Assembly (NCBI RefSeq): GCF_009602465.1 | Contig: NZ_WBKP01000003.1 | Coordinates: 62,001 to 126,000 of the forward strand | Direction: 5' to 3' | Length of the DNA: 64,000 bases | Source of the DNA: Cumulibacter manganitolerans | Lineage (GTDB): Bacteria > Actinomycetota > Actinomycetes > Mycobacteriales > Antricoccaceae | In this document: one piece after another, positions 1 to 64,000 of the stretch | Numbering within the stretch: the stretch's first letter is position 1 | Layout: every line of letters begins with the position of its first letter | Notes under the pieces: generated by a model | What the model saw: the letters and a program-made list of their open reading frames with translations, nothing else | Database searches by the model: none | Told to the model about the DNA's origin: nothing | Translations under genes and position numbers: made by a program

Positions 1-253
1 CCGTAATCGGGTCATGGCCCATCCCAACCAACAGCGCGAGCTGAGCTTCCGAGACCTGCCCTCCATCGACCAGCTCGCCGTGCCCGAGCCGACCCAGCCC
101 CGAGCCCATCCAGAAGCCCGGCGGCGTCCCCGCCTCCGCGTAGTAGCGGGTCAACGGCGTGCTCAGGCTCCGGTCGCCGTCGCCCGCAGCGATGGACTTC
201 AACAGGTACTTGTACCCATCGCCCGCGCTCATCACGCGCATCGAAACCGTCAC
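1..253 (-). CDS. MobF-family conjugative relaxase, N-terminal part (cut by window edge)
   Basis: Reading the minus strand from a GTG at 253 gives 84 codons without a stop, running off the left edge. The protein begins VTVSMRVMSAGDGYKYLLKS and continues with TPLTRYYAEAGTPPGFWMG, the N-terminal signature of TrwC/TraA (MobF) relaxases. These nick one DNA strand at oriT and remain bound to its 5' end during transfer. A strong ribosome-binding site (GGAAGGAG, 8 nt before the GTG) fixes the start. The catalytic tyrosine lies in this N-terminal region in the family, and the histidine triad and helicase domain should lie further left, outside the window. It is divergent from the methyltransferase gene, with the candidate oriT between them. 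The family call is from recognisable motifs only, but I am fairly sure of it. Confidence 0.85.
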   Translation of the reverse strand, partial: MTVSMRVMSAGDGYKYLLKSIAAGDGDRSLSTPLTRYYAEAGTPPGFWMGSGLGRLGHGELVDGGQVSEAQLALLVGMGHDPIT

Positions 254-569
254 CTCGGCTGCTCCTTCCGGCCCCGCTCGGGAAGCAGGTGAGCCCGCGA
301 GCCCGGTCGCATCAGATGCGACTCAGGACGGCTCGCGCCTCGTCTGAAAGACGTGTGATGGCTCGGGGAGCCGACGGCTGAGGACCAGCGACGCCGCCTG
401 AGCCACGGACTCCGAAGCGCGCCGGGGTGGTGCGCCGAGTGCGGGCATGGCACCGGCGACGAGGCATGGCGGCCGCGGTTCGGAAGGTCGTGCACCTGGT
501 CGCTGACCAGCCCGGCGGTGACCTCGTGCGTGAAGTCCGACCGGGGATCACCCGTCAGCCGGAGCCCTC
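254..569. other. Hairpin-rich spacer next to relaxase gene: candidate oriT and divergent promoter region
   Basis: No convincing gene lies in these 316 bases. They separate the divergent relaxase and methyltransferase genes and contain three inverted repeats: GTCGCATC-A-GATGCGAC at 306-322, CGTCT-GAA-AGACG at 341-353, and CTGGTC-GCT-GACCAG at 496-510. Origins of transfer of MobF systems commonly sit beside the relaxase gene and carry inverted repeats flanking the nic site, so this is the best oriT candidate in the window. The repeats could instead be operators for the two divergent promoters. No nic sequence was identified. Confidence 0.35.
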
Positions 570-1676
570 ATGCACGATCCACACGACCGGACTCACCCGC
601 TCAGAGTCGGATCGCTGTTCTCCGGCTACGGCGGGCTCGACCTCGCCGTCGAACACGCCTTGGATACCGAGACGATCTGGTTCTCCGAGAACAACGGGCA
701 CGTCTCGCACATCTTCGCCCACCACTGGCCCGACGCCCCCAACCTGGGCGACATCACCACCATCGACTGGCGCACCGTCGAGCCGGTCGATGTTCTCTGC
801 GGAGGCTTCCCCTGCCAGGACGTGTCGACCGTGGGCAAGCGCGCCGGCCTCGCACCCGGCACCCGCTCCGGGCTCTGGTCGTACATGGCCGCCGCGATCG
901 ACGCGCTGCAACCCCAGCTCGTCGTCATCGAGAACGTGCGCGGCCTGCTGTCCTCGCCCGCCGTCCGCGAACCCCTGGAAGGAGACGACGATGCACAAAG
1001 CAACCCCGACCACGCAACCCCCGGCGATGCAACCCTTCGCGACCTGGAACCCGACCCGTGGGGTCTGGGAGACATTGCAGCTCGACCTCTCCGGGCGGCA
1101 GGCGCCGTACTCGGCGATCTGGCCGACCTGCGGTATGACGCGGAATGGATCGGCCTACCAGCGTCCCTTGTCGGCGCTCCTCACCATCGTTTCCGCATCT
1201 TCATCGTCGCCCAACGTGATGTTCCGGACCCCGCTCGCAACGGACTCTTCTCGCGGTGGAGAGAGCCTGGATCAGGTACGGGCGCGGCATGGGACGATCG
1301 CCTTGTCGCACCAGATCATCGACCTCGCCTTGAACGGACCGGGCGGCTCTCCGAGCAGATGCGACGAGTCGGAGACCTTGTGGACCCTGATCGACGGACT
1401 GTTCGACGCTGGGGACGCTACGCCCGAGCCATCGCCCAATGGGAACACGTCACCGGACAGGATGCACCTGCTCCCGCCCTCCTAAACGACGGCAGAGGTC
1501 CGCGTCTGGCACCCGCGTTTGTGGAATGGCTCATGGGTCTCGAACCCGGCTGGGTTACCGACCCCGGATACGGGCTCACTCAGAACCAGCAGATTACTGC
1601 CCTCGGCAACGGAGTCCTCCCGCTGCAAGCGGTGACCGCTCTGGTCAAGACTGTGCAGCGCGAACATGCTGCGTAG
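570..1676 (+). CDS. DNA (cytosine-5) methyltransferase
   Basis: 368 aa. It transfers a methyl group from S-adenosylmethionine to C5 of cytosine in DNA. Visible motifs in order are FSGYGGLD near residue 16 (motif I, SAM binding), GGFPCQDVS near residue 78 (motif IV with the catalytic Cys), IENVRG near residue 118 (motif VI), the HHRFRIF segment near residue 205 (motif VIII) and a C-terminal ITALGNGV (motif X). The start is supported by GGAG 6 nt upstream. No cognate restriction enzyme gene is visible, so on a conjugative element it may protect the incoming DNA against host restriction (inference). From 991 to 1485 the same strand carries a second long reading frame, listed separately. Confidence 0.9.
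   Translation: MHDPHDRTHPLRVGSLFSGYGGLDLAVEHALDTETIWFSENNGHVSHIFAHHWPDAPNLGDITTIDWRTVEPVDVLCGGFPCQDVSTVGKRAGLAPGTRSGLWSYMAAAIDALQPQLVVIENVRGLLSSPAVREPLEGDDDAQSNPDHATPGDATLRDLEPDPWGLGDIAARPLRAAGAVLGDLADLRYDAEWIGLPASLVGAPHHRFRIFIVAQRDVPDPARNGLFSRWREPGSGTGAAWDDRLVAPDHRPRLERTGRLSEQMRRVGDLVDPDRRTVRRWGRYARAIAQWEHVTGQDAPAPALLNDGRGPRLAPAFVEWLMGLEPGWVTDPGYGLTQNQQITALGNGVLPLQAVTALVKTVQREHAA
991..1485 (+). CDS. Overlapping ORF nested in the methyltransferase gene (phage methylase-associated-like protein)
   Basis: 164 codons in a different frame on the same strand, wholly inside the methyltransferase gene. The ATG has a strong ribosome-binding site (GGAAGGAG, 7 nt upstream). The product contains VWETLQLDLSG, PYSAIWPTCGMTRNGSAY and a serine-rich stretch followed by FRTPLATDSSRGGE. 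I recall the same kind of sequence (W..T..L.G...PYS.TWP.SGMTRNG.AY) in small proteins encoded beside DNA methylases in actinobacteriophages. The methyltransferase frame over the same bases also looks conserved, so both frames may be used. The alternative is that the ORF is only a chance by-product of codon composition. Function is unknown. Confidence 0.5.
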   Translation: MHKATPTTQPPAMQPFATWNPTRGVWETLQLDLSGRQAPYSAIWPTCGMTRNGSAYQRPLSALLTIVSASSSSPNVMFRTPLATDSSRGGESLDQVRARHGTIALSHQIIDLALNGPGGSPSRCDESETLWTLIDGLFDAGDATPEPSPNGNTSPDRMHLLPPS

Positions 1677-1773
1677 GCGTCAAGGAAGGGTCGGGGGTCG
1701 GGTTCATGCGAGCTTGTTTCATTGTCCTTGAATGAGGGCCAAGCGCGGCATGTTCGATGATGGTCATGGCCAG

Positions 1774-2295
1774 TCAACGTCGTAGTGAGATGGCGGGAAT
1801 ACGGAAGTAGACCTCGGCCCAACGTCGCTCGTATTCGGCCGGCGTCAGGAACTCACTTGTGCGAGCGTTGTCGAGTGCGATCAAGGCCCTGTGGCAGGAA
1901 ACAAGTAGATCAGGGTTGCCATCAATGGTCGTGCTGGGGGCGGCGCGGAAGTTGATCTCGACCGTAAGTGAACGCGTCTGGTCGCGAAGCCTGCGCGTCA
2001 GGCGTCGAGTCACGAGGCCGAATGCGGCGGCAGTTGCAAGGACGCTTGTGAGGAGCGCCCAGCTTGGCAGCCCGTCGATGAGAGCGGCAATCAAGAGTCC
2101 GGCTGAGGAGCCGTATGCGGGTGCGATCCGGTCGATGGCGATCAGTCTCCGATCACGGCTCGTCGTGCCAGGAGGATGCACTTCCAGGAAGAAGAGTTGT
2201 GTTCCGTGTGCGGGACCGAGCGTGCGGACCGTACCCCAGCGCCTAGTGAGGGTCCTGACTTCCTGGAGCCGGTCGATCATGTCGTGGGTGTTCAC
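1774..2295 (-). CDS. Hypothetical protein with one central hydrophobic region (DUF6611-like)
   Basis: From a GTG at 2295 the product is 173 aa. The open frame extends further upstream to 2559, but that part looks non-coding and covers repeat element A. AGGCGG before the GTG is a weak ribosome-binding site, and an ATG at 2280 is the other possible start. The middle contains a hydrophobic stretch (GLLIAALIDGLPSWALLTSV, then more Ala/Leu) predicted to form one or two membrane segments. The C-terminal third is soluble and charged. The pattern resembles the actinobacterial DUF6611 family, which I recall only loosely. It sits between the methyltransferase and the kdp locus and points away from kdp. 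Function is unknown. Confidence 0.5.
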   Translation of the reverse strand: MNTHDMIDRLQEVRTLTRRWGTVRTLGPAHGTQLFFLEVHPPGTTSRDRRLIAIDRIAPAYGSSAGLLIAALIDGLPSWALLTSVLATAAAFGLVTRRLTRRLRDQTRSLTVEINFRAAPSTTIDGNPDLLVSCHRALIALDNARTSEFLTPAEYERRWAEVYFRIPAISLRR

Positions 2296-2410
2296 GGTCC
2301 GGCCGCCTAGACCGCGGCTCGCGGTCCGCTGGGTGAGGTCGCGCAAGCGCCACCCCGCGCCGCAGCCTTTACGCTCATCTCCCCATTGGATCGGGTATCG
2401 GAAACCCGCG

Positions 2411-2460
2411 CCGTATGGACAGCGCGAGGATTCACCCAAGTCCTGTATGCGTTCCGTTAG
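2411..2460 (+). repeat. kdp-associated 50-bp repeat, copy A
   Basis: Begins CCGTATGGAC and ends GTATGCGTTCCGTTAG. It has exactly the length of copies B (2714-2763) and C (7966-8015), and the same conserved ends with a variable middle. It lies 303 bp before copy B in the same orientation. No convincing kdp-type small ORF follows it. The 2296-2866 interval otherwise holds only repeat B and no confident gene, and 2461-2713 may be a decayed duplicate of a kdp leader. A likely role is an operator for KdpE or another regulator (inference). Confidence 0.6.
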
Positions 2461-2713
2461 ACCAGATGATCTTCGTCTGTCTCGGCGCCCCATCTCGTGG
2501 TTGGTCGCGTGGAACCGCCCGCTGTCCGAATCTCTTTCCGCTCGTCGACGAGCCGGCATGCCAAGGAGAGCCCCTTCACATACGTCAAGCGTGTCCTGTG
2601 GGGACTCCGACCGCGACCGACGACGGGAGCCACCGTGGCCGCCGTATGCGCGCTCGGCCGACAGGCCCTTGACATCGCTTGATCTTGATCGTCCGCGTGC
2701 GGCCGGGCCCCGA

Positions 2714-2763
2714 CCGTATGGACGCCGCGAGTGTTCGGGCCAATCTCGTATGCGTTCTGTTAG
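2714..2763 (+). promoter_or_regulatory. kdp-associated 50-bp repeat, copy B (upstream of kdp operon 1)
   Basis: Begins CCGTATGGAC and ends GTATGCGTTCTGTTAG, matching copies A and C at both ends. It ends 103 bp before the first small ORF of kdp operon 1, while copy C ends 83 bp before the matching ORF of operon 2. This conserved position marks it as part of the kdp control region. It probably holds two response-regulator half-sites (CCGTATGG and CCGTATGC-type) about three helical turns apart, with KdpE as the obvious candidate ligand. No good -35/-10 pair is evident, so promoter placement is open. Confidence 0.6.
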
Positions 2764-2866
2764 TCCTCGTGATCTTCGCCGTTTGAGGGTGTTGTCTCAG
2801 GAGTCGCGTCCCGAAATACGCATGCGGTCATCGCTTGGTGACCGACCTGAGGAACGGAGCTTGCTC

Positions 2867-2950
2867 GTGCTAGACATCGTGTTCATCGCCGGTGTGATTG
2901 GTCTGTTCGCGCTGATCGGTCTGCTCGGTAAGGCGTTGGAGAAGCTGTGA
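2867..2950 (+). CDS. 27-aa small membrane peptide preceding kdpF (copy 1)
   Basis: A GTG start with CGGAG 7 nt upstream encodes a 27-residue peptide that begins [20 protein letters not shown] and ends GKALEKL. It is one hydrophobic helix with a short basic tail. Its last codons overlap the kdpF GTG (GTGA overlap), so the two are translationally linked. The second kdp operon has a matching peptide in the same place (8099-8182) with the same length, VLD start and LGKAL.L end. Preservation between two diverged operons argues for a real gene. It could be an extra single-helix subunit like KdpF, or a leader peptide whose translation regulates the operon. I know of no name for it. Confidence 0.7.
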
Positions 2951-3036
2951 TCATCTTCGAGCTGGCCGCTGCGGTGCTCGGTGTCGCGGCCGTCGTCTAT
3001 CTCGTCTTCGCGCTCATCAAGCCGGAGCGGTTCTGA
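2947..3036 (+). CDS. kdpF: KdpF, small stabilising subunit of K+-transporting ATPase (copy 1)
   Basis: 29 aa, GTG start. It has a single transmembrane helix ([19 protein letters not shown]) and ends with the KdpF-typical KPERF. KdpF is a lipid-like one-helix subunit that stabilises the KdpABC complex in the membrane. It overlaps the preceding peptide gene by GTGA and kdpA by TGATG, so the four genes are coupled in translation. Confidence 0.9.
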
Positions 3037-4709
3037 TGGGGTGGCTGTTTGCGATCGCCGCACTGGCGACGGTCGCCTTGTTCCTGGCGGTGGTGCACCG
3101 TCCGCTTGGGGACTACATGGCGTGGGTGTACAGCGCCCCCAAGCACTGGAAGATCGAGCGGGGCATCTACCGGCTGATCGGCGTCGACGCCAAGAGCGAG
3201 CAGACCTGGCAGGCATACCTGCGGGGGGTGCTGGCGTTCTCCGCGGTGGGTCTGCTGCTGGTGTACGGGCTGCAGCGGCTGCAGTGGTGGCTGCCGTACT
3301 CGCTGGGCCTGCCTGCGCCGTCGGAGCACCTGTCGTTCAACACGGCCGCCTCGTTCGTGGGGAACACGAACTGGCAGTCCTACTCGGGTGAGCTGACCCT
3401 CGGCTACACGGTGCAGTTCGCAGGCCTTGCCGTGCAGAACTTCGTGTCCGCGGCGGTCGGGATGGCGGTGGCGATCGCCCTCGTGCGCGGCTTCGCGTAC
3501 CGCCGCAGCGGCACGATCGGCAACTTCTGGACCGATCTGGTGCGCGGCACCATCCGCATCCTGCTGCCGATCGCGGCGATCGGTGCGATCGTGCTGCTCG
3601 CCGGCGGGGTGATCCAGAACTTCAACGGCTTCACCGAGGTGAGCACGCTCACCGGGGGCGCCCAGTCGATCCCCGGTGGGCCGGTCGCCTCGCAGGAGGT
3701 TATCAAGCTGCTCGGCACCAACGGCGGCGGCTTCTTCAACACCAACTCCGCCCACCCCTTCGAGAACCCGACCGCCTGGACGAACGTCGTCGAGGTGCTG
3801 CTCATGCTGGTCATCCCGTTCTCACTGCCGCGCACCTTCGGCCGCCTCGTCGGAGACAAGCGGCAGGGCTACGCGATCCTCGCCGTCATGGGCGTGCTGT
3901 TCGTGGCATCCTTCGCGATCCTCACCGCGATCGAGAGCGGAGGGATGGGCACCGCCCCGCAGCTCGCGGGCGGTGCAATGGAGGGCAAGGAGCAACGGTT
4001 CGGGATCATCGGCTCGACCCTGTTCTCGACCACCTCCACCGGCACCTCCACCGGCGCGGTGAACGCGATGCACGACTCCTACACCGCGCTGGGCGGCATG
4101 ATACCGATGCTCAACATGATGCTCGGCGAGGTCGCACCCGGCGGGGTCGGCTCCGGCCTGTACGGGCTGCTGGTTCTGGCGGTGATCGCGGTGTTTGTCG
4201 CCGGTCTGCTGATCGGACGCACCCCGGAGTACCTGGGCAAGAAGATCGGGCCACGGGAGATCAAGCTGGCAAGCTTGTACATCCTCGTCATGCCGATCCT
4301 CGTGCTTGCCGGTACCGCGCTGAGCTTCGCGATACCCGGCGTCCGGGACGAGGTGACCTCGGTGTCGATCTGGAACCCCGGCGTGCACGGCATGTCGGAG
4401 GTGTTGTACGCCTTCACTTCGGCCGCCAACAACAATGGGTCCGCGTTCGCCGGGCTCACTGCGAATACGCCATGGCTGAACGTCACCCTGGGGCTGGCGA
4501 TCCTGCTGGGCCGATTCGTCCCGATCGTGCTGGTGCTTGCCCTGGCCGGATCGCTTGCCGCGCAGGACAAAGTCCCTGCTACCGCGGGGACCCTGCCGAC
4601 GCATCGGCCTCAGTTCATCGGTCTGCTGACCGTCGTCACGGTGCTGGTTACCGCTTTGACCTTCTTCCCCGTTCTCACGCTGGGTCCCCTGGCGGAAGGG
4701 CTGCTCTGA
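3036..4709 (+). CDS. kdpA: KdpA, K+-channel-like subunit of K+-transporting ATPase (copy 1)
   Basis: 557 aa, the usual family length. It is the potassium-binding, channel-like subunit with four pore loops. Conserved segments visible are [19 protein letters not shown] (first loop), [19 protein letters not shown] (second), MEGKEQRFG with [11 protein letters not shown] (third, D347 retained) and [13 protein letters not shown] (fourth, N465 retained). All match the canonical pattern, so this copy should form a normal selectivity filter. ATG 3036 overlaps the kdpF stop. It is part of the kdpFABC operon 2947-7513. Confidence 0.97.
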
Positions 4710-4712
4710 ATC

Positions 4713-6878
4713 ATGTCCACAACAACTTCATCCGTCCACAGCTCATCTGCCGGCAGCTCGTCCGCCGGTAGCGACACCCCTCGCGGCACCTTCTCCTGGG
4801 TGCAGCTCGTCACGGCGGCACCGGGTGCGTTCCGCAAGCTCGACCCGCGCCAGCAGTGGCGCAACCCGGTGATGTTCATCGTTTGGGTGGGGGCCGTGCT
4901 GACCACTGCTCTGGCGATCGCGGAACCGTTCCTCGGCGGGCCTGCTTCCTCCGGTGGGACTGCAGTGCCGTGGTCGTTCACCTGGGCGATCGCGGTTTGG
5001 CTGTGGCTCACGGTGCTGTTCGCCAATCTCGCCGAGGCGGTGGCCGAAGGCCGTGGGAAGGCGCAGGCGGAGTCGCTGCGCGAGACCCGCAGCACTACCA
5101 CCGCTAGCCGTGTTACCGGACACTACGACGCGGTGACCGACGCAGGGGCGGAACGAGCGTTGCTGCAAGCTGTCTCCTCGGCCGAACTGCGGCTCGGAGA
5201 TGTCGTGGTTGTCTCGGCGGGTGAGCTGATCCCCGGCGACGGTGACATCGTGTGGGGAATCGCCTCCGTGGATGAGTCGGCGATCACCGGGGAGTCTGCG
5301 CCGGTGATCCGGGAGTCCGGCGGCGACCGCTCTGCCGTCACCGGCGGCACCCGGGTGCTCTCGGACCGGATCGTGGTACGCATCACCTCGCGACCCGGCG
5401 AGACGTTCGTGGATCGGATGATTGCCCTGGTCGAGGGGGCCGCGCGGCAGAAGACCCCGAACGAGATCGCGCTGAGCATACTGCTGGCCGCGCTGTCGAT
5501 CATCTTCGTGACCGTTGCCCTCACGCTCAACCCGATCGCCTCCTACGCGGCCAGCCCGGTGAGCATCACCGTGCTGATCGCGCTGCTGGTGTGCCTGATC
5601 CCCACCACCATCGGGGCACTGCTGTCGGCGATCGGGATCGCCGGCATGGACCGGCTCGTGCAGCGCAACGTGCTGGCCATGTCCGGTCGTGCCGTGGAGG
5701 CCGCCGGGGATGTCACCACCCTGCTGCTGGACAAGACCGGCACGATCACCTATGGCAACCGCCGTGCCAGCGCGTTCGTCCCGCTTGCTGGCATCCAGCC
5801 GGGCGAGCTGAGTCGTGCTGCCGCGCTCGCCTCCCTCGCCGACCCGACACCGGAAGGGGCATCCATCGTGGAGCTCGCCGGTGCCGAGGGCGTTGAGGTC
5901 ACACCCAGTGGGGGTGAGGTCGTCCCGTTCACCGCGCAGACCCGGATGTCCGGCCTCGACCTGTCCGATGGGACCCAACTGCGCAAGGGGGCCGGTTCGG
6001 CGATAACGTCATGGCTGGAGGCCGATGGCCGGCCCCTGCCGTCCAGCGTGATTGCCGAGGTCGAGGAACACACCGAGCACATCTCCCGCTCCGGGGGAAC
6101 ACCGCTCGTCGTCGCTATCAAAGCCCCCGGCGTCCCCCCGCAGATTCTCGGGATCGTGCACCTGAAAGACATCGTGAAGGACGGACTAGCGGACCGCTTC
6201 GCCGAGCTGCGGTCGATGGGCATCCGCACCGTCATGATCACCGGCGACAACCCGCTGACCGCTGCGGCGATCGCGAAAGAGGCCGGCGTCGATGACTACC
6301 TCGCCGAGGCCACCCCCGAGGACAAGCTCGTACTCATCCGTAAGGAGCAAGACGGCGGCAATCTCGTGGCGATGACCGGTGACGGCACCAACGACGCGCC
6401 CGCGCTGGCCCAGGCGGATGTCGGGGTCGCGATGAACACGGGCACGTCGGCAGCGAAAGAAGCAGGCAACATGGTCGATCTCGACTCCGATCCGACCAAG
6501 CTCATCGACATCGTACGGATCGGAAAGCAGTTGCTCATCACTCGCGGGGCGCTCACGACGTTCTCGATCGCGAACGACATCGCGAAATACTTCGCAATCA
6601 TCCCAGCAATGTTCATGGGGGTGTTTCCCGGTCTTGCGGTGCTGAACATCATGGGACTGCACTCACCTGCATCGGCGGTGCTCTCCGCGATCATCTTCAA
6701 CGCCATCATCATCGTGCTGCTGGTGCCGCTCGCGCTCCGCGGTGTGAAATACCGCGCACTGAGCGCTTCCAAGACATTGAACCGCAACCTGCTCATCTAC
6801 GGCGTCGGCGGAATCATCGCGCCATTCGTTGGGATCAAACTCATTGACCTCGTAGTCAGCCTGATCCCCGGATTCTGA
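4713..6878 (+). CDS. kdpB: KdpB, P-type ATPase subunit of K+ uptake system (copy 1)
   Basis: 721 aa. It hydrolyses ATP through a phospho-aspartate to drive K+ import with KdpA. The N-terminus has about 30 extra residues rich in Ser. Motifs are [15 protein letters not shown] (A domain, including the Ser known in E. coli as an inhibitory phosphorylation site), [10 protein letters not shown] (phosphorylated Asp), [14 protein letters not shown], and [18 protein letters not shown]. The ion-path residues are canonical: [13 protein letters not shown] in M4 (second Thr is residue 299) and [11 protein letters not shown] in M5 (Lys 625, the position of E. coli K586). It lies 3 nt after kdpA. Confidence 0.97.
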
Positions 6879-6898
6879 TTCACCAGTGAAAGGTCATC

Positions 6899-7513
6899 AT
6901 GAATACCCACATTCGCGCGAACACGCGCGTCATCCTCGTCGCCGCACGCGCCATGCTGGTGTTGACGGTTGTTCTGGGCGTGGTCTATCCGCTGGCGATC
7001 ACGGGGATAGGGCAGCTCGTGTTCCCGTGGCAGTCGAACGGGTCGATCGTGACCACCAGCGATGGCGAACCGGTCGGTTCGGCACTGATCGGTCAGTCCT
7101 TCACCGACGCCGCCGGCAATCCGCTGCCCGAGTACTTCCAGCCCCGCCCCTCCGCCGCCGGTGACGGTTACGACGCCGGCGCCTCCTCCGGGTCAAACCT
7201 CGGACCGGAGAACCCCGACCTGATCGCAGCGATCGCCGAACGGCGAGCCCAGATCGCCGCGTTCAACGGCGTCCAGCCCTCAGAGGTGCCCGCCGATGCG
7301 GTGACCGCCTCCGGCTCTGGGCTGGACCCGCATATCAGTCCCGCCTACGCGGCGATCCAGGTACAGCGGGTCGCGGAAGCACGCGGCCTGCCCGTGGAGA
7401 CTGTTCGCGCCCTGGTCGCCTCGCACACCCAAGACCGCGACCTGGGTTACCTCGGCCAGCCCCGCATCAACGTCCTAGAGCTTAATCTGGCCTTAGATCG
7501 GTGGAATGACTGA
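6899..7513 (+). CDS. kdpC: KdpC, accessory subunit of K+-transporting ATPase (copy 1)
   Basis: 204 aa. It has one N-terminal membrane helix (LTVVLGVVYPLAITGIGQL) followed by an external domain with GSALIGQSF, YFQPRPSAAG and the C-terminal HTQDRDLGYLGQPRINVLELN typical of KdpC. KdpC stabilises KdpAB and promotes nucleotide or K+ affinity. AAAGG precedes the ATG at 6899. Bases 6952-7491 differ from the second kdpC at one position, while the first ~18 codons and the last few codons are unlike. That pattern points to recent recombination between the copies. Confidence 0.97.
   Translation: MNTHIRANTRVILVAARAMLVLTVVLGVVYPLAITGIGQLVFPWQSNGSIVTTSDGEPVGSALIGQSFTDAAGNPLPEYFQPRPSAAGDGYDAGASSGSNLGPENPDLIAAIAERRAQIAAFNGVQPSEVPADAVTASGSGLDPHISPAYAAIQVQRVAEARGLPVETVRALVASHTQDRDLGYLGQPRINVLELNLALDRWND
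6952..7491 (+). repeat. 540-bp near-identical tract shared by both kdpC genes (copy 1)
   Basis: The same 540 bases occur at 12160-12699 with one difference, in the codon pair GCC GCC here versus GCC ACC there (Ala to Thr). Identity begins abruptly at CATGCTGGTGTTGACGG and ends after CTTAATCTGGC. The neighbouring kdpA and kdpB copies are clearly diverged at DNA level. The direct orientation means recombination between the tracts could delete or amplify the 5.2 kb between them. Confidence 0.95.
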
Positions 7514-7559
7514 GCAGTAAGGGCTGCCTTCCTTCGTTCTTGCTAGTGGCTAACGTTGG

Positions 7560-7874
7560 GTGATGGCTGAACGGTCGGGTCGGCGTGAGCAGACGAGGCG
7601 GCGACTGCTGGATGCGGCGCTGAGGCTGTTCGAGGAGCGCGGCTACGACCAGACGAAGACCGCGCAGATCGCTGCGCAGCCGAGGGGAGCGATGACGCTG
7701 TTTCGTCATTTCGCCTTGAAGGGTCGGCGGGTAGTCGACGGTCCGTACGACTCGGTGATCGCGGCGGCGACCGTGTCCCAGCCGAACGACCTGCTGGTGC
7801 TCGCCCGCGTCGCGACGGCCATGCAGCGTCGACTGCGGATCGCTGCGCGAACGCCGAGCCTGGTAGGCGAGTAG
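7560..7874 (+). pseudogene. Truncated TetR-family regulator
   Basis: About 105 codons. The first 50 residues are a normal TetR DNA-binding domain: RREQTRRRLLDAALRLFEERG, then TAQIAA, then MTLFRHFALK. TetR proteins are usually 190 to 220 aa. Here, after VVDGPYDSVIAAA, only fragments of the ligand domain remain (LARVATAMQRRLRIAARTPSL) before an early stop. The spacing suggests an internal deletion plus loss of the C-terminus. It follows kdpC copy 1 and precedes the second kdp control region. A DNA-binding but ligand-blind peptide cannot be excluded, but decay is the simpler reading. Confidence 0.7.
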
Positions 7875-7965
7875 TTCGAGCGACACCCGAAGCGCTGGGT
7901 CGGCCTCGCCCTTTCATTCAGCACGGCAACAAGAACTCCCAATCGGACTCGCGCGACAGCGAGAC

Positions 7966-8015
7966 CGTTTGGATAGCGCGAGGGTTGCCGCAATCCCCGT
8001 ATGCGTTCCGTTAGG
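7966..8015 (+). promoter_or_regulatory. kdp-associated 50-bp repeat, copy C (upstream of kdp operon 2)
   Basis: Begins CCGTTTGGAT and ends GTATGCGTTCCGTTAG, with the same 50-bp length as A and B. It ends 83 bp before the first small ORF of operon 2. The rest of the 7875-8098 interval shows no gene. It is probably a binding site for KdpE or another K+-related regulator (inference from position and recurrence). Confidence 0.6.
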
Positions 8016-8098
8016 AGTGCTCCTCGCGAGCTGCGTCTCGGTGTTGTATCGGGACTCAGAGTTCCCGTGAGGGATGCAGTCGAGGAACGGAGTCTTCA

Positions 8099-8182
8099 GT
8101 GCTGGATGTGGCCTACCTGCTTGGCAGCGTGGCACTGCTGGTCGGGATCAGCATGCTCGGGAAGGCGCTAGCAAGGCTGTGA
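8099..8182 (+). CDS. 27-aa small membrane peptide preceding kdpF (copy 2)
   Basis: A GTG start encodes 27 residues beginning VLDVAYLLGSVALLVGISML and ending GKALARL. GAGGAACGGAG lies upstream, as it does before the copy-1 peptide. Length, VLD start, hydrophobic core, LGKAL motif and GTGA overlap with kdpF are all shared with 2867-2950, although the intervening residues differ. That is the pattern of selection on protein rather than on DNA. Function is unknown: either an extra single-span subunit or a regulatory leader peptide. Confidence 0.7.
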   Translation: MLDVAYLLGSVALLVGISMLGKALARL

Positions 8183-8268
8183 TCGTCGTGGAGGTGATCG
8201 CTGCGGCGCTGGCCGTCGCGGCGATCGTGTATCTGGTGTTCGCATTGGTCTCGCCGGAGCGGTTCTGA
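8179..8268 (+). CDS. kdpF: KdpF, small stabilising subunit of K+-transporting ATPase (copy 2)
   Basis: 29 aa from a GTG. It has one transmembrane helix (VIAAALAVAAIVYLVFALV) and the terminal SPERF. It overlaps the peptide gene before it by GTGA and kdpA by TGATG, exactly as in operon 1. Confidence 0.9.
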   Translation: MIVVEVIAAALAVAAIVYLVFALVSPERF

Positions 8269-9941
8269 TGGAGTGGCTTATCGCCATCTGCGCCCTGTTG
8301 ACGCTGGGTGTCCTCCTCGTCGTGGCGTACCGCCCTCTGGGTGACTACATGGCGTGGGTCTTCACGACACCTAAGAGCTGGAAGGTCGAGCGGGGACTGT
8401 ACCGGCTGGTAGGTGTGAATCCGGACAGCGAACAGTCCTGGCAGGCGTATCTGCGTGCGGTCCTGGTCTTTTCCGGCGCGGGACTGGTCGGACTCTATCT
8501 CCTGCAACGCACACAGCATCTGTTGCCGTACTCGCTTGGCCTGCCGCCGGTCCGCGAAGACCTCGCGTTCAATACCGCAGCGTCGTTCGTGGGGAACACG
8601 AACTGGCAGGCTTACTCGCCCGAACAGACCCTCGGCTACCTCGTGCAGATGGCCGGCCTGTCGGTTCAGAACTTCGTGTCGGCTGCCGTGGGAATGGCGG
8701 TCGCGGTCGCGCTGGTGCGCGGGTTGGCTTACCGCCGGGGCGGCAGCATCGGCAACTTCTGGGTGGACCTGGTGCGCGGGACGCTGCGCATCCTGCTGCC
8801 GTTCTCGGTGCTGGCCGCGCTCGTCCTACTCGCAGGCGGGGTGATCCAGAACTTCAACGGTTTCACCGACGTGACCACCCTGACCGGCAGCCCCCAGACG
8901 ATCCCCGGCGGGCCGGTCGCCTCGCAAGAGGCGATCAAGATGCTAGGCACCAACGGTGGTGGGTTCTTCAACGCGAACTCGGCTCATCCGTTCGAGAACC
9001 CGTCCCCCTGGGCGAACCTGTTCCAGGTGTTCCTGCTGCTAGTCATCCCATTCTCCCTGCCGCGCACCTTCGGGCGGATGGTGGGCGACCATCGCATGGG
9101 GTACGCGATCGCAGCGGCGATGGCCGTGCTGTTCGTGGTGGTGTTCACGCTAGTGACCGCGTTCGAGCTGGCCGGCAAGGGTACCGCTCCGGAGTTGGCA
9201 GGCAGCGCGATGGAGGGCAAGGAGCAACGGTTCGGGATTATCGGATCAACCCTGTTCGCCACTGCCACCACGGGAACCTCCGGAGGTGCGGCGAACTCGA
9301 TGCACGGGTCCTACACGGCGCTGGGTGGGATGGTCGCGATCCTCAACATGATGCTCGGTGAGGTCTCGCCGGGTGGCGTCGGGGCCGGCCTCTACACGAT
9401 CTTGGTGATGGCCGTGATCGCTGTGTTCCTGACCGGGCTGCTGCTGGGTCGGGCACCGGTGTTCCTCGGCAAACGCGTCGGGGTGCGCGAGGTGAAGCTC
9501 GCAAGCCTGTTCATCCTGGTGATGCCGGCTCTCGCGCTGGCCGGGATGGCGATCAGTCTGGCGATCCCAGCAGTGCACGAGGAGATAGTGACCGAGGGCA
9601 TGGGCAATCCCGGTGCGCACGGCATGTCCGAGGTTCTGTACGCATTCGTTTCCGCCGCCATCAACAATGGCTCCGCGTTCGCCGGGTTCAGTGCGGACAC
9701 CCCCTGGCTCAACACCACCCTGGGGGTCATCATCCTGCTGGGCCGGTTCGTCCCGATCGCCTTGGTGCTGGCGTTGGCGGGCTCGTTCGCGGCACAAGAC
9801 CGTGCCGCGTCGACCGCCACCGAACTGCCGCTGCACCGACCACAGTTCGTGGCCCTGCTCGTCGGTGTCATCGTGTTCGTCGCGGTCCCGACGTTCATCC
9901 CCGTTCTGATGGTGGGTCCGCTGGCGGAGGGGCTGGGATGA
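8268..9941 (+). CDS. kdpA: KdpA, K+-channel-like subunit (copy 2, diverged pore residues)
   Basis: 557 aa, alignable without gaps to copy 1. The first and second pore loops are canonical ([35 protein letters not shown]). Two positions depart from the usual KdpA pattern. The third region reads MHGSYTALGG, with Gly 347 where copy 1 and E. coli have Asp. The fourth reads [12 protein letters not shown], with Ile 465 replacing Asn. [10 protein letters not shown] in copy 1 is GRAPVFLGKR here. The reading frame is intact and the flanking sequence conserved, so this looks like functional divergence, not decay. It overlaps kdpB by ATGA. Confidence 0.95.
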   Translation: MEWLIAICALLTLGVLLVVAYRPLGDYMAWVFTTPKSWKVERGLYRLVGVNPDSEQSWQAYLRAVLVFSGAGLVGLYLLQRTQHLLPYSLGLPPVREDLAFNTAASFVGNTNWQAYSPEQTLGYLVQMAGLSVQNFVSAAVGMAVAVALVRGLAYRRGGSIGNFWVDLVRGTLRILLPFSVLAALVLLAGGVIQNFNGFTDVTTLTGSPQTIPGGPVASQEAIKMLGTNGGGFFNANSAHPFENPSPWANLFQVFLLLVIPFSLPRTFGRMVGDHRMGYAIAAAMAVLFVVVFTLVTAFELAGKGTAPELAGSAMEGKEQRFGIIGSTLFATATTGTSGGAANSMHGSYTALGGMVAILNMMLGEVSPGGVGAGLYTILVMAVIAVFLTGLLLGRAPVFLGKRVGVREVKLASLFILVMPALALAGMAISLAIPAVHEEIVTEGMGNPGAHGMSEVLYAFVSAAINNGSAFAGFSADTPWLNTTLGVIILLGRFVPIALVLALAGSFAAQDRAASTATELPLHRPQFVALLVGVIVFVAVPTFIPVLMVGPLAEGLG

Positions 9942-12091
9942 CGATGGCATCAACGGTGCAACGCTTCACCGGCAGGCGTGTCTGGCCTCGAATCCGGATG
10001 CTCTGGCGGGCCATTCGCCCCTTGCTGGGGAGCACGATTCGCAAACTCAACCCTAGGTCACAAGCACGCAACCCGGTGCTGTTCATCGTGTGGTGCGGGG
10101 CTGCGCTGACGACCATCGTCGCGATCGGCGAACCGTTCGTCGGCGGGCCCGCACCATCCGGCGGAACCGTGCTACCCGCAGGTTTCACCTGGACGATCGC
10201 CGTCTGGCTGTGGCTGACCCTTCTTGCCGCGAACCTCGCCGAGTCGCTGGCCGAGGGGCGCGGGCGAGCGCGGACGAGTTCGCTCCGGCTCATCCGGGAG
10301 AGCACCACCGCACATCGTGTGCATCATTATGATGCGGAGAACGACGCGGGCGGTCACAGATCGAGCATCCGCGACGTGAACTCCGCGGAACTACAGCCCG
10401 GCGACATCGTGGTCTTGACCACCGGGGACGTGATTCCCGCAGACGGTGAGGTTATCTGGGGCATCGCGTCCGTGGACGAGTCGGCAATCACCGGGGAGTC
10501 TGCGCCGGTCATCCGCGAGTCCGGCGGCGACCGCTCTGCCGTCACCGGCGGCACCCGGGTGCTGTCGGATCGGGTCATCGTGCGTGTCACGACACCCCTG
10601 GGGGACACCGAGGTCGACCGGATGATCGTGCTCGCCGAGGGTGCTCGCCGGCAGAAAGCACCGAATGAACTCGCGTTGAGTGCGCTGCTGGCCTCGTTCT
10701 CGGTATCCTTCGTCCTGATCGCGCTGACGCTCAACGCGGTCGCCTCACCGGTCGCGAGCCCCGTGTCCATCCCGGTCTTGGTCGCGTTGGTGACCTGTCT
10801 GATCCCGACCGAAATCGCAGCCTTGCTGTCGGTCACCGGTATTGCCGGTATGTATCGGCTGCTGCAGCGCAACGTGCTCGTGGACTCCGGCCATGCACTC
10901 GAGACCGCCGGGGACATCACGACAGTCCTACTCGACAAGACCGGCACAATCACGCAGGGCGATCGCCGCGCTACTCGTTTCACCCCGGTCGCCGGTGCCA
11001 CGATGGACGAGCTGATGTGGGCTGCAGAGCTGTCGTCGCGGGATGACCCCACCCCGGAGGGAACTTCCACGGTGGAGTTGGCGCATCGACAGGGGTTCGC
11101 CGCAGCCAACGACCCGCCGGACGCGGGAAGGGGAGTGCCGTTCAGCGCCCAGACTCGGATGTCCGGTCGTGACCTGCCCGATGGGAGCAGCGTTCGGAAG
11201 GGCGCCGAGTCGGCGATCCTGGGCTGGCTCAAGCACGTTGGCACACAGCAGACACGTCATGTGGTGGACGAACTGCGTTCACAGACCGCTGCGATCGCGC
11301 ATGCCGGGGGAACACCGTTGGTGGTCGCGGTCAAGCGGGCAGGTGGACCAGGGCAGGTTCTCGGGGTCATTGAGCTCAGGGATGTTGTCAAGGAAGGCGT
11401 TCCCGCCCGGCTCAGCCAACTGCGTGCCTTGGGAATCAGAACTCTGATGGTCACCGGCGATAATCCGTTGACCGCTGCGGCGATCGCGAAAGAGGCCGGC
11501 GTCAATGATTATCTCGGTGACGCGAGGCCCGAGGACAAGCTCAATCTCATCAAGCAGGAGCAGGCGGCAGGCCACTTCGTAGCGATGAGCGGCGATGGCA
11601 CCAATGACGCCCCAGCGCTGGCCCAGGCGGATGTCGGGGTCGCGATGAACACCGCGACTTCGGCTGCCAAAGAGGCGGCGAACATGATCGTCCTCGACGA
11701 CGACCCCACCAAGCTGGTGGAGATCATCGACATCGGCAGACGGCAGATGGCGACGCGCGGCGCGCTGACGACCTTCAACATCGCCAACGATCTAGTGCGC
11801 TACGTGGCGCTCTTCCCGGCTCTGTTCGTCGGTGTGTTCCCCGGCCTTGCCACGTTGAACATCCTGGGCCTGCACTCACCTGCCTCTGCCATCTTGTCTA
11901 CGGTCATCTTCGGGGTCGTGGTGATCGCGATCTTGATCCCGCTGGCGCTCATCGGCGTGCCGTACCGGATGGCAAATCTCGCACGCGCGTTGAACCGCAA
12001 CCTGCTGTTCTATGGGGTAGGCGGCCTGCTGGTACCCGTCATCGGGATCAAGCTAATCGACCTGATCGTCGGACTCCTCCCCGGTTATTGA
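9938..12091 (+). CDS. kdpB: KdpB, P-type ATPase subunit (copy 2, altered ion-path residues)
   Basis: 717 aa. All catalytic motifs are intact: [56 protein letters not shown]. In the membrane domain two normally invariant positions differ. M4 reads IPTEIAALLSVTG, with Glu 292 in place of the second Thr of IPTT. M5 reads IANDLVRYVAL, with Arg 621 where copy 1 and E. coli (K586) have Lys. The M5 Asp before it is kept. The new Glu and Arg could interact with each other. ATP hydrolysis should be normal, while coupling or ion specificity may differ. It overlaps kdpA by ATGA. Confidence 0.95.
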   Translation: MTMASTVQRFTGRRVWPRIRMLWRAIRPLLGSTIRKLNPRSQARNPVLFIVWCGAALTTIVAIGEPFVGGPAPSGGTVLPAGFTWTIAVWLWLTLLAANLAESLAEGRGRARTSSLRLIRESTTAHRVHHYDAENDAGGHRSSIRDVNSAELQPGDIVVLTTGDVIPADGEVIWGIASVDESAITGESAPVIRESGGDRSAVTGGTRVLSDRVIVRVTTPLGDTEVDRMIVLAEGARRQKAPNELALSALLASFSVSFVLIALTLNAVASPVASPVSIPVLVALVTCLIPTEIAALLSVTGIAGMYRLLQRNVLVDSGHALETAGDITTVLLDKTGTITQGDRRATRFTPVAGATMDELMWAAELSSRDDPTPEGTSTVELAHRQGFAAANDPPDAGRGVPFSAQTRMSGRDLPDGSSVRKGAESAILGWLKHVGTQQTRHVVDELRSQTAAIAHAGGTPLVVAVKRAGGPGQVLGVIELRDVVKEGVPARLSQLRALGIRTLMVTGDNPLTAAAIAKEAGVNDYLGDARPEDKLNLIKQEQAAGHFVAMSGDGTNDAPALAQADVGVAMNTATSAAKEAANMIVLDDDPTKLVEIIDIGRRQMATRGALTTFNIANDLVRYVALFPALFVGVFPGLATLNILGLHSPASAILSTVIFGVVVIAILIPLALIGVPYRMANLARALNRNLLFYGVGGLLVPVIGIKLIDLIVGLLPGY

Positions 12092-12106
12092 AAGGACGCC
12101 TTTCTC

Positions 12107-12721
12107 GTGAACGGTTCTGCCCGCAGTTCCGCCCGCACGGTGTGGACTGCGGTGCGCATCATGCTGGTGTTGACGGTTGTTCTGGGCGTGGTCTATCCGC
12201 TGGCGATCACGGGGATAGGGCAGCTCGTGTTCCCGTGGCAGTCGAACGGGTCGATCGTGACCACCAGCGATGGCGAACCGGTCGGTTCGGCACTGATCGG
12301 TCAGTCCTTCACCGACGCCACCGGCAATCCGCTGCCCGAGTACTTCCAGCCCCGCCCCTCCGCCGCCGGTGACGGTTACGACGCCGGCGCCTCCTCCGGG
12401 TCAAACCTCGGACCGGAGAACCCCGACCTGATCGCAGCGATCGCCGAACGGCGAGCCCAGATCGCCGCGTTCAACGGCGTCCAGCCCTCAGAGGTGCCCG
12501 CCGATGCGGTGACCGCCTCCGGCTCTGGGCTGGACCCGCATATCAGTCCCGCCTACGCGGCGATCCAGGTACAGCGGGTCGCGGAAGCACGCGGCCTGCC
12601 CGTGGAGACTGTTCGCGCCCTGGTCGCCTCGCACACCCAAGACCGCGACCTGGGTTACCTCGGCCAGCCCCGCATCAACGTCCTAGAGCTTAATCTGGCT
12701 GTAGAAGAAGTGGAGGGCTGA
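12107..12721 (+). CDS. kdpC: KdpC, accessory subunit of K+-transporting ATPase (copy 2)
   Basis: 204 aa from a GTG, with AAAGGA upstream. Apart from the first ~18 residues (NGSARSSARTVWTAVRIM) and the last five, it is identical to copy 1 except for one Ala-to-Thr change. The membrane helix, YFQPRPSAAG and HTQDRDLGYLGQPRI are all present. It is followed after 3 nt by kdpD, so the sensor kinase is probably co-transcribed with operon 2. Confidence 0.97.
   Translation: MNGSARSSARTVWTAVRIMLVLTVVLGVVYPLAITGIGQLVFPWQSNGSIVTTSDGEPVGSALIGQSFTDATGNPLPEYFQPRPSAAGDGYDAGASSGSNLGPENPDLIAAIAERRAQIAAFNGVQPSEVPADAVTASGSGLDPHISPAYAAIQVQRVAEARGLPVETVRALVASHTQDRDLGYLGQPRINVLELNLAVEEVEG
12160..12699 (+). repeat. 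540-bp near-identical tract shared by both kdpC genes (copy 2)
   Basis: Direct-repeat partner of 6952-7491, with a single mismatch. Both ends of the identity are sharp and lie inside the gene, leaving unlike 5' and 3' codons outside it. That is the pattern left by gene conversion. Confidence 0.95.
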
Positions 12722-12724
12722 GCC

Positions 12725-15259
12725 ATGACTGCGCGGGGGCGGCTTCGGGTGCTGCTCGGAGCAGCACCTGGCGTGGGCAAGACCTACGCCATGCTGGAGG
12801 AGGGTCGGCGTCTGGTCGATGAAGGCAAGAACGTCGTGGTCGCCATTGTGGAGACACACGGACGCGCCGCCACAGCCAGTATGGCCGAAGGACTTTCGCT
12901 CATCCCACGTCGCATGGTTAGTCACCGCGACGTTACCTTGACCGAGTTAGACGTCGATGCGGTGATCGCCACCAGGCCCGACATCGCATTGGTGGACGAG
13001 CTTGCGCACACCAACGCCCCCGGTTCACGGCATGAAAAGCGGTGGGAAGATGTGCAACAGATTCTTGACGCTGGCATCGACGTCATCTCTACCCTCAATA
13101 TCCAGCACATCGAGTCGCTGAATGATGTCGTCGAGCAGATCACTGGCGTCCCGCAGCGCGAGACCATTCCCGATGACATCCTGCGCGCCGCCGACTCGAT
13201 GGAAGTCATCGACCTCGACCCGCAAGCACTGCGCGATCGGCTCGCCGGCGGCCTCATCTACCCTGCCGAGCGCGTCGACGCTGCCCTGTCCAACTACTTC
13301 CGGCTCGGTAACCTCACCGCCCTGCGCGAGCTCGCGCTGCTGTGGCTGGCTGATGAGGTCGACCAAGCCTTGCAGAGCTACCGGGCCGAGCACGGCATCG
13401 ACAGCACCTGGGAGGCACGCGAGCGGGTCGTCGTGACCCTCACCGGCGGGCCTGAGGGCGAGACGCTGCTGCGCCGTGGGGCGCGCATCGCCGCCCGTTC
13501 CGGTGGTGGCGAGTTGCTGGCGGTCCATGTATCCAGCCAAGACGGGCTTCGCACCGCCAACCCGGCCGCTCTCGCCCAGCAGCGGGCGTTGGTCGAGAAG
13601 CTCGGCGGCACCTACCACCAGGTCGTCGGTAGCGACATTCCCCAAGCCCTGGTCGAGTTCGCCAAGTCCGTGAACGCCACCCAGCTCGTCATCGGAGTGA
13701 GCCGGCGCGGCAGGATCGCCGCCGCACTCACAGGACCAGGCATCGGCGCCACGGTCATCCGCGAGGCCGGCAACATCGATGTCCATATCGTCAACCATGC
13801 GGCAGCCGGCGACCGGTTCGCCCTTCCGCGCATCGGCGGTGCGTTGACGCTGAAACGCCGAGTCGCTGGCTTCGCGGTCGCGCTTGTCGGTGGCCCCTTG
13901 CTCACGTGGCTGCTCGCGTCGCTTCGGAGTGAGGACTCGATCACCAGCGACGTCCTGAGCTATCAACTCCTCGTCGTGATCGTGGCGCTCACCGGCGGCA
14001 TCTGGCCCGCACTGTTTGCCGCGGTCATGTCCGGGCTCACCTTGGACTTCTTCTTCGTCGAGCCGTTGTACACCGTGACGGTCAACGAACCCTTCCATCT
14101 GCTCGTGCTGAGCCTCTATGTCGTCATCGCGGTCCTCGTCAGCTACGTGGTTGACCGTGCCGCCCGAGAGTCCCGGGTCGCTCGTCGCGCCGCGGCAGAG
14201 TCGGAGTTGCTGGCCACCGTCGCCGGTAGCGTGCTGCGTGGGCAGGGCGCCGTGCAAGCGCTCGTCGAGCGCACCAGGGAAGCATTTGGCATGGCTGGGG
14301 TTCGCCTGCTCCAAGGAGACACTGTGCTCGCGACCAGCGGCGAACCCCTTCCCGACAATCAGTGCGTTCGAGTTCCCATCGGCAATCGGGCGACTCTCGA
14401 ACTACACGGACATGACCTAGAAGCCTCCGAACAACGCCTCCTCAACGTTGTTGCCGCACAACTTGACGCCGCGCTGGAGCACTCCGATCTGACCGAGACA
14501 GTGGGCGAGATCGGGCCGCTGGCAGCCTCCGACCGAGTACGCAGCGCCCTCTTGTCGGCTGTCAGCCATGACTTGCGCCGTCCTCTCGCGGCGGCCATCG
14601 CGGCCGTCAGCGGACTACGTTCCACGCGCCACTCACTCAGTGAAGCCGACAGATCAGAACTGCTCGCGACTGCCGACGAGAGTCTGGCGACCCTGGCGAC
14701 CCTCGTCACCGACCTCCTCGATGTCAGCAAGCTCCAAGCCGGAGTGCTGAGCATCGCCCGCACTCCCGTCGATCCCGCCGACGTGATCCTCGCCGCCGTT
14801 GACGAACTCCATCTTGGACCCGACACCGCCGGGTTGGACTTGGACGCCGACGTGCCGCAAGTCTTGGCCGATCCGGTGCTTCTTCAACGAGTCGTGGTCA
14901 ATCTGTTGTCAAACGCTGCACGATACTCACCACCGGGCTCGCGAGTCCGAGTGACTACCAGCGCGTTCGCCGGATCGGTGGAGATCCGCGTGATCGACAA
15001 CGGACCCGGCATCCCACCTGAGCGACGCGACGACGTGTTCGTGCCTTTCCAGCGCCTGGGCGACACTGACAACACCACCGGCCTTGGCCTCGGCCTTGCG
15101 CTGTCTCGCGGATTTATCGAGGGAATGGGTGGAACTCTCACACCCGAAGACACGCCAGGCGGCGGGGTCACGATGGTTGTGGCCCTTCCCGCTGTCGGTG
15201 CCGAACCACCCAGCACGAATCAGAAAGGCGATGAAGGTCATGAGAATCCTGATCGCTGA
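12725..15259 (+). CDS. kdpD: KdpD, K+/turgor-responsive sensor histidine kinase
   Basis: 844 aa. Domains in order: KdpD N-terminal domain with Walker A GAAPGVGKT near residue 15 and DELAHTNAPGSRHEKRW; a universal-stress-like domain (about 220-360); four membrane helices (about 385-485); a GAF-like linker; the dimerisation/phosphoacceptor domain with SHDLRRPLAAA (His 615); and an ATPase domain with NLLSNAARYSPPG, DNGPGIPP and GLGLGLALSRG. It phosphorylates KdpE. The residue four after the phospho-His is Arg 619, where KdpD and related kinases usually have Thr. That Thr is needed for phosphatase activity in the HisKA family. It is coupled to kdpE by overlap. Confidence 0.96.
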   Translation: MTARGRLRVLLGAAPGVGKTYAMLEEGRRLVDEGKNVVVAIVETHGRAATASMAEGLSLIPRRMVSHRDVTLTELDVDAVIATRPDIALVDELAHTNAPGSRHEKRWEDVQQILDAGIDVISTLNIQHIESLNDVVEQITGVPQRETIPDDILRAADSMEVIDLDPQALRDRLAGGLIYPAERVDAALSNYFRLGNLTALRELALLWLADEVDQALQSYRAEHGIDSTWEARERVVVTLTGGPEGETLLRRGARIAARSGGGELLAVHVSSQDGLRTANPAALAQQRALVEKLGGTYHQVVGSDIPQALVEFAKSVNATQLVIGVSRRGRIAAALTGPGIGATVIREAGNIDVHIVNHAAAGDRFALPRIGGALTLKRRVAGFAVALVGGPLLTWLLASLRSEDSITSDVLSYQLLVVIVALTGGIWPALFAAVMSGLTLDFFFVEPLYTVTVNEPFHLLVLSLYVVIAVLVSYVVDRAARESRVARRAAAESELLATVAGSVLRGQGAVQALVERTREAFGMAGVRLLQGDTVLATSGEPLPDNQCVRVPIGNRATLELHGHDLEASEQRLLNVVAAQLDAALEHSDLTETVGEIGPLAASDRVRSALLSAVSHDLRRPLAAAIAAVSGLRSTRHSLSEADRSELLATADESLATLATLVTDLLDVSKLQAGVLSIARTPVDPADVILAAVDELHLGPDTAGLDLDADVPQVLADPVLLQRVVVNLLSNAARYSPPGSRVRVTTSAFAGSVEIRVIDNGPGIPPERRDDVFVPFQRLGDTDNTTGLGLGLALSRGFIEGMGGTLTPEDTPGGGVTMVVALPAVGAEPPSTNQKGDEGHENPDR

Positions 15260-15935
15260 CGATGACCCACAGATACTCCGCGCGCTTCGCATCACGCTCG
15301 GAGCGGAAGGATATGAGATCATCACCGCAGCCGATGGTGCCGAGGCCATCAACAGCGCTGTCCAGCACCACCCGGACATCTTCATGATCGACCTGGGCAT
15401 GCCCAAGCTCAACGGCATCGAGGTCATCAACGGCATCCGAGGATGGTCCGCGGCACCCATCCTTGTCATCTCCGGTCGCAGCGGAGCTGCCGACAAGGTA
15501 GAAGCCCTTGACGCTGGCGCCGACGATTACGTCACCAAGCCGTTCTCCATCGACGAACTGCTCGCCCGAATCCGCGCGCTCACTCGCAGGGTTGTGCGCG
15601 ATGACGCTGATCCGATCGTCTCCTTCGGCAACGTCACAGTTGACCTATCGGCACACCAGGTGACCCGACGCACCAAGAGTGGACCACAAACGGTGAGACT
15701 GACGCCGACCGAATGGCAGGTGCTCGAACAACTCATCCGAAATCCAGGAAAGCTCGTCACACGCCAGACCCTGCTAACGGAGATATGGGGTTCCGAACAC
15801 GTAACCGATACCGGATACCTGCGCCTGTACATCGCCCAACTGCGCAAGAAGCTGGAGCCGTACCCCGCCGCACCCAAGTACATCATCACCGAGGCCGGAA
15901 TGGGCTACCGTCTTCACGTCCCCGAGGCAAGCTAG
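15240..15935 (+). CDS. kdpE: KdpE, OmpR-type response regulator of kdp
   Basis: 231 aa from ATG 15240 (MRILIADDDPQILRAL). An in-frame ATG at 15231 is an alternative. The receiver domain has the acidic DDD pocket, the phosphoacceptor Asp 51 (MIDLGMP), SGR and the conserved Lys in DDYVTKPFS. The C-terminal winged helix (LTPTEWQVLEQLI, GSEHVTDTGYLRLYIAQLRKK) is of the OmpR/PhoB type. It overlaps the end of kdpD by 20 bases. It should bind the kdp control regions, with the 50-bp repeats as candidate sites (inference). Confidence 0.96.
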   Translation: MRILIADDDPQILRALRITLGAEGYEIITAADGAEAINSAVQHHPDIFMIDLGMPKLNGIEVINGIRGWSAAPILVISGRSGAADKVEALDAGADDYVTKPFSIDELLARIRALTRRVVRDDADPIVSFGNVTVDLSAHQVTRRTKSGPQTVRLTPTEWQVLEQLIRNPGKLVTRQTLLTEIWGSEHVTDTGYLRLYIAQLRKKLEPYPAAPKYIITEAGMGYRLHVPEAS

Positions 15936-16002
15936 GCACGATCCTGCACTGCCCCAGCGGCTCGAACCGGGAGCCGTTCTCTCAGCGCTGGACGTGTCGA
16001 AA

Positions 16003-16041
16003 CCGTTAGGATCGGCGCCTACGCCGTATGCATCTCGTTAG
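16003..16041 (+). promoter_or_regulatory. kdp-associated repeat, 39-bp short form (copy D)
   Basis: Begins CCGTTAGGAT and ends CCGTATGCATCTCGTTAG. Both conserved ends of the 50-bp elements are present, but the spacer is 11 bp shorter, one helical turn. It lies between kdpE and the araC-type gene and points toward the latter. A spacing change of one turn keeps two half-sites on the same DNA face, as expected for a protein-bound operator. It would place the araC gene in the same regulon. Confidence 0.5.
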
Positions 16042-16161
16042 GACTGGCGCAGGCGCCTGTGCGGGGTCGTTAACTGCATCAATGAGGGGACGACGGGTCG
16101 GCAGGGTTTGAGCCGCGCTGATCCAAGCGCGGCGGGGTCCGTGCGCTCGAACGGGCTTCCC

Positions 16162-17079
16162 ATGACGGCGGTCGAGAGCGTACGCACAGCCCCTATGCGT
16201 CGGGTGACCTTTCGCCATGCAAAGGCGGTGCATGTCATGGCCGGCGCGGCGCGAATCCACACGGCGACCGGTATCCACGAGCTCCGCAGTGGCTCGGTGC
16301 TGTTTCTGGGTGCAGGCAGGTGGTGCTCCATCCAGCCGACGCCACGTGTTCGGACGTGGACTGTCTACATGGATGAGGTCTTCCTTCGCAGCCAGCTTCG
16401 ATGGGTGTTTACGGATTCGACTCGGCTTCGGGAGTCGATTTCCCATGTTGACGACTGGGATGGGTCGGCTTTCGTCCACGTCGTGGGCCAAGATGCCTTG
16501 AAGCGGATGGAGCCACTATGGCGACAGATCAGCCTCGTCAGTTCTCATGACGACCCCGAGTTCGCGGTGACGAGTCTCATATCGTTGTTCGCGCAGTTGA
16601 TCGAAATCGCGCTGCCCACGGTCCTTACACCGGATCATCCTTTGGGAACGCTGTCGCCGCTGCCGATCAAGGGTCGGCTGACGCAGCGAAGCCGTCACCC
16701 CTCGGTTGATCGTGCCGTGATCCTCCTGCGAACGAGAATGTCGGACCCCTGGACCATCAGTCTCTTGGCGCAGGAAGTGGCAATGTCGCGAAGCCAGCTC
16801 AGCCGAACGTTCAGCCAGCAAGTCGGGCTGTCACCTTTCCGCTTCCTAACGGAGAGTCGCCTTACGGAGTTTACGCGCCTTGTCGAGGAGACCGACCTTC
16901 CCATCTACGTTGCTGCTCGTCAGGTGGGCTGGGGGGACCCTCGTGTGGCTGCGTCCTGGTTCCGACGACGATTCGGTGTTTCTCCTACACATTTTCGATC
17001 ACACCCACACGCCAGCCATACCGATGATCTGGCAAGCCGTCGGCTACGCAAGCACGGTCGCGAGGCGGCGGATGCGTAA
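16162..17079 (+). CDS. AraC-family transcriptional regulator
   Basis: 305 aa from ATG 16162. A TTG at 16108 and an ATG at 16195 are in frame, and no start has a good ribosome-binding site. The N-terminal part resembles the AraC-type sensor domain (HVMAGAARIHTATGIHELRSG, FLGAGRWCSIQP, a cupin-like strand pattern). The C-terminal ~100 residues contain two helix-turn-helix units: WTISLLAQEVAMSRSQLSRT, then a second with VAARQVGWGDPRVAASWFRR and RFGVSPTHFR. The ligand is unknown. It is next to the kdp cargo and preceded by repeat copy D, so a link to osmotic or K+ stress is possible but unproven. Confidence 0.85.
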   Translation: MTAVESVRTAPMRRVTFRHAKAVHVMAGAARIHTATGIHELRSGSVLFLGAGRWCSIQPTPRVRTWTVYMDEVFLRSQLRWVFTDSTRLRESISHVDDWDGSAFVHVVGQDALKRMEPLWRQISLVSSHDDPEFAVTSLISLFAQLIEIALPTVLTPDHPLGTLSPLPIKGRLTQRSRHPSVDRAVILLRTRMSDPWTISLLAQEVAMSRSQLSRTFSQQVGLSPFRFLTESRLTEFTRLVEETDLPIYVAARQVGWGDPRVAASWFRRRFGVSPTHFRSHPHASHTDDLASRRLRKHGREAADA

Positions 17080-17296
17080 CTTGTCGCGCAACATGCGCCG
17101 CAAGACTCGACTTCATCGCGCGGCTCTAGGCGCAGGAGGCGCAAGGGGCTAGAGAGGACCAATACGTCGGGTTTCATCACGGAGCCTGACGGTCGTCATC
17201 TTCCTCGTCCGTCTCGTCTCATTGATCTACCTGGCGCACCTTGCGGTCGCACGGTCGCTCCCTCTTGGGGTGACCCAGGCGGAGGGAGGCCAGACG

Positions 17297-18382
17297 GTGG
17301 CTGCGAACGAGGACAAGCAGGCGACGCTCGACGTGCTGGAAGAGCGCATCGTGCGCTCGGTCGAGGAGCTGGTGTCGGGCGATGACTGGCGGCGGGCGAT
17401 GGAGTTCGCGGCGAGGTTCCGCACGCGCTCGTTCAACAACACGCTGCTGATCTGGGTGCAGCATTTGGAAGCCTACGAACAGGGGCGGGTGCCGACGCCT
17501 ACGCCGACGTGGGTTGCCGGGTACAACGACTGGCGGAAGATGGGTCGCTGGCCGGAGAAGGACGGCGGCTATCGGATTCGCGGTCCGGTCAAGGCGAGGT
17601 TCGCCTCAGCGACCCCGCGCGACCCGGCGTCGTGGCGGCGGCTGGGCAAGTGGGAGAAGCCGCGGCCCAGCGAGGTCGTGCGTCGCCGGATCGTCAACGT
17701 CGTCCCGGCCTATGTGTGGGATGTGTCGAGGACGCACGGCGCATCGCTTCCTGAGCTGCCGCGTCCGAGGCTGCTGGAAGGCGAAGCCCCCGCCGGCCTC
17801 TGGGAAGGCTTGGCCGGGCAGGCGGAGTCGCTGGGGTTCGAGGTGCTGCGGATGCCGCGCGACCGCATGGAGCGGGGCGCGAACGGCTGCACCGACTTCG
17901 AGACCCGTCAGTTGATGGTCTGTGCGGACATGGACCCGGCCGCGCAGGTCAAGACCATCGCGCACGAGCTGGCGCATGTCCGGCTGGATGGCCCGAACCA
18001 GCAGGACGACGCCCGCGAGCATCGCGGGATCAGCGAGGTACGGGCCGAGTCCGTGGCGCTGATGATCGCCGCCGCGCACGGCATGGACACCAGCGACTAC
18101 ACGATCCCGTATGTCGCCGGCTGGGCGGCCAAGGTGGACGGGAAAGACCCGGTGGCGGTCGTGCGCGCTACGGGCGAGCAGGTGCGCAGCACCGCATTCG
18201 ACATCCTCGACAAGCTCGACACGCCGCAGCTCGGCAACGGCAACCCGTTGTCCCTGCGGGTGGACGGCCCACAGCGCACGCCGCAGGCTCAGGAGACGCC
18301 AGAACAGGCGCCGCGCCGGGTCGAGCCGCTGCCGGAACGGGAGACACCGGCGGCTCCGGTCGGCTCGGGACGGGGCCTGTGA
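17297..18382 (+). CDS. ArdC-like antirestriction/ssDNA-binding protein with zinc-peptidase domain
   Basis: 361 aa from a GTG with GGGAGG 7 nt upstream. The N-terminal ~110 residues match the ArdC N-domain (FAARFRTRSFNNTLLIWVQ, WVAGYNDWRKMGRWPEKDGG), which binds single-stranded DNA in plasmid antirestriction proteins. The middle carries TIAHELAHVRLDG, an HExxH zinc site of the ImmA/IrrE type, followed by SEVRAESVALMIAAAHG, which supplies the third ligand region. The tail is Pro/Glu-rich. It is the first gene of the transfer/replication operon and may protect the entering single strand or cut a host factor. Its stop overlaps the next start by TGATG. Confidence 0.8.
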   Translation: MAANEDKQATLDVLEERIVRSVEELVSGDDWRRAMEFAARFRTRSFNNTLLIWVQHLEAYEQGRVPTPTPTWVAGYNDWRKMGRWPEKDGGYRIRGPVKARFASATPRDPASWRRLGKWEKPRPSEVVRRRIVNVVPAYVWDVSRTHGASLPELPRPRLLEGEAPAGLWEGLAGQAESLGFEVLRMPRDRMERGANGCTDFETRQLMVCADMDPAAQVKTIAHELAHVRLDGPNQQDDAREHRGISEVRAESVALMIAAAHGMDTSDYTIPYVAGWAAKVDGKDPVAVVRATGEQVRSTAFDILDKLDTPQLGNGNPLSLRVDGPQRTPQAQETPEQAPRRVEPLPERETPAAPVGSGRGL

Positions 18383-19296
18383 TGGTCGCCGCCGCGACGG
18401 CTGCCGCCGTGTTCGGTCAGCTCGACGGGGCGCCGCTGCCGGTCGCGGCGCGCGAGCTGGCGCGAGCCGGGGTGCCGGTGTTCCCCTGCGCGCCGGGCGG
18501 GAAGCGCCCGATCCCGGAGCGCGGGTTCCACGAGGCCAGCATCGACCTGGACCGGGTTGAGGGGTGGTGGCGGTCGCGGCCGACCGCGAACATCGGCATC
18601 CCGACCGGCGCCGCCTCGGGGCTGGTCGTGATCGACGTGGATGTGCACGGGGTCAACGGGTATGCCGCCTATGCGCGTGCGGCGCGGGCCGGGCTGGTCC
18701 CGGAGCCGTTGGCGGTCGTGCGCACGCCCACCGGCGGACAGCACGCCTACTTCCCGGCCGACTCGCACCAGGCGCAACGATCCTGGCAGGCCGGGAAGGT
18801 CGGCATCGACTGCCGCGGCGACGGCGGCTACATCATCGCGCCGCCCTCGTTGCTGCGGCTGGACGGCGTGCGCACCCCGTACCGGATCGAGCAGGCCGCG
18901 GCCGGTGCTGCCCGGCCGATAGATGCGGGCCGGCTGCGGGACTTCCTTGATCCTCGGCCCGCGCCCCGGCCGCGCCTCGCGGGGCCGGCGCGGCGGGAGG
19001 ACGCGGAGCGGCTGGCAACGTGGCTGGGCCGGCAGGCCACCGACCGCAATCTCAAACTCTTCTGGGCCTCCTGCCGGTTGGCTGAGGGCGGGGTGCCGCT
19101 CGGGGATGCCCTGGACGCGATGGTGACGGCCGCGCAGTCGGATTTCGGGGAGCGGGAAATCACTCGCACCGTCTACAGCGCCTATCGCAGCGTCGGCGTC
19201 GGAGCCCGGCGGGACCGTCCCGCCGCATCGTCTTCGGGCGAGTTCGCTCGCGGGAACGTGCAGCAGCGGGCGCCCGCCACGCGGGGGCTGCCATGA
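18382..19296 (+). CDS. Bifunctional primase-polymerase (Prim-Pol) domain protein
   Basis: 304 aa. The N-terminal ~190 residues are an archaeo-eukaryotic-type Prim-Pol domain: ARAGVPVFPCAPGGKRPI, ANIGIPTGAASGLVVIDVD (metal-binding Asp pair), TPTGGQHAYFP, and GIDCRGDGGYIIAPPS. Such proteins prime DNA synthesis in plasmids and ICEs. No helicase domain follows. The C-terminal ~100 residues are helical (DRNLKLFWASCRLAEGGVPL), as in primase C-terminal domains. It probably primes complementary-strand synthesis or replication of the excised circle. ATGA overlap with the next gene. Confidence 0.85.
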   Translation: MVAAATAAAVFGQLDGAPLPVAARELARAGVPVFPCAPGGKRPIPERGFHEASIDLDRVEGWWRSRPTANIGIPTGAASGLVVIDVDVHGVNGYAAYARAARAGLVPEPLAVVRTPTGGQHAYFPADSHQAQRSWQAGKVGIDCRGDGGYIIAPPSLLRLDGVRTPYRIEQAAAGAARPIDAGRLRDFLDPRPAPRPRLAGPARREDAERLATWLGRQATDRNLKLFWASCRLAEGGVPLGDALDAMVTAAQSDFGEREITRTVYSAYRSVGVGARRDRPAASSSGEFARGNVQQRAPATRGLP

Positions 19297-20003
19297 AGGA
19301 GCTGCGCGGCCGCCGGTGGGCGGTCATCACCTCGGTCGCCGGGACGGTGTTCATCGCCGCCGGCGCGTTCTGGTTGTCGTTCACGTCCCTGGCCGACCTT
19401 GCCCGCCGCTCCGGGATCGGGGCCGGGCAGGCGTGGGCGTGGCCGCTGATCGTCGATGGCGTGATCGTGGTCTCCACGGTCGCCGTGGTGGCCCTCGCCG
19501 GTGAGCGGGCGGCGTGGTATCCGTGGGTGCTGCTGGTCGGCGGCGCCGCAGTGTCGGTGACGGCGAACTCGCTGCACGCGGTGGTCGCGGCCGACGCCGA
19601 CGTGCCCGGCCCGCTCGCGGCCGCGGTCGCTGCTGTGCCGCCGGTCGTGTTGCTGGCGATCACGCATCTGACCGTCGTGCTGACCCGCGCCACCGCACGC
19701 CCCGCTACTGCGCCCGAGGTGCCACCGGCTGTCGAGCCGATCACCCCCGTGCCACAGCGCGAGGCGGCACCTCTCGACCCGCCACCTGCGGAGGCACGCG
19801 TCGCCGCTGCGGATGCGGACGGCGGGCCGGATCGTCGGGTGCTCGCGGCAGAGCTGCGCGAGCAGGACTGGTCGAACAAGGCCATCGCCCGGCACCTGGG
19901 CGTGCATCCCTCGACGGTGGGTCGCTGGCTGCCTCGTGCTCACCAGTCCGATGAGGCGGACCCCTCCGGGTCGCAGCCCGAGATGGAAGGAGCCCTGCCA
20001 TGA
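19293..20003 (+). CDS. DUF2637 membrane protein with C-terminal helix-turn-helix
   Basis: 236 aa. Four hydrophobic segments fill residues ~8-130 (VITSVAGTVFIAAGAFWLSF; WPLIVDGVIVVSTVAVVALA; YPWVLLVGGAAVSVTANSLH; VPPVVLLAITHLTVVL), the DUF2637 pattern found in actinobacterial conjugative plasmids beside Spd/Tra genes. After a Pro/Ala linker, residues ~190-220 form a helix-turn-helix (ELREQDWSNKAIARHLGVHP). A membrane-tethered DNA-binding protein could help position the element or spread it between compartments (inference). It overlaps both neighbours by ATGA. Confidence 0.8.
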   Translation: MKELRGRRWAVITSVAGTVFIAAGAFWLSFTSLADLARRSGIGAGQAWAWPLIVDGVIVVSTVAVVALAGERAAWYPWVLLVGGAAVSVTANSLHAVVAADADVPGPLAAAVAAVPPVVLLAITHLTVVLTRATARPATAPEVPPAVEPITPVPQREAAPLDPPPAEARVAAADADGGPDRRVLAAELREQDWSNKAIARHLGVHPSTVGRWLPRAHQSDEADPSGSQPEMEGALP

Positions 20004-20404
20004 ATGACGAGGACCGGATGCGGGAGCGGCCTCACTCCGAGCCCAAGCCGCCGCCCCGTGAGCTGAACGACCCGAACCCGGCCGAGGCGACCGAAGCCGC
20101 GGGGACGCCGGATGCGGTCAAGGCCGCCGAGTCACGCAAGGCCGCGAAGGAGAGGCTGGCGCGGGTACGGGGCCGGGGCGTGGATTGGGTGCGCCCGACC
20201 GACCTGCTCGCCCAAGGTGGCGGCGCGCTGTCCCGCCGGGGCATCGACCGGACCGCCGATATGAACCGGCTCGTGCGCGCCCCGATTGAGAAGGGCGCGC
20301 GCTGGGTCGCCGAGCGAGCCAAGCGGCTGCCGCCTCTGAGCGCGTTCGGCCGTCGCGGCGGCGCCGAGCAGGGACCGCGCCGCTCCGGGGTCGGGATGAG
20401 GTAG
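20000..20404 (+). CDS. Hypothetical small basic protein of the transfer operon
   Basis: 134 aa, very rich in Pro, Glu, Ala and Arg, with no membrane segment. The first half is a low-complexity acidic/proline stretch, and the second half is basic with a helical segment around VDWVRPTDLLAQGGGALSRR. The ATGA overlap with the DUF2637 gene supports its reality. I recognise no domain. Confidence 0.6.
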   Translation: MNDEDRMRERPHSEPKPPPRELNDPNPAEATEAAGTPDAVKAAESRKAAKERLARVRGRGVDWVRPTDLLAQGGGALSRRGIDRTADMNRLVRAPIEKGARWVAERAKRLPPLSAFGRRGGAEQGPRRSGVGMR

Positions 20405-20496
20405 CCGGGTGGTGATGAGTCATGGGCGCCCACTCCACAAAGGCGAGACCCGCAGTCGTCTGCGGGTGCACCTCGCCGCCGGGAGGTGCCCAGACC

Positions 20497-21378
20497 ATGA
20501 CCAACGACACCAGCACCATGAGCGAGAGTAGCGGCCGGCCGGCTGAGGACTACCGCACCAGCGAGGGCTTGCGTGCCCTGCTGAAACGGCTCCACGCCGC
20601 CGGTCGCGGCGCCTGGGAGCACGACCCGGTGGCGGCAGAGCTGATGGCGTTCGCGGCTGAGAAGTACGCGGCGCTGGCGCACAAGCACCGGCTCGATCCG
20701 TGGGAGGCCGCGTCGGCGGCGTTCGACGTGATGCGCACCAAGGCCGCCCGCACCGCCGATGACCCGTGGGCGGTCATCACGCACGCGGTGCGGATCACCT
20801 GCATCGCCGAGGAACGCGGCCAAGGGCTGCTGTGCTCGACCCACCAGGCACGCCGACCCCGCTACTCGATATTCCACGACCCCGAACGGCTTTCCGACCG
20901 CGAGAACGTCCTGAGCGACTACCATCCCGCGTTCCAGATCAAGGACGCCCACGACCACGACGACGCCCCGGAGCAGGCACCGGCCGAGCCGGCGGCGACC
21001 ACGGCGGCGTCGGCGGTCGAGGACGCGATCACGCTGCTGATGCTGCTGGACTGGCCGGAGGGCACGGCACGCTCGGCGGTGGAGCACGTCTGCGTGGCGC
21101 TGACCCGCGTCGGGACCCGACACACCGCCTACGAGACGCTGCGACGCGACAAGCACGCCAGAGCCCTGATCGACCTTCCGGGACGCTCCTGGGCGGTGCT
21201 GCTGCGCGCCCTGCTCGGCTGCCCGGACCCGGCGCTCGCGGCGACCGGCGCGGGACGCGGCGTGCTGTTGCGGCTGCTGATCGGCGAGACGTTGCCGGTG
21301 CTGCTGCGCGATGACGACCTCGTGCTCACCCTCTCCCTGGCTACACCGGGTACGACGAAGGCGCGGGGTGCGGGATGA
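20497..21378 (+). CDS. Conserved hypothetical protein of actinobacterial ICEs
   Basis: 293 aa from ATG 20497, chosen because GGGAGGTG lies 8 nt before it. The frame also opens 75 nt upstream. The sequence is helical: YRTSEGLRALLKRLHAAGRG, AFAAEKYAALAHKHRLDPWE and VMRTKAARTADDPWAVITHA recall sigma-factor-like or plasmid-replication-type helical domains, but no catalytic motif is visible. The middle has an acidic linker. Its C-terminal third (WPEGTARSAVEHVCVALTRV) is also helical. It lies between the small basic protein and the ParB-like gene, overlapping the latter by ATGA. A role in element maintenance is possible. Function unknown. Confidence 0.65.
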   Translation: MTNDTSTMSESSGRPAEDYRTSEGLRALLKRLHAAGRGAWEHDPVAAELMAFAAEKYAALAHKHRLDPWEAASAAFDVMRTKAARTADDPWAVITHAVRITCIAEERGQGLLCSTHQARRPRYSIFHDPERLSDRENVLSDYHPAFQIKDAHDHDDAPEQAPAEPAATTAASAVEDAITLLMLLDWPEGTARSAVEHVCVALTRVGTRHTAYETLRRDKHARALIDLPGRSWAVLLRALLGCPDPALAATGAGRGVLLRLLIGETLPVLLRDDDLVLTLSLATPGTTKARGAG

Positions 21379-22394
21379 GCGCGCCGGCCGGACACATCGA
21401 GCTGGAGCGGGCGGTGGACTCCATCACGGTCGGCCATCGGCATCGCACGGACCTGGGCGACCTCGACGCGCTAGCGGCCTCGATCGACCGGGATGGGCTG
21501 TTGCAGCCGCCGACGATCACCCCGGACGGGGTGCTGGTGTGCGGGGCGCGCCGGCTGGCGGCGATCAAGAAGCTCGGCTGGCGTCGAGTCAGCGTGTGGG
21601 TGCGCTCCGGTATCTCGGACCGGCTGGGGCATCTGTTGGCCGAGCAGGACGACAACCAGCTCCACAAGCCGCTCACCCCGATCGAGGCCGAGGCGCTGTA
21701 CCGGGAGATCAAGGAACTCATGGCCGAGGACGCCGCCCGCCGCAAGGCCAAGACCCAGTTCCACGAGGGCCACGAGCCAGGAAAGCATGGTCCCGCCGAT
21801 TCGGCGGGACCATCGGACTCGCACCAGCTCGGAGATGCTCGTGCGCATGCGGCACGGATGGTGACCGGCTCGTCCTCCTACACCCGGCTGGAACAGATCG
21901 GGTACGTGCGACGCTTGGCTGACGACCCGACTGCCTCCGAGACGGTGCGCGCCCAGGCACGGGACGGAGTGACGCAGATCGAGGCCGGCGCGCCGGTCAA
22001 CCCGATCTTCCAACGCCTTCACGACACCCAAGCCGAGGCCGACAGCGAGCGGGACCGGCGGTTGCACGAGCTGGCCGACGAAGCCCTGGCCCGCGTCCAC
22101 GCCACCAAGACCCGCAAGGCCAGCAAGCCGGCCACGCCGAAGCGTCGACCAGCCGCCGAGGACGAGGGGCCGGCGCGGTACCCGGTGCGGGCGTTCGTGC
22201 TGACCTGGGCCGACCTGGAAGGGTGGTGGACCCACTACGACGTGGACGAGCTGGCTGTCGGGCTCACCGATGAGCAGGCCGAGGCGTTCTTCGTCGCCGT
22301 CGAGGGCACCACCGAGTTCGCCGACCAGCTCCGTACCGCCCGCACCACCGCCGCCTCTGAGTCGGCGGGCCGGCCGCTGCTGCGCGCCCTCTGA
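21375..22394 (+). CDS. ParB/Spo0J-like partition or regulatory protein
   Basis: 339 aa. The N-terminal ~100 residues are a ParB/Sulfiredoxin-type domain: HRTDLGDLDALAASIDRDGL, LLQPPTITPDG, then VCGARRLAAIKKLGWRRV, the CTP-binding GxRR-type motif. The middle has a helix-turn-helix region (LTPIEAEALYREIKELM and SSSYTRLEQIGYVRRLADDP). No ParA gene is adjacent, so it may act in element regulation or stabilisation instead of classical partition. The C-terminal ~80 residues (LTWADLEGWWTHYDVDELAV) form a separate domain seen in ICE ParB-like proteins. ATGA overlap with the upstream gene. Confidence 0.8.
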   Translation: MSAPAGHIELERAVDSITVGHRHRTDLGDLDALAASIDRDGLLQPPTITPDGVLVCGARRLAAIKKLGWRRVSVWVRSGISDRLGHLLAEQDDNQLHKPLTPIEAEALYREIKELMAEDAARRKAKTQFHEGHEPGKHGPADSAGPSDSHQLGDARAHAARMVTGSSSYTRLEQIGYVRRLADDPTASETVRAQARDGVTQIEAGAPVNPIFQRLHDTQAEADSERDRRLHELADEALARVHATKTRKASKPATPKRRPAAEDEGPARYPVRAFVLTWADLEGWWTHYDVDELAVGLTDEQAEAFFVAVEGTTEFADQLRTARTTAASESAGRPLLRAL

Positions 22395-22446
22395 TCCGCG
22401 CCGCCGTCGTCGCTCTCGTCGTTCGGGGCGGTGAGCACCTGGCGGT

Positions 22447-23136
22447 ATGAAGACGAATCCCGCCTCCTGGTCCCGTGGCCGCCTGATCGCCGTGATTGCC
22501 GTCGGCCTCGTCCTGCTGATCCTGGTCGGCATCGGCGTCTACGGGCTGATCGCCGGCCCGCAACGACCTGCCGCACCTGATCCCGGACAGGACCCCACGG
22601 TCACCGCGCCGGGTGAGACCGGGCCGAGTACGTCGCGGCTGCCGCGGGTCATGCCGTCCAGCGATCCCGACGAGTTTGCCCGCAACGTCGCCGAGGCCCT
22701 GTTCGCGTGGGATACTGGCTCGGGGCTGATGCCCTTGGACTACACCAGCGTGATCCTCGCGGTGGGCGACCCGTCCGGCACCGAGCAGGCCGGCCTCGCC
22801 GCCGACATCGCCTCGTATCTGCCCTCGCGTGAGGCGTGGATCGAGCTGCGCAGGTACGCCACCACTCAGCACCTCACCATCGAGTCCTCGTTCGTGCCCG
22901 AGGCATGGGACACCGCGGTCGAGCAGGCCCAGCCCGGCCAGCTCCCGCGTGGTGCGACCGCGGTCACGATCGAGGGAACCCGGCACCGTGAGGGCGTCTG
23001 GAACGGCGAGACGGTCACGAGCGAGCATCCGGTTTCGTTCACCGTGTTCCTGGCCTGCCCGCCTCCGGCGCCGGAGTTCCGCACCGGCCTGTGTCATGTG
23101 CTGCGCCTGTCGCAGCTCGACAACCCGCTGCGATGA
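22447..23136 (+). CDS. TcpC/VirB8-like conjugation protein
   Basis: 229 aa. It has a short basic N-terminus, one membrane helix (LIAVIAVGLVLLILVGIGVY, residues ~12-32), then an external domain of mixed alpha/beta content with FARNVAEALFAWDTGSGLMP. This matches the layout of VirB8/TcpC channel proteins of Gram-positive conjugation systems, which have NTF2-like external domains. There is no good Shine-Dalgarno sequence. Instead GCACCTGGCGGT stands directly before the ATG, a leader shared by several genes of this element. Recognised from topology, context and weak similarity. Confidence 0.65.
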   Translation: MKTNPASWSRGRLIAVIAVGLVLLILVGIGVYGLIAGPQRPAAPDPGQDPTVTAPGETGPSTSRLPRVMPSSDPDEFARNVAEALFAWDTGSGLMPLDYTSVILAVGDPSGTEQAGLAADIASYLPSREAWIELRRYATTQHLTIESSFVPEAWDTAVEQAQPGQLPRGATAVTIEGTRHREGVWNGETVTSEHPVSFTVFLACPPPAPEFRTGLCHVLRLSQLDNPLR

Positions 23137-23149
23137 CAGAGGGCGCGTC

Positions 23150-24787
23150 GTGGTCAAGAAGCTCCTCATCCTCGGACTCGCCTTCGTCCTGTTCGGCCCT
23201 GCCTGTGTCCTGCTGGCGATCGGCGTGCTGATGAATCCCGCCGCCGCGAACTGCGCCGTCCCCGGCGGCAGCGTCACCGTGGGCAACATCCCCGAATCGC
23301 TGACCGTCACCACGCAGGACGGCACCACATTCACGCTGAACCGGCAGCAGCTCACGCACGCGGCCACGATCATCACAATCGGCAACAGCATCGAGGGTGT
23401 AGGGCGGCCCGGCATCACGATCGCGCTGATGGCCGCGCTCACCGAGAGCACCCTGCGCCAGCTCGCCAACACGGGCGCCTACCCCGAGTCCGCGAACTAC
23501 CCCAACGATGGCAACGGCGGTGACCACGACTCCCTCGGCTTGTTTCAGATGCGCCCGCAATCGGGTTGGGGAACCGTCGCGGAGCTGATGGACACGAACT
23601 ATCAGGCCCGCGCGTTCTACGGCGGACCCGATGGCCCGAACTATCCCTCGCCGCGGGGCCTGCTGGACATTCCCGGCTGGGCGCAGATGGACCCCGGCGA
23701 GGCCGCGCAGGCTGTCGAGGTCAGTGCCTATCCTGACCGCTATCGCAACTACGAGCCGGTCGCCGAGCGCATCCTCGACGCCCTCACCGGCGCGGCGGGT
23801 GCGGCTGGCCCGGCCGCCGCCCCGTTGGCGGCGGGTCCGGTCGCGGAGTCCTCGCGGGTTGTGTTCCCGCTCCCCGAGGGAACCTGGGTGCTCACCAGCG
23901 AGTTCGGGCCGCGCATCCATCCGATTACCGGGGAACCGTCGTTCCACACCGGCACCGACTTCGCCGCCCCGGACGGCACGCCGATCCTCGCCGCCGCGGA
24001 CGGCACCGTGACCGTGGCCGAGTTCTCCGGCGGCTACGGCGGGCTGATCGTCATCGAGCACCAGATTGACGGGCAGACCGTGGCGACCGCGTACGCGCAT
24101 ATGTGGCAGTCCGGCATCCACGTCGCGGCCGGTGACCGGGTGACCGCGGGTCAGCACATCGGCGATGTCGGCAGCTCCGGGAACAGCACGGGACCGCATC
24201 TGCATTTCGAGGTCCGGCCCGGCGGCACGACCGGCGAGGCCGTCGACGCCGCAGCGTGGCTCAACGATCACAACGCGGCCGACCTGCCCGAAGCCACGGT
24301 CGGCAGCCCCGCCGACTGCGACACCAGCGGCGGCACCGCGGGCGCGCCGGCCCCATTGGACGGCGACCCCGACCAGATGGTCGATGACCCCACCAGCAGC
24401 GGGCAGATCACCGCGCGCATGGCGCACGTCATGGCCCAGGCCCGCGCCGCCTTCCCCGACACCTCGTGGGCGTGCTACTCGCCCCGTCCCGGCACCGTCT
24501 CCGAACACCCGCTGGGCCGCGCCTGTGACGTGACATTCGGCAACGCCATCGGCCAGTACCCGACACCCGCGCAACTCGAAGCCGGGTGGGCGCTCACGAA
24601 CTGGATCAAAGACCACGCCGAGGTCCTGGGCGTGGAGTACCTGATCTGGCAAGGCCAGATATGGTCCCTCGCACGCGACGCCGAAGGCTGGCGCCCCTAC
24701 AACGGCGGCGGGATGCACGACCCCGGCAACGTGACCGGCGGGCACTTCGACCACCTGCACATCACCGTCCAAGCCGGCGGTGCGTAA
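23150..24787 (+). CDS. Cell-wall hydrolase with M23 peptidase domain (VirB1-like function in transfer)
   Basis: 545 aa from GTG 23150. The frame is open further upstream, but that part overlaps the previous gene. A signal anchor (LLILGLAFVLFGPACVLLAI) is followed by a lysozyme-like region (IALMAALTESTLRQLANTG, HDSLGLFQMRPQSGWG) typical of ICE transglycosylases. Next comes an M23 zinc endopeptidase (SEFGPRIHPITGEPSFHTGTDF; GNSTGPHLHFEVRPGG), then a C-terminal domain with SEHPLGRACDVTFGNAIGQYP and GGHFDHLHITV. It should open peptidoglycan locally for the conjugation channel. It overlaps the next gene by TAATG. Confidence 0.9.
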   Translation: MVKKLLILGLAFVLFGPACVLLAIGVLMNPAAANCAVPGGSVTVGNIPESLTVTTQDGTTFTLNRQQLTHAATIITIGNSIEGVGRPGITIALMAALTESTLRQLANTGAYPESANYPNDGNGGDHDSLGLFQMRPQSGWGTVAELMDTNYQARAFYGGPDGPNYPSPRGLLDIPGWAQMDPGEAAQAVEVSAYPDRYRNYEPVAERILDALTGAAGAAGPAAAPLAAGPVAESSRVVFPLPEGTWVLTSEFGPRIHPITGEPSFHTGTDFAAPDGTPILAAADGTVTVAEFSGGYGGLIVIEHQIDGQTVATAYAHMWQSGIHVAAGDRVTAGQHIGDVGSSGNSTGPHLHFEVRPGGTTGEAVDAAAWLNDHNAADLPEATVGSPADCDTSGGTAGAPAPLDGDPDQMVDDPTSSGQITARMAHVMAQARAAFPDTSWACYSPRPGTVSEHPLGRACDVTFGNAIGQYPTPAQLEAGWALTNWIKDHAEVLGVEYLIWQGQIWSLARDAEGWRPYNGGGMHDPGNVTGGHFDHLHITVQAGGA

Positions 24788-25053
24788 TGGACGTGTTCCC
24801 CGACTTCGACGGGCTGGGCGGCATCGGTGATCTGAAACAGGTCATCGGCGCCCTGCTGATGATCGTGCTGATCGTCGCAGTGCTCATGGTGATCGTCTCC
24901 GCGATCTGCTGGGCGTTCGGCGCCTCGCACGGCAACCCCGCCCTCGCCTCCAAAGGCAGGGTCGGGGTGCTCGTCGGCGTCGGAGCCGCCGCGCTCGCCG
25001 GCGCCGGGGTCGCGTGGGTGAACTGGCTCATCGCCCTCGGCAACCAGCTCTGA
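24787..25053 (+). CDS. Small two-helix membrane protein (DUF6112-like, pilin-like), copy 1
   Basis: 88 aa. Two hydrophobic helices (LLMIVLIVAVLMVIVSAICW and VGVLVGVGAAALAGAGVAWV) are separated by a short loop with GASHGNPALASKGR. The shape (short N-terminus, two spans, Gly/Ala-rich second helix) recalls VirB2/TrbC pilin-like subunits, and actinobacterial ICE relatives carry DUF6112. A paralogue lies 130 bp downstream. It shares the start codon base with the stop of the hydrolase gene. Confidence 0.75.
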   Translation: MDVFPDFDGLGGIGDLKQVIGALLMIVLIVAVLMVIVSAICWAFGASHGNPALASKGRVGVLVGVGAAALAGAGVAWVNWLIALGNQL

Positions 25054-25066
25054 CCCGCACCGAGTC

Positions 25067-25093
25067 AAGGCCCGCACGTGGACGGGGCCTTTC
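25067..25093 (+). terminator. Hairpin with T-run between the two pilin-like genes
   Basis: AAGGCCC (25067-25073) pairs with GGGCCTT (25085-25091) around an 11-nt loop and is followed by TTCTC. In mid-operon it may act as an attenuator that sets different levels of the genes before and after it. The remaining bases up to 25183 show no gene. Confidence 0.5.
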
Positions 25094-25183
25094 TCATGCT
25101 CTCACGCGCTGGCTGGGTGTCCAGTCGCTCTCCGGCCTACCTCGCCGCCACAAGCCATCCGCCCACGCGAGGGAGTAACCGCC

Positions 25184-25453
25184 GTGATCGACATCGACCC
25201 CAACAGCAACGGCCTGCCCGGCATCGAACAGCTCCGCACCATCGTCGGCGCCGTGATGACGGTCGGCCTGATCCTCAGCGTCCTGGCGCTGATCGTGAGC
25301 GCGATCGTGTGGGCCTACGGCGCCAACAGCTCGAACCCGCACCTGGCGGGCAGGGGCAAGCTGGGCGTCCTCATCTCCTGCGGCGCCGCGGTGATCTGCG
25401 GCGCCGCGGTGACGCTCGTGAACTTCTTCTGGAACGTCGGCCAGGCCGTATAG
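25184..25453 (+). CDS. Small two-helix membrane protein (DUF6112-like, pilin-like), copy 2
   Basis: 89 aa from a GTG with GAGGGAG about 9 nt upstream. It is clearly paralogous to the preceding small protein: DIDPNSNGLPGIEQLRTIVG matches DVFPDFDGLGGIGDLKQVIG, and the two helices (SVLALIVSAIVWAYGANSSN; LGVLISCGAAVICGAAVTLV) align throughout. Either both are channel/pilus subunits or one caps the other. It lies just upstream of the VirB6-like gene. Confidence 0.75.
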   Translation: MIDIDPNSNGLPGIEQLRTIVGAVMTVGLILSVLALIVSAIVWAYGANSSNPHLAGRGKLGVLISCGAAVICGAAVTLVNFFWNVGQAV

Positions 25454-25481
25454 GGCCGCCGGTCACAGCAGGAGATTCGTG

Positions 25482-26852
25482 ATGGGTGTCTGCGACGTTC
25501 CCGTGATTTCGACCGTCTGCGACGTGGCCGGCGAGGCCGCCGCGACGGTCGTGGCCGCCCCGTTCGACTGGCTCGCCCAGGCGATGGGCGGCGCGGCCGG
25601 CTGGCTGATCGAGGCGATGTGGGCCGTGTTCGACACGACCACGCTGGTCGATGTCCAAACGGACGGGTTCACCAGCGTCTACAACCTGATCTTCGGCATC
25701 GGGGTCTTCCTCGTCCTGATCTTCTTCTGCCTGCAACTCATCACCGGGCTGATCCACCGCGACCCGACCGCGCTGTCCCGCGCCGCGCTCGGCGCGGCGA
25801 AATCGGTGCTGGGCGCGTTCGTGGTCGTCACGCTGACCGCGCTCGCGCTGGAAATCGTGGACCAGCTCTGCATCGGCATCATCCAGGCGTCCGGGGAGAC
25901 CACCGGGACGATGGGCGACAAGATCATCCTGCTCGCCGCCGGGCTGAGCGGCATCAATATCGCCGCGCCCGGCGTCGGTGCGATCGTGACGATTTTCCTG
26001 GCTGGGCTGATGATCGCCGCCGTCGCAATCGTCTGGTTCAGCCTGCTTATCCGCAAGGCGCTGCTGCTGGTCGGCGTGGTGCTGGCACCGATCGCGTTCG
26101 CCGGCGCGTCCTGGGACGCCACCAAAGGGTGGATCGGGAAATGGGCGGCGTTCGTGATCGCCCTCATCATCAGCAAGCTCGTGCTCGTCGTCATCTTCTT
26201 GCTGGCGATCACGCAGATCGCCACCCCGATCGAGCTGGACATCGCCGCTGTCACCGAACCGATCACCGGCATCGTGCTCATGGGCATCGCGGCCTTCGCG
26301 CCCTACATGGTCTACCGCTTCGTCTCCTTCGTCGGCTTCGACCTGTACCAGCAGATGGGCACCGAGCAGGAGGCCAAGAACGCCCTCAACCGTCCCGTCC
26401 CGATCCCGTCCAAGACCCAAGGCGGCGGCGAGCCCAAGAAGGTTCTCGAAGACCCCAACGGCGGCGGGTCTGGCGGTGGCTCGGGCGGCACGCCACCGCC
26501 CACGACTCGCGCACCTGCCGCGGGTGGCGGTGGTGCGGGCACGGCCGGAGCCGGAGCGGCGACCGGGGGTGGAGCGGGAGCAGGCGCAGAAGCTGGCGCG
26601 GGAGCGGGGGCCGGTGCTGCGGCCGCGGGACCGGCGGCGGCGGTCGTTGTCGGAGCGCAGGTCGTCAAGGGCACCGCCGAAGCCGGCCCGAAGGCGGGCA
26701 AGGCGGTCGCGGGTCAGGCCGAGACCGCAGCGGGAGCGGCCGACGAGCGCGGTGGCGGCACGCCGCCGCCCCAGACGCCGCCGCCCTCGACGCCGCAGCC
26801 GCGAACTCCGGCGCCGCCCAAGTCCGGGCCGCCGCGGACCGGGAAGGAGTGA
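25482..26852 (+). CDS. VirB6/TrbL-like polytopic conjugation protein
   Basis: 456 aa from ATG 25482 (AGGAG 7 nt upstream; a GTG three bases earlier is in frame). Six or so membrane spans occupy residues ~60-290 (LIFGIGVFLVLIFFCLQLIT; GAFVVVTLTALALEIVDQLC; GAIVTIFLAGLMIAAVAIVW; ALLLVGVVLAPIAFAGASWD; ALIISKLVLVVIFLLAITQI; GIVLMGIAAFAPYMVYRFVS). This is the topology of VirB6/TrbL inner-membrane channel components. The last ~140 residues are low-complexity Gly/Ala/Pro. It probably forms the membrane part of the transfer channel with the SCO6880 and VirB4-like proteins. Confidence 0.85.
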   Translation: MGVCDVPVISTVCDVAGEAAATVVAAPFDWLAQAMGGAAGWLIEAMWAVFDTTTLVDVQTDGFTSVYNLIFGIGVFLVLIFFCLQLITGLIHRDPTALSRAALGAAKSVLGAFVVVTLTALALEIVDQLCIGIIQASGETTGTMGDKIILLAAGLSGINIAAPGVGAIVTIFLAGLMIAAVAIVWFSLLIRKALLLVGVVLAPIAFAGASWDATKGWIGKWAAFVIALIISKLVLVVIFLLAITQIATPIELDIAAVTEPITGIVLMGIAAFAPYMVYRFVSFVGFDLYQQMGTEQEAKNALNRPVPIPSKTQGGGEPKKVLEDPNGGGSGGGSGGTPPPTTRAPAAGGGGAGTAGAGAATGGGAGAGAEAGAGAGAGAAAAGPAAAVVVGAQVVKGTAEAGPKAGKAVAGQAETAAGAADERGGGTPPPQTPPPSTPQPRTPAPPKSGPPRTGKE

Positions 26853-26858
26853 TCGGCC

Positions 26859-28328
26859 ATGCCCACGGCGACGGAACGAAAGACGCCCGGTAGCGAGCTG
26901 ACGCCGATGAAGTTCAGCCGGCTCACCCGCCGCGGGGTACTGCTCGGCCTCTCCGTCTCTCAACTCATCACCCTCGGCATCGGTGGACTGGCGCTGCTAG
27001 CCGCGTTCTACGGCGGCGCCGGGATGCTGCTGGCCTACACCGCCCCGATCTGGCTGCTCGCCGTGGTGCTGACCTGGGTGTCCATCGCCGGGCGGCCGAT
27101 GGTCGAGTGGCTCCCGGTCGCCTGCTGGTGGCTGTGGCGCTCGACCGGCGGGCAACTGCTCTACCGGCGTCGGATCGTCAAGCCTCGACCGGCCGGGAGT
27201 CTCGCGTTGCCAGGCGACATGGCCCGGCTGCGGGAGCACCTGGACCGCGAGACCGGGGCGTGCATGATCCACGACCCCCGCCAGGCGACCTTGACGGTCG
27301 TGACGGAAGTGACCCATCCGGCATTCATCTTGCTGGACCCCGGAGAACAGGAGCGCCGCGTCACCTCATGGGGACGGGTGCTCGCCACGGTCTGCCGCTC
27401 CGGGAGGATCGCGACCCTGCAAGTGCTCGAACGGACCCTGCCGGACTCAGGTAGTGGGCTGGCCGAATGGTGGGCCGAGCACGGCACCGACGACGGCTCC
27501 TGGGCCGCGACCACCTACCGTGAGCTGATCGAGCGGGCCGGCCCCGCCGGGGAACGGCACGCCACGACCGTCAGCCTCTCGCTGGACATGAAGGTCGCGG
27601 GTCGGCAGATCAGGACCGCCGGCGGCGGTATCCGCGGTGCCGCCGCGGTGCTCCGGCAGGAGATGGCGACTCTGGTCGCCGCGCTGCGGTCTGCGGACTT
27701 GACCCCTTCGGGGTGGCTCGGTCCCGGTCAGGTCGCGGTGATCTTGCGCTCGGCGTATGACCCGGCCGTGGCCGCCACCTTGGAGCGGCACGGGCGGCTC
27801 GGGCAGGAGCTTGCCGCAGCCGGCCCGGTCGCGGTCACCGAGACCTGGGGCAACCTGCGCACCGATTCCGCGTGGCACACCGTGCTGTGGGTCTCCGAAT
27901 GGCCTCGCAGCCTCGTTTATCCGGGGTTCCTCGCGCCGGTGCTGCTGTCGACCGGCATCCAACGGTCGGTGTCGCTGATCTACACGCCTATGCGCTCGGA
28001 CCAGGCGGCCCGTGACATCCGTAAGAAGAAGGTCGAGCACATCTCGGATGCGGCCCAGCGCGCCCGGATCGGGCAGATCGAGGACGCCGCGCAGACCGCG
28101 GAATACCAGGACGTGCTGCAACAGGAAGCCGACCTGACCGCCGGCCACGGCGTGCTGCGCGTCTCCGGCCTCATCTCCGTCTCCGCCCCCCGCCTCGACG
28201 AGCTGGAAGCCGCGGTCGCCGCGATCGAACAAGCCTCGATCCAAGCCTCCTGCGAGACCCGAAGGCTCGTCGGCCAGCAAGCGGTCGCGTTCACGGCGGC
28301 CGCGCTGCCGCTGTGCCGCACGGTGTGA
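26859..28328 (+). CDS. SCO6880-family type IV secretion membrane protein
   Basis: 489 aa. Two N-terminal membrane helices (residues ~37-75: LITLGIGGLALLAAFYGGAG; YTAPIWLLAVVLTWVSIAGR) precede a large soluble part with WWLWRSTGGQLLYRRRIVKP, SWGRVLATVCRSGRIATLQV and TTVSLSLDMKVAGRQIRTAG. The order and length match the SCO6880 family, which resembles PrgI plus the N-terminal part of VirB4. In these systems the VirB4 function is split between this protein and the ATPase encoded at 29660-31144. The intervening two genes are small cytoplasmic proteins. Confidence 0.8.
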   Translation: MPTATERKTPGSELTPMKFSRLTRRGVLLGLSVSQLITLGIGGLALLAAFYGGAGMLLAYTAPIWLLAVVLTWVSIAGRPMVEWLPVACWWLWRSTGGQLLYRRRIVKPRPAGSLALPGDMARLREHLDRETGACMIHDPRQATLTVVTEVTHPAFILLDPGEQERRVTSWGRVLATVCRSGRIATLQVLERTLPDSGSGLAEWWAEHGTDDGSWAATTYRELIERAGPAGERHATTVSLSLDMKVAGRQIRTAGGGIRGAAAVLRQEMATLVAALRSADLTPSGWLGPGQVAVILRSAYDPAVAATLERHGRLGQELAAAGPVAVTETWGNLRTDSAWHTVLWVSEWPRSLVYPGFLAPVLLSTGIQRSVSLIYTPMRSDQAARDIRKKKVEHISDAAQRARIGQIEDAAQTAEYQDVLQQEADLTAGHGVLRVSGLISVSAPRLDELEAAVAAIEQASIQASCETRRLVGQQAVAFTAAALPLCRTV

Positions 28329-28377
28329 CCGGCGCGCTCACCTGGCAGGCATCCCACCCCGTTGAAGGAGGCCCGTG

Positions 28378-29175
28378 ATGCCGACATACACGAACCCGAC
28401 CAGCGATGCCAGCGATGCCTACGAGGCGTTGCGCGGTCTGGCTCACGCCAGCCGTAGCTTCGAGGACCCGTCCGAGACCTACGTCGTGATCGGTGAACTG
28501 TTGGGCGGGCTGCGATCGCTGCGGCAGGTGCTCGACCAGCTCGCCGCCGCCCATCTGAGCCGGCAGCATCACGTCACCGACGAGTCCCGCGAGTACAGCG
28601 GCGGTGCGGCCGAGGCGCTGGCCGCAGCGGATGAGCTGCTTCAGGCCGGCACGCTCATCGACCAGGCCGACGACCGCCTCAGCGCGGCCATGACCCACTC
28701 GGGCCGGATCGTGTGGAACCCGCAGGACCGGATGGTGGAGCGGTGGGTCGGCGTCGTGTTCCTCCAAGGTGAGGAAGCCGACCGGGTGATCGACCTCATC
28801 GACGCCCACGGGGTCGAGGCGGGGATCGAGCATCTGTCGGCGTGGGACTACGGCGAGGAGACCACGAACGCCGCCTTGGAGAACGGCGACGTTCACGACA
28901 CCGCCCCGGTCTATCCCGGTGACCGGCAGGCCGAGACCGGCGACTACGCGATGACCTACAACCCGATGGCCGGGCACGTCGCCCTGTACCGGCGGCACCT
29001 GATCCGCGCCGAGGACGCCATCGACAAAGAAGCAGGGGCGCACGTCCCGGCCCGCCGCCCGACGACAGGCCGTGAGCGAGAGACGGCCGGGCGGCGTAGC
29101 GCCGTCCGTGACGGCGGCTGGTTCGAGTATCCCGGCGTTGCCGCGGTCAAGCAGGCCCGCGGGCTGTCGCTCTGA
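28378..29175 (+). CDS. Hypothetical soluble protein of the transfer operon
   Basis: 265 aa. ATG 28378 has AAGGAGG 7 nt upstream. The first ~100 residues are helical (DAYEALRGLAHASRSFEDPS; GELLGGLRSLRQVLDQLAAA; AAADELLQAGTLIDQADDRL), resembling small actinobacterial plasmid helical-bundle proteins. The second half has GRIVWNPQDRMVERWVGVVF and LIDAHGVEAGIEHLSAWDYG, then a disordered basic tail ending GVAAVKQARGLSL. It shows no catalytic or membrane features. Position between SCO6880 and the VirB4-like gene suggests a transfer accessory role. Confidence 0.65.
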   Translation: MPTYTNPTSDASDAYEALRGLAHASRSFEDPSETYVVIGELLGGLRSLRQVLDQLAAAHLSRQHHVTDESREYSGGAAEALAAADELLQAGTLIDQADDRLSAAMTHSGRIVWNPQDRMVERWVGVVFLQGEEADRVIDLIDAHGVEAGIEHLSAWDYGEETTNAALENGDVHDTAPVYPGDRQAETGDYAMTYNPMAGHVALYRRHLIRAEDAIDKEAGAHVPARRPTTGRERETAGRRSAVRDGGWFEYPGVAAVKQARGLSL

Positions 29176-29216
29176 CGTAGCCACCACCGAGACGCGTCGG
29201 CGCGCACCTGCCCGCC

Positions 29217-29663
29217 ATGAACAGCGCAGACCCCGCCGCTCCGATGTCCCGGCAAGTCGGGACGCTCACCTTGACCGTCTGGCCGGACTCGCCGCTGGGC
29301 GAGCACCAGCGACACGCCTACCTCATCGAGGACACCGCGACCGGGCAGACGATCGACGGCCGGGACCTGTTCACCGGCGCCCGCGCGATGCGCGACCTCG
29401 CCGCCTACCTGACCGCGGCCGGCGACGCCCGCCAGTACGCCATCGACAACCCCGGCAGCAGACCCGAGCACGAGGGCCTGTTTCCCGGATGGGTCGCTGA
29501 GGCCGCTCGCCAGAACGCGGACGCGCTGGCCCTGCTCGGCATCGAGGACCCGCCGCAGCCCAAGCCGGACACGCCACGGCAACCTCGCCCGGCGCCGGAC
29601 TCGTCATGGTTCGACCGCCCCGCCGGCGGTTGTGTCTCCGGGACGCGGGGGCGGTCGTTGTGA
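29217..29663 (+). CDS. Hypothetical small protein of the transfer operon
   Basis: 148 aa. The ATG is preceded by GCACCTGCCCGCC, the element's CACCTG leader, instead of a purine-rich site. The fold is not recognised: TLTLTVWPDSPLGEHQRHAY and DTATGQTIDGRDLFTGARAM suggest a small beta/alpha domain, then LFPGWVAEAARQNADALALL and a proline-rich tail. It overlaps the VirB4-like gene by GTGA. Confidence 0.65.
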   Translation: MNSADPAAPMSRQVGTLTLTVWPDSPLGEHQRHAYLIEDTATGQTIDGRDLFTGARAMRDLAAYLTAAGDARQYAIDNPGSRPEHEGLFPGWVAEAARQNADALALLGIEDPPQPKPDTPRQPRPAPDSSWFDRPAGGCVSGTRGRSL

Positions 29664-31144
29664 GCCGGGGCGAGAAGCTGCATACCGCTGTCCTCGTCGC
29701 TCCCGCCTCGGAGCGGCGCCGGCTGCGCAAGCAGCGGCGGCAAGCCGCCGCCCGCCTCGTCGCCGAGCAGCGTCACGTCGAGAAGGAAGCGGCCCAGGCC
29801 AAGGCCGCCGCCGAACGGGCCGAACGCCGCGCCACGGTCTACCTGCCCGCCGCCGGCGAGCCCGGTCCAGCGGCGCTGAGGACACCGGGCCGCTTCCGGG
29901 TACCCCGGCATCAGGACACCAGCGCCGTGCTCGCCGGGCAGTACCCGTTCCTGGCCGAAGCCGGGCTCGGAGCCGCGGGAATCTTCATCGGCCAAGACCT
30001 CTACAGCGGCTCGTCGTTCGTGTACGACCCGTGGGAGTTGTACCGCAGGGGCATCATCACCGCGCCGAACCTGATCTTGGCCGGGATCGTCGGCTCCGGG
30101 AAATCGTCGCTCGCCAAGAGCCTCTACACCCGCAGTCTGCCCTTCGGGTACCGCGTCTACGTTCCCGGCGACCCCAAAGGCGAGCACTCCGGCGTCGCGG
30201 AAGCAGTCGGCGGGAAAGCGATCATCCTCGGGCACGGGATGGGCAACAGGCTCAACCCATTGGATGAGGGCTACCGGCCCGGCGGCCTGTCCGACCAGGA
30301 GTGGGCCACCACCCTCGCCGCGCGACGCCGCGATCTGCTCGGAGCCTTGACCGAGACGGTGCTGGATCGGCGACTGGCGCCGTTGGAGCACACCGCGATC
30401 GACACCGCCCTGGCCGGCGCGGTCCGCGACGCGGACGTGCCGATCCTGCCGATGGTGGTCGACCGGCTACTGCGCCCCGACCCTGCCGACGACCCGGACG
30501 GCCGGCTCACCGAGGACGGCCGCCAGGTCGGCCACGCGCTGCGCCGCCTCGTCGCCGGGGACCTGGCCGGCCTGTTCGACGGTCCGAGCACCGTCAGGTT
30601 CGACCCGTCGCTGCCGATGGTCAGCCTCGACCTCTCGCGCGTCACCGAGAACAGCACGCTGATTTCGGTGCTGATGACCTGCTCGTCGGCATGGATGGAA
30701 GCCGCACTGCTCGACCCCAACGGGGGCCGCAGATGGGTCGTCTACGACGAGGCATGGAGGCTCATGTCCCACCCGGCGCTGCTGCGGAGGATGGACGCGC
30801 ACTGGCGGCTGGCGAGGCACTACGGGCTGGCGAATCTGCTCGTGTTCCACAAGCTCACCGACTTGGAGAACGTCGGCGACGCAGGATCGGCGAACCGGGC
30901 GCTGGCGAACAGCCTGCTGGCGAACGCCGAGACCAGGATCGTCTACCGGCAGGAGACCGATCAGCTCGGCCCGACCGCCATCGCGCTCGGGCTGACCGGC
31001 ACCGAACGCCGCCTGCTGCCCGGACTCGGCACGGGGCAAGGGCTCTGGCGGATCAAAGACCGGGCCTTCGTCGTGCAACACCAACTCCACCCCGCAGAAC
31101 TCGCCGCGTTCGACACCACCGCCCGCATGACCGGCAAAGGCTAG
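29660..31144 (+). CDS. VirB4-like conjugation ATPase
   Basis: 494 aa from GTG 29660, overlapping the previous stop. A basic coiled-coil N-terminus (about 60 residues of Arg/Lys/Ala/Glu) precedes the AAA-type ATPase. Walker A is GIVGSGKSSLAK (residues ~150), followed by VPGDPKGEHSGVA. Walker B is RRWVVYDEAWRLM (near residue 360). The late motifs are ARHYGLANLLVFHKLTDLEN and ANAETRIVYRQETDQLG, as in VirB4/TraC. It lacks the usual VirB4 N-domain, which seems to be supplied by the SCO6880-family protein. It energises channel assembly or substrate transfer. Confidence 0.88.
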   Translation: MSRGEKLHTAVLVAPASERRRLRKQRRQAAARLVAEQRHVEKEAAQAKAAAERAERRATVYLPAAGEPGPAALRTPGRFRVPRHQDTSAVLAGQYPFLAEAGLGAAGIFIGQDLYSGSSFVYDPWELYRRGIITAPNLILAGIVGSGKSSLAKSLYTRSLPFGYRVYVPGDPKGEHSGVAEAVGGKAIILGHGMGNRLNPLDEGYRPGGLSDQEWATTLAARRRDLLGALTETVLDRRLAPLEHTAIDTALAGAVRDADVPILPMVVDRLLRPDPADDPDGRLTEDGRQVGHALRRLVAGDLAGLFDGPSTVRFDPSLPMVSLDLSRVTENSTLISVLMTCSSAWMEAALLDPNGGRRWVVYDEAWRLMSHPALLRRMDAHWRLARHYGLANLLVFHKLTDLENVGDAGSANRALANSLLANAETRIVYRQETDQLGPTAIALGLTGTERRLLPGLGTGQGLWRIKDRAFVVQHQLHPAELAAFDTTARMTGKG

Positions 31145-31150
31145 AAGTTC

Positions 31151-31230
31151 CCCGGATTCCTGAACGTTCGTCGGGATTCCTGACGGTTCATCGGTCGGAC
31201 TGACGGTTCCTCGGGATCGCTGAACAGTTC
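31151..31230 (+). repeat. Four tandem 20-bp repeats with palindromic cores
   Basis: Four consecutive 20-bp units start at 31151, 31171, 31191 and 31211. The second reads TCGGGATTCCTGACGGTTCA. Each has a TGA(A/C)..GTTC core at exactly the same phase (31161, 31181, 31201, 31221). In the first the core is the palindrome GAACGTTC, and in the fourth GAACAGTTC. The period is close to two helical turns, so bound proteins would stack on one face. The 31145-31318 gap holds no gene. Candidates are an operator array for a repressor of the coupling-protein genes, or iteron-like origin repeats. Confidence 0.75.
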
Positions 31231-31318
31231 CTCCCGGAGTCGTGACCGGCCCGGCCGGGAACCCCGCGCGCCCCGCGGCCCTCGACTGTTGCCGGTGGGT
31301 GCGCGTGCACCTGGCGGC

Positions 31319-31837
31319 ATGAGGAAACCCGAGCCGCAACCTGAGCCTGTCCCGGTCTCCATCCCGCTGGTCGTGCTCGATGTGCGCGAGGACGGCACCG
31401 TGACCGTCACCGTCGACGGGAAACGGCTGGACCCCGACCCTTTCGCGCCGCCGTGGCGACGATCCTCGTTCGGGCCGATCATCGACCGCGCCACGAACGA
31501 CCGGACGACACCGGCCAGGGTCGAGGTCCGCGAAGCGGACGGCACGACCTTCACCGACATCATCGCCGCCCGCCGCCGGCGTTCCCGCCCCGAGCCCGAA
31601 CCGGAACCGGAGGCGCCGGCCGGGCCGGTGTTCCACACCGTCGAGGGCGAGGGATTCGTCCCCGGCGAGGACGTGGCGGTCGCCGTCGTCACCGGGCACA
31701 CCGACGCCGCCCACACCGGCACCGCCCGCGCCCTCATCGACCCGGCCGGAGTCAGTGTTGACCACGCCGGCGGGGTCATCGAGATCATCCTGTTCGGCCG
31801 CGTCTCCGGCACCACGATCATCCGGCGACTGCCGTGA
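31319..31837 (+). CDS. Hypothetical beta-rich protein preceding the coupling protein
   Basis: 172 aa from ATG 31319, chosen because the CACCTGGCGGC leader stands right before it. The frame opens 30 nt earlier. The first half has PLVVLDVREDGTVTVTVDGK and RATNDRTTPARVEVREADGT, a small beta domain. The second half, after an acidic/proline linker, is GEGFVPGEDVAVAVVTGHTD followed by more short strands. No motif recognised. It overlaps the coupling-protein gene by GTGA and may be a partner of it. Confidence 0.65.
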   Translation: MRKPEPQPEPVPVSIPLVVLDVREDGTVTVTVDGKRLDPDPFAPPWRRSSFGPIIDRATNDRTTPARVEVREADGTTFTDIIAARRRRSRPEPEPEPEAPAGPVFHTVEGEGFVPGEDVAVAVVTGHTDAAHTGTARALIDPAGVSVDHAGGVIEIILFGRVSGTTIIRRLP

Positions 31838-33612
31838 ACGAGCAGGGCCGGCAGACCGGCTCGTTCGGGGACGAACTGACCAACGCCGCGATGATCGGGC
31901 TGGTCGTCCTGTTCGGCGTCGCGCTGATCCTTCGCGCCGCTGGATCGGTGGCCGCATTCCTGACCGGCACCTCCCAGCCGGCCGGCGATCCCGCCTCCGG
32001 GGTCGAAGTGCTGTTCCGACCGGGCGACCCCGCTGCGGCGCTCGACGCGGACGGCCTGAACCCGGTCGTCTACTGGATCGTCGCCGGGCTGCTGCTCGCC
32101 GGCCTCGTCACCGGCGGGCTATGGGCGTGGCTGCGGCTGCGCCGCCACACCCACCGGATCGAAGCCGACCCGCGCCGCATGGCCGGAATCGCCACCCGGC
32201 ACGAAGTCGCCGCCGCTGCGTCCGAGAAGGCGCTGCTGCGCCGCGCGGGAAACCTGCGCCCCGGTCTGAGCGACCCACGGCCGCAGGACGTGGGCTACCG
32301 GCTCGGCACCTCCAAGGGCACCGGCGTGTGGGCCTCGGTCGAGGACTCGATCATGGTCATCGGCCCGCCCCGCTCCGGGAAGGGCCTGCATCTGGTGATC
32401 CCGGCCATCCTCGACGCGCCCGGCGCCGTCGTCGTCACCTCGACCAGACCGGACAACCTCACCGCGACCATGCGCTCCCGCCGCCGGATCGGCCCCGTCG
32501 CGATCTTCGACCCGCAACACTTGGCCGAGGGCCTGCCCGCCGGTCTGCGCTGGTCACCGATCCGGGGCTGCGAGTCACCACAAACGGCGATGATCCGCGC
32601 CACCGGGCTCGCCGCCGGTACCGGCCTGTCCGCAGGCGGCGTCGACGGCGGAGGCTTCTGGGAAGGCAAGACACGGGCCGCGCTCCAAGCCCTGCTGCAC
32701 GCGGCAGCGATCGACAACCGCCCGCCCGCCGAGCTGTTCCGATGGACTCTCGATCCGACCGCGGCCGCTGACGCGGTGGCGATCCTGACCGGCTCCACCC
32801 AGGCTGCGACCGGGTGGGCCGAGTCCTTGGAAGCGATGATCGACTCCGACCCCCGCACCCGCGACTCCATCTGGCAGGGCGTCTCCCTGGCTCTCGGATC
32901 GCTGGCCGACCCGCGCGTGCTCGACGCCGTATCACCCGGCCCCGGTGAGGGCTTCGACCCCGAAGCGTTCATCCGCGACCGCGGCACGTTGTTCCTGCTG
33001 GCAACCGGGTCCGGTGCCGGAGCCAGCGCCGCGCTGGTCGCCGCGCTCGTGGAAGACCTCATCGAGACCGCCCGCCGCCTGGCCGCACGATCGGCCGGCG
33101 CCCGGCTCGATCCGCCGATGCTGCTGGCGCTGGACGAGATAGCCAACCTCTCGCCATTGCCGTCGCTGCCGACACTGATGGCCGAAGGCGGCGGATCGGG
33201 GATCACGACCATGCCGGTGCTCCAATCGCTCGCGCAGGCGCGGGACAAGTGGAACGAACACCAGGCGAACGCGATCTGGGACGCCTCGATCGTCAAAGTC
33301 ATCCTCGGCGGGGCTTCCAACAGCCGCGACCTGCAAGACCTCAGCGCCCTGGTCGGCGAGCGCGACGAATACACCGACTCCGTGACGCTGGGCGACCACG
33401 GCAGCCGCTCCAACCAGCGCTCCGTGCGCCGGGTGCCGATCTTCCCACCCGACCGCATCCGCCGGCTCCCGTTCGGGACCGGGATCGTGCTACTGCGCTC
33501 CGCACCCCCGATCGTCACCGACCTGCACCCCTGGCCCAAGCGCCCCGACGCCGGCCAACTCACCGCCGACCGCGCCGAGATCGAAACCCTGCTCCGTCGC
33601 TCCGACACCTGA
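31834..33612 (+). CDS. Type IV coupling protein (VirD4/TraG-like)
   Basis: 592 aa from GTG 31834. Two membrane helices (AMIGLVVLFGVALILRAAGS at ~20-40; YWIVAGLLLAGLVTGGLWAW at ~83-103) anchor the protein. The ATPase domain has Walker A GPPRSGKGLHLVIP and Walker B PPMLLALDEIANLSPLPSLP, then TTMPVLQSLAQARDKWNEHQ, the TraG/TraM-recognition region. It docks the relaxase-DNA complex to the channel and pumps DNA. It is the last core transfer gene before the recombinase. Confidence 0.92.
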   Translation: MNEQGRQTGSFGDELTNAAMIGLVVLFGVALILRAAGSVAAFLTGTSQPAGDPASGVEVLFRPGDPAAALDADGLNPVVYWIVAGLLLAGLVTGGLWAWLRLRRHTHRIEADPRRMAGIATRHEVAAAASEKALLRRAGNLRPGLSDPRPQDVGYRLGTSKGTGVWASVEDSIMVIGPPRSGKGLHLVIPAILDAPGAVVVTSTRPDNLTATMRSRRRIGPVAIFDPQHLAEGLPAGLRWSPIRGCESPQTAMIRATGLAAGTGLSAGGVDGGGFWEGKTRAALQALLHAAAIDNRPPAELFRWTLDPTAAADAVAILTGSTQAATGWAESLEAMIDSDPRTRDSIWQGVSLALGSLADPRVLDAVSPGPGEGFDPEAFIRDRGTLFLLATGSGAGASAALVAALVEDLIETARRLAARSAGARLDPPMLLALDEIANLSPLPSLPTLMAEGGGSGITTMPVLQSLAQARDKWNEHQANAIWDASIVKVILGGASNSRDLQDLSALVGERDEYTDSVTLGDHGSRSNQRSVRRVPIFPPDRIRRLPFGTGIVLLRSAPPIVTDLHPWPKRPDAGQLTADRAEIETLLRRSDT

Positions 33613-33692
33613 ACACCGGTCGCGACAAGGAGCACCTGCCCGCCACAACGGCCCGGCACGAACCGGCGCCGGAGAGCAGACAGGAGCACAGC

Positions 33693-34280
33693 ATGTCCGA
33701 CGAACCCCACGGCGACGCCACGACGAACGACGTTCCCGACTCGGATGTGGACCAGATGGACGACGACGGCTACGACGAGCCGCTGATCGCCGAGCCGCCG
33801 CACCCGATCAACTGGAACCTGCTGAGCGCCGACGACGCCGAGGCCGAGTGGTTGGAGCTCAACCGCTGGGTGGACTGGCTGCGCCACACCTACGGGCTCC
33901 CCACCTCCGTGATCCCGCCCGCCTGGCATATGCACCCCGAGCTGCTGTGGGAGCTGAGCGCGCTGCACCTGCACTGGCTCTGCGCCTACGACCCCGACCA
34001 GAACGGCAGCGCACCGCTCGGCTGGCACCGCGACTTCGCCGACGCCCGCCAGCGGCTCCGCGAATGGGTCGCCGCCTGCGGCACCCGGCTCGACCACGAC
34101 CGCCCCACCCGGCAGACCGTCTGGCCCGGCGAGGAACCCGGCAACCCGATCGAGGACATCCCGATCACCGACCGCGACGCCGAGTTCGTGGAGTTCGTCA
34201 TGGCCGACGTCCAGGCCCGCCGCGAGGCCGAGGAAGCGTTCTACCGCGACCTCGACCCGGACACCGGAGAAGTGTCGTGA
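33693..34280 (+). CDS. Hypothetical acidic DUF4913-like protein
   Basis: 195 aa. ATG 33693 follows CAGGAG 6 nt upstream. The frame is open further upstream inside the coupling-protein gene, where it is a shadow. After an Asp-rich start, residues ~50-140 read EWLELNRWVDWLRHTYGLPT, VIPPAWHMHPELLWELSALH and WLCAYDPDQN. This Trp-rich pattern recalls DUF4913 proteins of actinobacterial plasmids and phages. The C-terminus is helical and acidic. It closes the transfer operon and is followed by a strong terminator. Confidence 0.7.
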   Translation: MSDEPHGDATTNDVPDSDVDQMDDDGYDEPLIAEPPHPINWNLLSADDAEAEWLELNRWVDWLRHTYGLPTSVIPPAWHMHPELLWELSALHLHWLCAYDPDQNGSAPLGWHRDFADARQRLREWVAACGTRLDHDRPTRQTVWPGEEPGNPIEDIPITDRDAEFVEFVMADVQARREAEEAFYRDLDPDTGEVS

Positions 34281-34303
34281 GTTCCTGCATCGAAACGAAG
34301 GAA

Positions 34304-34358
34304 AGCGCCGAGGTCGCCGACCTCCGTGAGAGAGGCAGGAACCTCGGCGCTTCCTTTC
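34304..34358 (+). terminator. Strong rho-independent terminator between transfer operon and recombinase gene
   Basis: AGCGCCGAGGT (34304-34314) is the perfect complement of ACCTCGGCGCT (34341-34351), followed by TCCTTTCT. The loop contains a second small stem (CCTC with GAGG). It sits between the end of the transfer operon and the stop codon of the convergent recombinase gene, so it could serve both directions. Confidence 0.8.
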
Positions 34359-34388
34359 TGCCGCTGTCGAGCGATCAGGCCGACTCGA

Positions 34389-35924
34389 TCAGGGCTGCTC
34401 TGATCGAGTCCATCGGTACTGCTCGTGAGGAACGAAACGCGGAGCGATCTTGATGCGGTTCGGGTCGAACTTGCCGCCCAACTGCGGTGCCTTGACCACG
34501 CGAATGTCCAGCAAGAGCTTGACGATCCGTCGCTTCTCCAACAGGTCCAGCCGCTCCCACGCGCTCTCAATGTCCTCGGCCTGCAAGAGCCGAAGCACGT
34601 CGTCGGCGGATACCGGAGGCACCGTCGCCTTCGCCGCCTGCTCAATCTCCGGGTTCAGACGCCGCTCGATGCTCGACAGCATCGTGAGGCTGATCCTGCC
34701 TGCGGCGTATTCCTCGGCGGCCTGATCGAGGCGCTGGCGAAGCCGCGCCACTTGTGCCTCGGCCTCCTGGACGCGCTCGTGCCAGTTCTCGCTTGGCCCA
34801 GCGATCACCGCCAAGCTCTCGGGCTTGGCGAGCCAGCCCAGCAGGGCGCCAACCACGTAAGCATCAGTGCGAGGGATGTCGATACTGATCCTTCGGCATC
34901 CGACAGTCGGGCAGGCGTAGTTGTCGCGTCGCGTCCCGTCCTTACGCGGCACCATCCCGTGCAGACGGACCAGCGGCCCCGAGCAGTAGCCGCACTTCGC
35001 GATGAACGACAGCAGCCACTTCGGATGGCTGTGGTTGTCCTCTTCGACGTACCGGGTACGGCGTGCTCGATCTTCGAGCACCCGGTTGACCTGCTCCCAA
35101 CGGTCACGAGGGATGATCGCCGGCCAGTCCGCCTCACCGATCACCTTGCCCTGATACTTCCGCAGGCCGGCGATCGTCGGGCTCCTGAGCATCTGCCGCA
35201 GCGTCGAGTTCATCCAGCCGCGCGAGTGGTCAGAAGTCGGCTTCATCGGAGTCGGAATACCGGCCTTGTTCAGCCGGGTCACGATCGCGTTCATCGGAAC
35301 ACCACTCAGAATCTCGTCCACGGCGTTGACGATGATCGCGGCCTTCTCCGGGTCGATTTCCTGACGGAGAAGCACCCCGGTGTGCTCGTCATAAACGCGG
35401 CGGTAGCCGAACGGAAGACGACCGTGTGGCCTGCCCTGCTGCGCGTGCAGGCGCACCGTGCGGAGCTGTCGCTCCCGGATCACCGCGGCGTCCTTCTCGG
35501 CGGTCAGGAACTCCAAACCCATCATGAACGCATCGTCGCTCCGGGCGAAGTCATAGACCCGTCCCTTCGTCAGATACAGCACCCCGGCCTCCTGGCAGGC
35601 GGCGCGGAGCTGGACGTAGGCCAACAGCTCGCGGCCCGCACGCGACGGCTCCCAAGTCACGAAGGCGTCATACTGCTTCGACGCGATCAGGCGCAGGGCT
35701 TCCTCGAAACCCTCGCGCTCGCGGGTGCGCCACTGCGAGGCGGAGCGGTTGGCGTCGGTGATGACCTTGCCGACGTGCCACGTCTGCTGGTCGCACCAGG
35801 AGCGGCAGTCGGTCTCTTGATCGTCGGTGGATCGCATGAGGTACTGGCGATCCATCGAGGCTCGGGTGTAGATGAGAGCATTGACCTCATCATCGGTCGG
35901 TCGAGTGAGTGCTTGCGTTTTCAT
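34389..35924 (-). CDS. Large serine recombinase (site-specific integrase/excisionase)
   Basis: 511 aa from ATG 35924. The frame stays open upstream into the ABC-F fragment, but the family's N-terminus starts here. The resolvase domain begins ALIYTRASMDRQYLMRSTDD with the nucleophilic Ser 23 and conserved Arg residues. The recombinase domain follows (GRPHGRLPFGYRRVYD; LNKAGIPTPMKP; LRQMLRSPTIAGLRKYQGKV), then a zinc ribbon (CGYCSGPLVRLHG and YACPTVGC) and a coiled coil (QEAEAQVARLRQRLDQAAEE). It catalyses integration at attB and, with a directionality factor, excision. It reads inward from the right junction. No directionality-factor gene was identified. Confidence 0.95.
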   Translation of the reverse strand: MKTQALTRPTDDEVNALIYTRASMDRQYLMRSTDDQETDCRSWCDQQTWHVGKVITDANRSASQWRTREREGFEEALRLIASKQYDAFVTWEPSRAGRELLAYVQLRAACQEAGVLYLTKGRVYDFARSDDAFMMGLEFLTAEKDAAVIRERQLRTVRLHAQQGRPHGRLPFGYRRVYDEHTGVLLRQEIDPEKAAIIVNAVDEILSGVPMNAIVTRLNKAGIPTPMKPTSDHSRGWMNSTLRQMLRSPTIAGLRKYQGKVIGEADWPAIIPRDRWEQVNRVLEDRARRTRYVEEDNHSHPKWLLSFIAKCGYCSGPLVRLHGMVPRKDGTRRDNYACPTVGCRRISIDIPRTDAYVVGALLGWLAKPESLAVIAGPSENWHERVQEAEAQVARLRQRLDQAAEEYAAGRISLTMLSSIERRLNPEIEQAAKATVPPVSADDVLRLLQAEDIESAWERLDLLEKRRIVKLLLDIRVVKAPQLGGKFDPNRIKIAPRFVPHEQYRWTRSEQP

Positions 35925-35949
35925 GGCGATCAGGTGCTCCGTGCTGTAC

Positions 35950-35970
35950 GGGGTTCCTGATTGCTGGGTG
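35950..35970. other. Right attachment junction (attR) of the element within an ABC-F gene
   Basis: Left of about 35960 the sequence belongs to the element. From GAGCCGACCAACGACCTG onward it encodes EPTNDLD, the end of the Walker B/D-loop of an ABC-F ATPase. The residue before it is Gly (GGT), where ABC-F proteins have Asp. The crossover therefore lies at or just before GGTGAGCC. Large serine recombinases act at a 2-bp core inside such a site. The matching attL lies outside the window to the left. Confidence 0.7.
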
Positions 35971-36482
35971 AGCCGACCAACGACCTGGACGTCGACACCC
36001 TCACCGCACTCGAGGACCTGCTCGACGGCTGGCCGGGCACGCTGCTGGTGGTCTCGCACGACCGCTACCTGCTCGAGCGGGTCACCGACGACCAGCTCGC
36101 GGTGCTCGGCGACGGCACGCTGCGGCACCTGCCCGGCGGGGTGGGGCAGTACCTCGAGCTGCGCAAGCACCAGCTCGCCGCGTCGGCGGGTGCCGGGGCG
36201 GCCGGCTCGGCTACGGCCTCCGCCACGACCGCGCCGGCCGCCGGCGGGACGGCGAAGGCCGGCTCGGCGGAGCAGCGCGAGGCGCGCAAGACCCTCGCCC
36301 GGATCGAGCGCCGGCTCGAGGCGCTCGCCGTGCAGGAGAAGAAGCTGCACGGCGATCTCGCGACGCACGCCAGCGACTTCGAGAAGGTCCGCGAGCTGAA
36401 CAAGCAGCTGCGGGGCATCGAGGCCGAGCGCGACGACCTCGAGGAGCAGTGGATGGCCGCGGCGGAGCTCACCGCCGACTGA
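35961..36482 (+). pseudogene. 3' fragment of ABC-F family ATPase gene, split by the element
   Basis: About 173 codons remain. They start in the D-loop (EPTNDLDVDTLTALEDLLDG), contain the switch histidine (LLVVSHDRYLLERVTD) and end in the C-terminal coiled coil (EARKTLARIERRLEALAVQE, AERDDLEEQWMAAAEL) typical of Uup-like ABC-F proteins. These act on ribosomes or on replication/recombination intermediates. Both Walker A motifs, the signature motif and most of Walker B are missing, so this piece cannot hydrolyse ATP. The 5' part should be on the far side of the element, outside this window. Excision would restore the gene. Confidence 0.85.
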
Positions 36483-36513
36483 CGGCCAGCCGGACGCCGG
36501 CACTGGGACCGAA

Positions 36514-36544
36514 TTGACAGCCGTGTCGGGTGGCGGTCTACATT
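36514..36544 (+). promoter_or_regulatory. Promoter of enoyl-CoA hydratase gene, leaderless type
   Basis: TTGACA (36514-36519) matches the -35 consensus, and TACATT (36539-36544) fits a -10 ending 6 nt before the ATG. Transcription would begin at or next to the A of the start codon, giving a leaderless mRNA. The 19-bp spacing is slightly long. The overlapping TCTACA at 36537 would give 17 bp. Confidence 0.55.
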
Positions 36545-36550
36545 GGGGTC

Positions 36551-37357
36551 ATGACTGAGCTAGCCGAGCGCACCGACACCGCAATGCCGACCTTCGAGAA
36601 CGTGCGCCTCGAGCGCGCGGATCAGGTCATCACGCTGACCATGACCCGCGCGAAGCGTCGCAACTCGCTGTCCGAGGATGCCATGCGCGACATCCTCGCG
36701 GCCCTCGACCACGTCGCCACGACGGACGCCCGCATCCTCGTGCTCGCCGGGGAGGGACCGGTGTTCTCCTCCGGCCACGACTTCGCCGACATGATCGGTC
36801 GTGACCTGCACTCGATGCGGGCGCTGCTGCAGCTGTGCACGGACATGATGACCCGCATGCACACCATCCCGCAGATCGTGATCGCCCGGGTGCACGCGCT
36901 CGCGACGGCCGCCGGCTGCCAGCTGGTGGCCAGCGCCGACCTCGCCGTGGCCGCCGAGTCGGCCGGGTTCGCCGTACCCGGCGGCAAGGGCGGCTGGTTC
37001 TGCCACACGCCCAACGTGGCCGTCGCGCGCAACATCGGCCGCAAGCACCTGATGGAGCTGGCGCTCTCCGGTGAGCCGATCGACGCCAAGACCGCCGAGG
37101 CGTGGGGCCTGATCAACTACGCCGTCCCCGACGACCAGCTCGACGCCAAGCTGGACGAGCTCATCGCGAAGATGTCGCAGGGCAGCTTCACCGCCAAGGC
37201 GCTGGGCAAGCAGGCGTTGTACAACCAGATCGACCGGCCCGAGCGCGATGCGTACCTGTACGCCATGGAGGTCATGGCGAGCGCCTCGCAGACCGATCAC
37301 GCGCGCGAGGGCATGAGCGCGTTCGTGGAGAAGCGCAAGCCGGTCTGGCCCCGCTAG
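36551..37357 (+). CDS. Enoyl-CoA hydratase/isomerase family protein (ECHDC3-like)
   Basis: 268 aa from ATG 36551, chosen from the promoter position (no ribosome-binding site). It has the crotonase fold: [20 protein letters not shown], then the oxyanion-hole region [13 protein letters not shown], then [20 protein letters not shown] and [19 protein letters not shown]. The second catalytic-region segment ([20 protein letters not shown]) is unlike classical hydratases and resembles the ECHDC3 subgroup, whose exact reaction is unsure. It could hydrate crotonyl-CoA or act on another acyl-CoA. Its stop codon overlaps that of the convergent nucS gene. Confidence 0.88.
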
Positions 37358-38010
37358 AACAGCCGCTCGGCCGGGTCGCTGAGGCCGCGCAGCTCGTCGT
37401 AGTCCGTCACGACGCACTCGATGCCGCGGTCCTCGGCGAGCGTGCGCGCCTGCGGCTTGATCACGTTCCCGGCCAGGACGCCGCGCACCGGTGCGATCTT
37501 CGTGTCGCGGTTGAGCAGCTCGAGGTATCGGGTGAGCTGCTCGACCGCGGAGATCTCGACGACCCGCTTGACCTCGATCGCGACCGAGCCCCGCGCGTCC
37601 TTGCACATGATGTCCACCGGCCCGATCGGGGTCGGGTACTCACGGCGCACGAGCCGCAGGCCGCTGCCGAGGGCGTCCAGATGCAGCGCCAGCAGCTCTT
37701 GCAGGTGCGCCTCCACGCCGTCCTTCGTCAGCCCCGGGTCGACGCCGAGGTCGTGCGAGGTGTCCGCGTGCACCTCGTGGATCGTGATCACCAGGCTGTC
37801 GCCGCTCTTGGCCTTCACGGTCCACTCGCCCTCGGACTCGACCAGCCGGCACGGCGGCGACATCCAGTTCAGCGGCTTGTACGAGCCCGAGTCGGAGTGC
37901 ACCAGCACCGAGCCGTCGTTCTTGACCAGCAGCAGCCGCTTCGCCCTGGGCAGGTGGGCGGACAGCCGTCCGGCGTAGTCGACCTCACAGGTGGCGATGA
38001 CGAGGCGCAT
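37354..38010 (-). CDS. nucS: NucS (EndoMS) mismatch-specific endonuclease
   Basis: 218 aa from ATG 38010 ([20 protein letters not shown]). It cuts both strands at G-T, G-G and T-T mismatches and is the core of the MutS/MutL-independent mismatch repair of Actinobacteria. The N-terminal DNA-binding/dimerisation domain has [16 protein letters not shown]. The C-terminal RecB-like nuclease has the metal-binding GPVDIMCKD and VAIEVKRV residues. The final residues DPAERLF resemble the clamp-binding tail. It is divergent from the aldehyde dehydrogenase gene and shares the CTAG stop overlap with the hydratase gene. Confidence 0.95.
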
Positions 38011-38083
38011 GGGCTCATTCCGGGACGGCGGATCGGGGCGCGCCCGAGCGTACACGGTGCGCGATAATGGAACGATCCCGCTC

Positions 38084-38099
38084 GCTACCGGCGAGTAGC
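38084..38099. promoter_or_regulatory. Inverted-repeat operator candidate upstream of aldehyde dehydrogenase
   Basis: GCTACCGGCGAGTAGC: GCTAC and GTAGC are perfect complements around a 6-bp centre. A 14-of-16 match (GCTACCGGCGGGTAAC) lies upstream of ccrA at 46412-46427. A possible -10 (GATAAT, 38063-38068) stands just before it. A TetR-type acyl-CoA regulator would fit this TAC..GTA pattern, but none is identified in the window. Confidence 0.45.
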
Positions 38100-38118
38100 C
38101 CCAGGACTGGAGCCCGGT

Positions 38119-39582
38119 ATGGCCGACACCTTCGACAGTCTCGACCCCGGCACCGGTGACGTGCTCGCCACGTTCCCGGTGTGCGGCGCCGACGACGTGC
38201 GCAGCGTGGTCGACGACGCGCGGGAGGCGGCTCGCTGGTGGGCGCAGGTGGGCTTCGCCGAACGCAGGAAGCGGCTGCTGGCGTGGCGCAGCCTGCTCTC
38301 GGGACGCCTCGAGGAGCTCGCCGAGCTGGTGCACGCCGAGAACGGCAAGCCGCGCGAGGACGCCGTGCTGGAGATCGCGCTGGCCGTGGAGCACGTCGAC
38401 TGGGCCGCCAAGCACGCCGCGAAGACGCTCGGCCGCCGGTCGGTCTCGCCGGGCCTGCTCAGCGCCAACCAGGCGGCCAGCGTGCGTTACCTGCCGTACG
38501 GCGTGGTCGGCGTGATCGGGCCGTGGAACTACCCGGTCTTCACCCCGATGGGCTCGATCGCCTACGCCCTCGCGGCCGGCAACGCCGTCGTCCTCAAGCC
38601 CAGCGAGCACACCCCGTCGGTCGGGGAGTGGCTCGTCCGGTCGTTCACCGCCGTGGTCCCCGAGCAGCCGGTGCTGCAGCTGGTCACCGGCCTCGGGGAG
38701 ACCGGTGCCGCGCTGTGCACGTCCGGTGTCGACAAGATCGCCTTCACCGGCTCGACGGCCACCGGCCGCAAGGTGATGGCGGCGTGCGCGCAGACGCTCA
38801 CGCCGGTGCTGATCGAGTGCGGCGGCAAGGACGTCGCGATCGTCGACGAGGACGCCGACCTCGAGCTCGCGGCGCAGTCGGCGGCGTGGGGCGCGTGCTC
38901 GAATGCGGGGCAGACCTGCGTCGGCACCGAGCGGGTCTACGTGCACGAGAAGGTCTACGACCGGGTGCTGCACCGCATGGTGGAGATCATGCGCGAGCTG
39001 GAGCCCGGGGCGGGGGAGGGCGCATCGTACGGCCCGATGACCATGCCGAGCCAGATCGCCGTCGTACGCCGGCACATCGACGCCGCGCTCGCGGACGGCG
39101 GCACGGCCGTGCTCGGCGGACCGGAGTCGATCCGTCCCCCGTACATCGGGCCGGTGGTGCTCGCGGAGGTGCCGGAGTCGAGCGCGGCGGTGCAGGAGGA
39201 GACGTTCGGTCCGGTCGTCGTGGTCAACAAGGTGGCGAGCATGGCGGAGGCCGCGGAGAAGGCGAACGCCACGCCCTACGGGCTGGCGGCCTCGGTGTTC
39301 TCGCGGTCCCGCGGCGAGCGGATCGCCGAGTCGCTGCGCACCGGCATGGTCTCGATCAACGGGGTGCTGTCGTTCGCCGGGATCCCCTCGCTGCCGTTCG
39401 GGGGCGTCGGTGACTCCGGCTTCGGACGCATTCACGGTGAGGATGGTCTCCGTGAGTTTGCCCGGCCCCAGGCAGTTGCTAAGTTGCGTGTACCGATTCC
39501 CCTCGTCGTCACGAGCTTCGCGCGCAAACCGTACGCCGTCCGCCTCGTCGCTGACATGCTGCGCCGCCGGTTCCGCGGCTGA
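38119..39582 (+). CDS. NAD(P)-dependent aldehyde dehydrogenase
   Basis: 487 aa, ATG with GGACTGGAG upstream. It oxidises an aldehyde to the carboxylate using NAD(P)+. Motifs: [20 protein letters not shown] (cofactor domain), [41 protein letters not shown] (catalytic Glu), [14 protein letters not shown] (nucleophilic Cys near residue 263) and [12 protein letters not shown]. The C-terminus ([20 protein letters not shown]) has a hydrophobic/basic extension as in fatty- or aromatic-aldehyde dehydrogenases, which may associate with the membrane. The substrate is not evident. The neighbouring acyl-CoA genes suggest a short or medium aliphatic aldehyde. Confidence 0.92.
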
Positions 39583-39637
39583 GCGGCTCGGCACTGACGT
39601 CAACAACCTGTCCCACCGCATCAAACTGGAGTTACTT

Positions 39638-41422
39638 GTGGCACGCGATTTTTCCGTCGTCGGCGTGGTCGGTCTCGGCACGATGGGTGCCGGGATCGCC
39701 GAGGTGTTCGCCCGGTCCGGCATCGAGGTGGTCGCCTTCGAGCGCGAGGACGAGGGCCTCGAGCGCGGCAAGGGGTTCATCAGCCGGTCGATCGACCGCG
39801 CCGTCGCGCGGGGGAAGGTCGACGAGGCGACCGCCCGTACCCAGCTCGAGCGCATCCAGTTCACGACCGACTGGCAGGACTTCGAGCGCTGCGAGCTGGT
39901 CATCGAGGCGGTGCCCGAGCAGCTGGACATCAAGCTCGAGGTGTTCAACAAGCTCGACGAGGTGTGCCCGCCGGAGACGATCCTGGCCACCAACACCTCG
40001 TCGCTGTCGGTCACCGAGATCAGCGTGTCGACCAAGCGCCCGCACATGGTCGTCGGCATGCACTTCTTCAACCCGGCGCCGATCATGAGGCTGGTCGAGA
40101 TCATCCACACCGTGGTGACCGACGACCACGTCGTCGACGACATCCGGGCGCTGTGCACCCAGATCGGCAAGACCGGCGTATCGGTGGCCGACAAGGCCGG
40201 CTTCATCGCCAACGCGCTGCTGTTCGGCTACCTCAACCACGCGGTCGGGATGTACGAGGACCGGTACGCCACCCGCGAGGACATCGACGCGGCGATGCGG
40301 TTCGGCTGCGGGCTGCCGATGGGACCGCTCGCGCTGATGGACCTGATCGGCATCGACACGGCGTACGAGATCCTCGACACGATGTACCGCCAGGGCCGCA
40401 ACCGGATGCACGCCCCGCGGCCGATCATCAAGCAGATGATGTCCGCGGGTCTGCTGGGCCGCAAGTCCGGCCGCGGCTTCTACACGTACGAGCAGCCCGG
40501 CTCGCCGAAGGTCGTCGCCGACCGGCTCACCCCGAAGGCGGAGGACGACGCGGCGAGCGGCGTCGCGCTCGCGGGCCGGAAGATCGGCGTCATCGGCTCG
40601 GGGACGATGGCGACCGGCATCGTCGAGGTGCTCGTGAAGGCCGGGTTCGCCACGACGTACGTCGCGCGGAGCGAGGCCAAGGTGGACGGTGTCCGGTCCG
40701 CCATCACCAAGTCCATGGACAAGGCCGTGGGCCGCGGCAAGATGCAGCAGGAGGCCGCCGACCAGGCGCTCGCGCTGGTCACCGGAACGACCCGGCTCGA
40801 CGACCTGGCCGACTGCGACATCGTCATCGAGGCCATCGCCGAGGACCTGCACATCAAGCAGGTGCTGTTCTCCAACCTCGACGAGATCGTCAAGGACGGC
40901 GCGATCCTGGCGACCACCACGTCGTCCCTGCCGGTCATCGAGCTGGCCACCCAGACGGCGCGCCCGGAGAAGGTCGTCGGGATCCACTTCTTCAACCCCG
41001 CCCCGATCATGAAGCTGGTCGAGGTGGTGCACACGGTCGCCACCGACGAGGAGACCGTCGAGACCGCCGTCGCGCTGAGCAAGGCCATCGGCAAGCACCC
41101 CGTGCTGTGCGGCGACCGCGCCGGCTTCATCGTGAACGCGCTGCTGTTCCCGTACCTCAACGACGCGATCAAGATGTACGAGAACAACTACGCCACGGCC
41201 GACGACATCGACGCCGCGATGAAGGTGGGCTGCGGCTACCCGATGGGGCCGTTCGAGCTGCTCGACACCGTCGGGCTGGACGTCTCGCTGGCCATCGAGC
41301 AGACGCTGTTCCGCGAGTTCCGCGAGCAGGGCATGGCGCCCGCACCGCTCCTCGAGCACCTCGTCACCGCCGGGTTCCTCGGTCGCAAGACCGGCAAGGG
41401 CTTTCGGGACCACCGCCGGTAA
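39638..41422 (+). CDS. Tandem-duplicated 3-hydroxyacyl-CoA dehydrogenase
   Basis: 594 aa from GTG 39638 (GGAG 6 nt upstream). Upstream in-frame codons overlap the previous gene. Two complete ~290-aa dehydrogenases are fused head to tail. The first has [48 protein letters not shown] and [20 protein letters not shown]. The second has [48 protein letters not shown] and [20 protein letters not shown]. Each repeat keeps the NAD site and the HFFNP catalytic His, so both should oxidise 3-hydroxyacyl-CoA (for example 3-hydroxybutyryl-CoA). No hydratase domain is present, unlike FadB. Only 3 bases separate it from the next gene. Confidence 0.93.
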
Positions 41423-41425
41423 CGC

Positions 41426-43099
41426 ATGAGCGCCCTGCTGGAGCAGATGGTCCGTACCGCCCGCGCGCAGCCCGCCCGCGGGTGGCTGGAGACCAAGCGC
41501 GCGGACGGCGCCTTCGGCCGCTCGAGCTGGGCCGCCGTGCACGCCGACGCGACGCGCGCCGCCGCGGTGCTGCGCTCGCGCGGCGTCGGACCGGGGGACG
41601 CCGTCGCGGTCTTCATCGGCGACCCGCGGCACGTCGCGGTGACCGTGCAGGCCTGCTGGCTGCTGGGTGCGAGCGCGACGATGCTGCACCAGCCCACGGC
41701 GCGCACCAACCTGGCGACCTATGCCGCCGACACGGCCCGGATCATCGCCATGATCGGGGCGGTCGCGCTGGTCATCGGGCCGCCTTACCTGGCCCTGGGA
41801 GAGCACTTCGTCCACCTGGCGGACGACGGCGCCGCGGCGATCGTCACCACCGACGAGCTGGCCGCGGGCGAGGCGTCGATCGAGCCGGACCCCACGGTCG
41901 CCGACGAGGAGGCGGTGGCGCTGCTGCAGCTCACCTCCGGCTCCACCGCCGAGCCGAAGGCGGTCACCATCACCCATGGCAACCTGATCAGCAACATGCG
42001 CGCGATGGTCGAGGCCAGCCGGATCACCGACGCCGACGTGATGGTCTCCTGGCTCCCGGTGTTCCACGACATGGGCATGGTGGGATTTCTCTGCGTGCCG
42101 ATGGTCTTCGGCTACCGCCTCGTCAAGGTGACCCCCAGCGACTTCGTCGCCAGCCCGACGTCCTGGATGCGGCTGATCAGCGAGCACCGGGCCAGCATCA
42201 CGGCGGCCCCCAACTTCGCGTACGGCGTCGCCGCGCGCGCCCTGCAGAAGGCCGCCGACCTGGACCTGTCGACGCTGCGCATCGCGCTCAACGGCGCCGA
42301 ACCCATCGACCCCCGCACGGTCGAGCTGTTCTGCAGGGCGGGTGCCCGGCACGGGTTGCGGCCCGAGGCGGTGCTCTGTGCGTACGGCATGGCCGAGGCC
42401 GCGCTGGCCGTGTCGTTCGCGCCGGTCGGGCGCGGCCTCGTGACCGACACGGTCGATCCCGAGGCGCTCGGTGTGCGCAAGGTTGCGGAGCCGGTCGACG
42501 CCGGTGGATCGACGTTCGCGCGGCTCGGGCCGCCGCTGTCGGGGGTGCAGGTCGAGGTGCGCGGCCCCGGCGGCGAGCGCCTCCCGGAGCGGCACGTCGG
42601 CACCATCTTCATCCGCGGCGACGCGGTGACGCCCGGCTACCGGACCGTCGACGGCTTCCGCTCGGCGCGGGACGCCGGCGGCTGGCTGGACACCGGCGAC
42701 GAGGGCTACCTCGTGGACGGCGAGATCGTCGTGTGCGGCCGGGTGAAGGACCTCATCATCCTCGCCGGCCGCAACATCTACCCGGTCGACGTCGAACGCG
42801 CCGCCGAGCGCGTCGAGGGCATCCGGCGCGGGAACGCCGCCGCCGTCCCGGTGCAGGCCGGCACCCGCGAGTCGTTCGCGATCGTCGCCGAGTCGACGTA
42901 CTTCGACGACGGCCCGGAGGCGCGTCGCATCGAGCAGGAGGTCCGCCTCGCGGTGCACGCCGACCTCGACGTCCGCCCCGCGCGGGTGATCCTGATCGCG
43001 CCCGGTGGCATGCCGAAGACGCCGTCCGGCAAGATCCAGCGGGTGCGGGTGCGCTCGTACGTGCAGCAGGCGATGGGTCGCGGCGATGCCCCGGCATAA
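41426..43099 (+). CDS. AMP-forming acyl-CoA synthetase / fatty acyl-AMP ligase (FadD-like)
   Basis: 557 aa. It activates a carboxylic acid with ATP to an acyl-adenylate. Motifs are LQLTSGSTAEPKAVTITHGN (P-loop-like A3), WLPVFHDMGMVGFL, SWMRLISEHRASITAAPNFA, YGMAEAALAVSFAPVG, GWLDTGDEGYLVDGEIVVCG and KDLIILAGRNIYPVDVERAA. The last Lys is in GGMPKTPSGKIQR. WLPVFHDMGMVG and APNFAYG are typical of fatty acyl-AMP ligases. The FAAL-specific insertion is not obvious, so thioesterification to CoA is also possible. It is co-transcribed with the dehydrogenase. Confidence 0.9.
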   Translation: MSALLEQMVRTARAQPARGWLETKRADGAFGRSSWAAVHADATRAAAVLRSRGVGPGDAVAVFIGDPRHVAVTVQACWLLGASATMLHQPTARTNLATYAADTARIIAMIGAVALVIGPPYLALGEHFVHLADDGAAAIVTTDELAAGEASIEPDPTVADEEAVALLQLTSGSTAEPKAVTITHGNLISNMRAMVEASRITDADVMVSWLPVFHDMGMVGFLCVPMVFGYRLVKVTPSDFVASPTSWMRLISEHRASITAAPNFAYGVAARALQKAADLDLSTLRIALNGAEPIDPRTVELFCRAGARHGLRPEAVLCAYGMAEAALAVSFAPVGRGLVTDTVDPEALGVRKVAEPVDAGGSTFARLGPPLSGVQVEVRGPGGERLPERHVGTIFIRGDAVTPGYRTVDGFRSARDAGGWLDTGDEGYLVDGEIVVCGRVKDLIILAGRNIYPVDVERAAERVEGIRRGNAAAVPVQAGTRESFAIVAESTYFDDGPEARRIEQEVRLAVHADLDVRPARVILIAPGGMPKTPSGKIQRVRVRSYVQQAMGRGDAPA

Positions 43100-43400
43100 C
43101 CGCAGGAGCAGCGAGCCCGAGCGCACGTCGTCGTTCGGCGGCGTGTTCGGCGGAGCCGTAGTGGTCGAGTGGCGCGGGGAGCCGTGGCGGGTCATGCCGA
43201 TCACCGGCGCAGCGGCCGCGAAGGAGTACCGGTGCCCCGGCTGCGACCAGGTCGTCCGCGTCCGTCAGGGGCACGTCGTCGTCTGGTCGGAGTACGACCG
43301 GACGGGGGAGGACCGGCGGCACTGGCACACCGGTTGCTGGGCAGCGCGGGACCGACGCGGGCCCGGCATCCAGCGCTCCGGGCGCGCGCCGCGGCGATGA
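43086..43400 (+). CDS. Conserved actinobacterial protein with putative zinc site
   Basis: 104 aa from ATG 43086, overlapping the ligase gene by 14 bases. Basic, starting MPRHNRRSSEPE. The centre reads AAKEYRCPGCDQVVRVRQGH and later RRHWHTGCWAARDRRG. The CPGC pair plus HWHTGC could bind one zinc ion. Proteins like this are common beside unrelated genes in Actinobacteria. Function unknown. Confidence 0.75.
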   Translation: MPRHNRRSSEPERTSSFGGVFGGAVVVEWRGEPWRVMPITGAAAAKEYRCPGCDQVVRVRQGHVVVWSEYDRTGEDRRHWHTGCWAARDRRGPGIQRSGRAPRR

Positions 43401-43485
43401 CGCACGAGTGGCGTCGGACGCGGCGCGTGGCGACGTCCTCGGCTTCTGGGAGGTGCGGTCGTGGCCCGGCCGGAGGTCGCGCCGG

Positions 43486-44898
43486 CTAGCGACCGCGACG
43501 CTGACGGATCGCGCTGACCTCGATCGTGCGCTCGCGGTCGGTGGCCGCCGGCGAGCTGCCGCGGCGGCGCGCCAGCAGGATCCGCGGGTGCCCCGCGCCG
43601 GGCTTCTCCTCGCCGGCGCCGTCCTCGTCCGGTGCCGGCGCGGCGGAGGGGGCATCCTCCTCGGCCGGGTCCTCGGCGGAGGAACCGCCGGCGGGCTGCT
43701 CCGCGGGCTGCGAGGTCGCGGCGTCGTCCGCATCCTCGTCGCGCGCAGCGTCGACCGTGACGTCGTCCGCCTCGTCGACGTCCGGCGCGTCCGCCGTCGT
43801 CACCGCGTCCGCAGCGGGAGCCTCCTGCTCGGGCGCGCTGCCGTGCGAGGTCCCATCGGTGCCGGGGGCGACGTCCTCGCGCCCGTCGGCGAACAGATCG
43901 GGGTGCCGGGGCTCGGCGGCGCGCGGCGCGTCGACGTCGCGATCGGCCGCGAGCTGCTCGGGCGCCTTCGCGAGGTAGGCGGGCACCTTGGCGACGATCT
44001 GGCCCACCTGGGTGATCTGCTGGGCCAGCGCCGAGCGGACGTGCTTGAGACGGTTGACCTCGTCCTCGGCGCGCTCGACCATCGTGCGGGCACGCTCGTT
44101 GGCCTCCGCGATGGTCGCGGAGGCGTCGGCGTAGGCCGCCTTGAGCATCGTGTCGGCCTCGTCGCGCGAGGCCTGCAGCCGCGTCGCGGCCTCCTCGTGC
44201 GAGGCCTTGATGCGGCCGTCCGCCTCGGCGCGGGAGGCACGGTCGCGCTCTGCCTCCTCCTGCTGCGCGGCGCGCCGGCGGGCCTCGAGGGTGAGCTTGA
44301 AGTCCTCCTCGGCCTCCAGGCGGCGCGCCTCGGACTCCGCCAGCAGCGCGGCCGCCTGGGACTGGGCGCTGCTGAGGTGCTCCTCTGCCTGCTTGCGGTG
44401 CTCGGCCAGGTGCGCGGCCGCGTCGGCCCGGGCGCGCGCGAGGTGGTCGTCGGCCTCGGCGTGCCGGTCGGCGACGTACTGGTCCGCCTCGGCGCGGGCA
44501 CCGGCGATCTCCTGGTCGGACGTCGCCTTGTCCTCCGCGGCCGTGGCGCGCAGCTGCTCGGCCTCGGCCTCGGCCGCCCGACGGATCTCGGCGGCCTCCT
44601 CCTCGGCGAGCCGCAGCATGGACGCGATGCGGCCGCCCATCGTCTCGAAGGTGGGTGCCTGGTTGTCGCGCAGCTGGTCCTTCAGCTCGGCTAGGTCGGC
44701 GGCCCGCTTTTCGGCCTTCTGGCGTTCCTCGCGCGCCGTGGCCACCGCCTGGTCACGTTCGGCGACGAGGGTGCGCAGGTCGTCCTGCAGGCTGCGGATC
44801 ATCTCGTTGACGTGGTTGCGCTCATATCCACGCATCACGATCGGGATGTCCATGGCGGGCGCGCCCAGGGGGATGAGGTCGTCGTTGTCAGCGTTCAT
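43486..44898 (-). CDS. DivIVA-like coiled-coil protein
   Basis: 470 aa from ATG 44898. The frame extends upstream into a palindrome-containing spacer. Residues ~15-50 (MDIPIVMRGYERNHVNEMIR) resemble the DivIVA N-terminal membrane-curvature domain. A long heptad-rich coiled coil follows to ~residue 320, full of Ala/Glu/Arg (AEEEAAEIRRAAEAEAEQLR; AAAHLAEHRKQAEEHLSSAQ), like Streptomyces Scy or Wag31-type scaffold proteins. The last ~140 residues are acidic and disordered, with a basic end. A role at the cell pole or septum is likely by family. The exact orthologue is uncertain. Confidence 0.8.
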   Translation of the reverse strand: MNADNDDLIPLGAPAMDIPIVMRGYERNHVNEMIRSLQDDLRTLVAERDQAVATAREERQKAEKRAADLAELKDQLRDNQAPTFETMGGRIASMLRLAEEEAAEIRRAAEAEAEQLRATAAEDKATSDQEIAGARAEADQYVADRHAEADDHLARARADAAAHLAEHRKQAEEHLSSAQSQAAALLAESEARRLEAEEDFKLTLEARRRAAQQEEAERDRASRAEADGRIKASHEEAATRLQASRDEADTMLKAAYADASATIAEANERARTMVERAEDEVNRLKHVRSALAQQITQVGQIVAKVPAYLAKAPEQLAADRDVDAPRAAEPRHPDLFADGREDVAPGTDGTSHGSAPEQEAPAADAVTTADAPDVDEADDVTVDAARDEDADDAATSQPAEQPAGGSSAEDPAEEDAPSAAPAPDEDGAGEEKPGAGHPRILLARRRGSSPAATDRERTIEVSAIRQRRGR

Positions 44899-44973
44899 GA
44901 ACCCTCTATCGCAAGCTGGATGTGTCAGATCAGCAGGCACAACTCTATGCCCGCGAACGTCAACCTCCGATGA

Positions 44974-45001
44974 GGCGAGGCCGGGCGCGCCCGGCCTCGC
45001 C
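44974..45001 (-). terminator. Perfect 28-bp palindrome after ccrA
   Basis: GGCGAGGCCGGGCG (44974-44987) is followed directly by its reverse complement, ending at 45001, 8 bases beyond the ccrA stop. It is GC-only in the stem and lacks a T-run, as is common for actinobacterial terminators. It also separates ccrA from the downstream DivIVA-like gene. Confidence 0.65.
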
Positions 45002-45008
45002 CGCCCGC

Positions 45009-46346
45009 TCAGAGGTTGCGGAACCGGTTGATCTTGTCCTCGAGCCGACCGCGCATCTCCTGGTCCCGCACGCCGAGGCCCTCCTCGGGCGCCAGGCACA
45101 GGACGCCGACCTTGCCCTGGTGGGTGTTCTTGTGCACGTCCAGCGCCGCGTCACCGGTCTGCGCCAGCGGGTAGACCTTGGACAGCGTCGGGTGGATCAG
45201 ACCCTTCTCGATGAGCCGGTTGGCCTCCCACGCCTCGCGGTAGTTGGCGAAGTGCGAGGAGACGATGCGCTTGAGGTTCATCCACAGGTACCGGTTGTCG
45301 TACTCGTGCATGTACCCCGACGTCGAGGCGCAGGTGGTGATCGTGCCGCCGCGCTTGGTCACGTAGACCGAGGCGCCGAACGTCTCGCGTCCGGGGTGCT
45401 CGAAGACGATGTCGATGTCCTCGCCGCCGGTGAGCTCGCGGATCTTCGATCCGAACCGCTTCCACTCGGCGGGATCCTGGGTGTGCTCGTCCTTCCAGAA
45501 CTTGTAGCCCTCGGCCTTGCGGTCGATGACCAGCTCGGCGCCCATCGAGCGGCAGATGTCGGCCTTGTCGGGGGAGGACACGACGCAGACCGGGATCCCG
45601 CCGCCGTTGAGCACCATCTGCGTCGCGTACGAGCCGAGGCCGCCGGAGGCGCCCCAGATGAGGACGGTGTCACCCTGCTTCATGCCGGCACCGTTCTTGG
45701 AGACCAGCTGGCGGTACGCGGTGGAGTTCACCAGGCCGGGGCACGCCGCCTCCTCCCAGGTCAGGTGCTTGGGCTTGGGCATCAGCTGGTTGCTCTTGAC
45801 CAGCGCGATCTGGGCCAGGCCGCCGAAGTTGGTCTCGAAGCCCCAGATGCGCTGCTGCGGATCCATCATCGTGTCGTCGTGGCCCTGTGGGTCCTCGAGC
45901 TCGACCGACAGGCAGTGCGCCACCACCTCGTCGCCGGCCTTCCACTTCGTGACGCCGGGACCCACCCGCAGCACGACGCCGGAGACGTCCGAGCCGACGA
46001 TGTGGTAGGGCAGGTCGTGGCGCTTGGCCAGCTCGCTCGTGCGGCCGTAGCGCTTCAGGAAGCCGAACGTCGACACCGGCTCGAAGATCGACGTCCACAC
46101 CGTGTTGTAGTTGACCGAGGAGGCCATGACGGCGATCTGCGCCTCGCCGGGGCCGAGCTCGGGGGTGTCGACCTCCTGCAGGTGCAGGCTCTTGCGCGGG
46201 TCCTTGTCCCAGGAGGCCAGGCCCTGGAACATGTTCTGGTCCTCCTCGCGGACCACGATCGCCTCGTACTTCTTCGGCACGTCGATCTTGGCGATGTCCT
46301 CGTTCTGCCCGCTCATGATCGCGTCGAGGATCTGGTTCATGGACAT
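45009..46346 (-). CDS. ccrA: Crotonyl-CoA carboxylase/reductase
   Basis: 445 aa (MSMNQILDAI start; the second ATG 6 nt later is possible). It reduces crotonyl-CoA with NADPH and carboxylates it with CO2 to ethylmalonyl-CoA, and without CO2 it forms butyryl-CoA. The MDR-fold motifs are SSVNYNTVWTSIFEPVSTFG, HIVGSDVSGVVLRVGPGVTK, GGLAQIALVKSNQLMPKPKH, LIWGASGGLGSYATQM and FEHPGRETFGASVYVTKRGG. The CO2-pocket residues of the family (Asn in SVNYNTVW, Phe in EHPGRETFG, Glu in EEAACPG, His in SGYMHEY) appear kept. It is encoded next to epimerase, thiolase and mutase genes. Confidence 0.95.
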   Translation of the reverse strand: MSMNQILDAIMSGQNEDIAKIDVPKKYEAIVVREEDQNMFQGLASWDKDPRKSLHLQEVDTPELGPGEAQIAVMASSVNYNTVWTSIFEPVSTFGFLKRYGRTSELAKRHDLPYHIVGSDVSGVVLRVGPGVTKWKAGDEVVAHCLSVELEDPQGHDDTMMDPQQRIWGFETNFGGLAQIALVKSNQLMPKPKHLTWEEAACPGLVNSTAYRQLVSKNGAGMKQGDTVLIWGASGGLGSYATQMVLNGGGIPVCVVSSPDKADICRSMGAELVIDRKAEGYKFWKDEHTQDPAEWKRFGSKIRELTGGEDIDIVFEHPGRETFGASVYVTKRGGTITTCASTSGYMHEYDNRYLWMNLKRIVSSHFANYREAWEANRLIEKGLIHPTLSKVYPLAQTGDAALDVHKNTHQGKVGVLCLAPEEGLGVRDQEMRGRLEDKINRFRNL

Positions 46347-46411
46347 GGTTCTGCTCCTGGCTCTGGCGCCGCGCAGGCGGCATCCGGTGTCGTGATTGCC
46401 GTCAAGAGTAG

Positions 46412-46427
46412 GCTACCGGCGGGTAAC
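46412..46427. promoter_or_regulatory. Operator candidate upstream of ccrA
   Basis: GCTACCGGCGGGTAAC matches the element before the aldehyde dehydrogenase gene (38084-38099) at 14 of 16 positions, with TACC and GGTA arms. It lies about 65 bp before the ccrA start. Two matching sites near acyl-CoA genes suggest one shared regulator. Confidence 0.45.
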
Positions 46428-46468
46428 CAACCGGCACGGCAGTGCGGTGCGGTGGACGATGCGGGCGA

Positions 46469-46891
46469 CTAGTGCGCCGCGTCGGCGGCCGGCTCGACCA
46501 GCTCGACCAGCACGCCGCCGGCGTCCTTCGGGTGGATGAAGTTGATGCGAGAGTTCGCGGTGCCGCGCTTGGCCTCGGGGTAGAGAAGCCGTACGCCGCG
46601 CTCGCGGAGGGTCGCGCTGACCTGGTCGATGTCTTCGACCGTGTAAGCCATCTGCTGCATGCCAGGCCCGTTCTTGTCCAGGAACTTGGCGATCGTGCTC
46701 GACTCGTCGAGCGGGGCGAGGAGCTGGATGCACGAGCCGGAGTCACCGACGGCCATCATGGCCTCGCGGACGCCCTGCTCCTCGTTGGTCTCCTCGTGCA
46801 CCAGGGCCATCCCGTACACGCTCCGGTAGAACTCGATGGCCTGGTCGAGATCGGTGACAGCGATTCCGACATGGTTGATCTCGGTGAACAC
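46469..46891 (-). CDS. mce: Methylmalonyl-CoA (ethylmalonyl-CoA) epimerase
   Basis: 140 aa from GTG 46891 (GAAGGAG 5 nt upstream). The frame runs further up, but that part has no coding signs. The vicinal-oxygen-chelate fold starts FTEINHVGIAVTDLDQAIEF (metal His), then MQQMAYTVEDIDQVSATLRE and INFIHPKDAGGVLVELVEP (metal Glu). It interconverts the 2R and 2S forms of methylmalonyl-CoA, and in related pathways also of ethylmalonyl-CoA. It is divergent from the thiolase gene; the 161 bp between them hold both promoters. Confidence 0.92.
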   Translation of the reverse strand: MFTEINHVGIAVTDLDQAIEFYRSVYGMALVHEETNEEQGVREAMMAVGDSGSCIQLLAPLDESSTIAKFLDKNGPGMQQMAYTVEDIDQVSATLRERGVRLLYPEAKRGTANSRINFIHPKDAGGVLVELVEPAADAAH

Positions 46892-47052
46892 GCGTGCTCC
46901 TTCGCAGGGGGAATGACCTCGGATGAAACTAGCAAGACCGAACCGGATTCTAACCGGTGGTCGACAGTGACGCCTTTCACCCGGACGCCGCCGCTGCAGG
47001 GTCCCCGGTGAAGAAGTAAGGTGCCCATAACCCATCGCTTCAAGGAGTCATC

Positions 47053-48258
47053 ATGACTGCATCCGCTGGCCGAACCTCTGTCATCGTCTCGGGCGCGCGC
47101 ACGCCGATGGGCCGGTTGCTCGGTTCGCTCAAGGACTTCTCCGGCGCCCAGCTCGGCGGCCTGGCCATCAAGGCCGCCCTCGAGCGCGGCGGCATCGCCG
47201 GTGACCAGGTCGAATACGTCATCATGGGCCAGGTGCTGCAGGCCGGCGCGGGACAGATCCCGTCGCGGCAGGCGTCGGTCGCGGCCGGCATCCCGATGAG
47301 CGTGCCGTCGCTGACCATCAACAAGGTGTGCCTGTCCGGCCTCGACGCGATCGCGTTGGCCGACCAGCTCATCCGGGCCGGCGAGTTCGACATCGTCGTC
47401 GCCGGCGGGATGGAGTCGATGACCAACGCCCCGCACCTGATCCCGAACGGTCGCACCGGCACGAAGTACGGCGCGTTCGAGGTACTCGACGCGATGGCCT
47501 ACGACGGGCTGACCGACGCCTTCGACAAGGTGTCGATGGGCGAGTCGACCGAGCACCACAACGGCAAGCTGGGCATCTCGCGCCAGGAGCAGGACGAGTT
47601 CGCCGCCCGCTCGCACCAGCGGGCCGCGGCTGCCGCCGCCGAGGGGCGGTTCAAGGAGGAGATCGCGCCGGTCGAGATCCCGCAGCGCAAGGGCGACCCG
47701 GTCGTGTTCGAGACCGACGAGGGCGTCCGCGCGGAGACCACCGTCGAGTCGCTGGGCAAGCTGAAGCCGGCGTTCGCCAAGGACGGCACCATCACCGCGG
47801 GCACCGCCTCGCAGATCTCCGACGGGGCCTGCGCGGTCGTCGTGATGAGCAAGGAGAAGGCCACCGAGCTCGGGCTGGAGATCCTCGCGGAGATCGGCGC
47901 CCACGGCAACGTCGCCGGGCCGGACAACTCGCTGCAGTCGCAGCCCTCGAACGCGATCAACCACGCGCTGCAGAAGGCGGGTCGCTCGCTCGACGAGGTC
48001 GACCTGGTGGAGATCAACGAGGCCTTCGCCGCGGTCGGGATCCAGTCGATGCGCGACCTGGGCATCGACGCCGACAAGGTCAACGTCGACGGCGGCGCCA
48101 TCGCCCTCGGCCACCCGATCGGCATGTCGGGCGCTCGCCTGGTGCTGCACCTGATCTACGCCCTGCGTGGACGCGGTGGCGGCACCGGCGTGGCCGCCCT
48201 CTGCGGCGGCGGTGGCCAGGGCGACGCCCTGATCATCGACGTCCCCGCACCCGCCTGA
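47053..48258 (+). CDS. Acetyl-CoA C-acetyltransferase (thiolase)
   Basis: 401 aa, with AAGGAG 7 nt before the ATG. It condenses two acetyl-CoA to acetoacetyl-CoA or runs in reverse. Catalytic residues: Cys in [20 protein letters not shown], His in [20 protein letters not shown] and Cys in [30 protein letters not shown] and [18 protein letters not shown] are typical of biosynthetic thiolases. It overlaps meaB by TGATG. Confidence 0.95.
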
Positions 48259-49250
48259 TGACGTCGGGCGGCCTGCGCCGCGACGCCGGTGTGGCGGAGC
48301 TCGTCGAACGAGCCCGCGACGGACAGGCGCGGGCGGTGGCCCGGCTGATCTCGCTGGTCGAGGACGCCTCGCCGCGGCTGCGCGAGGTGGCCGCGGCGCT
48401 CGCCCCGCACACCGGCCACGCCACGATCATCGGTCTCACCGGCTCGCCGGGCGTGGGGAAGTCCACCTCGACGTCCGCCCTCGTGCGCGCCTACCGCGCG
48501 CAGGGCAAGCGGGTCGGCGTCCTGGCGGTCGACCCGAGCTCGCCGTTCTCCGGCGGCGCGCTGCTCGGCGACCGGATCCGGATGCAGGACCACGCCACCG
48601 ATCCAGGCGTGTTCATCCGGTCGATGTCGACCCGCGGCCACCTCGGCGGCCTTTCGTGGGCGACGCCGCAGGCGCTGCGCGTGCTGGACGGCACCGGGTT
48701 CGACGTCATCCTGATCGAGACCGTCGGGGTCGGGCAGGCCGAGGTCGAGATCGCCTCCACCGCCGACACCACCCTGGTGCTGCTGGCTCCCGGGATGGGT
48801 GACGGGATCCAGGCCGCCAAGGCCGGCATCCTGGAGATCGCCGACGTCTTCGTCGTCAACAAGGCCGACCGGGACGGCGCCGACAACGTGGTGCGCGACC
48901 TGCGGAACATGCTCGGGCTGGGCGGACGGCACTCCGACGCGGGCGCGTGGCGCCCGGCCATCGTCAAGACGGTGGCCGAGAAGGAGCAGGGCGTCGAGGA
49001 CGTGATCGCCGCGATCGACGCGCACCGCGAGTGGATGGGCGCCAAGGGCGTCCTGCACGAGCGCCGGCTGGCCCGGGCGTCCGCCGAGATCGTCGCGCTG
49101 TCGATCGCGACGCTGCGCGAGCGCATGGGCGACGTCGAGGGCCACGCCTCGGTGCGCGCGCTGTCGGAGAAGGTCGTCGCCGGGACGACCGACCCCTACC
49201 TCGCCGCGGACGCGCTCGTCGCCGAGCTGGGCGCCGACCTCGGCTCCTGA
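48258..49250 (+). CDS. meaB: MeaB-type G-protein chaperone of acyl-CoA mutase
   Basis: 330 aa. A SIMIBI-class GTPase that loads and protects the B12-dependent acyl-CoA mutase. Motifs: Walker A GLTGSPGVGKSTSTSALVRA, the LAVDPSSPFSGGALLGDRIRM region, IRSMSTRGHLGGLS, ETVGVGQAEVEI (Walker B region) and VVNKADRDGADN (guanine specificity). The C-terminal helical region is the usual dimerisation part. It starts within the thiolase stop and is followed 9 bases later by pfkB. The mutase partner is encoded at 52240-53943. Confidence 0.94.
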   Translation: MTSGGLRRDAGVAELVERARDGQARAVARLISLVEDASPRLREVAAALAPHTGHATIIGLTGSPGVGKSTSTSALVRAYRAQGKRVGVLAVDPSSPFSGGALLGDRIRMQDHATDPGVFIRSMSTRGHLGGLSWATPQALRVLDGTGFDVILIETVGVGQAEVEIASTADTTLVLLAPGMGDGIQAAKAGILEIADVFVVNKADRDGADNVVRDLRNMLGLGGRHSDAGAWRPAIVKTVAEKEQGVEDVIAAIDAHREWMGAKGVLHERRLARASAEIVALSIATLRERMGDVEGHASVRALSEKVVAGTTDPYLAADALVAELGADLGS

Positions 49251-49259
49251 CTGCCGGCC

Positions 49260-50222
49260 ATGCCGCGCGTCATCCACACCGGGCAGGCGCTCGTCGACTA
49301 CGTCCTGGACGTGCCCGAGCTCCCGGTCCGCGGCGGCAACGTGTACGCCTCCGCCGGGCGTCGCTCGGCCGGGGGAGCGGTGAACATCCTGGTCGCTGCC
49401 GCCCGCAACGGCGCGCACGCCGTCCATGCCGGCGCGCACGGCACGGGGGAGAACGGCGACCTGATCCGCGCGACGCTCGCGCGGGACGGCGTCGAGCTGT
49501 GCAGCCCGCCGGTGCCGAACGTCGACTCGGGCATCTGCATCTGCCTGCTCGAGCACGATGAGCGCACCTTCGTCACGACCCGCGGCGCCGAGCGGCGCAT
49601 CAGCGAGTGCAGCCTGCAGCGCGCGGAGCCGGTCGCCGGGGACGTGGTCTGCGTCGACGGCTACACGCTCGTCGCCGGAGCGACCGTCGAGCCGATGCTG
49701 GCCTGGTTGGAGGGCCTTCCCGACGGCGTGGAGGTGGTGCTCGACCCGGCGGCCGACTTCGCCAACCAGCCGGAGGAGGTCCGCCGGCGCGCGGTGGCCG
49801 TGACCACTGTCTGGACCTCGAACCTCGACGAGGCGGCCGACATCTGCGCCGCGGCCGGGGTGGCGGTCCCGGCGTCCCTCGACATGGCGGCCGCCGCCGG
49901 CCTCGTGGCCGGCCTCCTGGCGCCGGGCGCGGTGAGCATCGTGCGCGACGGGCCCAACGGCTGCGCGGTGCGCGTCGACGGTGTCACCACTGCCGTGGCC
50001 GGCTTCCCGCAGCGACCGGTGGACACGAACGGCGCGGGAGATGCGCACACCGGCGTGCTCGTCGCGGCCCGCCTCGCGGGCGCGGGCTGGGGCGACGCCG
50101 CGCGCCGGGCGAACGCCGCGGCCGCGATCAAGGTGACGCGGATGGGGCCCGCGACCGCGCCGGGGACGGAAGAGATCGACGCCTGGCTCGCTACCGGCTC
50201 CGGGAGCCCAGCCGGGCGGTGA
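49260..50222 (+). CDS. PfkB-family sugar/nucleoside kinase
   Basis: 320 aa. It begins MPRVIHTGQALVDYVLDVPE and has the N-terminal GGNVYASAGRRSAGGAVNIL motif. The ATP/anion-hole signature PVDTNGAGDAHTGVLVAARL has the catalytic Asp in GAGDAHTG. Ribokinase-like enzymes phosphorylate sugars or nucleosides, and the substrate is not clear. It follows meaB by 9 bp but belongs to unrelated chemistry. Its last 32 bases overlap the end of the convergent gntR gene. Confidence 0.88.
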   Translation: MPRVIHTGQALVDYVLDVPELPVRGGNVYASAGRRSAGGAVNILVAAARNGAHAVHAGAHGTGENGDLIRATLARDGVELCSPPVPNVDSGICICLLEHDERTFVTTRGAERRISECSLQRAEPVAGDVVCVDGYTLVAGATVEPMLAWLEGLPDGVEVVLDPAADFANQPEEVRRRAVAVTTVWTSNLDEAADICAAAGVAVPASLDMAAAAGLVAGLLAPGAVSIVRDGPNGCAVRVDGVTTAVAGFPQRPVDTNGAGDAHTGVLVAARLAGAGWGDAARRANAAAAIKVTRMGPATAPGTEEIDAWLATGSGSPAGR

Positions 50223-50580
50223 CGGCGGCGCCGATCTCGGCATCCGTGGCACCGAGTGCGCGCGCCTGGGCGACGACCGCCGCGATGATTCGGTCGAGCT
50301 CGGCCCGGCGTCGGTCGCTCACCCCGAGGACCAGACCCGGCCGCACCCGCGTCCCGGCGCCGCGCCGGGTCTGCACGAGCCCCGCCTGCTCCAGCTCTCG
50401 ATACGTCCGGGCCACCGTGCCGGGGGACAGCCGCAGGTCGGCCGCGAGCTGCCGGACCGGCGGCAGCCGCCGCCCGGCCTCCAGGGCGCCGGTCACGATG
50501 AGCGAGCTCAGCTGGCGGCGCAGCTGCTCGAAGGGGGGCGTGGGGTCACCGGCCTCGACGTGCAGCGACGCGGTGCTCAT
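50191..50580 (-). CDS. GntR-family regulator, YtrA-type
   Basis: 129 aa. It starts MSTASLHVEAGDPTPPFEQL. The winged helix is QLRRQLSSLIVTGALEAGRR followed by LPPVRQLAADLRLSPGTVAR and TYRELEQAGLVQTRRGAGTR. Only a short helical tail follows, as in the YtrA subfamily. It overlaps the upstream membrane-protein gene by ATGA, a common arrangement in which the regulator controls a small membrane protein operon. Its 3' end overlaps the convergent pfkB gene. Confidence 0.88.
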   Translation of the reverse strand: MSTASLHVEAGDPTPPFEQLRRQLSSLIVTGALEAGRRLPPVRQLAADLRLSPGTVARTYRELEQAGLVQTRRGAGTRVRPGLVLGVSDRRRAELDRIIAAVVAQARALGATDAEIGAAVTARLGSRSR

Positions 50581-51515
50581 CCCGCCAGCGCGCCCGTTCG
50601 CGGCTCCTGCGGAATGGACGGCTCGCCGCGCTGCACGAGCAGCCGGGCGAGCGCCCACCCGGTCACCACACTCGCCGCGAGGGCGATGACGATCAACAGC
50701 CAGCCCCCGACGGCGTACCCCGCGGACCCGTGGCAGGTAGCGCCGCCCGCCCCGGACGCGCGGTACATCGCGCCGGCGCCCCCGGCCGCCACCGCAGCCA
50801 GGCTGGCGCTCACGCCTGCCGTGGCCGCGGCGGTGATGGCGCACATCGACCGGGCGCGAAGCAGGTCCTCCTGCGCTGCCTCCCCGACGTCGGCGGCCAG
50901 GCTCCCGCGAGCGGCCACCACGCGCGCGGACACCGCCCACAGGAGCAGCACGGCACCGATCGCGACCGCCACCGGGATCGCGTAGTACGACCCGGGGTAG
51001 GGCCCGGTGCTGCCGCGACCGGTGATGCCGTCGGCGTCCGCGCGGCAGATCCAGGCGAGGGCGCGGCCGCGGCGGCCGACGTCGTCGGGGGAGGCGGTCG
51101 CGGCGGTCACGCCCAGCACCAGCACGAGGCCGCTCGAGACGGCGGCGAGCGCGGTCCCGAGGGCCCGCGGCCGGTACCGGCGCGGCGACCGCACGTCGAG
51201 ACCGGCCCGGCGGCGGCCCGCCCGGCCCGGGGGCGGCGGAATCAGCTCGCCGACGGCGACGACGGCCATGACGGTGACCGCGAAGACGGCCGGCGCCAGC
51301 AGCAGGCCCCGGCCCAACGCCCCGGTGGACGCCGCGAGCAGCGACGTGACGATCGCGACCGCCAGCGCGGCGACCCGGAACCGTTGCGCGCGGGCCTCGT
51401 AGGCGGCCAGCTCGGTGCCGAGAGCGACGCGCTGGGCCGGCCGGGCGCGAATCCCGGTGACGACGCCGGCCAGGACCGCGAGCACCAGCCCTAGGGGGAG
51501 CAGCATGACCTGCAT
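50577..51515 (-). CDS. Polytopic membrane protein (DUF1648-type context)
   Basis: 312 aa from ATG 51515 (GGAAGGG 7 nt upstream; an ATG 9 nt later is possible). It has about seven hydrophobic segments, including VMLLPLGLVLAVLAGVVTGI, FRVAALAVAIVTSLLAASTG, LLLAPAVFAVTVMAVVAVGE, ALGTALAAVSSGLVLVLGVT, YAIPVAVAIGAVLLLWAVSA, CAITAAATAGVSASLAAVAA and GGWLLIVIALAASVVTGWAL. The order (membrane protein, then YtrA-type GntR) is seen in stress-responsive operons. No enzymatic motif is visible. Confidence 0.78.
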   Translation of the reverse strand: MQVMLLPLGLVLAVLAGVVTGIRARPAQRVALGTELAAYEARAQRFRVAALAVAIVTSLLAASTGALGRGLLLAPAVFAVTVMAVVAVGELIPPPPGRAGRRRAGLDVRSPRRYRPRALGTALAAVSSGLVLVLGVTAATASPDDVGRRGRALAWICRADADGITGRGSTGPYPGSYYAIPVAVAIGAVLLLWAVSARVVAARGSLAADVGEAAQEDLLRARSMCAITAAATAGVSASLAAVAAGGAGAMYRASGAGGATCHGSAGYAVGGWLLIVIALAASVVTGWALARLLVQRGEPSIPQEPRTGALAG

Positions 51516-51574
51516 CGCAGACCCTTCCGGTCGATGTATCGAGCATCTGGTACAAAGTGTCCGGGCATCGACTC

Positions 51575-51598
51575 TTTGTGTCAACTGGTTGACACAAA
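51575..51598. promoter_or_regulatory. 24-bp palindromic operator between the GntR-type operon and marR
   Basis: TTTGTGTCAAC and GTTGACACAAA are perfect complements around a 2-bp centre. It lies 60 bp before the membrane-protein start and 33 bp before the marR start. An upstream half-site-like ACAAAGTGTC (51552-51561) also occurs. Likely ligands are the YtrA-type GntR protein or the MarR protein (inference). Confidence 0.65.
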
Positions 51599-51630
51599 CA
51601 GCGCTGATCGACGGTCGCTAGGGTTGCGGG

Positions 51631-52125
51631 GTGACCTCGTTGCCCTTCGACCCCATCGAGCGCGCGGCCGAGAACTGGCAGGACGCGTGGGGCGACGCTC
51701 GCCGGATGCGGCTGGCCACCTCGATCATGCGCGTCCAGCAGCTGCTCATCAACGCGTACGACGAGGCGTTGCGCCCGCACGGGCTGACCTTCGCGCGCTT
51801 CGAGGCGCTGGTGCTGCTGCGTTTCTCGCGCAGCGGGGCGCTGCCGATGAAGGTGATCGGAGACCGGCTGCAGGTGCACCCGACGTCCGTCACCAACACC
51901 GTCGAGCGGCTGGCCGCGGCGGGCCTGGTCGAGCGGCGCAAGAACCCGCGGGACGGCCGCGGCGTCCTCGCCGAGCTCACCGACGAGGGCCGCGCCGTGG
52001 TCGAGGAGGCCGCGTCGGACCTCATGCGGCTGGACTTCGCGCTCTCCGCGCTGCCCGACGACGAGGTGGACGCCGTGGCGGCGTCGCTGTCGCGGCTACG
52101 CAAGGCGGCCGGTGACTTCGAGTGA
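51631..52125 (+). CDS. MarR-family transcriptional regulator
   Basis: 164 aa from a GTG, probably leaderless (TAGGGT at 51619-51624, 6 nt before the start). The winged helix is GLTFARFEALVLLRFSRSGA, then MKVIGDRLQVHPTSVTNTVE, RLAAAGLVERRKNPRDGRGV and LAELTDEGRAVVEEA. It is followed by the mutase gene. A 20-bp palindrome in front of that gene (52168-52187) is a candidate target, so it may respond to an acyl-CoA or aromatic ligand (inference). Confidence 0.92.
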   Translation: MTSLPFDPIERAAENWQDAWGDARRMRLATSIMRVQQLLINAYDEALRPHGLTFARFEALVLLRFSRSGALPMKVIGDRLQVHPTSVTNTVERLAAAGLVERRKNPRDGRGVLAELTDEGRAVVEEAASDLMRLDFALSALPDDEVDAVAASLSRLRKAAGDFE

Positions 52126-52167
52126 CCGGCGTCGCAGAATGATGGGGAGAAGCAGGCGTTCCGAAAA

Positions 52168-52187
52168 ATAGTAGGAAGTCCTACTAT
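52168..52187. promoter_or_regulatory. Perfect 20-bp palindrome upstream of the mutase gene
   Basis: ATAGTAGGA-AG-TCCTACTAT. The TACTAT at its right end (52182-52187) could itself be a -10 box, so a bound protein would block polymerase. It lies about 53 bp before the mutase ATG and just after marR. The candidate ligand is that MarR protein or a distant regulator. Confidence 0.55.
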
Positions 52188-52239
52188 GTAGGTACCCCAC
52201 CACCCGACATGGCGGCGTATGCCGCGAACGGAGTGCACC

Positions 52240-53943
52240 ATGGCCGATGAGAAGACTTCCGCCCGCGCCCGCTGGCAGGCCGCGTACGACGACGCCGTGG
52301 CGAAGGGCCGCGTCGTGGACCGCGACTACACCACGCTCTCCGGCGTCGAGGTGGAACCGGCGTACGGCCCCGCGGACGAGTCGAGCGTGCCCGCCTTCGA
52401 GAACATCGGGTACCCGGGGCAGTTCCCGTACACCCGCGGGCTGCACGCCACCGGCTACCGCGGACGCCCGTGGACGATCCGCCAGTTCGCCGGGTTCGGC
52501 AACGCCCAGCAGACCAACGAGCGCTACAAGATGATCCTCGGCGCGGGTGGCGGCGGCCTGTCGGTGGCCTTCGACATGCCGACGCTGATGGGCCGCGACT
52601 CCGACGACCCGCTCGCCCTCGGCGAGGTGGGGCACTGTGGCGTCGCGATCGACTCGGCGGCCGACATGGACATCCTGTTCGACGGCATCGCGCTGCAGGA
52701 CGTCACGACGTCCATGACGATCTCCGGACCGGCCGTGCCGATCTTCTGCATGTACATCGTGGCGGCCGAGCGCCAGGGCGCCGACATCCACAAGCTCAAC
52801 GGCACGTTGCAGACCGACATCTACAAGGAGTACATCGCGCAGAAGGAGTGGCTGTTCGCCCCCGAGCCGCACCTGCGCCTGATCGGCGACCTCATGGAGT
52901 ACACCTCCAAGGACATCCCGGCGTACAAGCCGCTGTCGGTCTCGGGCTACCACATCCGCGAGGCGGGCTCGACCGCCGCACAGGAGCTCGCGTACACCCT
53001 CGCCGACGGCTTCGCCTACGTCGAGCTCGGCCGCTCGCGCGGCCTCGACGTCGACGTGTTCGCGCCGGGCCTGTCGTTCTTCTTCGACGCGCACGTCGAC
53101 TTCTTCGAGGAGATCGCCAAGTTCCGCGCCGCCCGCCGCATCTGGGCGCGCTGGCTGCGCGACACCTACGGGGCGAAGACCGAGAAGGCCCAGCAGCTGC
53201 GCTTCCACACGCAGACCGCCGGTGTCTCGCTCACCGCGCAGCAGCCGGACAACAACATCGTCCGCACCGCGGTCGAGGCGATGGCGGCAGTGCTCGGCGG
53301 CACCAACTCGCTGCACACCAACGCCCTCGACGAGGTGCTGGCGCTCCCGTCGGAGCGCGCGGCCGCGATCGCGCTGCGCACCCAGCAGGTCATCATGGAG
53401 GAGACCGGCGTGCTGAACGTCGCCGACCCGCTCGGCGGCTCGTGGTACGTCGAGGCGCTGACCGACAAGATCGAGGCGGAGGCGGAGAAGATCTTCGCCG
53501 AGATCATCCGGATCGGCGGAGGCGAGGAGGCCAACCACGAGATCGGGCCGGTCACCTCCGGTCTGCTGCGCGGCATCGAAGAGGGCTACTTCATGTCCGA
53601 GATCGCCGACGCCGCGTTCATCTACCAGGCGTCGCTGGAGAAGGGCGACAAGAAGGTCGTGGGCGTCAACACCCTCACCCAGACCGACGAGGAGGAGCTC
53701 GAGATCCTGCGGATCAGCCACGAGGTCGAGCTCGAGCAGCGTCGGGTGCTGGCCGAGCGCAAGGAGGGGCGCGACGAGGGACGGGTCCGCGCGGCCCTCG
53801 ACGAGATGCTCGCGGCCGCGCGTGGCTCGCAGAACATGATCCCCTCGATGCTGGAGGCGTGCCGCGCCGAGGCCACGCTCGGCGAGATCTGCGACGCGCT
53901 GCGCGACGAGTGGGGCGTGTACCGGGAGCCGGCACGGTTCTAG
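52240..53943 (+). CDS. B12-dependent acyl-CoA mutase large subunit, isobutyryl-CoA mutase (IcmA)-like
   Basis: 567 aa from ATG 52240 (GGAG 6 nt upstream). It has the mutase barrel but no B12-binding domain, so it needs a separate ~135-aa cobalamin subunit that is not visible here. Conserved parts are [87 protein letters not shown] and [20 protein letters not shown]. The Phe in RQFAGFG (Tyr in methylmalonyl-CoA mutase, RQYAGF) and the length match Streptomyces IcmA as I recall it. Isobutyryl-CoA/n-butyryl-CoA interconversion is thus the best guess. Another branched acyl-CoA is possible. Confidence 0.9.
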
Positions 53944-53977
53944 CCGTCGTCCAGCGGCGGTCGCCGGAATCTGCGCA

Positions 53978-54034
53978 GCGGGCTTCGCAGGTGAAAGCGG
54001 GGAAGCTTCCCCGCTTTCACCCACGAAGCCCGCT
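53978..54034. terminator. Large bidirectional hairpin between convergent genes
   Basis: A perfect 32-bp palindrome (53990-54021, centred on AAGCTT, arms GGTGAAAGCGGGGAAG) lies inside outer arms AGCGGGCTTCG (53978-53988) and CGAAGCCCGCT (54024-54034). The mutase gene and the hypothetical gene at 54059 end facing each other here, so the hairpin serves both. Confidence 0.85.
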
Positions 54035-54058
54035 TTCGCTGTGTGGGGGAAGGGCCGG

Positions 54059-54424
54059 CTACTCCTGCGGCGGCCGGTTCACGGCGATGCCGGTGCCGTC
54101 GGCGACGGAGGTGATGGCGGTCTGCGGCACCCGCAGCGCGGTGAATCCCCCGGACTCGATCCGCACGTTGATCCAGGTGCCGCCGAGGTCGACGGCGTGC
54201 AGGCCCTCGTGGACCCGCGCCGGGGCGCCGGCGGTGACGGCGAGCTCGCGGTCGTGCCACACCTCGACGGTCGGCTGCTCGGCGAGGTAGGTCAGCGTCA
54301 GCCGCCCGGTACGCCGGTCGTAGCCGTCCACCACCGCGTCCCGCCAGCCCCACCAGGTCTCCCCGAGCTGGCGGCCGTGGATGAAGTGCATCCGGTAGCC
54401 GGGTGCGTAGACGTGCTGGTCCAT
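54059..54424 (-). CDS. Hypothetical small beta-rich protein
   Basis: 121 aa, AAGGAG upstream of ATG 54424. Sequence: MDQHVYAPGYRMHFIHGRQL, WWGWRDAVVDGYDRRTGRLT, TVEVWHDRELAVTAGAPARV and DLGGTWINVRIESGGFTALR, with alternating polar and hydrophobic residues suggesting mostly strands. No signal, membrane helix or known motif. The 54425-54678 stretch upstream shows no gene apart from the -10 box of the next one. Confidence 0.6.
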   Translation of the reverse strand: MDQHVYAPGYRMHFIHGRQLGETWWGWRDAVVDGYDRRTGRLTLTYLAEQPTVEVWHDRELAVTAGAPARVHEGLHAVDLGGTWINVRIESGGFTALRVPQTAITSVADGTGIAVNRPPQE

Positions 54425-54666
54425 GGTGACCTCCTTCGTGCGCGGACGCGGAGTGTCCCGTCCGTCGTTCCGCTCGCGAGGGATCGCGGGCGGCCGGTCT
54501 GTCTCCGGAGCACCCGCGACGGGCGGGTTGCTGCCTGGCCAGCCGGAACTTTCCGCCAGGGCTCTGGACCTACGCCGAGCGTACGACGCCCGGGCGACAA
54601 GTTTTCGGTGCGCGCCCGTGGGCGGGTTCGGACGGACCGACCTGGGACGACGCGCACGGCGGTAAC

Positions 54667-54672
54667 TAGGCT
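54667..54672 (+). promoter_or_regulatory. -10 box giving a probable leaderless mRNA
   Basis: TAGGCT ends 6 nt before ATG 54679. The same TA...T plus 6-nt spacing occurs before the marR and enoyl-CoA hydratase genes. No Shine-Dalgarno sequence separates it from the start. Confidence 0.45.
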
Positions 54673-54678
54673 GGGGTG

Positions 54679-55425
54679 ATGACCACCGTGCTGTCCCACG
54701 ACACCTACCTCGCGGCGCTCGAGCGCTCGGCGGCGCGGCTCACCGAGTGCGCGCGCCGAGTCGGTCCGGACGCCGACGTCCCGTCGTGCCCGGGCTGGCG
54801 GGTCGGCGACCTGCTCGCGCACCTCGGCGGCGTGCACTCCTGGACCCGCGGCATCATCGCCGGCAACGGGCCCCGGACGCCGCGCGACGAGCCGTCGGGC
54901 GAGCTCACCCAGTGGTACGCCGACCAGGCCGGGGCGCTGGTCGAGGCGCTGCGCGCGGCCGACCCTGCCGCGCCGTCCTGGTCCTTCGGCAGCGACCGAT
55001 CGGTCGGCTTCTGGATCAGGCGGCAGCCGCACGAGGTCGAGATGCACCGCGTCGACGTCGAGCTCGCCGGCGGCAACGCCGTCGCCTACGACGTCGAGCT
55101 CGCGGCGGACGGCGTCAGCGAGGTCCTCGACGTGATGGTCCCGAGGCGGCACGCCGACCAGCCCGCCGCGGTGGGTGCGCCCATCCGCCTGGTCGCCGCC
55201 GATACCGGCGACTGGTGGCTGCTGCTGCCGAGCGAGCGCACCGGTGTGGTCGACTACCGGCACGGCACCGGCGGCTCCGCGCCGCAGGAGGCGGCGGTGA
55301 CCGCCACCGCGTCGGCGTCCGACCTCGTCACCGGCCTGTGGCGGCGCACGCCCTCCGACCGCTGGCAGATCGACGGCGACCGCGCCGTCCTCGACGCCCT
55401 GCTCGCCTCGGGTCTCACCCCCTGA
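54679..55425 (+). CDS. Maleylpyruvate isomerase/mycothiol-dependent (MDMPI/DinB-fold) family protein
   Basis: 248 aa from ATG 54679. The GTG immediately before it is in frame. The N-terminal helical bundle has VPSCPGWRVGDLLAHLGGVH (metal His), and the second metal site is IRRQPHEVEMHRVDVELAGG, giving the His-Glu-His set of DinB/MDMPI proteins. The C-terminal ~90 residues (TGDWWLLLPSERTGVVDYRH, ATASASDLVTGLWRRTPSDR) form the SCP2-like domain of the family. Such enzymes use mycothiol as thiol cofactor, supporting an actinomycete origin. The substrate is unknown. Confidence 0.88.
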   Translation: MTTVLSHDTYLAALERSAARLTECARRVGPDADVPSCPGWRVGDLLAHLGGVHSWTRGIIAGNGPRTPRDEPSGELTQWYADQAGALVEALRAADPAAPSWSFGSDRSVGFWIRRQPHEVEMHRVDVELAGGNAVAYDVELAADGVSEVLDVMVPRRHADQPAAVGAPIRLVAADTGDWWLLLPSERTGVVDYRHGTGGSAPQEAAVTATASASDLVTGLWRRTPSDRWQIDGDRAVLDALLASGLTP

Positions 55426-55456
55426 CCCAGCAGTCCGACCACGAAAGGACCCCCAA

Positions 55457-56467
55457 GTGACCAGGCCCCGCCCCCGTCCCCAGGCCCAGCAGGCCGCGCT
55501 GTCCGCGGCCCTGTCCGGAGCCGTCGACCTCAGCGGCCTCAAGGCGCGTGCCGACGCGGCGCGCTCGCAGGCCGGCCAGTCGGCGCTGCAGGCCGATGCC
55601 ACGGAGCAGCCGCCCGCCTCGGGCGCCCAGCCGCCGTCGTCCGGCGCGCCCGACGCCGCTCCCGCCGGCGGCCAGGGCGGCCAGTACGTCGTCGAGGTGA
55701 CCGAGGCCAACCTGCAGCAGCTCATCGAGCAGTCCATGCAGGTCCCCGTCGTGCTGGAGTTCTGGCTCGCGAACGCCGACCAGAGCCAGCAGTACGGCGA
55801 CCTGCTCGTGCGGCTGGCAGACGAGGGCGAGGGCACCTGGCTGCTCGGGCGCGTCGAGGCCGAGTCCCAGATGCGGGTCGCCCAGGCGATGCGCCTGCAG
55901 GGCGTGCCGGCGGTCCGGGCGATCTTCCAGGGCCAGATGGTCGCCGAGTTCGACGGCCTGCAGCCCGAGGCCAACCTGCGGCAGTTCCTCGCCGAGCTGG
56001 TGCGGGCCGCCGGCGGGACGCTGCCCGAGGGCGCCGGTCCGCAGGAGGATCCGCGGGTGGAGCAGGCCGAGGCGGCGGTCGCGGACGGCGACCTCGATGG
56101 CGCCGAGGCGCTGTACCGCTCGCTGCTGGCCGACCAGCCGGCCCACCCGCTGGCCAAGGACGCGCTGACCCAGATCCAGCTGATGAAGCGGCTGGAGACC
56201 GAGGGGGAGTCCGACGTCGACCAGGTGATCGCCCAGGCGGACGCCGCACCGGCCGACCTCGACCTGGCGCTCAAGGCAGCCGATCTGCAGGTCGCCTCCG
56301 GTGACTACCAGCAGGCCTTCGACCGGCTGCTGCACATCGTCCGCGGGACGGACGCCGACGCCAAGGATCGGGCCCGCGAGCGGCTGATCGAGCTGTTCGC
56401 GATCGTCGGCAACGCCGAGCCGGCCGTCGCCACCGCGCGCCGCAACCTGGCCTCCGCGCTCTTCTAG
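55457..56467 (+). CDS. Thioredoxin-like protein with TPR region (CnoX/YbbN-like)
   Basis: 336 aa from a GTG with AAAGGA upstream. After ~75 low-complexity residues comes a thioredoxin fold (VVEVTEANLQQLIEQSMQVP, VVLEFWLANADQSQQYGDLL, LQGVPAVRAIFQGQMVAEFD). The CxxC of active thioredoxin is replaced by NADQ, so it is not a disulfide reductase. The C-terminal half has tetratricopeptide-like helices (QAEAAVADGDLDGAEALYRS; DLQVASGDYQQAFDRLLHIV). This layout matches YbbN/CnoX chaperone-like holdases. A terminator hairpin follows. Confidence 0.85.
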   Translation: MTRPRPRPQAQQAALSAALSGAVDLSGLKARADAARSQAGQSALQADATEQPPASGAQPPSSGAPDAAPAGGQGGQYVVEVTEANLQQLIEQSMQVPVVLEFWLANADQSQQYGDLLVRLADEGEGTWLLGRVEAESQMRVAQAMRLQGVPAVRAIFQGQMVAEFDGLQPEANLRQFLAELVRAAGGTLPEGAGPQEDPRVEQAEAAVADGDLDGAEALYRSLLADQPAHPLAKDALTQIQLMKRLETEGESDVDQVIAQADAAPADLDLALKAADLQVASGDYQQAFDRLLHIVRGTDADAKDRARERLIELFAIVGNAEPAVATARRNLASALF

Positions 56468-56473
56468 GCTCTG

Positions 56474-56524
56474 GCGGTGGGTTGTACCCCGCTATCGGCC
56501 AGATAGCGGGGCAGAACCCACCGC
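56474..56524. terminator. Two-part hairpin between convergent genes
   Basis: The outer stem GCGGTGGGTT (56474-56483) pairs with AACCCACCGC (56515-56524), and the inner stem CCCCGCTATC (56487-56496) pairs with GATAGCGGGG (56502-56511). It sits between the thioredoxin-like gene and the convergent metallopeptidase gene. Confidence 0.8.
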
Positions 56525-56540
56525 GAGAGGACCGAGGCGG

Positions 56541-57941
56541 CTAGCCGAGGCAGGACTTCGCGGCGCCCTCGGGGTCGTCGCGTCCGGCCAGCACCGCTTC
56601 ACGGAAGGTGTTGATCCGGTCGAAGGAATCGATGCCGTAGGTCTGCACGAACGCGTCGTCCTCGCCGATCGCGATCAGCAGCATGACCGCTTCGTCGAGG
56701 TCGCCGGCCGACAGCTTCAGGTCGCCGCTGGTTGGCGAGGGCTTGTTGGACACGGTCGCCTCGAAGGCGCCGCCGGCGAACGCGCCGACCAGGCACAGCC
56801 GCTGCTCGAACGGCTTCTTGCCGTCGATCTTCGTGCCGCTCTCGTCCTGGATCGCGGCCGCGTATCCCAGGCCGACCGCCGCCATCGCCGCGAAGTCGCC
56901 GAACTTGTCGTACGACTGCTGCAGGAGCTTCGTCTCGGCGTAGTGCACGGTCGTGTCGGCGGGGCAGTAGAAGACCTGCTCGTCGCTGGGCTTGCCGTCG
57001 CACTTGGCCGAGCTGCCGCTGAAGCCGGACGCCGGGACGTCCTGCCAGTCGGTGCCGACCACGGCCTGCCCGAACGCGTTCATCGCCGGCGGGATGGTCT
57101 GCAGCGTCTCGTCGTACGGGAGGTTGCCCTCGTTGGCCTTGTCGGTGCTGGTGTACGCGATCTCGGTGTACTGGCGATCCTTGCCGAACGAGGTGTAGCA
57201 GTGCTTGCCGCCCTCGTTGAAGCCCTCCTGGAAGGCGCCGACCCGGTCGAACGCCGAGCCGTGCGCCATCTGGTCGTCGGCCGAGGCTCCGGGCTCGTCA
57301 CGCAGCATGAGGTACCCGCCGAGCACGGTGTCCAGATCGGCGTCGGTGGCCTTGAAGTGCGCGGTGCCGTCGACGGCCGCGTGCGTGAAGACACCGGCGT
57401 AGCAGTCCGCCTGCCCCTCCCAGGCGATCGACTTGTCCGACTGCACGCCCACGCGGTCCTGGATCGCGTGCCCGAACTCGTGCGCGAACACCAGCGGCAC
57501 GATGAACTCGCCGAACTCCTTGACCAGCTCGGTCAGGAACTTGCGGTCGTACGCGATCGCGTCCTCGGTGGGGCAGTAGAAGGCGTTGTTGGCCGCGTAC
57601 TGCTTCTCGTTGTCGGCGAAGCACGGGATCGGCTCGCTCTGGTCCGGCTCGTACGCGTGCACCCCGCCCTCCAGCTTGGGCATGCTCTTGCCGAACGTCT
57701 TCTTGAACTGCTCGTCCCAGTACGTCATCACGTCGTCGAGGGAGTTGGCGACGAGCTGGTCGATCTTGCTGCCGTTGCCGTTCTCGATCGGCAGGTCGGA
57801 CGGCGCCGCGTTCTTCTTGACGCCGCCGGCGTCCGGGGACGCCTGGCCGATCACGGTGCGCGTGCAGGCGCTTCCCGCGACGACGACGGCGAGCAGGAGG
57901 GCGAGGGCGGCTACGGCGCGTCGCAACGGCGTGGGGCTCAC
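56541..57941 (-). CDS. Secreted lipoprotein neutral zinc metallopeptidase
   Basis: 466 aa. The signal peptide (LRRAVAALALLLAVVVAGSAC) ends in a lipobox with Cys 26, so the protein is a lipoprotein outside the membrane. The zinc site is PLVFAHEFGHAIQDRVG (HEFGH), with WEGQADCYAGVFTHAA supplying the downstream ligand, as in the putative neutral zinc metallopeptidase family (YpfJ-like). Cys pairs (AFYCPTED; QVFYCPAD; HCYTSF) suggest disulfides. The two-lobed architecture repeats a similar pattern (EQVFYCPADTTVHYAETKLL), but only the first half keeps HExxH. The substrate is unknown. Confidence 0.85.
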   Translation of the reverse strand: MSPTPLRRAVAALALLLAVVVAGSACTRTVIGQASPDAGGVKKNAAPSDLPIENGNGSKIDQLVANSLDDVMTYWDEQFKKTFGKSMPKLEGGVHAYEPDQSEPIPCFADNEKQYAANNAFYCPTEDAIAYDRKFLTELVKEFGEFIVPLVFAHEFGHAIQDRVGVQSDKSIAWEGQADCYAGVFTHAAVDGTAHFKATDADLDTVLGGYLMLRDEPGASADDQMAHGSAFDRVGAFQEGFNEGGKHCYTSFGKDRQYTEIAYTSTDKANEGNLPYDETLQTIPPAMNAFGQAVVGTDWQDVPASGFSGSSAKCDGKPSDEQVFYCPADTTVHYAETKLLQQSYDKFGDFAAMAAVGLGYAAAIQDESGTKIDGKKPFEQRLCLVGAFAGGAFEATVSNKPSPTSGDLKLSAGDLDEAVMLLIAIGEDDAFVQTYGIDSFDRINTFREAVLAGRDDPEGAAKSCLG

Positions 57942-58023
57942 GAGAGGTACCTCGGTGGGGTGGGCGGCAGTGCTGACAACTGTATTCGCCGACGCGGCGG
58001 CCGGCCCGCAGGATCCCGCGAGG

Positions 58024-60216
58024 TCACGATTCGAGCCGGAACCACACGGCGCCCAGCGGCGGCACCGACAGGCTCGCGGACGCCGGCAGGCCGTGCCACG
58101 GCTCGTCGGAGGCGTCGACGGAGCCGAGGTTGCCCAACCCCGAGCCGCCGTACTCGACCGCGTCGGTGTTGAGCACCTCCCGCCACGTGCCGGGGCTCGG
58201 CAGGCCGATGCGGTACCCGTGGTGCGGGTGGCCGGCGAAGTTCACCACGCACGCGAGGGCGTCGCCGTCGGCGTCGTAGCGCAGGAAGGACAGCACGTTG
58301 TTGCCCGAGTCGTTGGCGTCGATCCAGCCGAAGCCGCCCGGATCGTTGTCCCGCTGCCACAGCGCCGGCAGGTCGCGGTAGCGGGCGTTGAGGTCGCTGA
58401 CGAGCCGCTGGATGCCGGCGTGCGCCGGATCCTCCAGCAGCCACCAGTCGATGCTGCGGCCCTCCGCCCACTCGGCGTCCTGCCCGATCTCCGAGCCCAT
58501 GAACAGCAGGTTCTTGCCGGGGTGCGCCCACATGTACGCGAGGAAGGCGCGCACATTCGCCAGCTGCTGCCAGCGGTCACCGGGCATCTTGCGGACCAGG
58601 GACCCCTTGCCGTGCACCACCTCGTCGTGGCTGATCGGCAGGATGTAGTTCTCGCTGTACGCGTAGACCATCGAGAAGGTGAGCTCGTTGTGGTGGTATG
58701 CGCGGTGCACCGGATCCTTCTCTATGTAGCGCAGCGAGTCGTTCATCCAACCCATGTTCCACTTGAACCCGAACCCGAGGCCGCCGAGGTGCGCCGGTCG
58801 CGTCACGCCCGGCCAGGACGTCGACTCCTCGGCGATGGTGATGATGCCCGGGACCCGCTTGTAGATCGTGGCGTTGACCTCCTGCAGGAAGGCGACGGCG
58901 TCGAGGTTCTCGCGTCCGCCGTACTCGTTGGGCCGCCACTGGCCCTCCTCGCGCGAGTAGTCGAGGTAGAGCATCGACGCGACGGCGTCGACCCGCAGGC
59001 CGTCGACGTGGTACTCCTCGCCCCAGAACAGCGCGTTGGCCACCAGGAAGTTGCGCACCTCGCGACGCCCGAAGTCGAACACGTAGGTGCCCCAGTCCGG
59101 GTGCTCGCCGCGCAGCGGGTCGGCGTGCTCGTAGAGCGGGGTGCCGTCGAACCGGGCCAGTGCCCACGCGTCCTTGGGGAAGTGCGCGGGGACCCAGTCG
59201 ATGATCACGCCGTACCCGGCCTGGTGCAGCCGGTCGATGAGGTACTTCAGGTCGTCCGGCGAGCCGAAGCGGGCGGACGGCGCGTAGTAGGAGCTGACCT
59301 GGTAGCCCCAGCTGCCGCCGAAGGGATGCTCGGCGACCGGCATCATCTCGACGTGCGTGAACCCGGTCTGGCCCAGGTAGTCGACCAGCTGGTCGGCGAT
59401 CTCGCGGTACGACAGGCCCTTGCGCCAGGAGCCGAGGTGCAGCTCGTAGATGCTCATCGGCGCGGCGTGCCACGCGGTCTGCGCGCGGCGTTCCAGCCAT
59501 GCGGCGTCCGCCCACTCGTGCGTCGAGTGGTGCACCCGTGAGGCCCAGCTGGGCGGGACGTCGGTGGCGAACGCGAACGGGTCGGCCTTCTCGCGGGCCG
59601 TGCCGTCCGGCCCGGTGACCAGGAGCTTGTAGTACGCGTCGGGCGCGACGCCGGGGATGAACAGCTCCCAGACGCCGGTGCTGCCGATGGAGCGCAGCGG
59701 GTACTGCCGGCCCGACCAGTGGTCGAAGTCGCCCTGCACCGTCACGCCGCGGGCGTTGGGCGCCCAGACCGCGAACGAGACGCCCTCGACGGTGCCGTGC
59801 GCGGTGTCGTAGCGCCGGACGTGTGCGCCGAGCACGTCCCACAGCCGCTCGTGCCGGCCCTCGCTGATCAGGTGGCAGTCGAGCTCGCCGAGGGTCGGGA
59901 ACCACCGGTACGGGTCGTCGACGACGTGGCTGTTGCCGTCCTCGTAGGTGACCTCGAGCTGGTAGTCCGGCACCCCGCCCTCGAGCACGGCGCCGTAGAG
60001 GCCCTCGTCGGCGAGCCGGCGCATCGGGGTGCGGGCACGGGTGCCCTCGGCGATCACCTCGACAGCGGTGGCGTGCGGGTAGTAGGCGCGCACCACCACG
60101 TGCTTGTCGTCGACGGGATGGGCGCCGAGGAAGGAGTGCGGGGAGTGATGGGTGCCGGCCAGCAGCCGCGCCACGTCGGCGGGGTCGACGGTGGGTGCCG
60201 GTTTCTGGGTGCTCAT
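58024..60216 (-). CDS. glgB: 1,4-alpha-glucan branching enzyme
   Basis: 730 aa. It adds alpha-1,6 branches to alpha-glucan made by GlgE. N-terminal CBM48-type modules ([40 protein letters not shown]) precede the GH13 barrel: [40 protein letters not shown] (nucleophile Asp), [20 protein letters not shown] (acid/base Glu) and [20 protein letters not shown]. The length is the usual one. It is the last gene of glgE-mak-glgB, 55 bp after mak. Confidence 0.97.
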
Positions 60217-60271
60217 CTCGGTGCTCCTTCGTGTCTGCCTCAGCCTAGGGTGCTGCGGACGCGGATGGGGA

Positions 60272-61546
60272 TCAGCCGGTGCCGCACACCGCGGCCACGG
60301 TGGCGAGCGGGATGCGTACGCGGTCCGGCCGGTACGCGCTCTCGTACCCGACCTCGTAGAGGGCCTTGTCGAGCACCAGCGCGTCCAGCACGCACGGGTC
60401 GACGGTGTCGGGACGGACGAGCCGGTAGCCCTCGAGGAACATCTCGCCGGCGCGCGCCGCCCAGCCGGCCGGCGGTGCCATAGCTGCGTTCCAGCGGGCA
60501 GCGTACTCGAAGGAGCGCAGCACGCCGGCGAGGTCGCGCAGGGGGGTGTCCGGCAGGGAGCGCTCGGCCAGCGGCCGGCGCGGCTCGCCCTCGAAGTCGA
60601 TCAGCCGCCAGCCGTCGTCGGTGAGCAGCGTTTGCCCGAGGTGCAGGTCGCCGTGGATCCGTTGAACGGGGAGCACGCCGTCGTGCCGCGCCAGGGCGGC
60701 GTACACGTCCCTGGCCGCGGCGTCGTACGGCTCGAGCGGGGCGAGTCCGTCGAGGGCGTCCAGCCGCCGGGTCAGCCTGGCCGCGAGCTCCTCGGCGAAC
60801 GCCGGCCGGCGGGTCGTGCCGAACGCGTCGGCGAGCTCGTCGTGCACGGCGCCCAGCGCGATGCCCAGCTCGTAGGCCGCTCCGGGGAAGTGCCGCTCCG
60901 GTTCTCCGGCGGCGCGCCGCCCGGCGTCCTGCAGCGCCACCTGGAAGCCGTCCACGCCGGGCACGTAGCGGTGCACGACCACGGCGTCCACCGGGCCGCT
61001 GCCGAGGTCGAGCCGCGACCAGCCGGACAGCCGGGCGACCTGCCGCGAATGCAGCAGCGCGCGCCCGATCGCCACCTCCGGGTTGTCCCCCTCCTCGAGG
61101 CGCCGGATCACCTTCACGACGTGGCGGCCCACCATCAGGGTGGTGTTGGACTGGTCGCCGGACGCCGGTCGCGCGAGGGCTGGCTCGAGCGGGTCGTGGT
61201 CGATCCAGCGGTGGCTCACGACGGAGGACGGCCGGCTCAGCAGCCCGAGCGCGAGGGGCGCGGTGGCCGGGTGCGTGAGGGCGTCGAACCAGGTCCGGTC
61301 CCCGCTGTGGATGGGGTCGGCGACCGGTCCGCGGCCCTCGGCGGACGCCATCGGGACGAGGTAGCGCGTGTCCCGGCCGCGGTCGTCGGTCGCGGTGACG
61401 ACGGTCGTCGCGACGGTGACGCCGTCGGCCTCCTGCACCGGGCCGACGACGCGAACCGCCACCCGCGTGCTCGGTGACAGCCGGCCGGCGAACCAGCGAC
61501 GACGGCCGAGCCAGGCCGCGAGCGGCCCGAGTGGCGGCGGTCTCAC
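60272..61546 (-). CDS. mak: Maltokinase
   Basis: 424 aa. It phosphorylates maltose with ATP to maltose 1-phosphate, the donor for GlgE. The N-terminal cap ([20 protein letters not shown]) is typical of Pep2/Mak. The kinase lobe has [20 protein letters not shown] (ATP Lys), [40 protein letters not shown] (catalytic Asp) and [20 protein letters not shown] (metal Asp). It overlaps the end of glgE by ATGA, so the two are coupled. No fused trehalose synthase is present. Confidence 0.95.
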
Positions 61547-63546
61547 CAGCGCTGCACCCGCAGGACGTGCGCCGGCTCACGCCCGGGATCTAGCTGGACG
61601 AAGTTGGCCTCGCCCCACTCGTACTCGTCGCCGGTGAGCTCGTCGACGACAGTGAACCGCTCGGACCAGTCCATGCCCAGCTCGGGCATCGTGAGGCGCA
61701 CGGTGGTCTGCTGGGTGTGGTGGCTGTCCAGCGAGCAGCACACGAGCACGGTGTCGCCGCTGCGCGGGTCGCGGCGGGAGAACACGATGATGGCGTCGTT
61801 GTCGCTGTGGTGGAACACCAGGTTGGCGACGCTGCCGGTGATCGCCGGGTGCTCCCGGCGGATCGCGTTGAGCCGGCTGATGAAGCCTTCGAGGCTGCGC
61901 CCCTCGTCGACGGCGCGCCGCCAGTCACGCGGGCGCAGCTGGTACTTCTCGCTGTCCAGGTACTCCTCGCTGCCGGCCTTGACCGCCACGTGCTCGAACA
62001 GCTCGTAGCCGCTGTAGACGCCCCACGAGCCGGACATCATCGACGCCAGCACGGCGCGGATCTTGAACATGTCCGGGCCGCCGTACTGGAGGGAGGCATG
62101 CAGGATGTCGGGGGTGTTCACGAACAGGTTCGGGTTCAGGAACGCCGCGGAGGCCACCAGGTCGCGACCGAACTCCTCCAGCTCCCACTTCTCGGTGCGC
62201 CACGTGAAGTAGGTGTACGACTGCGAGAAGCCGCGGGCGCCCAGGGCCTTCATCATCGCGGGGCGGGTGAACGCCTCGGCCAGGAAGACGACGTCCGGGT
62301 AGTCGCGCTTGACCCGCCAGATCAGCCAGTGCCAGAAGTTCACGGGCTTGGTGTGCGGGTTGTCGACGCGGAACACGTGCACGCCGTGCTCGACCCAGAA
62401 CCGGACCACCCGGTACACCTCGTCGTACAGCCCGGCGGGGTCGTTGTCGAAGTTCAGCGGGTAGATGTCCTGGTACTTCTTCGGTGGGTTCTCGGCGTAC
62501 GCGATCGTGCCGTCGGCCAGCGTCGTGAACCACTCGGGGTGCTCCTGCACCCACGGGTGGTCCGGCGCGCACTGCAGCGCCAGGTCCAGCGCGACCTCGA
62601 GACCGAGCTCGGCGGCCCGGTCGACGAACGCGTCGAAGTCGTCGATGCCGCCCAGCTCCGGATGCACGGCGTCGTGGCCGCCGTCCTTCGAGCCGACCGC
62701 CCACGGCGAGCCGCAGTCGTCGGGACCGGCGACCAGCGAGTTGTTGGGCCCCTTGCGGTTGACCTCGCCGATCGGGTGGATCGGCGGCAGGTAGACCACG
62801 TCGAAGCCCATGGCCGCGACCCGCTCGAGGTCCTTCGCCGCGGTCGCGAAGGTGCCGTGCACCGGCGTGCCGGCGGCGTCCCGGCCGCCGGTCGACCGCG
62901 GGAACAGCTCGTACCAGGCGCCCACGGCGGCCCGCGGCCGGTCGGCCCACAGCCGGTATCGCGGGGAGGAGGTGACCAGCTCGCGCACCGGGTGACGATG
63001 CATGACCGCGTCGACCTCGTCGCTGAGTGCCTCCGCGACCCGGCCGTCGAGGCCGAGGGTGGTGTCGGCGAGGTGGGTCGCGGCGTCCCGCAGCAGCGCG
63101 GCGTCGCGGTCGGCGCGGGGCAGGGCCGCGGCCGCCTCCCGCAGCACCCGCGCGCCGGTGGCCATGTCGTTGGCGAGGTCGGCCACACCTTGCCCGGCGA
63201 GCCGCTTGGCGGTCAGCGCGTGATGGAAGGTCGCCCACGGGTCGCTCCACCCCTCGACGCGGAACTCCCACTCGCCCTCGCCGTCCACCGGGAGGTCGAC
63301 CCGCCAGCGGTCGCTGGAGACGCCTTCCATGCTCATCCGGCCCGCGAGCTGGTCGACGCCGTCCCGGCTGAGGACGACGGTGGCGCCGAGCGCGTCGTGG
63401 CCCTCGCGGAACACCGTCGCGGAGAAGCGCACGACCTGTCCGTCGATACAGCGCGCCGGGAAGCGCCCGCAGTCGACGACGGGGGAGACGTCCGTGATTC
63501 CGATTCGGTCCTGGGAGGTGGCGTGCTCGATCGCGGCTGCGTCCAT
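61543..63546 (-). CDS. glgE: Alpha-1,4-glucan:maltose-1-phosphate maltosyltransferase
   Basis: 667 aa from ATG 63546. An ATG 18 nt upstream is in frame but lacks family similarity. It extends alpha-glucan with maltosyl units from maltose 1-phosphate. An N-terminal beta domain (VSPVVDCGRFPARCIDGQVV) precedes the GH13_3 barrel: GFDVVYLPPIHPIGEVNRKG, GVHVFRVDNPHTKPVNFWHW (nucleophile Asp) and VVFLAEAFTRPAMMKALGAR (Glu). The C-terminus has the family's SGYELFEHVA and RRDPRSGDTVLVCCSLD. First of the three-gene operon. Confidence 0.97.
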   Translation of the reverse strand: MDAAAIEHATSQDRIGITDVSPVVDCGRFPARCIDGQVVRFSATVFREGHDALGATVVLSRDGVDQLAGRMSMEGVSSDRWRVDLPVDGEGEWEFRVEGWSDPWATFHHALTAKRLAGQGVADLANDMATGARVLREAAAALPRADRDAALLRDAATHLADTTLGLDGRVAEALSDEVDAVMHRHPVRELVTSSPRYRLWADRPRAAVGAWYELFPRSTGGRDAAGTPVHGTFATAAKDLERVAAMGFDVVYLPPIHPIGEVNRKGPNNSLVAGPDDCGSPWAVGSKDGGHDAVHPELGGIDDFDAFVDRAAELGLEVALDLALQCAPDHPWVQEHPEWFTTLADGTIAYAENPPKKYQDIYPLNFDNDPAGLYDEVYRVVRFWVEHGVHVFRVDNPHTKPVNFWHWLIWRVKRDYPDVVFLAEAFTRPAMMKALGARGFSQSYTYFTWRTEKWELEEFGRDLVASAAFLNPNLFVNTPDILHASLQYGGPDMFKIRAVLASMMSGSWGVYSGYELFEHVAVKAGSEEYLDSEKYQLRPRDWRRAVDEGRSLEGFISRLNAIRREHPAITGSVANLVFHHSDNDAIIVFSRRDPRSGDTVLVCCSLDSHHTQQTTVRLTMPELGMDWSERFTVVDELTGDEYEWGEANFVQLDPGREPAHVLRVQRW

Positions 63547-63597
63547 GGCCCCATCCTCACACATCCACCGGTTCGTGCGAGGACCGCGGGACGGCGG

Positions 63598-64000
63598 CTA
63601 CCGTTCGTCGGGGCCGGTGAGGGTGGCGATGGTCCAGCCGAACAGCAGCCTGGTGCCGGGCACGATGGGCACCTCCTGGTGCTGCTCGAGCCGGGTCCAG
63701 TCGGTGGCTCCCGGGGGCGCGACGTGCGTCCCGTTCAGCGAGCCCAGGTCGCGCAGCAGGATCTGCCCCTCGCGGCGGGAGATCAGCGCGTGCGCGCTGG
63801 ACAGGACCGAGTCGGGGTCGACGACGGTCAGCGCCTCGGCCTCCCCGGACTGCACGCGCGGATCCTTCTGCGGCCGCCGCCCGATGACGTAGTCGCGGTC
63901 GAGGGCGAAGGTGCTGCCGTCGTCGAACACGATCGCCCCGCCGGACGACCCTGCCGGGGGCGCCGGCTGGGCGGGGGTGCCGATCAGCGGCAGCGGCTCC
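63598..64000 (-). CDS. FHA-domain protein, C-terminal part (cut by window edge)
   Basis: The frame is open from the right edge to the stop at 63598; at least 133 residues are visible. A Pro/Ala linker (LIGTPAQPAPPAGSSGG) leads into a forkhead-associated domain: FALDRDYVIGRRPQKDPRVQ, LSSAHALISRREGQILLRDL and GSLNGTHVAPPGATDWTR. The Arg of IGRRP, the Ser/His of SSAH and the Asn of LNGT form the phosphothreonine pocket. The N-terminus is off the window, so its other domains are unknown. A GTG at 63930 would be a false start within the linker. Confidence 0.85.
   Translation of the reverse strand, partial: EPLPLIGTPAQPAPPAGSSGGAIVFDDGSTFALDRDYVIGRRPQKDPRVQSGEAEALTVVDPDSVLSSAHALISRREGQILLRDLGSLNGTHVAPPGATDWTRLEQHQEVPIVPGTRLLFGWTIATLTGPDER

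Follow-up and report, generated by a model that had tools for sequence, protein, structure and literature searches.

The beta polypeptide of the methyltransferase M.EcoHK31I is reportedly encoded within alpha, in a different reading frame; bacterial gene nesting in which two conserved products are functional partners is rare. M.EcoHK31I and M.AquI are described as C5-methyltransferases made of two polypeptides (PMC3404938). M.EcoHK31I, whose target is YGGCCR, carries motifs I-VIII and X in alpha and motif IX in beta, and its predicted target recognition domain (TRD) was placed in alpha in the same 2012 account (PMC3404938). Papers on the actinophage methylase family treat an intein, a homing endonuclease and the out-of-frame HNH of ShiLan (PMC9957025, PMC11855218). 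The locus considered here, from Cumulibacter manganitolerans, appears on motif layout to be nearest to the naturally split M.AquI and M.EcoHK31I, but to differ from them in the way the motifs are partitioned.

The window (the whole 64,000-nucleotide stretch that was analyzed) contains the following features at this locus. NEST is a label coined here for the N-terminal domain of the nested protein.

2 to 253, minus strand: start of a TrwC/MobF relaxase gene (1188 aa, mostly beyond the window; PF08751, E 1e-94), divergent from alpha
570 to 1676, plus strand: alpha, a C5-cytosine methyltransferase ORF of 368 aa (PF00145, E 9.8e-32; M.HhaI-like model)
about 801 to 818, plus strand: alpha motif IV, GGFPCQ
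about 930 to 941, plus strand: alpha motif VI, ENVR
977 to 984, plus strand: Shine-Dalgarno sequence GGAAGGAG, read directly, 6 nt upstream of the nested ATG
991 to 1485, plus strand: beta, a nested +1-frame gene of 164 aa, comprising the NEST domain, one TRD-like module and a tail
1021 to 1170, plus strand: NEST domain (beta residues about 11-60), overprinted on the alpha motif-VIII region (conserved columns, model, phrog_1008)
about 1146 to 1211, plus strand: alpha motif VIII
about 1222 to 1341, plus strand: TRD-like module FRTPLATDSSRGGESLDQVRARHGTIALSHQIIDL in the beta frame (module survey)
about 1500 to 1541, plus strand: alpha IX-like motif
about 1599 to 1622, plus strand: alpha motif X

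Alpha has the properties of a C5-cytosine DNA methyltransferase: the PF00145 match, GGFPCQD (IV), IENVRG (VI) and the fold of the class, its model aligning with M.HhaI (1fjx_A) over 243 residues with a Z of 23.2 and an rmsd of 3.3. The exception is the TRD. No module was found in the alpha frame of the window between motifs VIII and IX, and at the expected TRD site residues 220-251 are unconserved and disordered in the model (pLDDT 33-39). Since a missing TRD is an exception common to natural split enzymes, we read alpha as a C5-methyltransferase subunit.

The nested ATG opens a frame of 164 codons, +1 relative to the ORF at 570-1676. The stop-free stretch of this frame begins at 382, and spurious ORFs of more than 200 aa are also present; because GC-rich DNA with several spurious long ORFs makes ORF length little evidence, we relied on comparison. 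Relatives of the nested protein occur at 23 actinobacterial loci (62-90% identity), with a further two loci 100% identical, and at most of the 23 neither frame is interrupted and the register is the same. GGAAGGAG is kept across relatives although the surrounding methyltransferase loop is poorly conserved. The initial annotation had described a 164-codon same-strand frame with its own ribosome-binding site inside the C5-methyltransferase gene; the conserved relatives, and substitutions that fit the nested frame (below), bear this out, and by these two comparisons the nested frame is confirmed as real. Some relatives are damaged: alpha has stop codons in L007 and in L009, L011 and L013, beta has one in L025, and frameshifts affect L010, L020 and a second methyltransferase copy within the C. 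manganitolerans genome. This second copy (L130, G000:C2:104563-105069) also holds the nested frame, with indels in both frames.

A profile search matched the nested protein to phrog_1008 (E 1e-10), and 196 phage records, all with actinobacterial hosts, match it at E<=1e-3, in keeping with the earlier suggestion that it resembles small proteins of actinophage methylase loci. Scanning viral_contigs with the single nested sequence gave no match; with an alignment of the protein the scan gave 80 loci. Pfam, NCBIfam and PADLOC searches were without match, as were sequence and fold searches of the PDB at any credible level, from which novelty of the fold does not follow. Homologues annotated as separate genes, on which the nested-gene reading had been made to depend, do exist (ArV1_067b, GigiOuiOui 66, Smooch 6, xhp1 XHP1_00045 and WP_187326295.1), and each overlaps a methyltransferase; the last is from a plasmid record that annotates the nested protein alone, as 'hypothetical protein'. 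The likeness to phrog_1008, and to actinophage 'DNA methylase' genes (ArV1_067a/b, Abidatro 40/41, GigiOuiOui 65/66, Smooch 7/6), covers both products: NEST matches profile positions 60-149 and the C-terminal part of alpha positions 228-317, and all 15 scanned members match the family. The window differs in that each half of the profile falls in a frame of its own.

NEST is defined by the pattern WNPxRGVWET...PYSxxWPTxGMTRNGxAY, with invariant columns W, N, W, T, L, P, G, R and G across 15 diverse rows. Its blocks at residues 11-60 are modeled as confident strands (pLDDT 82-91), the rest of the beta model being of low confidence, and no solved structural relative was found by PDB sequence and fold searches. 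The same bases had been said to encode the methyltransferase region before motif VIII, and the survey agrees: NEST overlaps motif VIII, always in the +1 frame, at 112 of 113 surveyed loci, the exception (L020) being frameshifted. The +1 overlap is also seen in L120-L125 and L131-L137, which include further actinobacterial genomes, and the register is the same in a Microcystis phage, a Methylorubrum plasmid, a faecal phage, Smooch, Rothia phage Spartoi, a Streptomyces plasmid and ShiLan gp70. Across all these loci NEST was found neither free-standing nor fused in frame.

The HNH of ShiLan is likewise an out-of-frame protein in an actinophage methylase gene; however, it is a homing insertion of sparse distribution, whereas NEST, which ShiLan gp70 also carries, is no insertion. 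A homing-endonuclease insertion of this type was rejected for the nested protein, which has no HNH match in Pfam, NCBIfam or PADLOC and whose NEST domain covers conserved motif-VIII codons. Excerpts of the two actinophage papers make no mention of NEST (PMC9957025, PMC11855218). In Gordonia phage Ailee an HNH gene (L030:1081-1479) lies inside the joined CDS of the methyltransferase and shortly precedes an unannotated nested NEST frame.

After NEST, beta carries a module of the 'F/L-x-TP' type, which in the window is present in the beta frame only. In phage relatives, tandem arrays of such modules occupy the interval from motif VIII to motif IX, which is the position of the TRD, and from this position the module in beta is probably a TRD; PDB sequence and fold searches matched it to no solved TRD. 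The distribution of modules and motifs divides the loci. In 50, the window included, motifs IX-X are in alpha, alpha has no module and the nested beta has one to five. In 27 split loci beta consists of NEST, modules and motifs IX-X. In another 27, modules occur in both frames and IX-X are in alpha, with the alpha modules between VIII and IX; there beta may add or replace specificity rather than be essential. In L131 (Microcystis phage) and L132 (Methylorubrum) beta also carries motif IX, and alpha motif X. At a Pseudoclavibacter locus (L021:2920-3714) IX-X are joined to the nested frame, yet alpha remains open beyond the module, possibly a recent switch of layout.

These layouts can be set against the two described enzymes. 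As in M.EcoHK31I, the window would by description encode two polypeptides, the second from an overlapping frame inside alpha; the difference is that alpha has both IX and X and that beta consists of NEST and a TRD-like module. By motif layout, the M.EcoHK31I split (IX in beta, X in alpha) is found in L131 and L132. M.AquI has a layout similar to that of the 27 relatives with IX-X in the smaller subunit; the window differs in keeping IX-X in alpha and in having a wholly nested beta, and NEST is absent from the description of AquI excerpted from PMC3404938. Searches of open-access papers turned up no account of an out-of-frame nested recognition subunit, which is weak evidence of absence.

Taken together, the comparisons make it probable that the overlapping frames of the locus specify the two subunits of one C5-cytosine DNA methyltransferase, in which the nested beta brings recognition. 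Alpha (570-1676) would provide the AdoMet-binding and catalytic core (motifs I-VIII) together with IX-X, a disordered linker taking the place of the TRD. Beta (991-1485) would begin within alpha, in the +1 frame, from its own ribosome-binding site; NEST, a small beta-strand domain, probably docks on alpha, and the single TRD-like module may supply sequence recognition in trans. Translation of beta from its own start, and its assembly with alpha, are what we infer from this arrangement. It is also conceivable that the nested gene encodes an independent factor of the mobile element, for example anti-restriction or regulatory, which overlaps the methyltransferase and is not its subunit. NEST has no solved relative, and where modules occur in both frames alpha could act alone, as this reading would allow; yet beta is never seen apart from the methyltransferase, itself carries IX-X in 27 loci and motif IX in two more, and accompanies in the window an alpha with no recognisable TRD. 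We regard a separate factor as unlikely.

If alpha is read straight through, it must remain open across the module wherever IX-X are in alpha phase, despite the lack of alpha conservation there. Loci were sorted by the phase of motifs IX-X (sorting by the open alpha frame would be partly circular), and one locus was taken per 70% beta-identity cluster. With IX-X in the phase of alpha, 39 of 40 clusters have an alpha frame that stays open across the modules; resampling beta synonymously, with the codon usage of the respective locus, gives an approximate expectation of 7.6. For long module arrays the figures are 23 of 24 and 1.5. All 17 clusters with IX-X in the phase of beta have a stopped alpha frame. 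The dependence of alpha openness on the phase of IX-X supports separate alpha and beta chains and opposes frameshifting, by which ribosomes would pass from alpha to the beta frame after VIII and return for IX-X, yielding one full-length enzyme with NEST as by-product. Such a double programmed shift gives the canonical order I-VIII, TRD, IX-X (compare the phage loci with alpha modules), but needs two shifts in opposite directions every time and has no need of an open alpha frame across the module; moreover, NEST, which lies ahead of any shift point, is conserved and has its own Shine-Dalgarno sequence and start, and in split loci beta is a separate ORF that continues to IX-X. We consider it very improbable.

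Substitution frequencies by codon position were obtained from 11 intact loci, and change classes (synonymous or nonsynonymous in alpha and beta, relative to expectation) from six pairs of close relatives; in this register alpha codon position 3 is beta codon position 2. Upstream of the overlap alpha positions 1/2/3 change at.127/.096/.344, and alpha-synonymous/beta-nonsynonymous changes stand at 2.28 times expectation versus 0.62 for alpha-nonsynonymous/beta-synonymous. Over 1030-1218 the frequencies are.197/.090/.243 and the same two classes stand at 1.42 and 1.38, with changes nonsynonymous in both at 0.42. Over 1219-1428 the frequencies become.355/.188/.161 and the classes 0.62 versus 2.11, and amino-acid identity is 0.73 in the nested frame versus 0.51 in alpha. 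The frequencies are.163/.127/.467 over 1429-1485 and.227/.194/.551 downstream, the classes after 1429 being 2.06 versus 0.69. Both frames are under selection, and the pattern flips from alpha to both, to beta and back to alpha, such that about 190 bases are doubly constrained, the 210 that follow serve beta, and what remains serves alpha:

about 1030 to 1218, plus strand: doubly constrained segment (change-class ratios)
1219 to 1428, plus strand: segment constrained in beta only, alpha being an open, unconserved linker (ratios, alpha model, module survey)
1429 to 1485, plus strand: alpha constrained again (WGRYARAIAQWEH...), the beta tail weakly conserved (substitution pattern)

Suppression of alpha-synonymous change, which dual coding had been expected to leave, is evident over 1030-1218 (38/313 codons vs 160/683 upstream, Fisher 2.5e-5) and over 1219-1428 (18/308 vs the same 160/683, Fisher 1e-12). 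The initial annotation had claimed dual coding over some 500 bases: this holds fully only for about 1030-1218, the nested frame being dominant over 1219-1428 and the methyltransferase over 1429-1485. Its nested-gene reading is thus supported, while the doubly constrained share of the 495 bases was overstated and the likely TRD in the nested frame overlooked. Long overlapping ORFs are common in this DNA, but a chance ORF of GC-rich sequence is ruled out by the substitution pattern, and a spurious frame that merely echoes methyltransferase conservation is scarcely credible given the higher nested-frame identity and mostly alpha-nonsynonymous/beta-synonymous changes over 1219-1428, and the beta relatives where IX-X are in the beta frame.

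The neighborhood is that of a mobile element. The relaxase adjoins the methyltransferase, divergently, in 18 of the 23 actinobacterial loci; the enzyme is therefore probably an orphan, belonging to an element that is conjugative or mobilisable, and in the window, too, we take it to be the orphan modification enzyme of an element with a TrwC relaxase. No restriction partner came to light in the course of these comparisons. The TrwC/MobF relaxase gene (window 2-253 and L129:4687-8253, minus strand), divergent from the methyltransferase, has a DprA-family gene beyond it (L129:3618-4664). Near-identical methyltransferase regions lie beside a TrwC relaxase in L009, L010, L011 and L013 (Nocardia, a Microbacterium plasmid, Cellulosimicrobium and Haematomicrobium), pointing to recent mobile-element transfer; alpha has a stop at codon 53 in L009, L011 and L013 and a frameshift in L010, and beta is intact in all four. 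In the window a DUF6611 protein (1774-2559, minus strand; E 7e-43) lies between the methyltransferase and the gene at 3036-4709, presumably kdpA-like from its sequence.

Beyond this locus, we lean, by a modest degree, toward an old and widespread class of C5-methyltransferases whose recognition subunit is obligately overprinted, +1, on the motif-VIII region of the catalytic subunit; either frame may carry the target modules, IX and X, and changes of frame would reassign domains while their order in the DNA stays constant. A single stretch of DNA appears to encode a catalytic core in one frame and the target-reading part in another, a layout that recurs over actinobacterial mobile elements and phages, with cyanophage and alphaproteobacterial examples, and of which annotation usually overlooks one of the two frames. 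With its natural series of motif partitions, the family makes the origin of split methyltransferases testable, and it suggests that recognition subunits may be swappable in trans.

Follow-up and report, generated by a model that had tools for sequence, protein, structure and literature searches.

A helically phased array of 13-bp palindromes common to an actinobacterial conjugative element and its passenger transposons: a candidate multi-box operator

Tandem palindromic operators of cooperative repressors are known from the met boxes of MetJ and from the operators of KorB and omega. Among mobile elements, the T4SS-based ICEs of Actinobacteria bring together an integrase, VirB4, VirD4/T4CP and a TrwC relaxase, and 17 such elements were reported in the part of the source available to us (PMC3218068). 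Transposons of the Tn554 family, SE and GInt are described, in the accessible parts of two papers, as site-specific elements that insert at gene ends, carry cargo and encode Tyr recombinases together with a small third protein; GInt has an outward promoter (PMC10214605, PMC5385486). Titles and abstracts, together with parts of PMC5385486, PMC10214605, PMC6868719, PMC8138268 and PMC3218068, yielded no paper on the array or on the virB4 insertion site described below, subscription papers being mostly out of reach.

The array lies in a conjugative element that carries a split VirB4, a TraG coupling protein, a TrwC-type relaxase gene, a Prim-Pol gene and a large serine recombinase. The 3.9-Mb host genome contains three elements of this kind, e1 in the window (the whole stretch of 64,000 nucleotides that was analysed) and e2 and e3 on contig C2. 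The features of e1 that matter here, in window coordinates, are as follows.

18379..19296, + strand: element-encoded Prim-Pol domain protein, at a distance of 12 kb from the array
26859..28328, + strand: N-terminal VirB4-like part (SCO6880 family)
29606..31144, + strand: virB4C, the C-terminal half of the split VirB4-like transfer ATPase (NF045971, 5e-15; TIGR00929, 9e-6)
31145..31233, no strand: 20-bp-period array (partial unit and four units), the lag-20 maximum of the window
31151..31163, no strand: palindromic box 1 (CCCGGATTCCTGA)
31171..31183, no strand: palindromic box 2 (TCGGGATTCCTGA), closest to the consensus, matrix score 19.7 of a maximum of 21.3
31191..31203, no strand: box 3 (TCGGTCGGACTGA), degenerate, placed by the 20-bp register
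31211..31223, no strand: box 4 (TCGGGATCGCTGA), weak, matrix score 11.6
31308..31322, + strand: conserved start motif CACCT-N6-ATGA
31319..31837, + strand: p182, a 172-aa protein without family match, the first gene past the array
31834..33612, + strand: TraG/VirD4-like coupling protein (PF12696, PF02534)
34389..36503, - strand: reading frame with a large serine recombinase, the element integrase, at residues ~209-554 (PF00239, PF07508)

The initial annotation had placed the repeats in an empty gap of about 170 bp upstream of the coupling-protein genes, in an element with a primase-polymerase, and both points are borne out: 174 bp separate the virB4C stop (31144) from the ATG at 31319 and contain the array, and the Prim-Pol domain protein is encoded by the element. 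The recombinase forms the right end of the element, and the N-terminal extension of its reading frame overlaps host sequence. A 185-bp repeat of 75% identity (35979-36163 and -5399 to -5218) flanks the element within the C-terminal part of an ABC transporter gene and is probably the integration site, with replacement of the gene end. The relaxase gene occupies about -3313 to 253; its identity comes from the family match of the e2 homologue, whose counterpart in e1 spans this interval. Element cargo at 2914-12705 consists of two tandem kdp operons (74% identical) with kdpD and a response regulator behind them. The interval 25606-35141 (9,536 bp) is 100% identical in locus L084 (JAFKEN010000007.1), a metagenome-assembled Actinomycetales genome, reflecting either recent transfer or the same population.

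The 20-bp array is real. A partial unit, AAGTTCCCCGGATTCC (31145-31160), precedes four full units, TGAACGTTCGTCGGGATTCC (31161), TGACGGTTCATCGGTCGGAC (31181), TGACGGTTCCTCGGGATCGC (31201) and TGAACAGTTCCTC... (31221). Four repeats with an exact 20-bp period had been described at first; the four units stand, and the GTTC cores of the first three keep the exact phase, but the fourth is offset by one inserted base (TGAACAGTTC). Likewise, the TGA(A/C)..GTTC core is present, but as the weaker of two dyads, the stronger palindrome being the box between the TGAM and GTTC cores (C/TCGGGATTCCTGA). The core of the array is thus a 13-bp palindrome, TCRGGAWTCCYGA, with box centres two helical turns apart, and since the TGAM.GTTC flanks between boxes form a second dyad, half-sites alternate at intervals of about 10 bp (lag 10 is raised too). 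The lag-20 self-match at the array, 39/62, is the top value at that lag in the 64-kb window, and none of 60 first-order Markov copies matched it (maximum 36). Sixty-eight sites align over the 13-bp core to T-C-R-G-G-A-W-T-C-C-Y-G-A, symmetric around W, with a box spacing of 20 in 34 of 43 spacings; these sites come from a matrix that was seeded on the array units and is partly circular, and a second matrix, trained only on sites upstream of tnpA, was made to avoid this circularity. A search of 30000-33000 against Rfam gave no match up to E 1, which points to no known RNA family.

How far is the array conserved? One scan returned 561 relatives of virB4C, of which the best 80 were analysed. Among these 80, p182 was found within the stretch in 40, 29 of them with a gap of up to 200 bp and 11 with a gap of 638-3201 bp; the remaining 40 yielded no p182, which in some is due to the end of the contig. 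The tnpA-trained matrix, with a background of one match per 10.5 kb, finds at least one box in 13 of the 14 relatives whose gap falls within 61-200 bp (observed range 61-178 bp) and none in the 15 with a gap of up to 51 bp. Given that 15 of the 29 short-gap relatives have no box, the site is dispensable. Two or three boxes at a distance of 20 or 40 bp occur in five of the 14 longer-gap relatives (one being L084, identical to the window), and the same matrix finds further arrays in L170, L172, L169 and e3. When no motif model is used, lag 20 ranks first in autocorrelation across 16 non-redundant gaps (z 8.0; 23 gaps reduced to 16 by similarity), in the 14 gaps left after exclusion of e1 and e2 (z 5.8) and in nine tnpA upstream regions (z 10.0). 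Clusters of boxes in the scanned element slices are confined to the virB4C-p182 gap and to tnpA. In one group of relatives (e.g. L133, L158, L111) the boxes lie within the last virB4C codons and end at the p182 ATG; as translated by eye they appear to fall in different frames, which may point to a constraint at the DNA level.

Conservation of the number and phase of the units, raised by the initial annotation, holds in part. The co-resident element e2, whose virB4C is 79% identical to that of e1, carries the TGAM..TTC unit at the corresponding place, also in four copies and in the same phase, with TCT instead of TTC in one copy; as in e1, the units follow the 14-bp start AAGTTCCCCGGATT, the remainder having diverged. 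The 20-bp phase is likewise kept in several lineages, but in many relatives the array is absent or replaced. In e3, one or two units are left on each flank of about 5.5 kb of inserted genes. L086 is 97.8% identical to e1 to the left (31135 and leftward) and 95.8% to the right (31308 and rightward), yet where e1 has the 172 bp that include the array, L086 has a different 67 bp with a single box, and the left edge of the replacement is the transposon insertion point. That the gap was swapped despite flanks of 96-98% identity indicates that the module turns over like transposon ends. A simple lack of conservation in close relatives was not found. A strict array pattern matched in 33 of 397 genomes of the order, and 30 of the matching loci were read individually; nearly all of those outside the own genome look like chance. 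A distant virB4 has one such match (G007, L080 6247-6325) at its 3' end, but within coding sequence and in the opposite direction, and it was not counted; its 20-bp repeats reflect either chance or deep conservation. A scan of viral contigs returned no relative, and a plasmid scan 13 records, mostly short traG pieces.

In relatives, cargo transposons insert at the 3' end of virB4C. Cargo insertions of 4.4-16.9 kb between virB4C and p182 were measurable in 13 of the 16 regions fetched; one of the remaining regions had none and two had no virB4C match. Five of these 13 insertions have a gene trio homologous to the one in e3, namely a Tyr recombinase (tnpA, PF00589), a small XRE protein (HTH_26) and a second recombinase-like protein of 588 aa without family. 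L194 and L196 share 11,109 bp at 99.84% identity, beginning at the same base after virB4C, whereas their host elements differ, with virB4C matching the query family at about 99% and 80%; two different ICEs hold this element at one and the same site, so that insertion is site-specific. The e3 copy of the transposon is 99.9% identical over 2,748 bp to one in Intrasporangium. The inserts of L197, L198 and L206 (4,432, 4,434 and 4,429 bp) match one another and part of L196 and L199, and have the look of genes resident in one lineage, not of transposons. The site, at about 31135, is a cargo hot spot in relatives (up to 16.9 kb), with transposons apparently in tandem in L199 and L200.

Upstream of tnpA, arrays with 20-bp spacing stand at a fixed distance from the ATG in 7/9 diverged Tyr-recombinase transposons, at the same four positions in L218, L219, L220 and L222 and at three of the four in L210, L211 and L215; in the other two of the nine regions examined, L212 and L213, no clear array or boxes were seen. 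The nine regions derive from 13 loci, L214 and L217 being too near a contig end and L216 and L221 near-duplicates. A -10-like heptamer, GTANNNT, lies within the array at -42 of tnpA in 7/9; in L212 and L213, where the assumed tnpA start is set three bases later, a similar heptamer is correspondingly found three bases further. The array regions of e1 and e2 contain no TANNNT. At the right end of the transposon, going outward, [C/T]ACCT-N7-ATG and a short frame follow in 8/11. This frame ends at the virB4C stop in L220 and L221, and in L210 and L215 its stop appears, from the sequence, to overlap the p182 start.

What are the boxes for? The array shows the symmetric box in constant helical phase that is expected of a cooperative operator array, and of the functions first proposed for the array a cooperative repressor operator fits best, in view of the symmetric box, the 20-bp phasing and the position of the array over the putative tnpA promoter. 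On balance, we lean towards reading the array as an operator of several boxes, at which a dimeric regulator would act cooperatively on p182/traG and on tnpA. A dimeric (or paired-monomer) DNA-binding protein would bind each 13-bp palindrome, and with boxes two helical turns apart neighbouring dimers could touch on one face of the DNA and bind cooperatively. By repression at the array, p182 and traG would be controlled separately from the virB4 genes. Since the same array also lies over the putative tnpA promoter of the transposons at the virB4 3' end, element and passenger would share one regulator.

A serious though unlikely alternative takes the boxes for arm-type sites of the transposon recombinases or of an accessory factor, the arrays without a transposon being remnants of past insertions (solo ends). 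Arrays do lie at the tnpA-proximal end of the transposon, with a single box at the opposite end; the insertion point of the transposons directly adjoins the array of the element; the layout [array]-[CACCT-N7-ATG] is common to transposon right ends and transposon-less gaps; and the gap swapped in L086 has its left edge at the insertion point. As this turnover through transposon ends is real, the footprint explanation keeps the weight given to it here. However, transposons are also found in the box-less element type, in which p182 is coupled directly to virB4 and no array is expected, and the right flanks of L210 and L215 resemble those of the array-less L137 and L119; the element array is thus not needed as a target. 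Moreover, L169, which is filled, keeps the three boxes of the element whole beside p182, as in the empty L170, and in e3 too the array stays next to p182 after insertion. The element array is therefore neither destroyed by insertion nor required for it. The array of the transposon also overlaps the putative tnpA promoter at a fixed place, which speaks against arm-type sites.

A part in oriT, or in a site for a relaxosome accessory protein, is improbable. The array is in the transfer region and adjoins the coupling protein, and oriT regions often carry repeats, but the TrwC-type relaxase gene is about 31 kb away with flanks of its own, the array is missing in many relatives with the same transfer genes, and it is present upstream of tnpA in transposons. 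We give still less credence to iterons of a replication origin used after excision, the other function first proposed. A row of about four 20-bp direct repeats does look like plasmid iterons, and the element has a Prim-Pol gene; yet that gene is 12 kb off, the scanned proteins yielded no replication initiator domain and no initiator is recognisable nearby, many close relatives are without the array, and it is also seen in front of recombinase genes and, in part, within the coding sequence of virB4. A chance tandem duplication without function, which would suit the degradation of two of the four window boxes, is just as hard to credit, because the period and the motif turn up again in diverged elements and transposons, and the cross-trained matrix already disfavours it.

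For the operator, no regulator was found among the proteins tested. The XRE protein of the transposon was rejected as a sufficient regulator, as some array-bearing genomes contain no close copy of it: no copy at 65% or more (best 35%) is present in the genomes of L111, L123, L133, L141, L153, L158 and L161, an absence that is soft as several are draft or metagenome assemblies. Within this set, L141 is itself without a box by the tnpA-trained matrix, and the genome of L161 carries the box-bearing L170. HTH_26 has four matches in the own genome, of which only the transposon copy is within the element slices examined. Two proteins conserved between e1 and e2 are candidates only, a ParB-like protein (21375-22394; parB_part 1e-5, below the curated cut-off) and an HTH_23 protein (19293-20003).

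We also propose, tentatively, that the passenger transposon took over the promoter-operator module of its host element. With tnpA wired to the regulator of the coupling-protein genes, the transposon would move as the element prepares transfer, while at its outer end the outward start signal and the short frame into the virB4 tail would restore expression of the genes cut off. If true, this would show how a conjugative element can house a transposon that leaves it functional and keeps step with it.

The start signal recurs elsewhere. CACCT-N6/7-ATGA occurs in the window at 22436, 29205 and 31308 (+) and at 35921 (-), the last probably marking the start of the serine recombinase. Eight occurrences were found in 363 kb of strand searched (contigs C2 and C3), most at starts of element genes (22447, 29217, 31319, with counterparts in e2 and the transposon). 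The GCACCT form has 21 distinct occurrences in 80 loci, mostly at the starts of p182 and of a 148-aa gene, with none in the reversed control. The motif is possibly a special promoter or start signal. A 318-aa core protein (20422-21378) was found in 22/22 genomes searched, and the leader of its gene holds a near-invariant GCGCACCTGCCTG.CAGGAGGTGC block, a possible hairpin around the ribosome site. Its AlphaFold model has a mean pLDDT of 69.9, with Foldseek matches at E 1.4 or worse. In VIA the top eight rows are all sigma-factor structures, mostly over residues 32-172 with two reaching about 290, at Z 5.6-7.6, below the helical-noise level named by the tool; the predicted fold weakly resembles sigma factors. 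Profile-profile comparison with 17 sigma region-2 sequences was negative, no better than shuffles; a sigma factor is rejected here and is at most a lead.

For a family of actinobacterial ICEs that is large, judging by the number of virB4C relatives in a single scan, but poorly described, these results supply a concrete candidate operator and a concrete insertion site, and the array provides a defined 89-bp probe for fishing out its regulator. In gene content the element is like the T4SS-based actinobacterial ICEs, with integrase, VirB4, VirD4/T4CP and TrwC relaxase, but the available part of their description includes neither an array nor an insertion hot spot (PMC3218068). The virB4 transposon resembles Tn554, SE and GInt, as far as the accessible parts of the two papers describe them, in being site-specific, in its Tyr recombinase, small third protein and cargo, and in gene-end insertion (PMC10214605, PMC5385486). 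It differs from what is given there in that its third gene encodes an HTH_26 XRE protein, its second recombinase-like protein (588 aa) is without family match, and its target is the 3' end of virB4 inside an ICE; the 4 x 20-bp array at its tnpA end has no mention in those parts of PMC10214605 and PMC5385486. As for the array itself, short palindromes are repeated in helical register upstream of or over putative promoters, much as in the operators of MetJ, KorB and omega. Unlike these, it has a 13-bp box at 20-bp spacing and a regulator that is only putative, and it is common to a conjugative element and its passenger transposon.
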